The notes: a model not told the origin generated them from the sequence alone. A stretch of DNA of 40,285 bases from Candidatus Eiseniibacteriota bacterium (GCA_030595835.1 JAUVLG010000017.1:1-40285); one strand, 5' to 3'. Shown: positions 1 to 40,285, counted from the first letter of the stretch. A program made the numbers and translations.

Positions 1-148
1 GATTGTTTCCTTCAATCGTAGGCGCTTCAGTATTGTATGAAATTATAACTCCCGTATCATCAGGACCTTCGGCAAATTTTAAGTGTGGATTTTTAGCAAG
101 GTCTTCATCTGTAACTGAATATCCGATAACGTATGCAGCAACATCCAG
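1..148 (-). CDS. AT-rich coding fragment in a different frame (partial, window edge)
   Basis: Read on the minus strand from base 148, the frame is open to the window edge and gives a natural-looking sequence with segments LDVAAYVIGYSVTDEDLAKN and PHLKFAEGPDDTGVII. By my count bases 1-145 are about 39% G+C, against well over 60% for the rest of the window, and codons end in A or T. The neighbouring secreted-protein gene runs into this segment out of frame. I do not recognise the family with confidence; the GY.V.D.D...NP pattern faintly recalls fumarylacetoacetate-hydrolase-type proteins, but that is a guess. The abrupt change of composition plus loss of frame suggests a chimeric contig end or a recombination junction near base 145-150. 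Confidence 0.5.
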   Translation of the reverse strand, partial: MDVAAYVIGYSVTDEDLAKNPHLKFAEGPDDTGVIISYNTEAPTIEGNN

Positions 149-570
149 CCGGTTACCCCGAGTTCGCAGTTCGTTTCGTCCGGTTCGAACTTCATCGTGG
201 GACCATCGAGAGGGAAGTGTGGATCGCCCAAGCAGTCGAACACGCTGTACATGTCGATCTCGCAGTTCCCCTCACCGTACGCGAGACCCGCGGGAACGCG
301 GTGACCGAAGTAGCCGTCGTCGCACGCGCAGATGCATTCGCCGAGCGCGAGGTAGATGGTCGAGTGACTGAGTCCGTGTCCCCCGTACTCGGTCGTGTCC
401 CAGTAGATGTGGTAGCAGTACTCCCAGTAGCCTTCGTAGCCGGGCGCGCTCGAGTTCTCGAAGACAAGTCCGGTACCCCACACGGCGTCGGCCAACGCGG
501 CCGGTGGTGCGAGCAGGGAGAAGATGAGTACCGCGCACACTGTCACTGTCGCCTTCGCAGTTCTGGTCAT
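79..570 (-). CDS. secreted Cys-rich hypothetical protein, 3' end disrupted
   Basis: The ATG at 570 is preceded on the minus strand by GCAGGAG about 7 bases upstream, so it is preferred over an in-frame ATG at 603. The first ~27 residues form a signal peptide (MTRTAKATVTVCAVLIFSLL, then an Ala-rich cleavage region ending ALADA). The exported part is rich in Cys (CICACDD, NCEID, DCLGD, NCELG), aromatic residues and acidic residues, which suggests a disulfide-rich exported protein. No known domain is recognised. The last ~20 residues, after about base 148, are translated from AT-rich DNA whose true coding frame differs, so the genuine C-terminus is probably missing. The gene has its own promoter at 701-729. 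Confidence 0.65.
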   Translation of the reverse strand: MTRTAKATVTVCAVLIFSLLAPPAALADAVWGTGLVFENSSAPGYEGYWEYCYHIYWDTTEYGGHGLSHSTIYLALGECICACDDGYFGHRVPAGLAYGEGNCEIDMYSVFDCLGDPHFPLDGPTMKFEPDETNCELGVTGWMLLHTLSDIQLQMKTLLKIHT

Positions 571-700
571 GGTGCTTCTCCTGCAGGCGGCAAGGCCTGC
601 CATGCCGTGGAAGAATGGCCTTCAAGACCCCCGCAGCCGGCACTGCAGGAGCCCCCGCCCTCTCAGAATGTGGATGTTCGCCTGAATCTGATGTTAACTC

Positions 701-729
701 ATTCTATCGTGTTTGGGCAGTTGTGTCAA
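701..729 (-). promoter_or_regulatory. sigma-70-type promoter for the secreted Cys-rich protein
   Basis: On the minus strand TTGACA (729-724) is followed after exactly 17 bases by TAGAAT (706-701). This is a perfect -35 and a 5/6 -10 at optimal spacing. Transcription would start near base 694 and give a leader of about 120 bases before the ATG at 570. It is one of the two best promoter matches in the window. Confidence 0.7.
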
Positions 730-833
730 GGAACATGTGCTGAACATCTCCGGGTGCAGGGGTTGAATGAGCCTCGGTTCAGGCGAGGCGGGGATGACTT
801 CCGCAGGCGGGTTGCTCCTCCGGGATCTACTTC

Positions 834-1250
834 ATGCGGGTGAGCACCGCCCGGGAGCATTCGGAGCGTAAGGTCGGGTTACTGCGTCTCCGTCGACCGC
901 GCGCGCGGGCGGCGGCAGACCGCGGCCGCCGGTGCACCATTATCACAGCGTCCTCGCGCTCCCGGCGCACACGGACCGGCGGGATCGAGCGGGACGCGGA
1001 CGAGCTGGCCAGCGCGGAGGGGCTTGCCCTCACGCCCCGCAAGATCTCATACGCGGCGCTCCTCTTCCGGAAGAGGCAGGCCCTGGCGACCTACGCCTCC
1101 CAGATGAACCGCGATATCGCAGACCGTGTGCTGAGCTACGTCCTGGGGGTGGGGACGCTCGTGTCGCCGGCGGAGAGAGTATGGGAAGCGGAGTTTCCTG
1201 GCCAGGCGCGGGCTCGGAAGGAGCTGGAGAGCGTCAGCGGGCGCGCATGA
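834..1250 (+). CDS. doubtful hypothetical ORF, 138 codons
   Basis: An open frame from ATG 834 to the stop at 1250. The first ~50 residues are almost all Arg, Ser and Ala and look like non-coding G+C-rich DNA. The last ~85 (from GIERDADELASAEGLALTPR to the end) look more protein-like, with an amphipathic helical stretch around KISYAALLFRKRQALATYAS. No ribosome binding site precedes the ATG and no family is recognised. It could be the tail of a decayed gene, or chance. It fills the otherwise empty space between the promoter at 701-729 and the thiolation gene. Confidence 0.25.
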   Translation: MRVSTAREHSERKVGLLRLRRPRARAAADRGRRCTIITASSRSRRTRTGGIERDADELASAEGLALTPRKISYAALLFRKRQALATYASQMNRDIADRVLSYVLGVGTLVSPAERVWEAEFPGQARARKELESVSGRA

Positions 1251-1295
1251 AGAACCGGCACCGCGCTGCAACCTCGGCCTCAACCGCGCATCAGA

Positions 1296-1363
1296 ACACC
1301 AGAGTACCCTTGTAGCGGTCGCACGGCGCATTCTGGTGTGGCACTCTCGCACGGCGCAATCCG
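1296..1363. repeat. inverted and direct repeats upstream of the thiolation gene
   Basis: ACACCAGA (1296-1303) is the exact reverse complement of TCTGGTGT (1332-1339), 28 bases apart. An imperfect direct repeat built on TCGCACGGCGCA starts near 1318 and again near 1347. The elements sit just before the GTG start at 1375. They could be a weak hairpin or an operator. No function can be assigned. Confidence 0.3.
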
Positions 1364-1374
1364 GGGGGCATGCG

Positions 1375-2397
1375 GTGAAGGCGGTTGGTCTTCTTTCTGG
1401 CGGACTCGACAGCACGGTCGCTATGCAGCTGATGCTCGACTAAGGGATCGAGGTCTTCGCGTTCAATCAGGTGACCATATTCTGTTCCTGCACACCGAAG
1501 GAGTTGTCCTGCTCGGCTGCGCGGACGGCCGTCGACCAGCTCGGGATCGATCTCGAAGTCGTCAACGCGACGGACGAGTTCCTGACCGTAGTTGCGAACC
1601 CCAAGCATGGGCGCGGCAGCGGCATGAACCCCTGCCTCGACTGTAGAATCATGATGTTCCGGAAGGCCAGAAAGTACATGGAGGAGATCGGCGCCTCCTT
1701 CGTCGTGACGGGCGAGGTGCTCGGCCAGCGGCCGATGTCGCAGCGGCTGGATGCCATGCAGCTCATCGACAGGGAATCGGGGCTGACGGGCTACGTGGTC
1801 AGGCCGCTTTCAGCGGGTCTTCTTGAGCCCACGATCCCGGAGAACGAGGGCTGGATCGACCGTGAGAAGCTGCTCTCGGTGAGCGGGCGCTCACGCAGGC
1901 CCCAGATGGCTCTGGCCGAGGGCATGGGGCTCAGGGACTACCCCTGTCCCGCCGGCGGGTGTCTTCTGACCGATCCCATCTTTGCCCAGGGGCTCCGCGA
2001 CCTCCTCGAGCACGACGGAGAACTCCGCAGGGAAGAGGTCAGCGTCCTGAAGCTCGGACGGCACTTCCGCCTGAGCCCGAAGGCGAAGGCTGTCGTGGGA
2101 CGCGATGCGCAGGAGAACCACAAGCTCGGGAACAAGCTGCGCAACGGGGACCATGCGCTGGAGATCGGCGGGCAGCCCGGACCGCTCACCATGGTGCGGG
2201 GTGATGTGGGGGAGGCAGAACTCGCGGTCGCCGCGTCCATCACTTCTCGATACGGCAAGTCAGGTGGACGCAGTGCGACCACCGTGCTTTGTAGGAGAGT
2301 GGGCGACGGGGCAATGGCGAGCATTCGCGTCGGTCCGGTCGACCGTGAGAGCGTCCGGTCAAAGATGATAGGTGCGAACGATCAGGCTGACGAGTAG
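1375..2397 (+). CDS. PP-loop tRNA thiouridine synthetase (ThiI/MnmA-like) with NFACT-R-like C-terminus; in-frame TAA at 1441
   Basis: Translation from GTG 1375 (G-rich ribosome-binding stretch 1363-1368) gives a PP-loop ATP-pyrophosphatase motif, SGGLDS at residues 8-13. An in-frame TAA follows at 1441-1443 (codon 23), and then the same frame continues unbroken for about 317 codons. The downstream part has CSC (37-39), NPCLDC (Cys 87 and 90), the typical TGEVLGQRPMSQR segment and a CPAGGCLLTD motif (Cys 191 and 196), as in ThiI/MnmA-type enzymes that activate and thiolate tRNA uridines. Residues from about 235 on look like the NFACT-R (DUF814) RNA-binding domain found fused to such enzymes. 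The stop replaces what is probably a Gln or Glu codon (CAA or GAA). It may be a sequencing error, a recent nonsense mutation, or readthrough. A product started at 1471 would lack the PP-loop and be inactive. Confidence 0.8.
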
Positions 2398-2431
2398 GGG
2401 ACGGGCGTCAGGGAACCAGACCACAAACGGA

Positions 2432-2460
2432 ACGAGCCGCCTCGATGTGAGGCGGCTCGT
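2432..2460. terminator. bidirectional hairpin terminator
   Basis: ACGAGCCGCCTC (2432-2443), a 5-base loop, then the exact complement GAGGCGGCTCGT (2449-2460). This perfect 12-bp stem lies between two convergent genes (stop at 2397 on plus, stop at 2485 on minus). There is no long T-run, so it may act as a hairpin-only terminator for both. Confidence 0.65.
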
Positions 2461-2484
2461 CTGTTCTCGTCACGGATGCTCGCG

Positions 2485-2790
2485 CTACGTTCCGATGACC
2501 TCTTCGCCGGAGGCCTTGAGAAACTCGCCGGGTGTCTCAATGAACTTGTCGCGGCAGTCCTCACTGCAGAAGTAGAAAGTGACGCCCTCGTACTCGGCCG
2601 TCCACTCCGACTCCGCTGTGACCGTCTTGCCGCAGACCGGATCGACCAGGACCGTTTCCTCAATGACCTCTTCGACGGTCTCTTCGATCGTGGTCTCGGC
2701 CTGCTCCGCCGGCGTCTCCTGAGCCTGCTGACAGCCCACGACGCCCAGCGCGAGCATTGCGATCGCGATGCAAAGCACCAGAATTCTCAC
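2485..2790 (-). CDS. YHS-domain lipoprotein
   Basis: A 101-residue protein starting at GTG 2790, with GGGAGG 8 bases upstream. Residues 1-20 are a lipoprotein signal ending in the lipobox LGVVGC (Cys 20). An acidic Glu/Thr-rich linker follows (about 22-48). Residues ~49-92 form a YHS domain: DPVCGK, then EYEGVTFYFCSEDCRDKF and a Pro-Gly-Glu-Phe tail. In this family the DPVCG and C..DC Cys residues bind metal ions, as in the N-terminal modules of copper ATPases. The likely role is metal binding at the cell envelope; which metal cannot be told. It is a single-gene unit converging on the thiolation gene. Confidence 0.85.
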   Translation of the reverse strand: MRILVLCIAIAMLALGVVGCQQAQETPAEQAETTIEETVEEVIEETVLVDPVCGKTVTAESEWTAEYEGVTFYFCSEDCRDKFIETPGEFLKASGEEVIGT

Positions 2791-3036
2791 CAGATTACCC
2801 TCCCCCTTGCGTTACTGCTGAGCGGGCCCCGTCCGGCGCCGCGCGACCGACAGGCCTCGTATCTCCGGAAGCGAACCATGCTCAACGATGACTCGTGGCG
2901 TGCATCCTACGACCTGCGGCCAAAGCTGGCAAGCGGTTTCTTCAATGGCCGGTGGACAGTGCGACGGGCCAGCACTGGGCCGTACTTTCCTGAGATGGGC
3001 AGGCGGGGCGGCCAACTATGCTGTAGCTGATGAGGG

Positions 3037-3065
3037 TTGACTGAGTTTCGGATGAGGACTAGTGT
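3037..3065 (+). promoter_or_regulatory. possible promoter for the tandem lipoprotein genes
   Basis: TTGACT (3037-3042), 17 bases, TAGTGT (3060-3065). The -35 is good (5/6) and the -10 is weak (3/6). It lies about 65 bases before the GTG at 3132. The rest of the gap from 2791 to 3131 shows no gene that I can support. Confidence 0.3.
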
Positions 3066-3131
3066 TGATTTCTGGTCTGTGCTCACTTGGGTCAGGCGCG
3101 CGGTATCAGAATGGCGGCAAAAGGAGGTCTC

Positions 3132-3659
3132 GTGAGGAGAGCATGCGCCGTGATCGTGGCGCTGGCGATGCTCGCCAATGGCTGCGCAAGCGTCTGTGTC
3201 GTGGATCCGGATGCGCCCGACAATATACTCCGCAAGCTGAACGCCAGTGCGGAAGGCAAGCCTGTCCGCGTGGCGCTGCTGAGCGGGCAGAGGTTCTCTG
3301 GGACGCGTATTCATGCGGCCAGCGACTCCACGACGTGGTTCGATGCGGGCGATCGACCTGTGGCCGTCTCAACGGCGGAGATCGCCAAGGTTGATGTCGT
3401 CAGCCGGGGAAGAGGGAACATGGTCTGGCAAGGAGTTCTGGTCGGGGCCGTTCCCGGCGCGCTCCTTATTGGGAGTGCACTGACCTCGGAGGAGCAGGGC
3501 GACGTAGATCTCACGGGTCTCTTCGGTGTTGTGGCACTAATCGGTGGCGTTCTGGTGGGAGGCACTCTGGGCTTCATACTTGGGGGAGAGGAAGAGACGA
3601 CGACAACCTACATTCTCAATGAAGAGAGTGCTGGGTTCCTTCTGGAGGACACGCCGTGA
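3132..3659 (+). CDS. glycine-zipper lipoprotein, first of two tandem paralogues
   Basis: The start is GTG 3132, right after a near-perfect Shine-Dalgarno AAAAGGAGGT (3119-3128); a possible start 45 bases upstream lacks one. The 175-residue product begins MRRACAVIVALAMLANGC, a lipoprotein signal with Cys 18. The middle (about 20-105) contains a segment with N.SAEGK.VRV.LLSG, then ASDSTTWFD, and looks beta-rich. Residues ~110-160 are two hydrophobic, Gly-rich segments (GVLVGAVPGALLIG and LIGGVLVGGTLGFILGG), typical of glycine-zipper membrane inserts. Its stop overlaps the start of the next gene (GTGA), and both proteins share the layout N..AEGK, ASDST.W.D and the Gly-zipper tail, so the pair arose by duplication. 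The function is unknown; an outer-membrane-anchored envelope protein is likely. Confidence 0.75.
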   Translation: MRRACAVIVALAMLANGCASVCVVDPDAPDNILRKLNASAEGKPVRVALLSGQRFSGTRIHAASDSTTWFDAGDRPVAVSTAEIAKVDVVSRGRGNMVWQGVLVGAVPGALLIGSALTSEEQGDVDLTGLFGVVALIGGVLVGGTLGFILGGEEETTTTYILNEESAGFLLEDTP

Positions 3660-4195
3660 GACGCTTGCTTGTCGCAGCGCTGGCCCTGGCGATTGCCGTC
3701 GCCGGGTGTGGACTCTCCGGATCCGGGCAGGTCCGTGTTGCGGATCCTCTCTGGCCGGGGGAGATTCTCTTCGAGCTCAATGCGGACGCTGAGGGGAAGC
3801 AGGTCGTCGTGAGGATGCTGAGCAGTGAGCAAATGCAGGGGGTTCACCTGCGCGCCTCATCCGACTCCACCGTCTGGTACGATCCCGAGGACCCGGGGTC
3901 TCGGACCGCGGTCCGCACCTCTAAGATCGCGTGGGTCCGTTTCGATGGCAGCCGCCAGGCGACGCGCGTGAAGGAAGGGTTCATCGTCGGGGCGGTGCTG
4001 GGGGTGCTTCCGACCGTGATCGGTGTGGCCGACCAGCCGGAAACAGCAGGACTCGGGGTCTTCACCGGTCTCCTGTGCGGGGGCGCCGGCGGCGCGCTCG
4101 GGGCGCTCATCGGTAATGGCATCAAGCATGAGGTTGAGGACACGGTTACCTACGTGCTGAACGGACCGCCGCCATCCACGCCTGGCCGCTGGTAG
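3656..4195 (+). CDS. glycine-zipper lipoprotein, second paralogue
   Basis: Starts with GTG overlapping the previous stop by 4 bases, so translation is probably coupled. It has 179 residues: a lipoprotein signal with lipobox AVAGC (Cys 18), then a region matching its upstream paralogue (FELNADAEGKQVVVRMLSSE; RASSDSTVWYD). Residues ~110-165 hold a Gly/Ala-rich hydrophobic tail (GFIVGAVLGVLP, GLLCGGAGGALGALIGNG). Only 76 bases separate it from the serine palmitoyltransferase-type gene, and no terminator is visible, so it may be transcribed into the lipid operon. No function is known. Neither copy has lost its signal or its lipidated Cys, which suggests both are maintained. Confidence 0.75.
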   Translation: MRRLLVAALALAIAVAGCGLSGSGQVRVADPLWPGEILFELNADAEGKQVVVRMLSSEQMQGVHLRASSDSTVWYDPEDPGSRTAVRTSKIAWVRFDGSRQATRVKEGFIVGAVLGVLPTVIGVADQPETAGLGVFTGLLCGGAGGALGALIGNGIKHEVEDTVTYVLNGPPPSTPGRW

Positions 4196-4271
4196 CGGGG
4201 CTGATGGGGCGGCTCTGCGCGAGATGCCGGAGCACTGAACAGCCAGCCAGCAGTAGTGAGGGGGGTGGACA

Positions 4272-5456
4272 ATGGCTCTCTCCAGCAAATGCCGCGAGTT
4301 CAACGCCTGGGTCGATTCCCTCAAGGCCGCCAACCAGTTCTTCTACCTGCGTCAGATGGATCCCGCTGCGAGTCCGGTCGTGACGATGAACGGCCGGAAG
4401 CTCATCATGCTCGGCTCGAACAACTACCTTGGACTGGCGACTCACCCGAAGGTCGTACAGGCGACCGTCAAGGCGGTCGAGGAGTACGGCACCGGCGCGT
4501 GCAGTTCGCGCGTGCTCACGGGAACCACGAGCCTTCACAACAGGCTCGAGAGGAAGCTCGCTGAGTTCAAGGGCACGGAGGCCGCCGTCGTCTTCAGCAC
4601 CGGCTTCATGACGATGATGGGGACCATCAGTACCATGACGGAGGAGGGGGACGTCGTCCTGAGCGACGAGTTCAATCACGCGAGCATCGTCGAGGGCTGC
4701 CGGCTGACCGGCGCCGAGGTGAAGGTCTACAAGCACAACGACATGGCGAGCCTCGAAGACGAACTGTCGAAATGCGACGACTCATCCGACAAACTCATCG
4801 TGACCGACGGCGTGTTCAGCATGAAGGGAACCCTCGGTGACATCCCCGGCATCAAGAAGCTCGCCGACCGCTTCGGTGCTGCGATCATGGTGGACGACGC
4901 GCACGGGACGGGCGCGATAGGCGCCACCGGTCGCGGGACGCTCGAGTACTTCGGCATGGAAGGGCAGGCCGACTTCGTATGTGGCACGTTCAGCAAGTCG
5001 CTGGGCACTATCGGCGGCTTCACGGCGTCTACGCAGGAGGTCGTGTCCTACCTCAAGCTGAGGTCTCGGCCCTTCATCTTCTCAGCGAGTCCGCCGCCGT
5101 CCTCCATGGCCACGGTGCTCGCGTGCCTCGAGGTGATGGAGGAGGAGCCCGAGCTCATGAAGAGGCTCGGGAAGAACACCGACTTCCTGAGAGAGGGGCT
5201 TCTGGACGCGGGCTTCAGGCTCGAGCCGACCGTAACTCCCATATTACCCATCCTCATCGGTGACGAGGAGCAGACCTTCCTGATGGCGGGCGGTCTGGAG
5301 GACGAAGGGGTGATCGTGAATCCGGTCGTCTCTCCGGCCGTGCCAAAGGAGGGTTCTCTGATACGCATCAGTGTGATGGCGAGTCTGGGGGACGACGAGC
5401 TTGCGATCGCACTCGATAAGCTCAAGTTGGTTGGAGGCAAGCTGGGGTTGATCTGA
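4272..5456 (+). CDS. spt: serine palmitoyltransferase-type PLP enzyme (alpha-oxoamine synthase family)
   Basis: 394 residues, fold-type I PLP enzyme of the alpha-oxoamine synthase family (SPT, KBL, BioF, HemA). Visible motifs are NNYLGL (~50-55), GTGACSSRVLTGT, HND, DDAHGTG (Asp 209, His 211) and the PLP Lys 242 in GTFSKSLGTIGGF. That FSKS.GT.GGF signature and the following RPFIFSASPPP are characteristic of serine palmitoyltransferase; KBL and BioF normally have LGKA..G instead. The expected reaction is condensation of serine (or another amino acid) with a long-chain acyl thioester to 3-ketosphinganine plus CO2. A downstream acyl-CoA ligase and SDR reductase supply the flanking steps, which supports a sphingoid-base pathway. 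Substrate choice is inferred. The ATG is preceded by GAGGGGGG. Confidence 0.75.
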   Translation: MALSSKCREFNAWVDSLKAANQFFYLRQMDPAASPVVTMNGRKLIMLGSNNYLGLATHPKVVQATVKAVEEYGTGACSSRVLTGTTSLHNRLERKLAEFKGTEAAVVFSTGFMTMMGTISTMTEEGDVVLSDEFNHASIVEGCRLTGAEVKVYKHNDMASLEDELSKCDDSSDKLIVTDGVFSMKGTLGDIPGIKKLADRFGAAIMVDDAHGTGAIGATGRGTLEYFGMEGQADFVCGTFSKSLGTIGGFTASTQEVVSYLKLRSRPFIFSASPPPSSMATVLACLEVMEEEPELMKRLGKNTDFLREGLLDAGFRLEPTVTPILPILIGDEEQTFLMAGGLEDEGVIVNPVVSPAVPKEGSLIRISVMASLGDDELAIALDKLKLVGGKLGLI

Positions 5457-5485
5457 CGCCGCGGAATCGACGAGGGGGCGCCGCG

Positions 5486-6463
5486 ATGACCGGGAACAGG
5501 TACCGTCTGCTGAGCTGGGGTTTCCTCAAGTCGTACATTGTGACGATGCGGCCATACCTGCTCTTCGTGTCGGGCGCCGCGGGGCTGGTCGGGCTCGCGT
5601 TCATCGATGGCCCGCCGCTCTGGCGCGTTGCCCTTGCCTTCGTCCCGCTCTTCTTCTCGTACGGACTGGGGCAGGCGCTGACCGATTGCTTCCAGACCGA
5701 CACCGACGCCATCTCTGCGCCCTACCGGCCGCTCGTCAGGGGAGTGGTGTCGAAGACGCAGGTCTTCTGGGTCAGCCTCGTCGGGTTGACCATCGTCGTT
5801 CTCATCCTGGCGTACCTGAACCTCTGGATCCTGCCGCTCGGGTTCCTCGCTGTCATAGGACTACTGACCTACACGTACTTCAAGCGCAGGTGGTGGGGCG
5901 GTCCTCCGTGGAACGCGTGGATCGTCGCCATCCTGCCGATGATGGGCCGGCTCGTCGACAGGGACTACGGCCTGGGTGAACTCGTTCGCTTCGGCGACCT
6001 GCGGACGCCCGCGTTCTGCCTGTCGGTCATCGCGATATTTGCGGGCTACGCGAACTTCGTGGTTATGGGGTACTTCAAGGACATCTCCGCCGATCGTGAG
6101 ACGGGCTACCAGACGTTCCCGGTAGTCTTCGGCTGGCGGGCCAATGCCATCTACGGTGATGTCACCGCTCTCATCGTCGCGGGTCTCGCCGCCTGGGTGG
6201 TCGCGCTGACGGGCGGGGGCTTCCTGGCGTGGGCGGTGCTGGTCGCCGCGGTCGCGCTCCAGCTGCACGCGCAGGTGAGCGTCCACCGGACGCGCGACGA
6301 GCACGTCGTCGGGACGCCCATCGCCAACGGAGTCCGCGCGCTCATCCTCTTCTGCCTGGCCATCGTGCTCGCGCTCAAGCCCGGGTGGTTAGGTTTCGCG
6401 GGTATCTTCTACGTTGCTTTCGAACTGGTGCTCAGGCTGAGGCCCGAGCGCGGTCAGGTCTGA
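5486..6463 (+). CDS. UbiA-family prenyltransferase
   Basis: 325 residues, about eight hydrophobic helices, starting at ATG 5486 after a GAGGGGG ribosome binding site. The first Asp-rich motif is TDCFQTDTDA (66-75), a variant of the usual NDxxDxxxD. The second is KDISADRETGY (198-208), the classical DxxxD with Arg-Glu-Thr/His-Gly. These bind Mg-diphosphate of a prenyl donor. The family transfers polyprenyl chains to aromatic or other acceptors in the membrane (UbiA, MenA, chlorophyll synthase, DGGGP synthase). The acceptor here is unknown; no quinone or chlorophyll genes are nearby. Its place between the SPT-type gene and a lipid kinase suggests that the product of this operon may carry an isoprenoid chain. 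Confidence 0.85.
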   Translation: MTGNRYRLLSWGFLKSYIVTMRPYLLFVSGAAGLVGLAFIDGPPLWRVALAFVPLFFSYGLGQALTDCFQTDTDAISAPYRPLVRGVVSKTQVFWVSLVGLTIVVLILAYLNLWILPLGFLAVIGLLTYTYFKRRWWGGPPWNAWIVAILPMMGRLVDRDYGLGELVRFGDLRTPAFCLSVIAIFAGYANFVVMGYFKDISADRETGYQTFPVVFGWRANAIYGDVTALIVAGLAAWVVALTGGGFLAWAVLVAAVALQLHAQVSVHRTRDEHVVGTPIANGVRALILFCLAIVLALKPGWLGFAGIFYVAFELVLRLRPERGQV

Positions 6464-6473
6464 CGGGGGGCAC

Positions 6474-7469
6474 TTGGCGGACCCTGCGAACCCGCGTGTC
6501 ATCAGAGTCTTCGTCAATCCCGGTGCGACGTACGGCACCGGGCGCGAGCGCTGGTCCCGGGTGGAAGGTGAGCTGCGACGCAGGCTGGGCGACTTCGAAG
6601 TGGAGGAGACCGGTGCGCCCGGGCAGCTGCGGGGAAGGCTCGCCGAACTCGTGCGGCAGGGCGTCTATAGGTTTGTGGCCGCCGGCGGCGACGGGACCGT
6701 CAATCTGCTGGCGAACGCCATCATGGCGCTTCCTGAGAGCGAACTGTCTGAGCGGGAGCTTCCCGGGGGGCAACTCGCCAGGCGCGAGCGGATCGTCCTC
6801 GGCGCGGTCGGGCTGGGGTCGAGCAACGACTTCCACAAACCATTCGACGAGAGCGCGACGATAGAGGGCATGCCGGTCAAGGTCGACTTCGACGGCGCCC
6901 GGGAGCGCGATGTCATCCGCATCGAATACGAGGAGCCTGAGGGTCCCGTGGCCACGCGCTATTCCCTCATCAACGCCAGCGTGGGCGTGACGGCCGAGGC
7001 GAACGCGCGATTCAACGAGCCCAACTGGTTCATCAGAGCGGCTCGCGCGGTGTCGGTCGACGCCGCCATCAGCGCTGCGGTTATCACAACGCTTGCTACC
7101 TGGACCGACGTGACCTGTGCGCTCGCGATAGACGGGGAGGAGCCCGCGATGGCGAGCGTCACGAACCTGGGTGTGTTCAAGAACGCGCACTTCGGCGGCG
7201 CGCTGTGCTACGATGCGCCCGTGGCGCCCGACGATGGTACGCTGGGTGTCGGGCTCTGTGAGAATATGTCGGCGTTCGAGACCGTGGCCACGCTCTCGGC
7301 TTTGCGGAGGCGCCGGTTCAGCGGACGGCCGAAGACGAGAACGTGGAGGGCGCGCAGCCTCTCCGTTCAGGGTGACCGCGCATTCGCGCTCGAGACGGAC
7401 GGTGAGGTACTGCAGGCGAGAAGCGCGCGGTTCAGCATTGCTTCGAGACGCGTGAGCTGTTGCGAGTAG
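6474..7469 (+). CDS. diacylglycerol kinase / sphingosine kinase family lipid kinase
   Basis: 331 residues from TTG 6474, just after a GGGGGG stretch; only 10 bases separate it from the prenyltransferase. Family signatures are FVNPGA near the N-terminus (13-18), the nucleotide-binding GGDGT (71-75) and GSSNDF (115-120, usually GTxNDFA). A beta-rich C-terminal half ends with the typical ETDGE segment (EDGE/DGE in DgkB and YegS). Such enzymes phosphorylate diacylglycerol, ceramide or sphingoid bases with ATP at the membrane. Next to an SPT-type enzyme, a long-chain-base kinase is attractive, but the sequence alone cannot separate this from diacylglycerol kinase. A second ATG-like start is not evident. 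Confidence 0.8.
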   Translation: MADPANPRVIRVFVNPGATYGTGRERWSRVEGELRRRLGDFEVEETGAPGQLRGRLAELVRQGVYRFVAAGGDGTVNLLANAIMALPESELSERELPGGQLARRERIVLGAVGLGSSNDFHKPFDESATIEGMPVKVDFDGARERDVIRIEYEEPEGPVATRYSLINASVGVTAEANARFNEPNWFIRAARAVSVDAAISAAVITTLATWTDVTCALAIDGEEPAMASVTNLGVFKNAHFGGALCYDAPVAPDDGTLGVGLCENMSAFETVATLSALRRRRFSGRPKTRTWRARSLSVQGDRAFALETDGEVLQARSARFSIASRRVSCCE

Positions 7470-7545
7470 CTGTGGTGTATGGCGAGCCGCGCCCGTGCAC
7501 CACCGGCGGGCGGCCGTGTGCGACGGGAAGGACGGGGTGCCGGAC

Positions 7546-8604
7546 ATGAGTGGTATGGACGGAATCCGAGAGAACGCGATCATCAATGCGTGGGCCGGGC
7601 GCTTCCGGCGTTCGCCCGACCAGCACAACGAACCTCACGAGACGGACGCGGAGCTGGTCGAGATGCCGGGCGAGCCTGAGCGCTTCCTGGCCATCACGAT
7701 AGACACGGTCTCAGAAGAGATAACCGAGGGCATCTACCGCGACCCTCACACCATGGGGTGGGTGACGGCAGTTGCGTCGCTGAGCGATCTGGCAGCGGTC
7801 GGCGCCGATCCGATCGGGATCGTGGTGTCGGTTTCCACGACGCCGGACGCCGACGAGGAGTTCACGCGCCGCGTCGCTGAGGGGTTGGAGTACGCGTGCC
7901 GAGCGCACGGCGTCTTCATTTTGGGTGGAGACACGAATGCGGCTCCCACGACGTCGCTGACGGCATGCGCGGTGGGACTGGTTCCCAGGGAGCGCGTGTT
8001 GACACGGAAGGGCGCGGTGCCGGGCGACGCGGTGTTCCTGAGCGGCCACGCGGGCATCGGGAACGCTCTCGGCCTCGCCAGGCTGGGTGGCCTGCCGGAT
8101 GACGCGTTCCTCGAGAGCGGATACCGCCCAACCGCGGAGCTCGCGATGGGCCGGCTGCTGCGCGGGTTCGCGTCCTCGTGTATGGACACGAGCGACGGCG
8201 TGTTCGCGACGCTCGACCAGATGATGCGCATTAACGGCACCGGCTTCGTCATCGACTGCAACTGTAGCAGGATGCTCGACCCCAACGTGCTCGACTTCTG
8301 CAAGCGGACAGATACACCCCGATGGCTGATGGCGGCGGGCCCGCACGGTGAGTTTAGGTTGCTCTTCACGGTGTCGCCGGAGAAGGTCGCCGGCTTCATG
8401 GGAGCGGTCACGCGCGAGGGGCTGGCGCCCGTCAGCCTCGGCACGGTGCAGGAGAGAAGGGCCGTTTCCGTGGTGACGGACGCGGGGACCACCATCGATG
8501 TGGACGTGGCCCGTCTGAGGAATCTCCTCTACGACGTCGAAGGTGACATGGAGCGTTTCGTCCGCGAATTCGTGAAGGCTGGGGAAGAGTGGGGGCTGAC
8601 GTAA
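7546..8604 (+). CDS. ThiL/AIR-synthase-like protein with altered motifs
   Basis: 352 residues from ATG 7546; upstream in-frame codons are possible but look non-coding. The fold is that of the PurM/ThiL superfamily: TIDTVSEEI..G (like DTLVEGVHF in ThiL), SLSDLAAVGADP, ILGGDTN, KGAVPGDAVFLSG..GIG, CMDTSDGVFATLDQM (SDGL in ThiL). It departs from thiamine-monophosphate kinase in two places. The N-terminal GDDxA Mg/ATP motif is not visible, and the normal GGEDYELLF is replaced by AAGPHGEFRLLF. I therefore doubt that it makes thiamine diphosphate. Given its setting in a lipid operon, it may be a small-molecule kinase or synthase with another substrate. The function is unknown. Confidence 0.8.
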   Translation: MSGMDGIRENAIINAWAGRFRRSPDQHNEPHETDAELVEMPGEPERFLAITIDTVSEEITEGIYRDPHTMGWVTAVASLSDLAAVGADPIGIVVSVSTTPDADEEFTRRVAEGLEYACRAHGVFILGGDTNAAPTTSLTACAVGLVPRERVLTRKGAVPGDAVFLSGHAGIGNALGLARLGGLPDDAFLESGYRPTAELAMGRLLRGFASSCMDTSDGVFATLDQMMRINGTGFVIDCNCSRMLDPNVLDFCKRTDTPRWLMAAGPHGEFRLLFTVSPEKVAGFMGAVTREGLAPVSLGTVQERRAVSVVTDAGTTIDVDVARLRNLLYDVEGDMERFVREFVKAGEEWGLT

Positions 8605-8638
8605 CCTGTCGGAGACACCAAGAGGCGGAGGGCAGACA

Positions 8639-10453
8639 TTGGCCGACACCATCCACGGGTCATTTCGTGAGGCAGCGGCGAACCACAGAGACAAGGTAGC
8701 GCTGAGGCACCGCAAGGACGGGCGCTACGTCGAAATGACATACGGGGAGCTCGAGAGCTGGGTGGACGCGGTCGCGGCCAGGCTTGTGTTGTTCGGGGTC
8801 AAGAAGGGGGACACCGTCGGGGTCCTCTCGCAAAACCGGCCGCAGTGGGTCATCGCCGACCTCGCTTCACTCAGTCTCGGCGCCGGCGTCGTTCCTCTCT
8901 ACCCAACGCTGCCTCCGTCCTACCTGCAGTACATCATCAACGATTCTCACATGACAGTACTGGTGGCGGGCGACGCTCTGCTGCTCACGTCCATATCGAC
9001 GGTGATGGACGAGACCCCGGATCTCGCGCAGACGCTGCTCCTGGACGATGCGGCGATCGAGCTGGGAACGGCCGCGTTCTCGTCCGATCCAGGGTCCGAC
9101 CTCAGGAGTGATCCGTCGCGGCGCGCCATCGCGTACCCCGACGTCGTGGGGGACGACATCGCGACCATCGTCTACACGTCCGGAACGACCGGCGCTCCGA
9201 AGGGCGTCGTGCTTACTCACACCAACATTGTGTCCAACGCCAGGGCTCTGACCGACAGATACGGCATCTGCTCCGATGACTCCACGGTTTCGTACCTGCC
9301 GCTGTCGCACATGTTCGAGCGGACGTGCGGTTACTACACATTCCTGTTCGCGGGCGCGACCATCACCTACGCGGACCAGATGACCAGCGTGGCGAAGGAC
9401 GTCGCCGCGGCACACCCGACCGTGCTCATCGCCGTCCCCAGGGTGCTTGAGAAAGCACATGCCGTGGCGCGCGGGAAGATAGAAGGGCACTCGAAGCGCA
9501 AACAGGCGCTGGTCAGAGATGCCATCCACGACCTCAACGAACGGGCGAATCTGCGTTACCGTGGGGAGCGCGTCTCGCCGTGGCTCGCGCTCAAGTGTGT
9601 CGTCTACGACAGGCTCGTGGCGAAGAAGTTCAGAGACGCGGCCGGTGGACGTCTGCGGATCATCGTTTCTGGAGGCGCCTCTCTCGACAGACAGGTCGCC
9701 AAGGTACTCTTCGTCGTGGGGTTCAACGTGTTCGAGGGGTACGGCATGACGGAGGCCTCACCGGTCATCGCGTGCAGCCCGGTCGAGGCCATCCGGCTGG
9801 GCACCGTCGGGACGCCTCTTGAGGGAGTCGAGGTGAAGATAGGGGAGTCGGACGAGATACTCGTGCGCGGGCCCGGTGTGATGCGGGGCTACCTCGGGCG
9901 ACCCGAGGAGACGGCCGAGGCGCTCGACACTGACGGTTGGCTTCACACCGGCGACCAGGGGGTGCTGGACGCGGACGGCTACCTTTCCATCACCGGGCGA
10001 CTCAAGGATCTCATAGTCACGTCCTACGGGAAGAACATCTCGCCGCAGCCCATCGAGGAGGGAATCGCGAGAAGCAAGTACGTGGCGCAGGTGATGGTCT
10101 GCGGTGACAACAGGCAGTATCTGGTAGCGCTGGTCGTGCCGGACAGCGAGGCCATTGTCAAGTACGCCCGGGACAGCGTCATCCCCTTCGACGAGTACAC
10201 CGCATTGCTCAGGAGGGATGAGATCCGGGAACTCATATCCGGGGAGATAGACCGCGTCAACAAAGCGGCGCCGTCCTACGAGCAGATCCGAGGGTTCGAC
10301 ATCCTGCCGGAGGCGTTTACGCTCGAGAACGGCATGCTGACGCCGACTCTGAAGCCGCGGCGTGGCAGGATCACGATGATACACGGGGACGTAATCGAAC
10401 GGTTGTACGCGAGCACGGACGCAGGCAAGAGAGACGGGGGAGACTCAGCATGA
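8639..10453 (+). CDS. long-chain acyl-CoA ligase (AMP-forming)
   Basis: 604 residues from TTG 8639, with CGGAGGG 6 bases upstream. This is an ANL-superfamily adenylate-forming enzyme: P-loop-like YTSGTTGAPKGVV (around residue 178), SYLPLSHMFERT, GYGMTEASPVI (about 367), HTGDQGVLD...GYLSITGR.KD with the hinge, and TSYGKNISPQPIE. The last three match the FACL/long-chain acyl-CoA synthetase group (FadD15-like), not acetyl-CoA or aryl ligases. It activates a fatty acid with ATP and CoA at the membrane and could feed acyl-CoA to the SPT-type enzyme, much as an acyl-ACP ligase sits beside spt in Caulobacter. Its stop overlaps the reductase start (ATGA). Confidence 0.9.
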   Translation: MADTIHGSFREAAANHRDKVALRHRKDGRYVEMTYGELESWVDAVAARLVLFGVKKGDTVGVLSQNRPQWVIADLASLSLGAGVVPLYPTLPPSYLQYIINDSHMTVLVAGDALLLTSISTVMDETPDLAQTLLLDDAAIELGTAAFSSDPGSDLRSDPSRRAIAYPDVVGDDIATIVYTSGTTGAPKGVVLTHTNIVSNARALTDRYGICSDDSTVSYLPLSHMFERTCGYYTFLFAGATITYADQMTSVAKDVAAAHPTVLIAVPRVLEKAHAVARGKIEGHSKRKQALVRDAIHDLNERANLRYRGERVSPWLALKCVVYDRLVAKKFRDAAGGRLRIIVSGGASLDRQVAKVLFVVGFNVFEGYGMTEASPVIACSPVEAIRLGTVGTPLEGVEVKIGESDEILVRGPGVMRGYLGRPEETAEALDTDGWLHTGDQGVLDADGYLSITGRLKDLIVTSYGKNISPQPIEEGIARSKYVAQVMVCGDNRQYLVALVVPDSEAIVKYARDSVIPFDEYTALLRRDEIRELISGEIDRVNKAAPSYEQIRGFDILPEAFTLENGMLTPTLKPRRGRITMIHGDVIERLYASTDAGKRDGGDSA

Positions 10454-11253
10454 AGCTCGACGGTAAGCGTGTGCTCCTGACAGGGGCGTCTTCAGGGATA
10501 GGCCTCGAGCTCGCGCGCGTGCTCGTGGCTCGCGATGCGGTCCTGGCCATCTCCTCGCGCAGCGCCGAGCGCCTGGAGCAGCTCTCCGAGGAGCTGGCGT
10601 CTGCTTGCCCGGGCATTCGGAAGCCCCTGCCCGTCGCCTGCGACGTCGCGGACGGGGAGTCGGTGCGCCACCTCATCGGTGCGTGCGTCGAGTCCCTCGG
10701 TACGGTGGACGTGCTCATCAACAACGCCGGCATCTGCGTCTACGGCAGCGTTGAGAAGACGCCGGTCACTAACTTCCGCACGCTGCTGGACGTCAATTTC
10801 CTGGGTCCCGTCCAGGCGATGCTCGAGGTCCTGCCGTTCATGAAGCGACAGGGACACGGTCTCATCGTCAACATCTCATCAGTTGCTGCGATTCACGGCG
10901 TACCCTATCTGGGGGCTTACAGCGCCAGCAAGGCGGCGCTCGTGGCACTGAGTCAGAGCATGCGCGCGGAGCTTGCCGGGTCGGGCGTGCGGGTGATGAT
11001 GGTCTACCCGGACTACACCGAGAGCGCCATCTTCGAGAACGAGACCAAGGTTGGCGGGGGCAGGCGGCCCGAGGGGCCATACGCCCCGACGGCCGAGGTG
11101 GCCGAGGCCATTGTCCGAGCCATTGAGAGCGAGAAGCGCGACCTCATCCTCGGCGCGCGCGGGAAAGCCCTGGCTTTCTTCGACGCGACCGCGCCGCTGC
11201 TGGTCGAGAAGGCGATGCGGAAGATCGCGGCGGAGCTTCGCGAGGAGGAGTAG
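10450..11253 (+). CDS. short-chain dehydrogenase/reductase, 3-ketosphinganine-reductase-like
   Basis: 267 residues. Classical SDR: TGASSGIG (11-18) for NAD(P), NNAG (91-94), Ser 143/144, and YSASK with Tyr 157 and Lys 161. Ser-Arg after beta-2 (ISSRSAERLEQL) suggests NADPH. The C-terminal segment (helical, about 220-267, LAFFDATAPLLVEKAMRKI) is like that of membrane-associated lipid reductases such as 3-ketodihydrosphingosine reductase and DHRS7-type proteins. It overlaps the ligase gene by 4 bases, so it is translated from the same mRNA. The natural role in this operon would be reduction of the 3-keto product of the SPT-type enzyme. That assignment rests on context. Confidence 0.8.
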   Translation: MKLDGKRVLLTGASSGIGLELARVLVARDAVLAISSRSAERLEQLSEELASACPGIRKPLPVACDVADGESVRHLIGACVESLGTVDVLINNAGICVYGSVEKTPVTNFRTLLDVNFLGPVQAMLEVLPFMKRQGHGLIVNISSVAAIHGVPYLGAYSASKAALVALSQSMRAELAGSGVRVMMVYPDYTESAIFENETKVGGGRRPEGPYAPTAEVAEAIVRAIESEKRDLILGARGKALAFFDATAPLLVEKAMRKIAAELREEE

Positions 11254-11325
11254 TCGGGCCGGAGCAATGGCTCGGTCACGCGCGTGGCGCAGACGGACGC
11301 GGAAGCGTCCATGGAGAGCGGCCGC

Positions 11326-12699
11326 ATGAGCAAACCCAAGCTCAAGATCATCGTGCTGTTCCAGAACCTCGGCGACCAGGAGACCTACTTCGCCCGGTCG
11401 CCGACGCCGCCGCTCTCGGGCATCCTCGTGGCCGGCCAGACGCCGGACATCGTTGAGGTCGATGTGCACCACGAGATGGTGCGCCCCATCAACTACGATA
11501 CGGACGCCGACATCATCGCTCTCTCGTTCATGGACTACTGCTCTCCGCACGCCTACGACGTCGCTGCGCGATTCAGGAAGCTCGGGAAGACCGTCGTCGC
11601 GGGCGGGAAGTACCCATCGACGTTCCCCGAGATGGTGCAGCCACACTTCGACACCATCGTCGTGGGGGAGTCCGAGCGCATCTGGCCGCAGGTTGTGGAG
11701 GACCTCGTGGCGGGGAAGCAGAAGGCGCGTTACGACGCCCCGTTCGCGCCGCCGCTGGACGGGATACCACCGCCGCGCTACGACCTCGTCGAGTCGAAGT
11801 ACATGACACCGATGGTCACCGAGGCGACGCGCGGGTGTCCCTACACGTGCAGTTTCTGCCAGCTGATGGTCAAGCCCGCTCCCTTCCGCAAGCGTCCGAT
11901 CGAGGATGTGATAGCGGACCTCACGGCGACGGAGAAGCTGCCTTTCCATCGACGCAAGCTCGCGATGCTCTACGACAACAACCTCGGGGGCGACGTCGAG
12001 TACGCCAAGGACCTGCTGCGCGAGATCGCGAAGGTCAAGCTCTGGGGCCTCGCCACGCAGTTCAGCTTCGACTGCCTGCACGACGACGAGTACATCGATC
12101 TCTTGGCTGAGGCCGGTGGCATCACGGCCTTCATCGGGCTCGAGTCCCTGAACGAACCCAGCCTCCTGTCGGTGCACAAGAAGCAGAACCGGGTCGAGGA
12201 GTACCAGGAGCTCTTCGCGAAGATGAAGGAGCGTGGCATCCTCACGTTCACCGGACTCATGCTGGCGCTGGACGAGGACACGCCCGAGTACTACGACTCG
12301 ATGCCCGAACGCCTCGAGGAGATCGACCCGTCCGCGATACTGCTGTCGATATCGATCCCGATTCCCGGGACGCCGTTCCACAAGAAGGTTGTGGAGGAGG
12401 GGCGTCTCATCGACGAGGATCTCTCGCACTACGAGGGCGACCATCTGGTCCTACAGCCCAAGCACGTCACGCCGAAACAAGTGTTCGATGCGTTCCGACG
12501 CGTCAACGGGACGTTCTACTCGGGGAGGAACATCCTGAGACGATGGTGGAGGGTCGTGACGGCTTTCAGGGAGAAGAACCCGTTCAGGTGGATCTTCCGG
12601 ATCGGTGTTATTACGGCGGTGTTCGCGGAGCTGACGAAATTCCAGAAGGACCATGCCGAGCAGAGGGTGTACATCATCGATCCGGAGGCGCACGAGTAA
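11326..12699 (+). CDS. radical-SAM enzyme with N-terminal B12-binding-type domain
   Basis: 457 residues from ATG 11326 (GGAG 9 bases upstream); in-frame starts at 11284 (GTG) and 11311 (ATG) are possible. Residues ~1-130 form a Rossmann-like cobalamin-type domain (VVAGGKYPSTFPE, VVGESERIWPQ) without the DxHxxG ligand motif, as in many class B enzymes. The radical-SAM cluster motif is TRGCPYTCSFC with Cys 171, 175 and 178. Then come GLESLN and IPIPGTPFHKK. The HpnJ/BchE-like layout points to methylation, C-C bond formation or ring chemistry on a lipid or isoprenoid. The C-terminal ~60 residues are basic and hydrophobic and may touch the membrane. The substrate is unknown, presumably an intermediate of this operon. 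Confidence 0.85.
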   Translation: MSKPKLKIIVLFQNLGDQETYFARSPTPPLSGILVAGQTPDIVEVDVHHEMVRPINYDTDADIIALSFMDYCSPHAYDVAARFRKLGKTVVAGGKYPSTFPEMVQPHFDTIVVGESERIWPQVVEDLVAGKQKARYDAPFAPPLDGIPPPRYDLVESKYMTPMVTEATRGCPYTCSFCQLMVKPAPFRKRPIEDVIADLTATEKLPFHRRKLAMLYDNNLGGDVEYAKDLLREIAKVKLWGLATQFSFDCLHDDEYIDLLAEAGGITAFIGLESLNEPSLLSVHKKQNRVEEYQELFAKMKERGILTFTGLMLALDEDTPEYYDSMPERLEEIDPSAILLSISIPIPGTPFHKKVVEEGRLIDEDLSHYEGDHLVLQPKHVTPKQVFDAFRRVNGTFYSGRNILRRWWRVVTAFREKNPFRWIFRIGVITAVFAELTKFQKDHAEQRVYIIDPEAHE

Positions 12700-12749
12700 T
12701 GCGCGGTTGCCCCGCGCAGCAGTGATGTGGGAGCGAAAGGAGGGGGAGA

Positions 12750-13130
12750 ATGGCACGAGTAGCCCTGATCACGGGCGCAATCATCGAGATCGTGTTCCGT
12801 GGTATCCCGGCGCTTGTTGGAACGCCTGAGATCGCCCACATGTTCCGGCTCGAGTTTCTGCCCGGGTTCATTCCGTACGTTCACGCGTTCGGCGCCGTGA
12901 TGGTGACGTTCGGGATCATGTTCCTCATCGCCGCCAAGATCCCCGAGAGGCACGTGCTCGTCATCAACATGGGGATACTGCGCTTCTCCCTGGGCATTCT
13001 GGCGCAGTTCTGGACCTTCGTCCAGATGGGCGAACTCCACATCTTCTGGTGGATCCACATGATCATCGACGCGCTGCTGGTGTTCTTCCTGCTGGCGGGT
13101 CGGACGAAGATGATGCAGAAGGTAGCGTAG
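12750..13130 (+). CDS. small four-helix membrane protein
   Basis: 126 residues with an excellent ribosome binding site (GAAAGGAGGGGGAG) and ATG 12750. Four hydrophobic segments are visible: about 2-24, 40-63, 70-92 and 97-118, the last two linked by MGELHIFWWIHM. Short loops carry His and Glu residues (AHMFRLEF, ERHVLV, GELHIFWWIH). I do not recognise the family; DUF4345-like or DoxX-like small membrane proteins have a similar outline. As the last gene of the lipid operon, 50 bases after the radical-SAM gene, it may be a membrane partner of one of the enzymes. Confidence 0.75.
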   Translation: MARVALITGAIIEIVFRGIPALVGTPEIAHMFRLEFLPGFIPYVHAFGAVMVTFGIMFLIAAKIPERHVLVINMGILRFSLGILAQFWTFVQMGELHIFWWIHMIIDALLVFFLLAGRTKMMQKVA

Positions 13131-13238
13131 GTGGAGGATGTCGCGCTGATGAGATGAACGTGCGACTGTACGGAATCGCGCAGAGGTGGGACGTGGTTTG
13201 AGGGGGGCTGAGCTCGCGCGGGCTTGGATCCTAACGCG

Positions 13239-13266
13239 GGAGGCCGGGGGGTAACCCCCGGCCTCC
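13239..13266. terminator. bidirectional hairpin terminator after the lipid operon
   Basis: GGAGGCCGGGGG (13239-13250), loop GTAA (a GNRA-type tetraloop in RNA), CCCCCGGCCTCC (13255-13266). The 12-bp stem is perfect. It lies between two convergent units, the lipid operon (stop 13130) and the symporter gene (stop 13296). No T-run follows on either strand. Confidence 0.7.
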
Positions 13267-13295
13267 TCACGATGGTAGCGCCGGCGACCGGTCCG

Positions 13296-14684
13296 CTACT
13301 CCGGCGCCCACGCCTTCCTGAACACCACGAATCTCACAAACAGCCAGACGCCTATCGCGCCCAGTGTGACGAACCAGATGGGCCACGGGTTCGCGCGGAA
13401 GATGTAGAGAAGAGGCACGACCGTGCTCGTCCACAGCCCCCCGCCCATGAACGGCTCGTGGAGGAGTTGCTTGTAGCCGAATGCGTCGGGCGCCTTGGTC
13501 TCGAACTTGGGGTCGGCGACGCGGAGCAGGAGGATGCCGGTGGCGGTGACGCCGGTAGACTGGCCGAACTCGGCTATGGAACGCTCGAACCAGAAGTCGG
13601 GCAGCATGCGGCGTGCGAGGAACATCACGCACCAGACGTTCCACGCGATGCCGACCAGCATCAGGATGAGGAACGGGACGATGTGCGTGATTATCGCCTC
13701 GATCTTGAGCGTGGCGAGCGCGGCGACGACCAGGTAGTCGAGCGAGAGCCCCTGAAGCCTGCGCATCAGGCGTCTGTCGAGCACCTGCCGTCTGTCGAAC
13801 CGGTCGAAGAGTTTCTGGAGTATCACTCCTCCGACCATTGCGAGCGGGAAGAGGGGGAAGCTGCCGAGGATCGCGTTCTTGGGGTCGGTCAGCCAGAGTC
13901 CCTCGACCCCCGTGAGCCCCTTCTTGAGGATGTAGCCGATGAGCATTGCGACCGCCACAACGGCCAGGTGCATCGCGAGCGTCTCGACCGACTCCGAGCG
14001 GAACGTGAGCTTCCCGGCTTCCGTGCGCTCGCCAGTCGGGACGATGCCGTCTCCGGTGATCTCGCGCGAGTCGCGCTGCTGGGCCGCTCCCTTGCAGTAG
14101 TGCTTGCGCGCGGCCCAGTTGACCAGAGCCATCCCCACGATCACACCAGCGACAACACCTACCGTCGCGGAGCCGAGTGCGAGGTCCGCGCCCTCTGCCC
14201 ACCCCTTGTCGGCGAAGACGGGAGCGAGCCCCGCGGCCGTGCCGTGGCCGCCCTCGAACCCGATCGGGATGATCGCGCCGAACATCGGTGGTATGTCGAA
14301 GAAGCGCGTGAGAATGAACAGAGTGATACCGATGCCGACGGCGTACTGACCCCACGCGACTATCTGCCCGAACGCGAGCTGCGGTCCGGCGATGCGCCAG
14401 ACCTTCTTGAGCGGCGGGATGGCTACGCCCAGGAACAGCGTCGCGAAGACGATGTTGATGAGAAAGCTCGGGAGCTTGCTCCAGCCGGCCGTCGCGTCGG
14501 AGACGAACTGGCCGGAGCCCGGCGCGTAGCGCTGCATCAGCTGGACGACGACGAGGCCGAGGAGCCCGCCGATGACGGAGGCGGGGAGGAGCAGCTTCTG
14601 TGTCCACCGGACCTTGGTCCGTATGACCTGCCCGATGAGGAGCAGCAGGCTCAACATGCAGAAGGAAAGGACTATGCGGTCGAT
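13296..14684 (-). CDS. gltS: GltS-type sodium/glutamate symporter, apparently starting at ATC
   Basis: A multi-spanning transporter of the ESS/GltS family: two halves of about five helices, with the paired loops GFEGGHGTA in the first half and GQSTGVTATG in the second, joined by a hydrophilic linker. It imports glutamate with sodium. The first canonical start is ATG 14657, but it lacks a ribosome binding site and would leave the first membrane helix only ~12 residues long. A TAGGAGGT sequence (14690-14697) sits 6 bases before an in-frame ATC (14684-14682). Starting there adds nine residues (DRIVLSFC after the initiator) and restores a full first helix. ATC is a rare but usable start, and a sequencing error is the alternative. 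From ATC the protein is 462 residues; from ATG, 453. Confidence 0.85.
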   Translation of the reverse strand: MDRIVLSFCMLSLLLLIGQVIRTKVRWTQKLLLPASVIGGLLGLVVVQLMQRYAPGSGQFVSDATAGWSKLPSFLINIVFATLFLGVAIPPLKKVWRIAGPQLAFGQIVAWGQYAVGIGITLFILTRFFDIPPMFGAIIPIGFEGGHGTAAGLAPVFADKGWAEGADLALGSATVGVVAGVIVGMALVNWAARKHYCKGAAQQRDSREITGDGIVPTGERTEAGKLTFRSESVETLAMHLAVVAVAMLIGYILKKGLTGVEGLWLTDPKNAILGSFPLFPLAMVGGVILQKLFDRFDRRQVLDRRLMRRLQGLSLDYLVVAALATLKIEAIITHIVPFLILMLVGIAWNVWCVMFLARRMLPDFWFERSIAEFGQSTGVTATGILLLRVADPKFETKAPDAFGYKQLLHEPFMGGGLWTSTVVPLLYIFRANPWPIWFVTLGAIGVWLFVRFVVFRKAWAPE

Positions 14685-14694
14685 GAAGTACCTC

Positions 14695-14796
14695 CTAGTC
14701 GGTCGTGTACACGGCCCCGTAGCTCGACGGGAAGTACATCAGCGTGAGCTGTCTCTTTTCCACGATGCACCCTCCGCCGAACTCCTGAGCGTTCAT
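14695..14796 (-). CDS. small ORF of 33 codons upstream of gltS
   Basis: ATG 14796 is preceded by AGGAGG with 8 bases between. The frame encodes MNAQEFGGGCIVEKRQLTLM followed by YFPSSYGAVYTTD and stops at TAG (14697-14695), which is part of the Shine-Dalgarno of gltS. The arrangement implies that ribosomes finishing the small ORF start the symporter. No family is recognised, and no signal peptide or membrane helix is seen. It may be a regulatory leader peptide or a small protein in its own right. Confidence 0.5.
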   Translation of the reverse strand: MNAQEFGGGCIVEKRQLTLMYFPSSYGAVYTTD

Positions 14797-14800
14797 CCTG

Positions 14801-14831
14801 CGCACCTCCTTCCCCGGGGAACCGGGGATCC
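14801..14831 (-). promoter_or_regulatory. hairpin next to the ribosome binding site of the 33-codon ORF
   Basis: On the minus strand, CCCCGG, loop TTCC, CCGGGG is followed after two bases by AAGGAGG. The sequence also contains the palindrome TTCCCCGGGGAA. The stem ends directly beside the Shine-Dalgarno and could influence its access. This is structure only; no known riboswitch was recognised. Confidence 0.3.
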
Positions 14832-14891
14832 GGTGGGAATGCAGCTTCGCGTCAGTAGAGCAAACCTGACTATGTCGTTGGGATTCACTCC

Positions 14892-14920
14892 ATTGTGTTG
14901 GACGAGCGCCGGTCAGTCAA
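14892..14920 (-). promoter_or_regulatory. promoter for the 33-codon ORF and gltS
   Basis: On the minus strand TTGACT (14920-14915), exactly 17 bases, CACAAT (14897-14892). The -35 matches 5/6 and the -10 matches 4/6. Transcription would begin near 14885, about 90 bases before the small ORF. It points away from the PEP carboxykinase gene, whose own promoter is not clear. An AT-rich patch (TATATCATATATG, 14980-14992) is a possible -10 region for that side. Confidence 0.5.
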
Positions 14921-15051
14921 GCCAATAGGCTCCGCTGTTGTTGGCGTGTCTTCGCTCTTCCCGCGTGGCTGGGTGTTCGTATATCATATATGCTTCGGCG
15001 TTCGAGCGACGGAGCGCGGCGCGGGGTCCGTGGATGCCGCGGCCGCCAGCT

Positions 15052-15092
15052 ACCGGGTCACCAACCACCGGGTCACCAACCACCGAGCAACC
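15052..15092 (+). repeat. tandem 15-bp repeat before pckA
   Basis: ACCGGGTCACCAACC occurs twice in direct tandem (15052-15066 and 15067-15081). A decayed third copy follows (ACCGAGCAACC, 15082-15092). It lies in the leader of the PEP carboxykinase gene, ending 12 bases before its ATG. It may be slippage-prone or a binding site. Confidence 0.6.
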
Positions 15093-15103
15093 AAGAGGCA
15101 CAC

Positions 15104-16753
15104 ATGAGTTTTCAGGAGAAGCTGTCCATTGTGCTCGCAGCCCGCGACGTCTTCGACAACGTCTCGAGGACGCAGATGATAAAGGACGCCGTGTCTCACC
15201 GCGAGGCCATCCCGGCCGCGTGCGGCGCGCTCGCCACCTGGACTCCGCCCGAGTCCACCGGCCGGAGCCCGAAGGACACCTACATCGTCAGGAATCCGGA
15301 GAGCGAAGATACCATCGACTGGAACGCACCCAACAACATCCAGCTCGACGCCGACACGTTTGATATGGTTCTCGAGGACTGTCTGGCGACGCTCGAGGGG
15401 ACGGACCGCGTCTACGTGACCGATAGGCTGGTTGGCGCTGACCCGGCCTACGCGCTGCCCGTTCACACCATCGCCGATCAGGCGCTCTCCGCGCTGTTCA
15501 CAGACAACATGTTTCGCCCGTGGTCCGACGGGACCGCCTCGGTGAGCTGCTTCAGCGATCGTCACTTCACGCTCATCGCCCTTCCGTATCACAAACTTGA
15601 TCCGTCGCGTTACGATGGGCGCCTTCGTGTGGACCCGACGCTCGGTCACACGTCGACGATGTGTGTCGCCATGGACTTCGACCGGCGCATCGGCGTGGTC
15701 TACGGTTCGGCCTACGGCGGAAGCATCAAGAAACTCATCTTCACCGTGATGAACTACATGCTCCCGGGGGAGGGGATACTCCCCTTGCACTGCAGCGCCA
15801 ACGAGGGGTCCGACGGAAGGAGTGCCTTGCTCCTCGGTCTGTCCGGGACGGGCAAGACGACGCTCTCTGCCGACGCGTCGCGCGCGCTCCTGGGCGACGA
15901 CGAGCACGGCTGGAACGAGGAGGGCATCGCGAACTTCGAGTACGGCTGCTACGCGAAGCTCATCGATCTCGATCCCAAGACGGAACCCGAGATTCACAGC
16001 GCGTGCTTCCACGAGGACAAGGTAGAGAAGCACGGCGCCATCATCGAGAACGCGATGATGTACCCGTGGGGCGAGTTCGACCTGTTCGACCAGCGGTACA
16101 CGCCCAACTCGCGCGGTTCCTACCCGCTGCGATACCTGGAGAACATCAAGGAGCCACCGCGCGCCGGTCATCCATCGACGATTCTCTTCCTGACGGCGGA
16201 CGCCAACGGTGTCATCCCGCCCGTCTCGAGGCTCAGCCGCGAACAGGCGATGTTCTGGTTCCTCATGGGTTACACGAGCAAGCTGGCGGGGACGGAGACG
16301 GGTATCGTCGACCCGGTCAGCACATTCTCGCGTTTCTTCGGCGCGCCGTTCATGCCGAGGAACCCGGATGTCTACGCGAGGATGCTGGGCGAGAAGATGG
16401 ACACGCACGGCGCCACCGTCTATCTCGTTAACACGGGTTGGACGGGAGGTCCCTATGGCGTCGGGCACCGCATCAGCCTGCCTCTCACGCGGACGATAGT
16501 GAACGCCGCGCTCGACGGGAAGCTCGAGGATGTTGAGTACGAGTGCGATCCCATCTTCAAGATATCTGTTCCCAAGACCTGCCCGGGCATCGACGACCCG
16601 TCGATCCTCAAGCCCGTCAACACGTGGGACGACGCCGCTGCCTACGAGGAGCGTGCTGGTAAGCTCGCGGCCGATTTCGCCGAGAGCTACGAGAAATCGT
16701 ACGGGGACAAGGGCATCGACGCCGCGGTTGCGGCGGAGTGCCCCGGGACCTGA
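15104..16753 (+). CDS. pckA: phosphoenolpyruvate carboxykinase (ATP)
   Basis: 549 residues from ATG 15104 (AGAGG upstream; sequence before it contains tandem repeats and is non-coding). It converts oxaloacetate plus ATP to phosphoenolpyruvate plus CO2, the first step of gluconeogenesis, in the cytoplasm. Diagnostic segments are YGGSIKKLIFTVMNY, the kinase P-loop GLSGTGKTTLSAD (about 245-257), GDDEHGW and FEYGCYAKLIDL, and NTGWTGGPYGVG near the C-terminus. The length fits the ATP-dependent family (about 520-550). It lies 29 bases upstream of the glycogen phosphorylase gene, so the two are probably co-transcribed and serve carbohydrate synthesis and reserve use. Confidence 0.97.
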   Translation: MSFQEKLSIVLAARDVFDNVSRTQMIKDAVSHREAIPAACGALATWTPPESTGRSPKDTYIVRNPESEDTIDWNAPNNIQLDADTFDMVLEDCLATLEGTDRVYVTDRLVGADPAYALPVHTIADQALSALFTDNMFRPWSDGTASVSCFSDRHFTLIALPYHKLDPSRYDGRLRVDPTLGHTSTMCVAMDFDRRIGVVYGSAYGGSIKKLIFTVMNYMLPGEGILPLHCSANEGSDGRSALLLGLSGTGKTTLSADASRALLGDDEHGWNEEGIANFEYGCYAKLIDLDPKTEPEIHSACFHEDKVEKHGAIIENAMMYPWGEFDLFDQRYTPNSRGSYPLRYLENIKEPPRAGHPSTILFLTADANGVIPPVSRLSREQAMFWFLMGYTSKLAGTETGIVDPVSTFSRFFGAPFMPRNPDVYARMLGEKMDTHGATVYLVNTGWTGGPYGVGHRISLPLTRTIVNAALDGKLEDVEYECDPIFKISVPKTCPGIDDPSILKPVNTWDDAAAYEERAGKLAADFAESYEKSYGDKGIDAAVAAECPGT

Positions 16754-16782
16754 GCCGACCCCAACTGAATCTGGAGCCAGAC

Positions 16783-18498
16783 ATGAGCGAACGCACAGAC
16801 GCGGGCGTCGTCGCCTACTTCTCCATGGAAATGGCCCTGGACCCCGCCATGCCGACCTACAGCGGTGGGCTCGGCGTGCTTTCCGGTGACACCCTCCGGG
16901 CGGCCGCCGACGTGGGCCTCAGCATGGTCGCCGTGACGTTGCTGCACAATGAGGGCTTTTTCACACAGGTGCTGGACGTGCGGGGGAAGCAGCTGGAGCG
17001 GCCCGTTAGCTGGGACCCCGAGGAGTTCCTCGATCGGCTCGACACGAGGGTGGTCGTGGAGATGGAGGGACGGCAGGTTCACATCTGTGCCTGGCGCTAC
17101 ACGGCCAAGGGCGTCCTGGGCGACGAGGTCTGCGCTTACATGCTTGACACGGACCTGCCCGAGAACTCACCGGAGGATCGCGAGATAACCTCACGGCTAT
17201 ACGGTGGCGACGAGCGCAACCGCCTGCGGCAGGAGATGGTACTCGGACCGGGCGGAATCGCGATGCTGCGGGCGCTGGGCTACGAGAATATCGTGACGTG
17301 TCACATGAACGAGGGGCACTCGGCGTTGCTTGTCTTCTCGCTTCTCAAAGAGGAAATGCGGCGGGACGAGGAAGCGGATATGGCTGAACTCATGCAGCGC
17401 GTGCGCGACAGATGCGTGTTCACGACGCACACGCCGGTCCCCGCCGGGCACGACCAGTTCCCTCCGGAGCTCGTGTCCGCCGTACTCGGGCCGGAGTCGT
17501 TCGGCAAACTAGCGGAGTACGGCTGCCTGCTGGACGGCCATCTCAACATGACCTACCTGGGGCTCCACTGTTCGCGCTACATCAACGGCGTCTCGATGCG
17601 GCACGAGCAGGTGACCGAGAGCATGTTTCCGGGATATCCGGTCGACTCGGTGACAAACGGGGTGCACGCCGTCACGTGGACGGCGCCGCCGTTCCGCGAG
17701 CTCTTCGACAGGCACATTCCGGAGTGGAGGCGCGACAATCGTTACCTGCGGTACGCGGTGGGCATAGAGCACATGGAGATAATGGAGGCGCATGTTGAGG
17801 CGAAGCGCGCGCTGATGAAGGAGGTGCGGGTCCGGACAGGCGTTACGCTCGACCCTGGCGCCATGACCATCTCATTCGCCCGCCGCTCCACGCCCTACAA
17901 GCGCGCGGACATGCTCTTGAGCGACCTCGACAGGCTCAGGAAGATCGCGGACTCCGTGGGTCCCCTGCAGATAATCTACGCGGGCAAGGCGCATCCGAAG
18001 GACGAAGCGGGGAAGGAGCTCATCGGGAGGATCTTCCAGCTGGGCGAGCAGCTACGGGGCGACGTCCGCGTCGTCTACATTCCGGACTACGGGATGCGCG
18101 TCGCGAGCTACCTCGTCGCCGGCGTGGACCTCTGGGTCAACACGCCGAACAAGCCTCGCGAGGCCTCCGGCACGAGCGGGATGAAGGCCGCCATGAACGG
18201 CGTGCCCAGCCTGAGCGTGCTGGACGGGTGGTGGATAGAGGGGCACATCGAGGGTGTCACGGGGTGGGCCGTAGGTGAGGGGTGGAGGGTGGAGAGCAAC
18301 GACGAAGTCGAGGCCGAATCGCTGTTCGACAAGCTCGAGTTCGTCATTGGTCCGCTCTTCTACAGCCGCCCGGATGAGTTCGCGCGCGTCATGAGGTACG
18401 CGATAGCTCTGAACGGCGCCTTCTTCAACTCGCAGCGCATGCTCTCCCAGTACGTTCACAATGTCTACAGATTGGAGGCCGGACCGTGGGCAAGTTGA
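16783..18498 (+). CDS. glgP: alpha-glucan (glycogen/starch) phosphorylase, short form
   Basis: 571 residues from ATG 16783 (CTGGAG upstream). A GT35-family phosphorylase of the compact type (TIGR02094-like), which releases glucose 1-phosphate from alpha-1,4-glucans. Key segments: YFSMEMALD...TYSGGLGVLSGD near the start, HMNEGHSALL, TTHTPVPAGHDQF, VTNGVHAVTW, FARRSTPYKRADML, and the PLP-binding EASGTSGMKAAMNG with the Lys at about residue 467. The short form lacks the regulatory N-terminal domain of classical phosphorylases, so allosteric control is unlikely. The 3' end overlaps the next gene by 13 bases. Confidence 0.93.
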   Translation: MSERTDAGVVAYFSMEMALDPAMPTYSGGLGVLSGDTLRAAADVGLSMVAVTLLHNEGFFTQVLDVRGKQLERPVSWDPEEFLDRLDTRVVVEMEGRQVHICAWRYTAKGVLGDEVCAYMLDTDLPENSPEDREITSRLYGGDERNRLRQEMVLGPGGIAMLRALGYENIVTCHMNEGHSALLVFSLLKEEMRRDEEADMAELMQRVRDRCVFTTHTPVPAGHDQFPPELVSAVLGPESFGKLAEYGCLLDGHLNMTYLGLHCSRYINGVSMRHEQVTESMFPGYPVDSVTNGVHAVTWTAPPFRELFDRHIPEWRRDNRYLRYAVGIEHMEIMEAHVEAKRALMKEVRVRTGVTLDPGAMTISFARRSTPYKRADMLLSDLDRLRKIADSVGPLQIIYAGKAHPKDEAGKELIGRIFQLGEQLRGDVRVVYIPDYGMRVASYLVAGVDLWVNTPNKPREASGTSGMKAAMNGVPSLSVLDGWWIEGHIEGVTGWAVGEGWRVESNDEVEAESLFDKLEFVIGPLFYSRPDEFARVMRYAIALNGAFFNSQRMLSQYVHNVYRLEAGPWAS

Positions 18499-19223
18499 TT
18501 GCCGCAGCCATCATCGCGTTGGTGTTCGTGGTCGCAGGGTGCAGTGATTCGAGCGGTCCCGGCGATGTCGACGGGGCGGAGTACCCCGACATCCCGGGGC
18601 TGGTGGCCTTCTATCAGTTCGACGGGAACCTCGATGACTCGAGCGAGAATGGACATGACGGGACCGGCACCGCCGGCATCTTTTACGTCAGCGACCACAA
18701 CGGCGCCGCGTCGTCTGCCGTCTACGTGGACGGCTCGAACAACAGAGTCTCGATCGCCAACCGCGGTGCGTTCGATTTCGTCGGGGCCTTCACGGTGGCA
18801 GGTTGGATCATGCCTGGCCTCGGGGATTACACGTACGCCTGCGTCATAGACAAGGGATATGCCGATGGTGACTGGTCGGTCGGGACGAACGGGGCGGACT
18901 CACTTGCGGTGCATCCGCTCTACTTCTACGTCGGTACGCACTCACACTCGTTCTCCGTGAACGACGCCGTCCCCGTGGGACAAGACGTCTGGACACACTT
19001 CGCGTGCTCGTTCAACGACACGACGAACGTTGCCATGCTCTACGTCAACGGGGCGTTCGCCGTTTCCGACACTTACGGCATCGCCATCACGCCATCCGGC
19101 AGGGACCTGTGGATAGGGACGTCTCACTGGGGCGACTCCTACACGGGCGCCATCGACCAGGTGGCGATCTTCGGCCGCGTGCTGTCGGGCGCCGAGGTGT
19201 CCGAGCTCTACGACTTCGATTAG
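18486..19223 (+). CDS. LamG-domain lipoprotein
   Basis: 245 residues from GTG 18486, beginning inside the end of glgP. A lipoprotein signal ends in VVAGC (Cys 19). Residues ~37-245 form a LamG/concanavalin-like jelly roll: LVAFYQFDGNLDDSSENGHDG, then AAVYVDGSNN-type strands, FTVAGWI, TYACVIDKG, WTHFACSF, MLYVNGAF, WIGTSHWGDSYTGAIDQVAI, LSGAEVSELYDF. This is the standard LamG_3 order. Such domains bind sugars or proteins at the cell surface. Overlap with glgP suggests co-transcription, and perhaps a glucan ligand, but that is only context. A hairpin terminator follows at 19280-19303. Confidence 0.85.
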   Translation: MGKLIAAAIIALVFVVAGCSDSSGPGDVDGAEYPDIPGLVAFYQFDGNLDDSSENGHDGTGTAGIFYVSDHNGAASSAVYVDGSNNRVSIANRGAFDFVGAFTVAGWIMPGLGDYTYACVIDKGYADGDWSVGTNGADSLAVHPLYFYVGTHSHSFSVNDAVPVGQDVWTHFACSFNDTTNVAMLYVNGAFAVSDTYGIAITPSGRDLWIGTSHWGDSYTGAIDQVAIFGRVLSGAEVSELYDFD

Positions 19224-19279
19224 GCGTTGGGGCCGGCTGACGCGGGCCGGCGCCGCGCTGAGACGCATGAACACACCAG

Positions 19280-19303
19280 GAGGCGGGCTTTCGGGCCCGC
19301 CTC
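19280..19303 (+). terminator. intrinsic terminator after the pckA-glgP-LamG unit
   Basis: GAGGCGGGC (19280-19288), loop TTTCGG, GCCCGCCTC (19295-19303), then TTTG and CCCTTTGATTT. A 9-bp perfect stem followed by T-rich sequence on the plus strand. Confidence 0.75.
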
Positions 19304-19311
19304 TTTGCCCT

Positions 19312-19339
19312 TTGATTTCGTGCCTTCTGTCCGTATCAT
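19312..19339 (+). promoter_or_regulatory. promoter for the methyltransferase gene
   Basis: TTGATT (19312-19317), 16 bases, TATCAT (19334-19339). The -10 matches 5/6. Transcription near 19346 would give a very short leader, with the GGGAGG at 19346-19351 almost at the 5' end before TTG 19360. It follows the preceding terminator directly, which fits the start of a new unit. Confidence 0.45.
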
Positions 19340-19359
19340 GCGGGCGGGAGGAAGAGCAC

Positions 19360-20070
19360 TTGAGCGAGACAAGAGAGCAGCTGTTTGACGAATGGGCCGC
19401 GTCGTACGACGAATCGGTCGACGGGTACTCGGGCTTCCCCTTCGAAGGGTACGAGCAGGTGCTCGACCTCATAGCGAAACGCGCGAGTGTCGAGGTCGGT
19501 ATGGACGTGCTCGATCTCGGCATCGGCACGGGCAATCTCACCGCGCGCTTCATCGACCGCGACTGCGCCGTCCTGGGTCTGGACTTCTCGGTTGAGATGC
19601 TGGCGAAGGTGCACCGCAAGTACCCGCGGATGGAACTCCTCAAAGCGGATATCAAAGGCGACTGGCCGATCGACGTGGACAGGCACTTCGATCGCATCGT
19701 GTCGGCCTACGTCCTCCACGAATTCGACCTCGAGTCAAAGATAGGACTTCTGCGGAAGCTCGCCTGCGACCATCTGTTTGAAGGGGGCCGTGTGGTGGTG
19801 GGGGACATCTCCTTCCCGACCAGGACCGTCCGGGACGAGGCAGAGAAACGTTTCAGCGGTACCTGGGACGAGGAGAGACAGAGGTGGGAGGGCAGTCTCT
19901 GGGATGAGGACGAGCACTACTGGGCCGCCGATGAGGCGATCGAGGCGCTGACAGCGGTGGGCCTGACCGCGAGCTACGCGCAGGTCTCGTTCTGTGGGGG
20001 TGTATACGTCATCGAACGGGTGGGCGCCGAGTGCAAGGACGCCGGCGGGTTGGATGAGGACGACAGCTGA
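19360..20070 (+). CDS. class I SAM-dependent methyltransferase
   Basis: 236 residues. TTG 19360 is chosen because GGGAGG lies 8 bases upstream, and because the more 5' ATG at 19267 would place the terminator hairpin inside the gene. The protein starts MSETREQLFDEWAASYDESV, then the SAM-binding motif VLDLGIGTGNLT (about 50-61), a GLDFS acidic-loop motif, and VLHEF. It resembles the YrrT/UbiE-type small-molecule methyltransferases. The substrate cannot be told. An acetyltransferase and a small membrane protein follow in the same direction. Confidence 0.85.
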   Translation: MSETREQLFDEWAASYDESVDGYSGFPFEGYEQVLDLIAKRASVEVGMDVLDLGIGTGNLTARFIDRDCAVLGLDFSVEMLAKVHRKYPRMELLKADIKGDWPIDVDRHFDRIVSAYVLHEFDLESKIGLLRKLACDHLFEGGRVVVGDISFPTRTVRDEAEKRFSGTWDEERQRWEGSLWDEDEHYWAADEAIEALTAVGLTASYAQVSFCGGVYVIERVGAECKDAGGLDEDDS

Positions 20071-20107
20071 GAGGTGGCGGAAGGACGCCGGCCGGGGAGA
20101 TTCAGCA

Positions 20108-20701
20108 ATGCCCGAAGACGAACGGCAGCACGTGGGTCCGCGTTTCATCATGGGGACGGACATCACGCTCAGACGGGTCACGCGCGACGACCTCCCGCAT
20201 ATTCGTCGGTGGCTCGACGATTCCGAGACGCGCGCGCTTATCGGAGCGGCCGTGCCCATGAGCGAGGAGGACGCGGCGAAGTGGTTCGAGCGGGTGGACG
20301 GCGACCCCTCACGGATCTGGTACGTCATCGTTGACGACGAGGATGACAGTGTCATCGGCGAGGCCGGCTTGCTCCGGTTGTTCCCCGAGTGGCGCACCAC
20401 GGACATGACCGTCATCGTCGGTGAGAAGGAGCGCAGAGGGAAAGGCCACGGGAGCGAGGCGGGGCGGCTTCTGCTCGATCTCGCGTTCAACTACCTGGGT
20501 TTGCACAGGGTGGCCATCGGCGTCGTCGGTTTCAACGAGGCGGCGCTCTCGTTCTGGAGGAAGCTGGGGTTTCGAGAGGAGGGCGTTCAGCGCGACGGGT
20601 ACTTCCACGATGGCGCCTTCCACGACTTCGTGATGATGAGCGTGCTTGAGGACGACTGGCGGGAGCAGCAGGGACGCCCGGTCGGACGAGGCGGGCAATG
20701 A
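20108..20701 (+). CDS. GNAT acetyltransferase (RimJ/RimL type)
   Basis: 197 residues from ATG 20108 (GGGGAGA 7 bases upstream). GNAT fold: ITLRRVTRDDLPHIRRWL at the start, then a beta-sheet core, and the acetyl-CoA P-loop ERRGKGHGSEAGRLLL (about 111-126; R-x-x-G-x-G/S). HRVAIGVVGFNEAALSFWRKLGF is the conserved C-terminal helix-strand, then EEGVQRDGYFHDGAFHD. The pattern is that of RimJ/RimL and SpeG-like N-acetyltransferases. The substrate is unknown. The stop overlaps the next ATG (ATGA). Confidence 0.88.
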   Translation: MPEDERQHVGPRFIMGTDITLRRVTRDDLPHIRRWLDDSETRALIGAAVPMSEEDAAKWFERVDGDPSRIWYVIVDDEDDSVIGEAGLLRLFPEWRTTDMTVIVGEKERRGKGHGSEAGRLLLDLAFNYLGLHRVAIGVVGFNEAALSFWRKLGFREEGVQRDGYFHDGAFHDFVMMSVLEDDWREQQGRPVGRGGQ

Positions 20702-21123
20702 GAATCGGGCGTGCGATTCTCCACGGGTTTGCCCTGGCCGTGTTCACGCTCGTCGCCATGACGGCGGGGTTCGCGGTCTACAGCATGGTTGGACTGAGGA
20801 ACCAGATCGCGGTTCAGGTGCTGACAGCGGGCGTCGTATGCGTCGTGGGGTTCGCGGTCTGGGGTTTCGTCGTCCACAGGTTGTCCCGGGGCAGGTTTTC
20901 CATCGCCGATCTCAAGGAGCTCGGCGTTGCGTACGCGGCGGCGCTACTGTGGGCGCCGGTGCTGTTCGTCCCGGTGCACTACATTACTCAGGGTTATCTG
21001 ACGGGTTTCGGAAACATACTGTCGACGTGGCTGTTTCAGGTGCCGTTCAATCTGCTCGCGCTGATGGTGGCGAACGGGCGGCTGCTTGAAGACGCCGCAG
21101 CCGACACGAGGAGTGACGGCTAG
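20698..21123 (+). CDS. four-helix membrane protein, unknown function
   Basis: 141 residues. Hydrophobic segments lie at about 6-28, 35-59, 75-97 and 101-122. A short basic loop (HRLSRGRF) and the segment ADLKELGVAYAAALLWAPVL lie between, and the C-terminus is hydrophilic and acidic. It is co-translated with the acetyltransferase (4-base overlap). No family is recognised. Confidence 0.7.
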   Translation: MRIGRAILHGFALAVFTLVAMTAGFAVYSMVGLRNQIAVQVLTAGVVCVVGFAVWGFVVHRLSRGRFSIADLKELGVAYAAALLWAPVLFVPVHYITQGYLTGFGNILSTWLFQVPFNLLALMVANGRLLEDAAADTRSDG

Positions 21124-21176
21124 CAGGTATCACGCGGGAAGTTGGACGGCGTGATCCACTCAGAAGGAGGACGACG

Positions 21177-21806
21177 ATGCTGTGTTCGAACGTGCTCAAG
21201 AGGTTGGCGCTCGCCGCGGTCGTGTGCGCACTGGCCGCAACGGTGCTCGCGGGATGCGGCACCAGGGTCGAGAACGTTGACCCACGTACGGAGGGTTACC
21301 TCAGCGGGCGCTGGAACGATTCCGACGCGCGCGCAGTCGCCGAAGAACTGATCCCGCAGTGCCTCGGCAGCCCTTGGCTGCCCGAGTTCAGGGGTCAGCA
21401 TGGCGAGCAGAGGCCGCGGATCCTCATCGCGGACATGGAGAACAACACCAGCGAGCACATCAGCACGGACGTTTTCATGAACGAGCTGCAGCGTGTTCTC
21501 ATTAACTCCGGCGTGGTGCGGTTCGTTGCGGACGAAGTGGTGCGCGACGACCTGATGCGCGAGGTCGAGTGGCAGCGCGAGATGGCGAAGGGCGGCGGCG
21601 TTTCCGATGACGTCGATCGTGGAGTCTCCGGGGCCGACTTCGTGATGCTCGGGATCGTCAACTCGGTCGTCGACCAGGAGAGCAAGAGCGCCATCGTCTA
21701 CTACAAGGTCGACCTGTCGCTCACCGATCTCAGGAACTGGGAGAAGGTCTGGATCGGGACCGCCGAGCGGAAACACCTGGTTGAAGGCGCGAAGGTCAGG
21801 TTCTAG
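21177..21806 (+). CDS. lpoB: penicillin-binding protein activator LpoB-like lipoprotein
   Basis: 209 residues, ATG 21177 with AAGGAGG upstream. The lipoprotein signal ends VLAGC (Cys 26). The following VDPRTEGYLSGRWNDSDARA is the LpoB-family hallmark, then LIADMENNTSEHISTDVF, LINSGVVRFVADE, ADFVMLGIVNSVVDQE, KVDLSLTDL and EKVWIGTAERK. Outer-membrane LpoB reaches through the periplasm to stimulate the glycan synthase PBP1b in enterobacteria; homologues in other phyla keep the CsgG-like fold. Only the presence of this protein is seen; its partner synthase is not in the window. The adjacent COG3014-type gene is its usual neighbour in many genomes. Confidence 0.9.
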   Translation: MLCSNVLKRLALAAVVCALAATVLAGCGTRVENVDPRTEGYLSGRWNDSDARAVAEELIPQCLGSPWLPEFRGQHGEQRPRILIADMENNTSEHISTDVFMNELQRVLINSGVVRFVADEVVRDDLMREVEWQREMAKGGGVSDDVDRGVSGADFVMLGIVNSVVDQESKSAIVYYKVDLSLTDLRNWEKVWIGTAERKHLVEGAKVRF

Positions 21807-21808
21807 GA

Positions 21809-23206
21809 GTGAGATCGCGAAGTGTCCCTATGAGGGTCCGGGTTTGGGTCGCGCTCGTGTTGGCGTGCGCGCTGGCGGGTTGTTCTCAGCACGCACGCGT
21901 GCTCTGCGAGCCGCTGGAGCTCATGTATAGCGGGGACGCAGCTGCGGCGGTCATCGCCATCGACGAGACGAAACTCGCCGAGTCCGACAGGGACCGCTTC
22001 CTCTATCACGCGCAGCGCGGGCACCTGCTGCACCTCGCGGGCGACTTCGAGGCCAGCAACCGCGAGTTCAAGGCGGCGGCCGCCGTGTCGGACGAACTCG
22101 AGCCCTGGAGCGTCACGGAGACGTTGACGGACTACAGCCTCAACGAGACGGTTAAGGCCTACTCGGGCGAGGACTACGAGCGCGCGTACCTCCACTACTA
22201 CATGGCCCTGAACTATCTCAAGATGGACGACCTCCAGGCCGCGCTGGTCGAGTGCAGACGGCTCGACCAGGAGTTCCGGAAGCTCGACGCGCGCTACGAG
22301 GACGACGGGCGCTACCAGGAGGACGGGTTCATCCGCTATCTCTCCGGCCTCATATACGAGTCGGTGGGGTCTCGGGACGACGCGAGGGTCGATTTCAGGC
22401 TGGCCGCCCGTGCGTACGGGGGAGAGTGGGGCGGCGAGATGGGCGTCCCGACTCCGCTGGGGCTGGAGCGGTCACTCGAACGTCTGGAGGATTCATCGGG
22501 GCCGCAGACGGAGATAGTCGTGGTCATCGAGTCCGGCTGGGCTCCGTACAAGATCGAGAGGTCGGTCGAGGTGCCCATCCATCGAGCGCTCGTTCCGGAG
22601 GAAATGCGCGGCCGAACCAATCTGGCCGCCCTCGTGAAGGTGGCCTACCCCGAGTTCGTGAGCCCGTCCGGTGCGGGTGTGCCGTTCCGTGCGGGAGTTG
22701 CGGACTCGTCCGGCGGATTCACGTTCACGGAAACGGCCGAGAGAGTACAGGATCTGGATGCGCTCGCACACCTGGTACTGGAGCGCCGGAAGGCGGCCAT
22801 AGTGCTGCGGTCGACGTTGCGCGCCACCGTGAAGCAGGTCGCTCTCGCCCGCGCGAAACACGAAGTGGAGGAGCGCCGCGACAAGGACTCGGACAAGAAT
22901 CCGATCGCCCGCGTCGAGAACGACGGATCCCTCTTGAAGGCCATCTTCGGCTGGCTCTTCGAGAACCTGGCGACACGCCTCGTTGCGGAGACCGAGCAGG
23001 CTGACACTCGTAGCTGGGTGCTGCTTCCGGCCGAGATATGGATGGCGCGCATTCCGGTCGAACCCGGCGAGTATGAGGTGATGGTACAGGCTCTGGATGG
23101 AAGCGAACCGATCTCCCTCGGGCGCGTGAGCGTGGCGCGGGAGGAGAAGGTCTTCAGAAGCGCCCGTTTCTTCGGCGGGCCACATCCCGTACGGTGCGAT
23201 GACTGA
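21809..23206 (+). CDS. COG3014-type lipoprotein with helical (TPR-like) repeats
   Basis: 465 residues from GTG 21809, two bases after the lpoB stop; an ATG at 21830 is an equally possible start. The signal ends LACALAGC. Residues ~30-230 are helical with TPR-like spacing (GDAAAAVIAIDE, RGHLLHLAGDFEASNREFKAA, SGEDYERAYLHYYMALNYLK, LQAALVECRRLDQEF). A beta-rich second half has WAPYKIERSVEVPI and TRSWVLLPAEIWMARIPVEPG. This matches the COG3014 family, which is linked to LpoB (COG3417) and YcfL in proteobacteria. It presumably helps peptidoglycan synthesis control, but its molecular role is unknown. Confidence 0.78.
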   Translation: MRSRSVPMRVRVWVALVLACALAGCSQHARVLCEPLELMYSGDAAAAVIAIDETKLAESDRDRFLYHAQRGHLLHLAGDFEASNREFKAAAAVSDELEPWSVTETLTDYSLNETVKAYSGEDYERAYLHYYMALNYLKMDDLQAALVECRRLDQEFRKLDARYEDDGRYQEDGFIRYLSGLIYESVGSRDDARVDFRLAARAYGGEWGGEMGVPTPLGLERSLERLEDSSGPQTEIVVVIESGWAPYKIERSVEVPIHRALVPEEMRGRTNLAALVKVAYPEFVSPSGAGVPFRAGVADSSGGFTFTETAERVQDLDALAHLVLERRKAAIVLRSTLRATVKQVALARAKHEVEERRDKDSDKNPIARVENDGSLLKAIFGWLFENLATRLVAETEQADTRSWVLLPAEIWMARIPVEPGEYEVMVQALDGSEPISLGRVSVAREEKVFRSARFFGGPHPVRCDD

Positions 23207-23286
23207 CGCCCGGCGACCGGGGCGCGCACGTTACGAGACGTCCGGACGGGGGCCGCGAGCTTCGCTGCTCCCGGGACGGGAGGACG

Positions 23287-24561
23287 ATGCCTGATTCCGG
23301 CGGCAGCGCGCGTGCCCTTTGTTCGTTGCTCACCGACGAACTGGCCGCGTTCGACGAGTTCGGGACTGAGACCTCGGTCAGCGTGACCGAGGTCGACGGG
23401 CTCTCGGGATGCCTGGCCATCGATACGTTCACCAATGAGTTCTGGACCTCGAAGCAGCGCGCGGCGAACCGACTGCACGAGGTCTCCTACCGTGCGTGCT
23501 TCAAGCCGCAGCTCCCGCGGTTCTTCATCGACCGCCTGACGGCCCCGGGCGATATCGTCTACGACCCGTTCATGGGACGGGGGACGACACCGCTGGAGGC
23601 GGCCCTCGCGGGGCGAGTGCCCGTGGGCTGCGACATCAATCCACTGTCAGAGATCCTCGTTCTACCGCGCCTCGAGCCACCAGGGCTTGATGACGTCGAG
23701 GTACGTCTTGCGGAGATAGACCTCGATGTGTCGCCCCGGCGCGACGTGGGCGGAGGAACGCACGACGACCTGCTCGTCTTCTATCATCCGGATACGCTCA
23801 GGGAGCTATCTGCGCTGAGGGAGTATCTACTCACCGGGGAAGCGGAGGGAACTCTCGACGCGGTCGACCGCTGGATACGCATGGTTGCGGTCAGCCGCCT
23901 GACCGGGCACTCGAGCGGCTTCTTCTCCGTCTACACGCTCCCGCCGAACCAGGCCGTATCGGTGAGATCTCAGCGCAAGATCAACGAGCGGCGGCGGCAG
24001 ACCCCGCCCAGAAGGTACATCCCCGAACTCATCCTGAAGAAGAGCAGGGCACTTCTGGGTGGGCTTGAGGACGCCGAAAGAGCGGTGCTCTCGGGGGTTT
24101 GGGAACGGTCGTTGCTTCTTACGGGCTCAGCCGCGGCGACTCCCGAGGTAGCGGACGGCTCGGTGGCCCTTGTTGTTACCTCGCCGCCCTTTCTCGATGT
24201 CGTCGATTATGCTCAGGACAATTGGCTTCGGTGCTGGTTCTGTGGTATAAGCGCGAACGAGGTTCCGGTGACTGTTGTTCATGATGTCTTCGCTTGGCAA
24301 GAGGCCATGACCGACGTGTTTCTGGAGCTGGCGCGCGTTCTGCGACCCGGAGGACATGTTGCTTTCGAGGTCGGGGAGGTGCGGGCAGGCTCGCTGAAGC
24401 TGGAGGAAGCGGTGCTGCCCTGCGGAGTGCGCGCGGGACTGGCCCCAGTGCTTGTGCTCATCAACGAGCAGGAGTTCACGAAGACGGCGAACTGCTGGGG
24501 TGTGAGCAACCGAACCAAGGGGACCAACACGAACCGCGTCGTTCTCTTCCAGAGGAGATGA
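23287..24561 (+). CDS. orphan DNA (amino) methyltransferase
   Basis: 424 residues, ATG 23287 with GGGAGG upstream. SAM-binding motif I is DPFMGRGTT (93-101), followed by the acidic CDINPLSEILVLPRL; catalytic motif IV is TSPPF (298-302), then LDVVDY. The SPP-aromatic type modifies N4-cytosine or N6-adenine in DNA. Motif I precedes motif IV by ~200 residues, with a variable region between (a likely target-recognition part), so the order differs from the common beta class. The N-terminal HEVSYRACFKPQLPRFFIDRL is typical of a conserved family of solitary methylases. No restriction endonuclease is adjacent, so a regulatory or phage-defence-decoy role is possible. Confidence 0.82.
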   Translation: MPDSGGSARALCSLLTDELAAFDEFGTETSVSVTEVDGLSGCLAIDTFTNEFWTSKQRAANRLHEVSYRACFKPQLPRFFIDRLTAPGDIVYDPFMGRGTTPLEAALAGRVPVGCDINPLSEILVLPRLEPPGLDDVEVRLAEIDLDVSPRRDVGGGTHDDLLVFYHPDTLRELSALREYLLTGEAEGTLDAVDRWIRMVAVSRLTGHSSGFFSVYTLPPNQAVSVRSQRKINERRRQTPPRRYIPELILKKSRALLGGLEDAERAVLSGVWERSLLLTGSAAATPEVADGSVALVVTSPPFLDVVDYAQDNWLRCWFCGISANEVPVTVVHDVFAWQEAMTDVFLELARVLRPGGHVAFEVGEVRAGSLKLEEAVLPCGVRAGLAPVLVLINEQEFTKTANCWGVSNRTKGTNTNRVVLFQRR

Positions 24562-24596
24562 CGCCGAACGACCGGCTCACGCGAGGGGGCTACTAA

Positions 24597-25496
24597 ATGG
24601 AGAAGCCTGAGTTCTTCCGCGTCTTGAACAACCTCTATGATGCAGTCTGGCTCGTGGACAGCGAACGCCACATCACGCACTGGAATGCGGGCGCCGAGAA
24701 GCTGACGGGCTACACGACCGGCGAGATGGTTGGCGCGGACTGCAGGGACAAGGCGCTGGTGCACCTGAGCGAGGACGGTGTGGATCTGTGCGAGAGCATC
24801 TGCCCGCTCCTTGACACCGACAACCTGCGGGACATACGAGAAGCGCAGGTCTACATACGCCACAAGGAAGGGCACCTCGTGCCCGCGCAGGCCCGGATGG
24901 TTCCCATCAGGGACGCGAACGGACACATCACGGGTGCCGCGGAGATCTTCTCGGACAGGTCGGTGGGGGACGAGATAGAGAAGCGGCTGGAGGAGCTGGA
25001 GCGCCTCGCGCGGCTCGACGTCTTGACGCGCCTGCCGAACAGGCGCTATGTCGAGGAGATAGTGAGCGCGCAACTCGCAGAGCTGGAGCGGTTCGACCGG
25101 TACTTCGGGATTATGATGATAGACCTCGACGGGTTCGCGAAGATCAACGAGAAGTTCAGCACGGCGTCGGGGGACGACGTGCTGCGCATGATCGCCCGGA
25201 CGTGGTTCCTGGCGGCGCGTCCGTTCGACACCGTGGCCAGGTGGGAAGAGGACGCGTTTGCGGTTGTCAGCATCAACGTCGACAGAGAGGGACTGCGTTC
25301 GATGGCGGAGCGCTTCGTGATGCTCCTGAACAACCTGCTCAAGCCGTGGGACAGGTCGGCCCTTGGGATCGGTGCTTCCGTCGGAGCGACGATGGTGCGC
25401 CGGGGCGACTCCACCGACTCGGTCATCCTGCGCGCGGAGAAGATGCTCGAGGAGGCGAAGCTCGGTGGCGGCGGGCAGCTGGTCTTGGAGGAGTAG
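24597..25496 (+). CDS. PAS domain protein with degenerate GGDEF (EEDAF)
   Basis: 299 residues, ATG 24597. A PAS domain (about 6-118) carries Cys 49, Cys 65 and Cys 69 (C-x15-C-x3-C, the last in ESICPLL). A linker helix leads to a GGDEF-fold domain (about 138-299): LDVLTRLPNRR and MIDLDGFAKIN are kept, but the catalytic GGDEF is EEDAF (217-221). The Gly pair is lost and the Glu base is Ala. Diguanylate cyclase activity is therefore unlikely; GTP or c-di-GMP binding, or a scaffold role, is possible. It is paralogous to the gene at 25890. The spaced Cys residues are shared and may bind a metal, Fe-S cluster or haem. Confidence 0.85.
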   Translation: MEKPEFFRVLNNLYDAVWLVDSERHITHWNAGAEKLTGYTTGEMVGADCRDKALVHLSEDGVDLCESICPLLDTDNLRDIREAQVYIRHKEGHLVPAQARMVPIRDANGHITGAAEIFSDRSVGDEIEKRLEELERLARLDVLTRLPNRRYVEEIVSAQLAELERFDRYFGIMMIDLDGFAKINEKFSTASGDDVLRMIARTWFLAARPFDTVARWEEDAFAVVSINVDREGLRSMAERFVMLLNNLLKPWDRSALGIGASVGATMVRRGDSTDSVILRAEKMLEEAKLGGGGQLVLEE

Positions 25497-25631
25497 TTTC
25501 GCGGCAGCGGGCGCGGCACTGTTCAGAGCGCCCGGGAGATGGATTGAACACGTGGTCAGAGCTTCGTAACAGCACGCGGGTATAGCAGTAATTCCTGACG
25601 CTACGCTCATACGTCGAGAATACGACACCAG

Positions 25632-25657
25632 AAAGGCCTGCCAGTAGGGAGGCCTTT
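25632..25657 (+). terminator. intrinsic terminator between the two PAS-GGDEF genes
   Basis: AAAGGCCT (25632-25639), a 10-base loop, AGGCCTTT (25650-25657), then TCTT. A classical hairpin that insulates the first gene from the promoter of the second. Confidence 0.8.
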
Positions 25658-25683
25658 TCTTGACTGATTGCTCATGTTGCGTC

Positions 25684-25712
25684 TTGACGTAGGTCATCCA
25701 TTTTGGTATAAT
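25684..25712 (+). promoter_or_regulatory. near-perfect sigma-70 promoter with long leader
   Basis: TTGACG (25684-25689), 17 bases, TATAAT (25707-25712). It matches the consensus at 11 of 12 positions with ideal spacing. Transcription would start near 25719 and give a G+C-rich leader of about 170 bases before ATG 25890, including a short stem (CGGCC...GGCCG near 25815-25835). It does not show the conserved core of a c-di-GMP (GEMM) riboswitch. Confidence 0.8.
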
Positions 25713-25889
25713 CCGCAGTAGGCACCCATGCGGCGGACGCACTCGCTGGGCAGAAGGTCCTGCCCGCAGCAGCCGCGCAATCGGAGAGTGGCGCAGGGGG
25801 AGGAACTCAGCATCCGGCCGGCTGAAGGCCGGGCCGCCTGGCGGGGTAGAGGGCCTGCGGGGGTGGGCCCAGGGGAGGTGAGGCGAGCA

Positions 25890-26792
25890 ATGGAGAGGTC
25901 GGGGTTCTTCCGTGCGATGATCGACAATCTCCACGACGGGGCCTACTTCGTCGATCGTGACCGCCGCATCGTCTACTGGAACAAGAGCGCAGAGGAGTTG
26001 ACCGGCTACGCCAGCGAAGAAGTGGTCGGCCGGACGTGCGATGATGAGATCCGGATGCATGTCGATGAGGAGGGGAAGAACCTCTGCACGGACATGTGTC
26101 CGATCAGCGAGACGCTTGAGGACGGGGAACTCAGGGAGGCGGAGCTCTTCCTGCATCACAAGTTGGGGCACCGGGTCCCTGTTGCCATCCGCGTGGCGCC
26201 GGTGCGGGACCGGAAGGGTGAGATAACGGGGGCCGTGGAGGTTTTCTCCGAGAACTCGGCCCTGGTGACGGCGCGGGCGCGGATAGGCGAGCTGGAAAGA
26301 ATCGCGACGCTCGACCCGCTGACGCGTTTGCCGAGCAGGCGGTGTATCGAGCAGGAGCTGACGAGCAGGGTGGACGAACTCGCCAGGTTCGGAAGGACGT
26401 TCGGCGTCGTTTCTGTCCGGGTTGACGGGATGGAGAAGCTGAACGGCGCGTTCGGGCGGGACGTCGGCGACGACGTGCTCCGGATGGTCGGGAACACGCT
26501 GCTCTACAACAGCCGGCCGTTCGACGTCATCGGGCGCTGGGGCGGCGCGGAGTACGTCGGCACGGTCGTAGGCGTGGAGCGCGACGGTCTCATCAAGGTC
26601 GCGGAGCGCCTTCGGGCGCTGGTCGGGAAATCGATCCTGCCGCTCGAGGACCGGACGGTCAGCGTGACGGTCTCGGTCGGCGCCGTGATGGCGGAGTGGG
26701 GTGACACCGTGGATGTGCTCATCGACCGGGCCGAGCAGATGATGCACCGCAGCAGAGGCAGGGGTAGGGACAGAGTTACCATATGGAAATAG
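25890..26792 (+). CDS. PAS domain protein with degenerate GGDEF (GGAEY)
   Basis: 300 residues, ATG 25890 after AGGGGAGGTGAGG; the open frame extends upstream, but that part is leader. PAS domain at about 6-118, with the Cys set of its paralogue (Cys 50, 66 and 70; LCTDMCPI). The GGDEF-fold domain (about 138-300) has LDPLTRLPSRR, but the metal-binding first Asp of the DxD segment is Arg (VRVDGM) and the active-site motif is GGAEY (218-222). Both changes should abolish cyclase activity. About 170 bases of leader and a strong promoter separate it from its paralogue, so expression of the two may differ. It may sense redox or a ligand and pass the signal by protein contact. Confidence 0.85.
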   Translation: MERSGFFRAMIDNLHDGAYFVDRDRRIVYWNKSAEELTGYASEEVVGRTCDDEIRMHVDEEGKNLCTDMCPISETLEDGELREAELFLHHKLGHRVPVAIRVAPVRDRKGEITGAVEVFSENSALVTARARIGELERIATLDPLTRLPSRRCIEQELTSRVDELARFGRTFGVVSVRVDGMEKLNGAFGRDVGDDVLRMVGNTLLYNSRPFDVIGRWGGAEYVGTVVGVERDGLIKVAERLRALVGKSILPLEDRTVSVTVSVGAVMAEWGDTVDVLIDRAEQMMHRSRGRGRDRVTIWK

Positions 26793-26934
26793 GCGTGCGG
26801 GGGCTGCTGGCGGAGCCCCTCATTAGCCTAGGATCCCCAGGTTCGGCGCCTGAATAGGCAACCTGCAATCGCAAGTGAGCGCTGGATGACGCAGAGTCCG
26901 GATCGAGTGGGGACGGGGGTTCAAGGCGAGACTA

Positions 26935-26960
26935 ACCGCCGCCCGGAAACGGGCGGCGGT
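26935..26960 (+). terminator. intrinsic terminator after the second PAS-GGDEF gene
   Basis: ACCGCCGCCCG, loop GAAA (a GNRA tetraloop), CGGGCGGCGGT, then GTCTTTT. The 11-bp stem is perfect and is followed by a short T-run on the plus strand. The gap from 26793 to 27057 holds no gene that I can see. Confidence 0.85.
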
Positions 26961-27057
26961 GTCTTTTGAGGCGCATCGGTGGGTTCGCGCCTGTCTACAT
27001 CGGGCAGAAGGCGCGCGGCGGTGTGTTGCTGCTTCCGAAGCGCTGAGGTAGGGCGGG

Positions 27058-29805
27058 CTACCTCACAAGTACGAGCTTCTGTTCGTCGGCGCCGGCGTCG
27101 CTTTCGCATCGCGCGAAGTACACGCCCGCCGAAACCACGTGCCCGGCCTCGTCCATCCCGTCCCAGACAAACTCGCGGCGCCCGGGCGACACGGCGGCGT
27201 CCACCAGTGTTCTCACCAGCTGCCCGCGCACGTTGTAGACCGCCAGCGTGATCCGCCCGGCGTCGGGTGGGACGTCGAGCTTGAGCGTCGTCGAGTCCGT
27301 GAAGGGTGATGGCCTCGCGGCGTGGAGCTTGAGCGCAATGGAGAGCGGCTCCGTCCCTATGCACGCGCAGCGGGCTGGAGACGCTCCGATGTGGCCGCCA
27401 GATACGCCGGACGCGATGCACGGTGAGCACTCCTGGAGCTGCAGCGCGCCCCGCGCCGCGCCGCAGAACAGCGGGTCGGCGAACAGCATTCCTTCGGCGC
27501 TGCATGAGTCAGGCAGGCTGTCGCCCCCGGCGTTGCCGTAGACGCAGCAGAAGGTCAACGCCGGAGCCGCGCCCTGCTCGCAGGCGACCGCCCCGCCATC
27601 GAGGCTGCCGTAGATGATAGTGTCGATCAGTAGGGGAGAGGAGGCGTGGCAGAATATGCCCCCGCACTCGGGGGCGTCGTTTGCGACCAGCGTGCAGTTC
27701 ACGAACTCCGGTATCGAGCCGTCCCCGCTGGCTACCGCCCCACCGCGTAACGCCGCCTGATTTTCAAGGAACGTGCAGCGCTCGAGCAGTGGGTTCGCCT
27801 GATTGAGGCAGCACAGGCCGCCCGCCGCTCCCGGCGATGAGTTGTACTTGAGGACGATGTTCCTTATCGTCGGCGACGCGCCGTTGAGGTAGATGCCGCC
27901 GCCCGCCTCCTCCGCCAGGCCGGAGCCGGGAGCTCTTCCGTTCACGACTGTGAGTCCCTCGATAAGCGCGTCACGTCCCTCATCCTCGGTGAGAACGAAC
28001 CCGCGTCCGGCGCCGTCGCAGTCGATGACGGTAGCGCCGGGTCCACGGGTTCCGCGAACGCGGATATCTTTGCCGTGAAAGGTGAGGTCCCGGTTGCCCG
28101 GGCCCCTGTAGATTCCGGGAAGCACCTCCACCGTCCGCCCGTCGGCCACGAAGTCAAGAGCGTCCTGGATGGCTGTGAAGTGACCGCCGCCGCCGGCATC
28201 AACCATCACGATGTCGACGTCGATGATGGACAGTGGGACCTCAACGCGGCCCCCGATCGAGTCGGAGTAGCTTGGGTAGGAGGTCGAGGAATCGTGGAGG
28301 AGCCCACGCGCCAGGAACTCGACCACGCCGGTTTGCACCAACGCGTCCGCGATGAGCTCCCACGTTACGCTTTCGTACACGCAGCCAGAGTCGGAGAACC
28401 ACCCCGATAGCGTCCTGGTCGAACACTCCCCGGGCGCCAGACTGCAGAGGTCCGACGGCAGCAGCGTGACCGTCGGGAACTGTGTCTCATCCTGTGCGCC
28501 GAACGGGTGAGGACCCGTGTAGACGACACGAGCGGTCATAGTGAATGGGGTCCCGCGCAGCACCTCGGCCGGGGCGTCGACGCTGATCTTCCATGGAGCG
28601 ACGAGGGTTCCCCACCTGAATGACCTCGGCCAGAGCTCGTCGACAAGGAAGTCCTGGTTGAAGTGCACGTCCGGGCCCTGGTAGACGCCGCTGTGCCATG
28701 GGTCGTGGACTATGTAGACCGCGGTGCTGTCGTCGTAGCCCTTCGCCACACGTGCGTGCGTTCCGTACGAAGAGCTGTCGTACCGCGTCACGATGATGAT
28801 CGGGTAGTTCGCACTGATGAGGGACTTGAGGTCGTTGTGCCGGTCCGGGAAGTCCGGGTCGCTCTCGCCTGGCTGCGACCAGTAGCACTCAAGAGCGCCG
28901 TAACCCAGCCGCCGCTGGTTGTACCCGTGCAGATTGGGGATCTGAATGGCCGAGCTGATGGCGCTGAACTGCGCCGCGCGCATCATGTCGCTAATGTGCG
29001 TGCCGTTCGGACTCGTGTTAGCCACTTGGGCGACGTGTTGCTGGCCGATCTCCGGCCCCCAGTAGTCCATTACCATCTGGACCGTGGCCGGGCCGCAGTT
29101 GTAGTCAGTGAGCTGGTAGTGGTGGGGGACGTCGTCGATGTCGTGGCTCGTAGGGTAGCGGGTGCCGGTGCGGGCGTCCAGGTCCCGAGACGTGGCTGCT
29201 CGTGGCGCGTCCGCCGCGTCCGGTTGTGGCGGCGAGATCTCTTCGTCGGCGAAGGTGTGGATGTCGGACGGGTCGCTCACGTTGATGAAGAGCTCCCTGG
29301 TCCCGGTCAGCGAGTGCCAGTACCAGTAGAGGTGCTTGTTTGGCATGCCGACAACACACAGATCGGTGGCGGAGACGGCAGTTCCCAGTTCGGCGGCGGC
29401 GAGCTGTGCCGCGTGTGCTCCAGTCACCTTCGGAAGCGATGCGAGTGCGGTCTGCTTGCCGAATGCCTGCCAGTCCCCGGTCAGGGCGTCGACCGTCACG
29501 TAGCTCGTGGTCCCGGCGGGCTGCGACGTGAGCGGGACGTAGTAGTAAGAGGGTTCGATGACCGGGTACGAGTGAATGAGAAGCGGCGCTCCTGCTTCCA
29601 CGTGCCTCCCGGCCCAGGGACCGAATGCCCCGGGATCGTTCGGGTGGCGAGCGCTGTACCCCCCGACATGCGCGGCCAGCTGCTGCGCGGTGCCGACGGC
29701 CTCGGTCTCGGTGACCGGAGGGGCGGCGGCTGTGAGAGAGGGGAAGGCAAGCGCGACGACCGCTAGCACGAGCATGGTCGACGCGGACACAGAAACTGGT
29801 CTCAC
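27058..29805 (-). CDS. secreted C39-like peptidase / beta-helix protein with C-terminal sorting domain
   Basis: 915 residues from GTG 29805 (AGAGGA 7 bases upstream); longer starts lack ribosome sites. A signal peptide spans ~1-27. A C39-like cysteine-peptidase domain (~220-380) has Cys 237 (YNCGPATVQMVMDYW), His 350 (YGTHARVAKGYD) and Asp 368 (IVHDPW), forming a plausible catalytic triad. A Cys-rich linker follows, then a right-handed beta-helix region beginning GHFTAIQDALDFVADG and LPGIYRG, with repeated G-G-I/A-x-C turns. The C-terminus (~825-915) is the FlgD/T9SS-like domain (PSPF..STTLKL, WDGMDEAGHVVSAGVYFAR). Likely an exported protein attached or secreted by a type IX-like route; peptidase activity is predicted only. 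Confidence 0.85.
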   Translation of the reverse strand: MRPVSVSASTMLVLAVVALAFPSLTAAAPPVTETEAVGTAQQLAAHVGGYSARHPNDPGAFGPWAGRHVEAGAPLLIHSYPVIEPSYYYVPLTSQPAGTTSYVTVDALTGDWQAFGKQTALASLPKVTGAHAAQLAAAELGTAVSATDLCVVGMPNKHLYWYWHSLTGTRELFINVSDPSDIHTFADEEISPPQPDAADAPRAATSRDLDARTGTRYPTSHDIDDVPHHYQLTDYNCGPATVQMVMDYWGPEIGQQHVAQVANTSPNGTHISDMMRAAQFSAISSAIQIPNLHGYNQRRLGYGALECYWSQPGESDPDFPDRHNDLKSLISANYPIIIVTRYDSSSYGTHARVAKGYDDSTAVYIVHDPWHSGVYQGPDVHFNQDFLVDELWPRSFRWGTLVAPWKISVDAPAEVLRGTPFTMTARVVYTGPHPFGAQDETQFPTVTLLPSDLCSLAPGECSTRTLSGWFSDSGCVYESVTWELIADALVQTGVVEFLARGLLHDSSTSYPSYSDSIGGRVEVPLSIIDVDIVMVDAGGGGHFTAIQDALDFVADGRTVEVLPGIYRGPGNRDLTFHGKDIRVRGTRGPGATVIDCDGAGRGFVLTEDEGRDALIEGLTVVNGRAPGSGLAEEAGGGIYLNGASPTIRNIVLKYNSSPGAAGGLCCLNQANPLLERCTFLENQAALRGGAVASGDGSIPEFVNCTLVANDAPECGGIFCHASSPLLIDTIIYGSLDGGAVACEQGAAPALTFCCVYGNAGGDSLPDSCSAEGMLFADPLFCGAARGALQLQECSPCIASGVSGGHIGASPARCACIGTEPLSIALKLHAARPSPFTDSTTLKLDVPPDAGRITLAVYNVRGQLVRTLVDAAVSPGRREFVWDGMDEAGHVVSAGVYFARCESDAGADEQKLVLVR

Positions 29806-29984
29806 GGTCACATCCTCTGGCTGGGTGTTCCGAGTCCGGTGGGCATCAGGATCTCTGGGACCGCAGCCCGGGGGACGATAGGGGGTGCGGTCAGTGAGAA
29901 CAAGGTAGTATATCATCCGGTGGCGGCGTAGTCAATGAGTAATGGTCAGCAGCACGGGTAATGAGTACTGGAGACTCGCGAGTA

Positions 29985-30013
29985 GAGACCCCCCGGCTAC
30001 GGCCGGGGGTCTC
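29985..30013 (-). terminator. hairpin terminator after the CBM9-like gene
   Basis: GAGACCCCC (with one bulged C), GGC, loop TACG, GCC, GGGGGTCTC. On the plus strand the loop reads TACG, of the UNCG type. The stem lies just downstream of the minus-strand gene ending at 30060 and upstream of the C39-like gene. No T-run is present. Confidence 0.55.
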
Positions 30014-30059
30014 GTCATCGTGAATCGTGTTCCCGTCACAAACTGCGAAGCCTTCGGTG

Positions 30060-30752
30060 CTACTGATACAGAGCCTTGATGGCGCCCCACGTTGCGTCCT
30101 CGACGGGGCAGGGGAGGCACTCGATCGTGATCTTCCAGTTGTCGTACGCGTGGACGCGTGCGTCGAGGACACTCGACACACCGATCGCGAACCCGAACTT
30201 GATGGGGCTTCCGGTCTGGGAGAAGTCGGGTCTCTCGGCGGGATCGAACTGGTACGGGGGGACTTCGCCGAAATCGGTCACATAGGCAGGAGCGAAGACG
30301 TGTATCTCCCAGTACGTCTCCACGCCGCTGCCGGTAACCCAGGGTGAGAGCGGCGCTCCGTAGTACCGTCCATCCTGAACCACGAGGAGCTTGATGTTTT
30401 GCCCGGCGCCGAACGAGTTCATGGCTTTCTCGTCGATCTCGAGCTCGATGGTCTCGATCTCGCAACCGTCGGCCGGGTCCCAGACGACACCGTTCTTCCA
30501 CAGGAGCACCCAGACGTGCAGCTCCCAGCCCGACCGCGTGCTGATTTCCAGATACGCGTCAGGGTTGCCGCCGGTCTCGTGGCGCGTGACGGTGCATGCA
30601 CCGACTCCCGACTCCAGAAGCACGACGTGCGACCAGTCCGTGAAGTCGCCATCCATGATGATAACACCGGGGTTGAAGGCAGCGCAGATGCTCGGCAGGC
30701 AGAGGATGCACGCCAGGCACAGTGCGCTGACAGGATTGGCAAGAGCTTTCAT
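30060..30752 (-). CDS. secreted CBM9/DOMON-like protein with C-terminal TWG motif
   Basis: 230 residues from ATG 30752 (GGAGG 7 bases upstream). A signal peptide ends around AICAAF. The sequence MDGDFTDWSHVV and the beta-rich rest (AYLEISTRSGWELHVWVLLW, ELEIDEKAMNSFG, YWEIHVF, IKFGFAIG, YDNWKITIECLPCPV) are typical of CBM9 or DOMON-like jelly rolls, which bind sugars or cofactors. The protein ends CLPCPVEDATWGAIKALYQ. The closing TWG.IK.LY matches the end of the DUF11-like protein at 33123, which is otherwise unrelated; see findings. It is a single-gene unit with a hairpin after it. Confidence 0.72.
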   Translation of the reverse strand: MKALANPVSALCLACILCLPSICAAFNPGVIIMDGDFTDWSHVVLLESGVGACTVTRHETGGNPDAYLEISTRSGWELHVWVLLWKNGVVWDPADGCEIETIELEIDEKAMNSFGAGQNIKLLVVQDGRYYGAPLSPWVTGSGVETYWEIHVFAPAYVTDFGEVPPYQFDPAERPDFSQTGSPIKFGFAIGVSSVLDARVHAYDNWKITIECLPCPVEDATWGAIKALYQ

Positions 30753-31017
30753 TTGAAGCCTCCGACTTACTTGGCCCGCTGGTGGCTGCCTGTTCCGCGT
30801 GGCTGTGGCGTGCGGGTCCGCTGCGGTGGTGGGGGCGACGCAGGGCAGCCCGCAACCTGTAATCACTGTCGGCCCATACGCGTCTCCTCTGGGGCGTGTT
30901 TCTGCACGGTACACAACCGGTCCATGCAATCCCACTGGTGCCGCGCCCGCGGGGGGCAGCTTTCCTTGGCGGGCGGCCGTGCTGAGTGTTCAATCACCGT
31001 GTGCGTGGGTATGGTAA

Positions 31018-31044
31018 GGGAGGCAACAATGTTGTCTCCCTTTT
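31018..31044 (+). terminator. intrinsic terminator/attenuator in the leader of the Fn3 lipoprotein
   Basis: GGGAGGCAAC, loop AAT, GTTGTCTCCC, then TTTTCC. Ten pairs (one G-U), with a T-run. No plus-strand gene lies between 30753 and 31018 that it could end. It could therefore be an attenuator for the gene starting at 31138, or end a short RNA made from this 385-base gap. Confidence 0.6.
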
Positions 31045-31137
31045 CCGTGTATGGTAGAGTGACCTTGACCCTCTGTGTGGCCTTCAGTCTCGCTGGGCGG
31101 GCCGGTTGCCTGCCGTGCGGGGGAAGGAGCGTCGATC

Positions 31138-33081
31138 ATGCGGAGCATAATGAGCCGCGCTCTTTTGGTGATAGCTCTCGGCTGTCTCGTGGTTCTTGTG
31201 GCGGTCCTCTCCAGTTGCTCGAAGATCTCACCTGTTTCAACCTCGCCTAACCTGACTCCAGAGACGACGCTGACCGCCAGGGGTGATCCCATTGTGGGCG
31301 GTGCCAGGCAGGTTCTTCTGCGGTGGGCCGGCAGCGACGAGGACGGTTCGGTCGACCACTACCTGGTCCGGCTGGACACGCTCGACTGGCACAGGGTGAC
31401 CTGTACGGAGAGCGTCTTCGTCTTTCCCGGGCGGACCAGGCGACCGAGTCTGGTCGATGAGGAGGAGAAGCACTCCTTCACGGTGAAGGCGGTCGACGAC
31501 CGGGGGGAGGAGGACCCGACCCCCGCGGTCATCTGGTTCACTCCGAGGAACGAGTTGCCGGAGACCGAGATAGTCGACGCGCCGGCGTCGGTCACCGGTC
31601 CGATGGTCTTCTTCGAGTGGGCCGGGACCGACCCGGATGGCGTGGTCGCGGCCTACGACTACAGGCTGTCCGCCAAACCGGGCGGCGAGTGGGTGCAGGT
31701 GGTTCCGGACCCCGGTGCGGGGGAGAGCGTCACAGTCGGTCCGGAGGTGACCACGGTGGGCTTCGGTCCGCTGGCGGGGCTGCACAAGTTCGAGGTCTGG
31801 GCGACCGACAACGAAGGCGGCGAAGACCCGACTCCCGCGGAGTGCGTGTTCACCGTCAACCCGGAGTTGTGCGGTGCCAGGCTCAATGTCTTCACGAACG
31901 TCCTCGGGACACACGTCTTCAGAGGGGGAGTGTGGTCGGATTTCTACAACCTCCCCATGGACGTGTTTCCGGAGCCTCTTACGTTCAACTGGACCGCAGA
32001 CGCTTCTGACTACGGAGGGGAGATCGTCGGATACCGTCACGCCTTCGACGACACTTCCGTCTGGCCGGCCTGGTCTCTCGAGGACAGGACCTTCGAGATC
32101 ACGCCTGAGCCCGGTCGGCACTCCCTCTACGTATCGGCTGTGGACAACGCCGGCATGATCACGCGGGGGCGGATCTACATCGATGTGATCGAGGCTGATC
32201 TTTCCCAGTACATCCTCCTGGTCGATGACTACGACATGTGGGAGGTTAACCCGACATGGGGAACCGATGCGGACCGGGACGCCTTCTACGACACCGTCCT
32301 CTGCTGCTATGAGCGGCTTGTGGCCGAGTGGGATCCCGAGGAACATCTGGAAGGTGGCGATCCGCAGCCCCCCGACGTCGTGGCTCTCGCCTCCGCCTCC
32401 ACGGTCGTCTGGTACTGCGATGGCATGGCGATCATCGGAGACGTCTTCAATTCGTACCGACCCTCGTACAATCCGCTCGCGGGCTACGTGCGAGTGGGCG
32501 GGAACCTCATTCTGTCCGGGGAGAGCGTGCTGACGCAGGTCACTGGAGATCCGTACCCGATCACTATCACCGCTCAAGACAGCACGAGCGGGGCGGTGTT
32601 CGTGAGGGACTGTCTGAGGATTGGCTACGCCGACTACAGCGGCAATGGCGCCAACCCCGATGCACCGTGGGACTACGGCCTCTGCATGCTCGGAGCGGTT
32701 CCTACCCCCGCGGGAGAGGCGCTGGGGTTCGAGTCGGTCTACGTCGATACGGGTGACTGCGACGTGGAGCCGGGCAAGTGGTGGTTCTACTGCGATCCGC
32801 CCCTGCCCAACTACGCCCGCTGCGGTATCAGGGTCGAGAAGCTCGAGAGCTTCCAGGGCAGGAGCCTCGAGATCTACGCGACCGACAGCTTCCTCAATCC
32901 GAACTACGAGGGAGAGACGAGCGTGGTCCTGTATCTTTCCGGCGACAACCACGGCAACGTCTGCTACATGGGATTCCACCTCTACTACCTGAAGACCTTC
33001 CAGTTGAAGGCCTGCTTCGACGAGCTGCTCTCGCTGTTTGGGGAGACGCTGGTGTCGGATCCGACTGGGATTGAGGAGTGA
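31138..33081 (+). CDS. Fn3-like lipoprotein with Rossmann-like C-terminal region
   Basis: 647 residues from ATG 31138 (GGAAGGAGC 8 bases upstream). A lipobox (VLSSC) shows an outer-membrane or cell-surface lipoprotein. Two fibronectin-III-like domains (~45-130 and ~140-245) share the phrase D.DG.V..Y..RL and end with the EEDPTPA / GEDPTPAECVF repeat. A third beta-rich stretch follows. From about 370, ILLVDDYDMWEVN and the alternating helix/strand pattern (VVALASASTVVWY, GGNLILSG) look like a class I glutamine-amidotransferase-like Rossmann domain, a pairing common in this group of bacteria. The function is unknown; surface binding or sugar-related activity is possible. Confidence 0.78.
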   Translation: MRSIMSRALLVIALGCLVVLVAVLSSCSKISPVSTSPNLTPETTLTARGDPIVGGARQVLLRWAGSDEDGSVDHYLVRLDTLDWHRVTCTESVFVFPGRTRRPSLVDEEEKHSFTVKAVDDRGEEDPTPAVIWFTPRNELPETEIVDAPASVTGPMVFFEWAGTDPDGVVAAYDYRLSAKPGGEWVQVVPDPGAGESVTVGPEVTTVGFGPLAGLHKFEVWATDNEGGEDPTPAECVFTVNPELCGARLNVFTNVLGTHVFRGGVWSDFYNLPMDVFPEPLTFNWTADASDYGGEIVGYRHAFDDTSVWPAWSLEDRTFEITPEPGRHSLYVSAVDNAGMITRGRIYIDVIEADLSQYILLVDDYDMWEVNPTWGTDADRDAFYDTVLCCYERLVAEWDPEEHLEGGDPQPPDVVALASASTVVWYCDGMAIIGDVFNSYRPSYNPLAGYVRVGGNLILSGESVLTQVTGDPYPITITAQDSTSGAVFVRDCLRIGYADYSGNGANPDAPWDYGLCMLGAVPTPAGEALGFESVYVDTGDCDVEPGKWWFYCDPPLPNYARCGIRVEKLESFQGRSLEIYATDSFLNPNYEGETSVVLYLSGDNHGNVCYMGFHLYYLKTFQLKACFDELLSLFGETLVSDPTGIEE

Positions 33082-33122
33082 GTGGCCGCCCGCAGGAGAG
33101 GGCAAGGACAAGGGAGGGTACC

Positions 33123-33875
33123 ATGCACAGAGTGCTTTCTGTTGCTGTTGTTCTGTTGCTTGTTGTTCCGACCTGTTTGTACGCGCAGTGCGAGCCCGGA
33201 TTCACGGTGACGAAGACGGCGGACGTTGAGGTGTCGATCGTTGGCGAGTGCGTGGAATACACGATCGTCGTCGAGAACACGGGCACCTGCGAGCTGACGC
33301 TGGCGGGCGTGGATGACTCCCTCATGGGAGATCTGACAGCGCATTTCTGGTCGGTGCTGATGGTTGGCGCAACTGAGGCTCGCACGTTTTCCCACATCGT
33401 TCAGCCGGAAGATCCCGATCCGCTGATCAACACGGTGACGTTCACCTATACGGACCCGTCCGGCGACACCCAGATGGACATGGCTGCGGCCGTGGCTGAC
33501 TTGATCCACCCAAGCTTCACGGTTTCGGTGCACTGCTTAACTCCGGAGGTGCCACCCGGAGAGGATGCTGAGTTCCAGGTGATAATCGTGAACACGGGCG
33601 ATGTGGATCTGGTCATCAATCCTGATGATCCTGGGCTACCGGATTCGTTCACACTCCCCACTGGCGACGTATTCGTGCACGTGACGAGCGTGCCGTGCGT
33701 CGACGACCAAGCGTGCTACACGATCGGCGTCCTTGCCACGCTTCCAGAGGAGTATGGGCTGCCCAATCAGTATGCAGCGGGTGCCTCGGACTGCTGTCCG
33801 TGCGGCGTCAACCCCGCGGAGGAGAACACGTGGGGTCGCGTCAAGTCGCTCTTCAGAAGCGAAGCGGGCGATTGA
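33123..33875 (+). CDS. secreted DUF11-like protein with C-terminal TWG motif
   Basis: 250 residues from ATG 33123 (GGGAGGG upstream). Signal peptide MHRVLSVAVVLLLVVPTCLY with cleavage before about AQC. Two beta domains follow, the first with TVTKTADVEVSIVGECVEYT and VVENTG, the DUF11 signature; the second (FTVSVHCLTPEVPPGEDAEF and VIIVNTG) is a related copy. The C-terminus is a Cys-rich tail (CCPCG) and an acidic spacer before ENTWGRVKSLFRSEAGD. The TWG segment resembles the end of the protein at 30060. DUF11 domains occur in exported adhesin-like proteins. The gene lies 41 bases after the Fn3 lipoprotein and may be co-transcribed. Confidence 0.8.
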   Translation: MHRVLSVAVVLLLVVPTCLYAQCEPGFTVTKTADVEVSIVGECVEYTIVVENTGTCELTLAGVDDSLMGDLTAHFWSVLMVGATEARTFSHIVQPEDPDPLINTVTFTYTDPSGDTQMDMAAAVADLIHPSFTVSVHCLTPEVPPGEDAEFQVIIVNTGDVDLVINPDDPGLPDSFTLPTGDVFVHVTSVPCVDDQACYTIGVLATLPEEYGLPNQYAAGASDCCPCGVNPAEENTWGRVKSLFRSEAGD

Positions 33876-34050
33876 ACTCAGGGAGCCGGTGACAGGTGCT
33901 GACCATCAGGCTGCCGCGTGGAGCAGGGCGCCGGCAGCACTGAGGACTTGTCATGTCCCCCCGAGCCGCTCACTCCGGCGAGCTGTGGTGGAGTGATGCC
34001 CGTTCGTCGTTGTCCCGCAGCTTGGCCCTTTGAAGGGGAGTGTCGCCGTG

Positions 34051-35397
34051 ATGAGCAGAACCCGTGACAGACGCGTCGAGTCCGCCGGTGCGAAGCACAG
34101 CGCACGTCGTTTCGCAGGAGGCGTGCGGCGGCGCGGCGCCGTAGCTCTGGCTGTTGTGGCCGCGCTGCTGATCAGTGGGATGGCGTCAGCCCGAACCCCA
34201 CAGCGCGAGTCCGAATCGTTCGCACGGTACCAGTGGTTCACCGAGAGCGTGGGCGGAGGCTCCTCCTGGTTCCGGACAGGTGAACGCTTCGAGGGTCCGG
34301 TGCACGTCAACGGGGACATCTGTGTCGATGGCGATCCGTGGTTCGGCGCGATTGTGACCGCGGGGGGAGGCCTCACGATCAAGGCCGGCAGCAATCCAAC
34401 GTTCGTGGAGGGTTACTTGTTGCACGTCGACACGATTGAGTTGCCCTCTGTCGCGGACATCCAGGCTACCGTGAAGGATGCGGCCCTAAGCGGCGGCTTC
34501 TACGGGGCGGCGCTCGGGAACAATACTTACTACGAAGTGGAGCTGGGTGTGCCATCTGCTGGGTTGTTCACGTGCGCCGGCTTCGACCGGTATGGAAACC
34601 CCATCGGCTTGAGCATGGTGGTAGACGTGTCGTCTTTGAACGGCGTCGCCTGGTTCGAGGAGCCCATCAGGATCTCCGGGGTGCTCGACGGGATGCTGAC
34701 GATTGGCGTCAACGGCAACATCGAGATCGTGGACGACATCCTCTACGATGGCTCGACGCCTGGAAGTGGTCCGGATCCCGACTGCGATGATATGCTCGGA
34801 CTGATCGCTGCTGGGTCCGCAGACGGAGACATCATCGTCTCCTACACCGTGCCGAATCAGTCGAACTGCGAGATCCATGCGGTCATGATGGCTCTGCAGA
34901 AGAGCCTCGAGGTGGAGGACTATCAGCATTATCCGCCGAGGGGGGATCTGATCGTGTACGGCGGCGCCGTGGTTGACCTCGCCGTTCCGACGGGCGAGTA
35001 CGCGGGCGGCCTAGTCGTTTCCGGGTATCTCAGGGACTTCCACTACGACGCGCGGATGTCAGATGAGTCACCTCCCTTCTTCCCGCAGGTACCTTCTCCG
35101 ACTGGCGTGCCTGAGGTTGCGATTATCAGCCTGGCGCACTCACTGCCGAACCCGTTCAGCGGGACCACGACGATTCGGTTCTGCGCTCCGCAGGGGTCAT
35201 GGGCGACGGTCGATGTCTACAACATCGCAGGCCGGCGCGTGGCCACGCTCTTCGACGGTGTGGTGATCGATGGGTCTGAAGAGGTCGGATGGGACGGGCG
35301 CGACGGCCGAGGCCGGGAAGCTGCGAGCGGCATCTACTTCATCAGGATGGAAGCCGGCGGGGAAGTGGTGACGAGGAAGAGCGTGCTGTTGCACTGA
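34051..35397 (+). CDS. secreted DUF4900-like protein with C-terminal sorting domain
   Basis: 448 residues from ATG 34051, following AAGGGGAG; a TTG at 34030 is less likely. A basic N-terminus leads to a signal peptide (AVALAVVAALLISGMASA). The next region, with RFEGPVHVNGDICVDGDPWF and VTAGGGLTIKAGSNPTF, is like the DUF4900 proteins of envelope-forming bacteria. A beta-rich middle follows, with SNCEIHAVMMALQKSLEVED and GDLIVYGGAVVDLA. The C-terminal ~85 residues are the FlgD/T9SS-like domain: LPNPFSGTTTIRF, VDVYNIAGRRVATLFDG, WDGRDGRGREAASGIYFIR, and final KSVLLH. Likely a surface or extracellular protein of unknown function. Confidence 0.8.
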   Translation: MSRTRDRRVESAGAKHSARRFAGGVRRRGAVALAVVAALLISGMASARTPQRESESFARYQWFTESVGGGSSWFRTGERFEGPVHVNGDICVDGDPWFGAIVTAGGGLTIKAGSNPTFVEGYLLHVDTIELPSVADIQATVKDAALSGGFYGAALGNNTYYEVELGVPSAGLFTCAGFDRYGNPIGLSMVVDVSSLNGVAWFEEPIRISGVLDGMLTIGVNGNIEIVDDILYDGSTPGSGPDPDCDDMLGLIAAGSADGDIIVSYTVPNQSNCEIHAVMMALQKSLEVEDYQHYPPRGDLIVYGGAVVDLAVPTGEYAGGLVVSGYLRDFHYDARMSDESPPFFPQVPSPTGVPEVAIISLAHSLPNPFSGTTTIRFCAPQGSWATVDVYNIAGRRVATLFDGVVIDGSEEVGWDGRDGRGREAASGIYFIRMEAGGEVVTRKSVLLH

Positions 35398-35405
35398 TTG
35401 TCTGA

Positions 35406-35636
35406 CTTCGCGGTTCCTGTCGTTCTCGACCCACCACCGGGAGCACGCGCGATACGGTCTATCACTTCTACGTTGGCAACCTGCACTCCCACACTTCCTA
35501 CTCGGATGGAGTAGGGACTCCCGCGCAGGCGTACGCGGACGTCCTGCCTGCGTTCAGAGCCAAACCCGCGCGGAACCGTGCACAGCGCGCCCGCCCGGCC
35601 GGACCCTTGGAGGCGGTCTGGGTCAGTCCATCATGA
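35406..35636 (+). pseudogene. remnant of a PHP-domain phosphoesterase
   Basis: In the frame ending at TGA 35634-35636, the DNA reads YVGNLHSHTSYSDGVGTPAQ followed by AYADV. HSHTSYSDG is the first metal-binding motif (H-x-H-x-x-x-SDG) of the PHP family. The frame then decays into low-complexity Arg/Pro residues and stops, with no start codon and none of the later PHP motifs. A stop at 35403-35405 precedes it in frame. It therefore looks like a fragment left by deletion, between two genes for secreted proteins, where PHP domains fused to such proteins are plausible. About 355 bases separate the genes here, and this fragment is the only recognisable content. Confidence 0.6.
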
Positions 35637-35753
35637 CTGACACCGGTGTTCGCGGACGCTGGGGAGTCAAGCGCCCCGGCAGAAGACCGACAGCAGTCGA
35701 CAGCGCCCAAGGACGCTGTCCCACAGAGTGGGTAGTTTGGAGAGGAGAGAACT

Positions 35754-38603
35754 ATGAATCCATCACGACGGGCGGCAGCTGCCGCCGCAATGCTGTTCGT
35801 GCTCCTTCTTGTCTCGGCTGGTCTTGTCTCAGCGGCTACGGTGATTGAGTGGAGTCCATTGGAGGTCGAATGCACCATTGGCAACGGCGACGGACCCACC
35901 GAAGACGCTATTGTGATGGTCACGTCCCACACAAGCCTCTCGGACGTGGACGTGCGGGTGGTCCCAGAGCTGGCGGGCTTCGTGGAGGTCATACCGGATC
36001 ACTTCGATACGATGGAGCCGGAGACGCCCTATGAGGTCCGCTTGCGTTTCTCTGTCGCCCCCGGTGCCGGCGCGGGCCAGTACTCGGGAACAGTTCAGAT
36101 CTGTGTGGGCAAGAGGGTGATCGCGCGTCCGCTGCCAGTCGTGATGGACGTGGACTACGGTGACATCGTGATCCCACCGACAACCAAGGTGCTCTCCCGG
36201 GACGCGTCCGGGGCGCTCACCTCCATCGAATCCACACCTCAGGGACACGTGCTGAGCTTCTCGCAGGTCACGAACGACATCGCCGGGCTGAGTTTTGGCG
36301 ATGTGCTGGTGAGCAACGTGTGTGCGGCCGCGCCCATGGGCTTCCTTGGCCGCGTCACCAGTGTCACACTGACCCCTGGTGGGGCCGTGGTGTCCACCGT
36401 GCCCGCGACACTAGAGGATGTGATCAGCTACGGCACGATCCAGCTAAGCAGAGAGCTCGGGCCCGACGACATCGCGGGGGACGTGCCTGTGCGAGGGCTG
36501 GGTCCGGTCAGGGATCCCGACATGATCCCGTTCTGTGCGGATGATCTGGTGATATACGACCTGGACGGCGACTACCAGACAACCGACGATCAGATTCGGG
36601 CAGACGGTTGCGTCAGCGTCGGAGTGGGTTTCGACTTCACGTTGGGGGTTGGCTGGGGCGGTATCCACCACCTTCGCTGCGTCGTGAACGCGAGAGAAGA
36701 AGCATACGTCGTCTTCGAAGCGGAGATCTCGATCTTCGAGTTCGATGAGGAAGTCACGATAGCTTACCACTACTTCACTCCGATCACTATCTGGGTCGGA
36801 TTCGTGCCTGTGGTCTTCGTGCCCGAGCTGAGAGCCTATGCTGAGTTCCAGGGGTCAGCGGAGGCCAGCATGGAGATGTCGGTCATGCAGGATGCGACCC
36901 TATCTCTCGGCGCTCAGTACGACAACGGCGTGTGGTCGCCAGTGAACGAGTTCTCCGCGGGCTGGGGCTGGGAGCCACCGTCCTTCGAGCTGGGCTGCAC
37001 AGTCAAAGGGAGCGTAGGGCCCCAGTTCAATCTCCTGCTCTACGGAATTGTCGGTCCTTACGTCGAGGTGATGGACTACGTTGAGCTTGATGTTGTGATT
37101 CTCCCTCCCCCCCCGTCCTGGGCGTTGTACGGAGGTGTGGAGGCGGGTGTTGGTGTGAGAGTGGACATACTCGGGGAGACACTCGCGGAATGGGAGGCCC
37201 CGACCCTGGTTGACCTGCGCGTATTGCTCGCCGAGTCGGAAATCGATCCCGGCTGCGTGGCCGGACAGGTGACCGACGCCGTGACGCAGCAACCGCTCGG
37301 CGGGGTGGCGGTCGACGTCCTGGACCTGCTGGGGGACCCTGTCACGTCGGGTGTGACCGACGACGACGGCACGTATTCCGTGACTGTTGAAGCAGGCTCG
37401 TACCTCGTTGACTTCTCGAAGCCGGGCTACCTGACCGTGCACTACGTCGGGGTCGACGTCGGCGAGGGGCAGACGGTCTACCTCGAGCCCGTTCTCCAGA
37501 TCGATGACCTCCACGCCGGCGAGGGGATTGCTTCAGGACACATCCTGAACGCCCTGTCCGGCGCTGGCGTGCCAGGTATCACGCTGGACCTCCGCGAAGG
37601 CATGAACTCCACGACTGGCCCAGTGGTAGCGAGCACTGTCAGCGGAAGCGGGGGGACCTACGCATTCTCGGCTCTGGAAGCAGGGAACTACACGGCCGAG
37701 ACCGGAGGCGCCGGCTATCTGACGACGTACTTCGGCATCATCTGCATCGGTGGCCAGGAGACGGCCAACCAGGACGCGGTGATCACGCCGGTTCTCGACG
37801 AGGGTGAGACGCGGATCGTGCTTACCTGGGGATACACGCCCAGCGACCTCGATTCGCATGCTACGGGACCGCTTCCGGACGGGTCCAGGTTCCACATGTA
37901 CTACCCGTACGCGGAGTCCAACTATGGGAGTCCGTGGCCTGAGTACGTCATGCTCGACCTGGATGATGTCACCCATTACGGACCCGAGACGACGACCATC
38001 CTGCAGCATATCCCCGGCGTCTACAGGTTCCTGGTGCATGACTATACTAACCGATGGAGTACGTATAGCACCGTGCTGAGTTCGTCGGGCGCGCTGGTGC
38101 GTGTCTACAGGGATGAGGGTTTGGTGGCGGCGTTCCCTGTGCCCACGGGTCAGGACGGAACCTTGTGGACCGTGTTTGAGATGGAGTCTGACACGATAAC
38201 GCCAGTCAACAGCCTCGAGTACGAATCCTCTCCGAGTGCCATCCGTCCTGAGGCGTCGGAGGACCCGTTCGACTGGTCGTCCCTCCCGTCGAAGGATGGG
38301 ATCGAGGGTGCTCCGGAGGCATCGGTGGCGTCGCTCTCGATCATCCGGCCGAACCCCTTCACGATCGAGACCTCGATCGCCTACACCGTGCCCTCGGCGG
38401 GCGCCGCCGTCGCGATTCGTATCTTTGACGCAGCGGGCCGGCTTGTGACGACCGTTACAGACGAGCAGCGGTCGGGCGGAAGCCACACCGCGACGTGGGA
38501 CGGTCGCGACTCGGCGGGTCAGAGGATGTCGCAGGGCATCTACTTCTGTCGCGCGGCGATCGGAGAGCGGAACGAGGTGCGGAAGGTCGTGCTGTTGAGG
38601 TAG
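35754..38603 (+). CDS. large secreted protein: CarboxypepD_reg-like repeats, DUF2135-like domain, C-terminal sorting domain
   Basis: 949 residues from ATG 35754 (GGAGAGGAGAG upstream). Signal peptide ~1-27. A large beta-rich N-terminal half follows (about 30-490) with no known family seen. Two carboxypeptidase-regulatory-like domains lie at ~497-575 (CVAGQVTDAVTQQPLGGVAV, DDDGTYSVTVEAGSYLVDFS) and ~592-670 (GHILNALSGAGVPGITLDL). At ~684-810, VLTWGYTPSDLDSHATGPLP and RFLVHDYTNRW match DUF2135/YfaP-type domains. The end (~861-949) is the FlgD/T9SS-like domain: RPNPFTIETSIAYTVP, AAGRLVTTV, WDGRDSAGQRMSQGIYFCR, KVVLLR. Probably a surface-exposed adhesin or matrix protein. A hairpin follows at 38651. 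Confidence 0.83.
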   Translation: MNPSRRAAAAAAMLFVLLLVSAGLVSAATVIEWSPLEVECTIGNGDGPTEDAIVMVTSHTSLSDVDVRVVPELAGFVEVIPDHFDTMEPETPYEVRLRFSVAPGAGAGQYSGTVQICVGKRVIARPLPVVMDVDYGDIVIPPTTKVLSRDASGALTSIESTPQGHVLSFSQVTNDIAGLSFGDVLVSNVCAAAPMGFLGRVTSVTLTPGGAVVSTVPATLEDVISYGTIQLSRELGPDDIAGDVPVRGLGPVRDPDMIPFCADDLVIYDLDGDYQTTDDQIRADGCVSVGVGFDFTLGVGWGGIHHLRCVVNAREEAYVVFEAEISIFEFDEEVTIAYHYFTPITIWVGFVPVVFVPELRAYAEFQGSAEASMEMSVMQDATLSLGAQYDNGVWSPVNEFSAGWGWEPPSFELGCTVKGSVGPQFNLLLYGIVGPYVEVMDYVELDVVILPPPPSWALYGGVEAGVGVRVDILGETLAEWEAPTLVDLRVLLAESEIDPGCVAGQVTDAVTQQPLGGVAVDVLDLLGDPVTSGVTDDDGTYSVTVEAGSYLVDFSKPGYLTVHYVGVDVGEGQTVYLEPVLQIDDLHAGEGIASGHILNALSGAGVPGITLDLREGMNSTTGPVVASTVSGSGGTYAFSALEAGNYTAETGGAGYLTTYFGIICIGGQETANQDAVITPVLDEGETRIVLTWGYTPSDLDSHATGPLPDGSRFHMYYPYAESNYGSPWPEYVMLDLDDVTHYGPETTTILQHIPGVYRFLVHDYTNRWSTYSTVLSSSGALVRVYRDEGLVAAFPVPTGQDGTLWTVFEMESDTITPVNSLEYESSPSAIRPEASEDPFDWSSLPSKDGIEGAPEASVASLSIIRPNPFTIETSIAYTVPSAGAAVAIRIFDAAGRLVTTVTDEQRSGGSHTATWDGRDSAGQRMSQGIYFCRAAIGERNEVRKVVLLR

Positions 38604-38650
38604 TCTCGGCACGGTGACGCTGTTCCGAACACTAGAGACGCCAGCACACG

Positions 38651-38680
38651 TTGGGCCCGGTTCTCATGAGCCGGGCCCAA
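38651..38680 (+). terminator. hairpin terminator after the large secreted protein
   Basis: TTGGGCCCGG, a 10-base loop, CCGGGCCCAA. A perfect 10-bp stem 48 bases after the stop at 38603. The loop TTCTCATGAG contains the small palindrome CTCATGAG. No T-run is seen. Confidence 0.6.
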
Positions 38681-38689
38681 TGCCTCATG

Positions 38690-38839
38690 GATTCACCGTC
38701 GTCACAGGAAGCCAAGCTGGGGGTGTACAGGGAGGAGCGGTGCGGGCAAGTCGGGCAACCGATGTCGAAGGCCGAGGCGCTCCAGGAAGCGAAGCAGCTC
38801 CGCGACGTCAGTGAGGGTGGCAGATCCCAAGCTCGTTGA
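38690..38839 (+). pseudogene. possible remnant of a CHAT-domain protein C-terminus
   Basis: The frame ending at 38839 contains QPMSKAEALQEAKQLRDVSE. This resembles the conserved end of CHAT-peptidase domains (KAEAL-x-EAK-x-W-L-R), but one position, the usual Trp, is missing and nothing upstream of it is recognisable. It is at best a short remnant and may be chance similarity. The bases from 38604 to 39229 hold no intact gene. Confidence 0.3.
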
Positions 38840-38863
38840 TTCATCGAAGCACAAGCAATTCCG

Positions 38864-39064
38864 TTGACTCCCGTGGATACGGATCGAGACTGCTTCCTTC
38901 TCCTGATCGACGTGGGGGACTCAACGGAACTCTCTCCTGAGTGCCTGGCGAAGGCGATGGCCAGAGATGAGGGAGGAACTCCCGCGCACTCGCTTGGTCC
39001 CACGTGCCGTAATCAGCTGCGGATGCGCGATTCCGGGGTTGACTGCGTCTCCTCCCCGGAGTAG
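38864..39064 (+). pseudogene. possible truncated cyclase-like or SatD-like ORF
   Basis: 66 codons from TTG 38864. The first third reads DTDRDCFLLLIDVGDSTELS, with a LLLIDhxDST pattern like the first strand of nucleotide cyclase or related domains. The remaining residues (ARDEGGTPAHSLGPTC and on) lose this character, which suggests a frameshift or truncation. No ribosome site is evident. It probably is a decayed gene. Confidence 0.3.
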
Positions 39065-39132
39065 TCTGTTGCTGTTCAGCGCAATAAGTGACAGGATATC
39101 TATCGTTTATTGGGCTGAATAGAAACAACCGC

Positions 39133-39154
39133 GAATCCTCGCCCGTGAGGATTC
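39133..39154. promoter_or_regulatory. inverted repeat, candidate operator of the AbiE pair
   Basis: GAATCCTC (39133-39140), 6 bases, GAGGATTC (39147-39154). It is a perfect 8-bp inverted repeat, about 75 bases before the AbiEi start, in a locally AT-rich stretch (39061-39235). In known AbiE systems AbiEi represses its own operon by binding inverted repeats in the promoter, so this is a candidate site. The exact promoter is unclear. Confidence 0.4.
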
Positions 39155-39229
39155 TGCCTCTCGAGGAAGAACCCACAAGAGCCCATCTGCGAGTTGTTGC
39201 TGTTGGGCGCAGAAAACGGTGAAGAATTT

Positions 39230-40084
39230 ATGACTAATCGACCTGAACGGCAACAGGAAAGCCAGCAGACCGCCGAGTTCATGGCTCGGAATCGGATCTT
39301 CACCCTGGATGAGCTGGCCCGGCATCTCGGAAGTGAGAAGAGCCTGGCTCAGTACCGGATTCGCTACCACCTCCGCCAGAGGCGCCTGAAGCGTCTGGCG
39401 AACGGCGTCTACGCCACCGTGCCAATCGGAGCGGATCCCGAGACGTTTGAAGCGGACGTCTTCCTGGCGGCGAATGCGATCCGGCCAGATGCAGTCTTCG
39501 CCTACCACTCGGCCCTCGATCTCCTCGGGCAAGGGCACTCTGTTTGGTGGACGTGCACGGTCTGCACGGACCGCCGCCGTCCGCCCGTGGTCCTCGGCCG
39601 GAGCACGATCAAGTTCCTGATGCGGCCGCCGGCGGTGCGGCAGGGAACCGAATCGGCGTCTCGGCGGGGGAACGCCGACACCCTGTGGACGACTGAGGTT
39701 CATAGGGGAGGACGGACGCTTCGCGTCACGACGCCCGAGAGAACGCTCGTGGATGGATTCCGGAGACTCGGTCTGGTCGGTGGACTGGATGAGCTTGTGG
39801 AGTCGATGGACGGCTTCGCGACGTTAAGGCCAGAACTCCTGAGAAATGTGCTGCGTGCCTATGACAGCAAGCGGCTGTGGGCGGCGGTGGGCTGGTATCT
39901 CCAGAGACGGCTCACGAGCCTCTTCCTGGACGACTCGATACTGGGAGAGTTCAAGGCGAATCGACCAGGTACCCGAGTCTACCTGGTGCCCGGGCAGCGG
40001 GGAGGTGTCGTAGCGCGGGATTGGAATCTGATTGTTCCCCAGCACCTGCAGCGAAGGGCGCGCGGTGAAGACAGCGGACCGTGA
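39230..40084 (+). CDS. abiEi: AbiEi-like antitoxin / transcriptional regulator
   Basis: 284 residues from ATG 39230; the longer frame from 39194 is less likely. The N-terminal part is a winged helix (FTLDELARHLGSEKSLAQYR followed by IRYHLRQRRLKRLANGVYA), the AbiEi_4-type DNA-binding domain. The rest has the typical YHSALDLLG, TVCTDRRRPPVV and VTTPERTLVDGFRRLGLVGG of AbiEi C-terminal domains. In type IV toxin-antitoxin systems, AbiEi represses the operon and counters the nucleotidyltransferase toxin AbiEii without binding it. Its end overlaps the next gene by 20 bases, so the two are translated together. An inverted repeat lies upstream. Confidence 0.85.
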   Translation: MTNRPERQQESQQTAEFMARNRIFTLDELARHLGSEKSLAQYRIRYHLRQRRLKRLANGVYATVPIGADPETFEADVFLAANAIRPDAVFAYHSALDLLGQGHSVWWTCTVCTDRRRPPVVLGRSTIKFLMRPPAVRQGTESASRRGNADTLWTTEVHRGGRTLRVTTPERTLVDGFRRLGLVGGLDELVESMDGFATLRPELLRNVLRAYDSKRLWAAVGWYLQRRLTSLFLDDSILGEFKANRPGTRVYLVPGQRGGVVARDWNLIVPQHLQRRARGEDSGP

Positions 40085-40285
40085 CCGAATCGCTCAGCTG
40101 GCGGCAGAGACCGGCTTCCCGCAAGGACCGCTCGAGAAGGTCATCCGCCTGGCGGAGATGGCGGCGTTCTTCTCGCGGCATCCACTGCTGTCACGGGTTC
40201 TGGCCCTGAAGGGCGGTACTGCGCTCAACCTGTTCGACGGGCCACCCCCGCGACTGTCCGTGGATCTGGACTTCAACTACGTCGG
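40065..40285 (+). CDS. abiEii: AbiEii-like nucleotidyltransferase toxin (partial, cut by window end)
   Basis: GTG 40065 begins within the end of abiEi. The visible 73 residues read MKTADRDRIAQLAAETGFPQ, then AEMAAFFSRHPLLSRVLALK, and KGGTALNLF followed by RLSVDLDFNYVG. The GGTAL....P.RLSVDLDF pattern is the nucleotidyltransferase core of the AbiEii/DUF1814 family, with the two catalytic Asp residues in DLD. Such toxins transfer nucleotides to tRNA or other targets and cause growth arrest. The C-terminal part lies beyond the window. Confidence 0.88.
   Translation, partial: MKTADRDRIAQLAAETGFPQGPLEKVIRLAEMAAFFSRHPLLSRVLALKGGTALNLFDGPPPRLSVDLDFNYV

Follow-up and report, generated by a model that had tools for sequence, protein, structure and literature searches.

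Gene content of the locus

The window, by which we mean the whole 40,285-nucleotide stretch of DNA analysed, is contig C201 of a 2.85-Mb MAG (G000), and its named close matches were Candidatus Eisenbacteria; here and below, taxon names of loci are those in the titles of their database records. Between positions 4272 and 13130, eight tightly spaced ORFs were found, all on the + strand, which agrees with a first-pass annotation that had described eight co-directional genes with short gaps or overlaps. Pfam and NCBIfam assigned families to seven of the eight. The features of the locus were as follows.

4272..5456, + strand: SPT-type alpha-oxoamine synthase (AOS), a PLP enzyme (NCBIfam, PDB match, tree, FSKS and PAVP signatures)
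5486..6463, + strand: UbiA-fold membrane enzyme of a distinct subfamily (PF01040, E=1.4e-26; TDCFQxDTD replaces NDxxDxxxD; model)
6474..7469, + strand: YegS/DAGK-family lipid kinase of its own subfamily (PF00781, PF19279; GGDGT; GLGSSNDFHKP)
7546..8604, + strand: ThiL-like AIRS-family kinase, a thiamine-phosphate kinase paralogue by sequence (TIGR01379, 162 bits; start inferred from homologues)
8639..10453, + strand: long-chain acyl-CoA ligase (ACSL) with AMP-binding and AMP-binding_C_3 domains, accessory and lineage-specific (PF00501, E=1.6e-83)
10450..11253, + strand: SDR, proposed ketone reductase (PF00106, E=2.6e-51)
11284..12699, + strand: B12-type radical-SAM (rSAM) enzyme with CxxxCxxC (PF04055, borderline PF02310)
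12750..13130, + strand: small four-helix membrane protein (MP), lineage-specific (homologues after rSAM; model pLDDT 89)
13239..13266, no strand: perfect hairpin with a 12-bp stem and a GTAA loop (sequence; between convergent genes)

The reported 4-bp overlap between the ACSL and SDR genes was present (8639-10453 versus 10450-11253). The ThiL-like gene probably starts at 7546 and not at 7495, because the alignment with its homologues begins only at about residue 18. The MP matched no Pfam or NCBIfam family, and its model had no PDB fold match; its homologues were 54-79% identical and were located after rSAM. The strong hairpin with which the first-pass annotation had closed the operon does exist, but the terminator scan did not pick it up. 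It is no canonical intrinsic terminator, since it has no U-tract and is located between convergent genes, 108 nt downstream of the last stop codon. Another contig of the same MAG, C43, carried a second copy of the start of the cluster with 84-92% protein identity, which derives either from a co-binned related species or from a second copy in the genome.

Conservation of the gene order and the core set

We examined whether the gene order was kept in relatives, as the first-pass annotation had proposed. Six other loci (L033, L034, L036, L041, L042, and L044), of which L042 is a WOR-3 locus, contained all eight genes in an unchanged order, so the genes are not scattered and the arrangement is not due to chance. 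A Cloacimonadota locus (L040) had the set minus the ligase only. The order SPT-UbiA-DAGK-ThiL-ACSL-SDR-rSAM-MP was complete in five genomes of the same family (G013, G019, G008, G011, and G014) at about 50-75% protein identity, and other genomes of the family held partial copies at contig ends. Most of the evidence in this study comes from draft MAGs, and a gene missing at a contig end was not counted as an absence.

When 84,980 species genomes were scanned with the rSAM alignment, 55 loci were obtained, distributed over Eisenbacteria, Aminicenantes, Cloacimonadota, WOR-3, Stahlbacteria, Gemmatimonadota, Bacteroidota, and Ignavibacteria. As the scan worked with two peptide patterns, loci at greater distance were missed. 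UbiA, DAGK, and ThiL-like genes lay near rSAM in most sufficiently long loci, with the lipid kinase and ThiL-like genes adjoining in most lineages. The AOS gene was inside the cluster in window-type, Bacteroidota, and Ignavibacteria loci; in Gemmatimonadota and Aminicenantes it was outside, and the clusters of these two phyla contained another small membrane protein and, in many cases, a second SDR. The SDR was frequent overall and adjoined rSAM in most window-type, Aminicenantes, and Bacteroidales loci. ACSL and MP were restricted across the 55 loci, ACSL mainly to loci of the Eisenbacteria/WOR-3/Stahlbacteria type. The view of the eight genes as one unit therefore stands as far as order is concerned, but the full set is lineage-specific, with the ligase and MP absent from most other phyla.

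A profile search with UbiA served as a test free of rSAM bias. It matched 14 of 386 relatives, all with E below 1e-100 and with no further match up to E 1e-25, and 7 of 396 genomes in an even sample of Bacteroidota. Six new Bacteroidota loci were recovered by the UbiA search alone; UbiA-DAGK-ThiL-AOS was contiguous in all six, and rSAM adjoined in three. A distant genome of another family (G025) carried an SPT-UbiA-DAGK-ThiL operon without an rSAM orthologue. Among 41 genomes, 11 had both UbiA and rSAM, 3 and 1 had a single one of the two, and 26 had neither (p = 1.3e-6; within the family alone, p = 0.004); these p-values are indicative, as related genomes are not independent. Since the loci found through UbiA and the G025 operon keep UbiA-DAGK-ThiL-AOS and have rSAM only sometimes, the core consists of UbiA, the lipid kinase, the ThiL-like protein, and AOS, usually with rSAM and SDR, in about eight phyla. 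Draconibacterium sediminis (L057, Bacteroidota), whose cluster has six genes, is a cultured carrier.

Sequence features of the cluster enzymes

The first enzyme had been called SPT-type from its motif, and its placement in a tree with SPT, KBL, and BioF had been named as a check. The best NCBIfam model for the window AOS was NF047600 (SerpalmtaseCFB) at 445 bits, ahead of BioF (400) and KBL (397) and below the equivalog cut-off for SPT of 640. Its best PDB match was Sphingobacterium SPT (3a2b/8guh; 359 bits versus 282 for KBL). The FSKS lysine and the NHAS and VDDAHG motifs aligned with 3a2b, and the PLP lysine, the stacking histidine, and the active-site Asp and His were present. In the final tree, which left out long branches (including the Methylocystis AOS reference) and proteobacterial SPTs, the window AOS clade joined Sphingobacterium and Aureispira SPT-like sequences with support of 97/84. 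A constrained tree placing the window AOS with KBL was 10 log units worse and is disfavoured, although the AU test did not reject it (p = 0.178). The assignment to the SPTs, and not to BioF or KBL, was thus supported. In G000, the window AOS was the only SPT-clade AOS besides the near-identical copy on C43.

The Bacteroidota and Ignavibacteria clusters had an AOS of a different clade, which unlinked AOS genes in two Aminicenantes genomes (L112 and L113) joined with support of 90/91. Because GPPLLNGY replaces the SR-L-GT motif of SPT in this clade, its amino-acid substrate may differ from that of SPT. That two different AOS clades occupy the same slot is an argument that the cluster requires the AOS reaction as such. 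Separate SPT-clade genes were located elsewhere in G044 (Aminicenantes), G050 (Ignavibacteria), and G047 (the genome of L056), next to an NAD-epimerase gene in G044 and a GNAT acyltransferase gene in G050 and G047. These neighbours are like CerR and bCerS only in their domain types, and they suggest that in the three genomes the cluster is additional to a conventional route.

The lipid kinase exceeded the cut-offs of PF00781 (DAGK_cat) and PF19279 (YegS_C) and conserved GGDGT (G71-T75), in keeping with its earlier assignment to the sphingosine/diacylglycerol kinase family. It also had a signature of its own, GLGSSNDFHKP (40 sequences). Its matches to E. coli YegS, and to a Roseomonas kinase encoded close to a locus for a PLP enzyme, were no more than short and weak. 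The ThiL-like protein scored 162.4 bits with TIGR01379, below the ThiL cut-off of 184.15. A ThiL above that cut-off was encoded elsewhere in 8 of 11 cluster genomes, and the cluster protein is a paralogue, that is, a second, divergent copy. Compared with ThiL, it has in common the AIRS fold and the GGDT and DTSDG residues (kept in 40 sequences), and it differs in having other residues in place of the first D of GDD and of HF in the ThiL motif. A role as the thiamine enzyme was ruled out for genomes with another ThiL; this does not extend to G000, where no ThiL above the cut-off was found. The intact GGDGT of the lipid kinase and the intact GGDT and DTSDG of the ThiL-like protein count in favour of a pathway that uses both kinases.

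The rSAM protein was the most conserved of the cluster, with about 53-74% identity to orthologues in other genera and phyla and 89-96% within the genus. Its CxxxCxxC cysteines (C185, C189, and C192) were invariant, and the B12-binding domain PF02310 scored 32.0 bits against a cut-off of 32.1. The known lipid enzymes closest to it in type are the B12 radical-SAM enzymes HpnJ, HpnR, BchE, and the ladderane rSAM. Its similarity to the BchE, HpnJ, and ladderane families was weak and far below every curated cut-off, and with its high identity across phyla it constitutes a family of its own.

The UbiA-fold enzyme reached 93.8 bits with PF01040 (cut-off 34.2), and its closest profile match was DGGGP synthase (6m31, 7e-14). 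The model (pLDDT 91) likewise had DGGGP synthase 6m31 as its best structural match by E-value, and AfUbiA and ApUbiA also matched. Phosphoribosyl transfer of the DPPR-synthase type was considered, since 8j8j was in the fold list (E 4.3e-4), and was rejected because DGGGPS was far closer. The second DxxxD (D199, D203), the Y129/K133 pair, and R22 were kept. The first Asp-rich motif, NxxxDxxxD (Mg2+/prenyl-PP), was not found in any of 40 sequences. It reads TD(C)FQxDTD, with T66, Q70, and D74 unchanged in 40/40, so that D74 is kept and the N and first D are replaced. In motif 3, a Y stands at the position of MjDGGGPS D180. UbiA paralogues in the same genomes kept NDxxDxxxD where the pattern was readable. 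GPP binding by AfUbiA depends on the corresponding N68 and D72, and alanine mutants of this pair abolish it (PMC4106721). The first Mg2+/diphosphate site of the cluster UbiA is thus altered. The first-pass annotation had called the enzyme a prenyltransferase and had suggested a prenylated or otherwise modified sphingoid lipid; the UbiA fold holds, but with the N and first D missing in 40/40, prenylation is only one possibility.

Candidate pathway and alternative explanations

Of the systems already described, the closest to the cluster is the ceramide pathway of bacteria (Spt, bCerS, and CerR; in Caulobacter aasR-cerR-acpR-spt, cerS, and cpgB), which combines SPT as the first step with an LCB5/YegS-type kinase (PMC11324152, PMC10331486, PMC9045371). 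It shares with the cluster an SPT-type AOS start, an acyl-activating enzyme, a ketone-reductase candidate, and the LCB5/YegS-type kinase. By comparison, the cluster adds the UbiA-fold enzyme, the ThiL-like kinase, and the B12 radical-SAM enzyme, and its reductase is a classical SDR, whereas CerR is of the epimerase type. In searches with Pfam and NCBIfam, none of the eight genes proved to be a counterpart of bCerS, CerR, or AcpR. The resemblance to the Caulobacter spt cluster that had been pointed out is therefore loose, and the earlier remark that no ceramide synthase is visible was correct for these genes. Bacterial LCB5/YegS-type kinases include known ones for dihydrosphingosine (PMC9045371) and for ceramide (PMC10331486), and sphingolipid producers encode PG1348 (a dihydrosphingosine kinase) and CpgB (a ceramide kinase); the cluster kinase sits with UbiA and ThiL-like genes. 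In the open-access library searched, we found no paper on this gene combination.

The conserved gene order and the 97/84 grouping with SPTs support the earlier proposal of one shared lipid pathway around the SPT-type enzyme, and we consider it likely that the genes serve a single lipid pathway that is based on an AOS and differs from the ceramide route. Our reading of its chemistry is tentative, at slightly less than an even chance: an undescribed long-chain-base membrane-lipid pathway without ceramide synthase and with a kinase-kinase-UbiA logic. It builds on the gene identities, the shared order, the core set, the distribution, the altered UbiA site, and the paralogous ThiL, from which we infer the substrates, the step order, and the product. 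The acyl-CoA ligase would provide acyl-CoA; from this and an amino acid, which is probably serine, the SPT-type AOS would form a 2-amino-3-ketone by condensation; the SDR would reduce the ketone, and the YegS-type kinase would phosphorylate the resulting lipid alcohol. The AOS, SDR, and DAGK steps (1-3) follow from the established enzymology of their families. The ThiL-like, UbiA, and rSAM steps (4-6) are those we infer: the ThiL-like kinase would add a second phosphate, as ThiL does on thiamine monophosphate, giving a lipid diphosphate; the UbiA-fold enzyme, from a superfamily in whose chemistry diphosphate is the leaving group, would employ this lipid diphosphate to attach a second group, replacing N-acylation; and the B12 radical-SAM enzyme might modify a C-H position by methylation or by ring or C-C formation.

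Several observations count against parts of this scheme. The cluster UbiA has lost the two residues, N and D, with which AfUbiA binds Mg2+/diphosphate (PMC4106721), so that a diphosphate donor is uncertain, and the known donors of UbiA enzymes are allylic diphosphates or PRPP, neither of which a sphingoid diphosphate is. The AOS lies outside the cluster in Gemmatimonadota and Aminicenantes, and with its GPPLLNGY the AOS of Bacteroidota and Ignavibacteria departs from SPT, so that it may use another amino acid. The altered metal site of UbiA is the chief doubt for both the diphosphate-lipid and the prenyl-transfer models.

Prenyl transfer to a long-chain-base phosphate, a more specific form of the prenylated lipid suggested by the first-pass annotation, is the main alternative, and we hold it to be unlikely. 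Here the kinase would make the long-chain-base phosphate and UbiA, in the manner of DGGGP synthase, would add to it a prenyl chain taken from prenyl diphosphate, giving a prenylated or ether-type sphingoid that combines a fatty chain with an isoprenoid one; the ThiL-like enzyme would act on another phosphate, such as prenyl phosphate. DGGGP synthase, the closest relative of the cluster UbiA by profile and fold, acts on a phosphorylated lipid alcohol, the retained DxxxD, Y129/K133, and R22 are compatible with such a reaction, and polyprenyl synthases were present in 11/11 cluster genomes tested. However, T and Q stand throughout in place of N and D in the first motif, the D180 position of motif 3 is a Y, alanine mutants of the N/D pair in AfUbiA abolish GPP binding, and the ThiL-like enzyme is left without a clear role.

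Autoinducers and prodiginine-type precursors are further products of AOS enzymes. The cluster product could accordingly be a secreted signal, pigment, or aminoketone metabolite (for example CAI-1-like, or from pyrrole chemistry) instead of a structural membrane lipid, and the patchy distribution seen in Bacteroidota would fit a specialised product. We regard this as improbable, because the lipid kinase, the membrane UbiA, and the long-chain acyl-CoA ligase indicate a long-chain product and no conserved exporter or tailoring cassette accompanies them.

An ordinary ceramide pathway with chance neighbours, in which SPT yields 3-ketosphinganine, the SDR reduces it, a ceramide synthase is encoded elsewhere, and UbiA, ThiL, and rSAM are unlinked, would account for the SPT-like AOS (the only one of its clade in G000 besides the C43 copy), the SDR, and the acyl-CoA ligase. 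It is very improbable and was set aside, because the conserved core consists of the supposedly accessory genes: UbiA, kinase, ThiL-like protein, and AOS stay together across phyla and with two AOS clades. Moreover, some cluster genomes have a separate SPT locus, and in G044, G050, and G047 the conventional route apparently resides there. Least of all do we credit an archaeal-type ether-lipid cluster, with UbiA as the DGGGP synthase of the FCB-type pathway, which the distribution of GGGP synthase leads us to reject: FCB bacteria do encode GGGP and DGGGP synthases (PMC7852524) and DGGGP synthase is the closest solved relative, but the cluster UbiA has TDCFQxDTD as its first motif, other gene partners, and no link to GGGP synthase (PF01884), whose distribution is independent of the cluster, being present in the cluster-free relatives G007, G010, and G016, not found in seven cluster genomes, and encoded in G000 on a different contig, where another UbiA is 3.4 kb away.

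Returning to the pathway with two kinases and UbiA, it is possible, and still doubtful, that the product of the cluster is a bacterial membrane lipid of a new class: an amino-alcohol lipid derived from the AOS reaction, converted to a diphosphate by two successive kinases, joined to a second group by a UbiA enzyme with a changed metal site, and then modified by rSAM, in about eight mostly uncultured phyla. In the Black Sea, 33 Cloacimonadota MAGs had Spt-like genes, none with bCerS or CerR nearby, and replacement by non-homologous proteins was among the options proposed (PMC11334938). The Spt-like gene inside the cluster of L040 makes this cluster a concrete candidate for the bCerS/CerR replacement. 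The UbiA subfamily could widen the known substrate range of UbiA-fold enzymes, and the cultured carrier Draconibacterium sediminis makes the pathway directly testable. If the proposal is true, these phyla would possess a sphingolipid-like lipid family made without a ceramide synthase.

Variants and a second, partial copy of the proposed lipid cluster

In a Gemmatimonadota genome (locus L197, 8372-9712), a single fused ORF appears to encode the cluster's small membrane protein (c9 type) together with an SDR, and this fusion suggests that the two proteins work jointly. A reduced operon consisting of SPT, UbiA, DAGK, and ThiL was located at L192 (G025:C260, from another family than that of the window), and no rSAM, SDR, or ligase gene was found near it. 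The cluster start (SPT, UbiA, DAGK, and partial ThiL) was present again in the window's own MAG, on the 5.5-kb contig G000:C43 (L119), with 84-92% protein and 85-89% DNA identity to the window. This copy is probably co-binned DNA of a related species, and possibly a paralogous cluster.

Window genes outside the cluster

The following genes were read by eye:
2485-2790 (-), small lipoprotein-like ORF with a YHS-like metal-binding stretch (VDPVCGKTV...YFCSEDCRDKF)
24597-25496 and 25728-26792, two neighbouring PAS-GGDEF-like paralogues, in each of which the GGDEF motif is degenerate (RWEEDAF, RWGGAEY)
27058-29916, 34030-35397, and 35754-38603, proteins that look secreted and whose C-termini, FlgD-like or of T9SS type (GxYFxR ... 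VLxR), resemble one another

GGGP synthase near another UbiA gene

A GGGP synthase gene (PF01884) and another UbiA gene were located 3.4 kb apart on G000:C101 (8573-9244 and 12623-13339), and a similar proximity was observed in G008, a genome of the window's family. In G000 (Eisenbacteria) and G008, these genes may constitute an archaeal-type ether-lipid pair.
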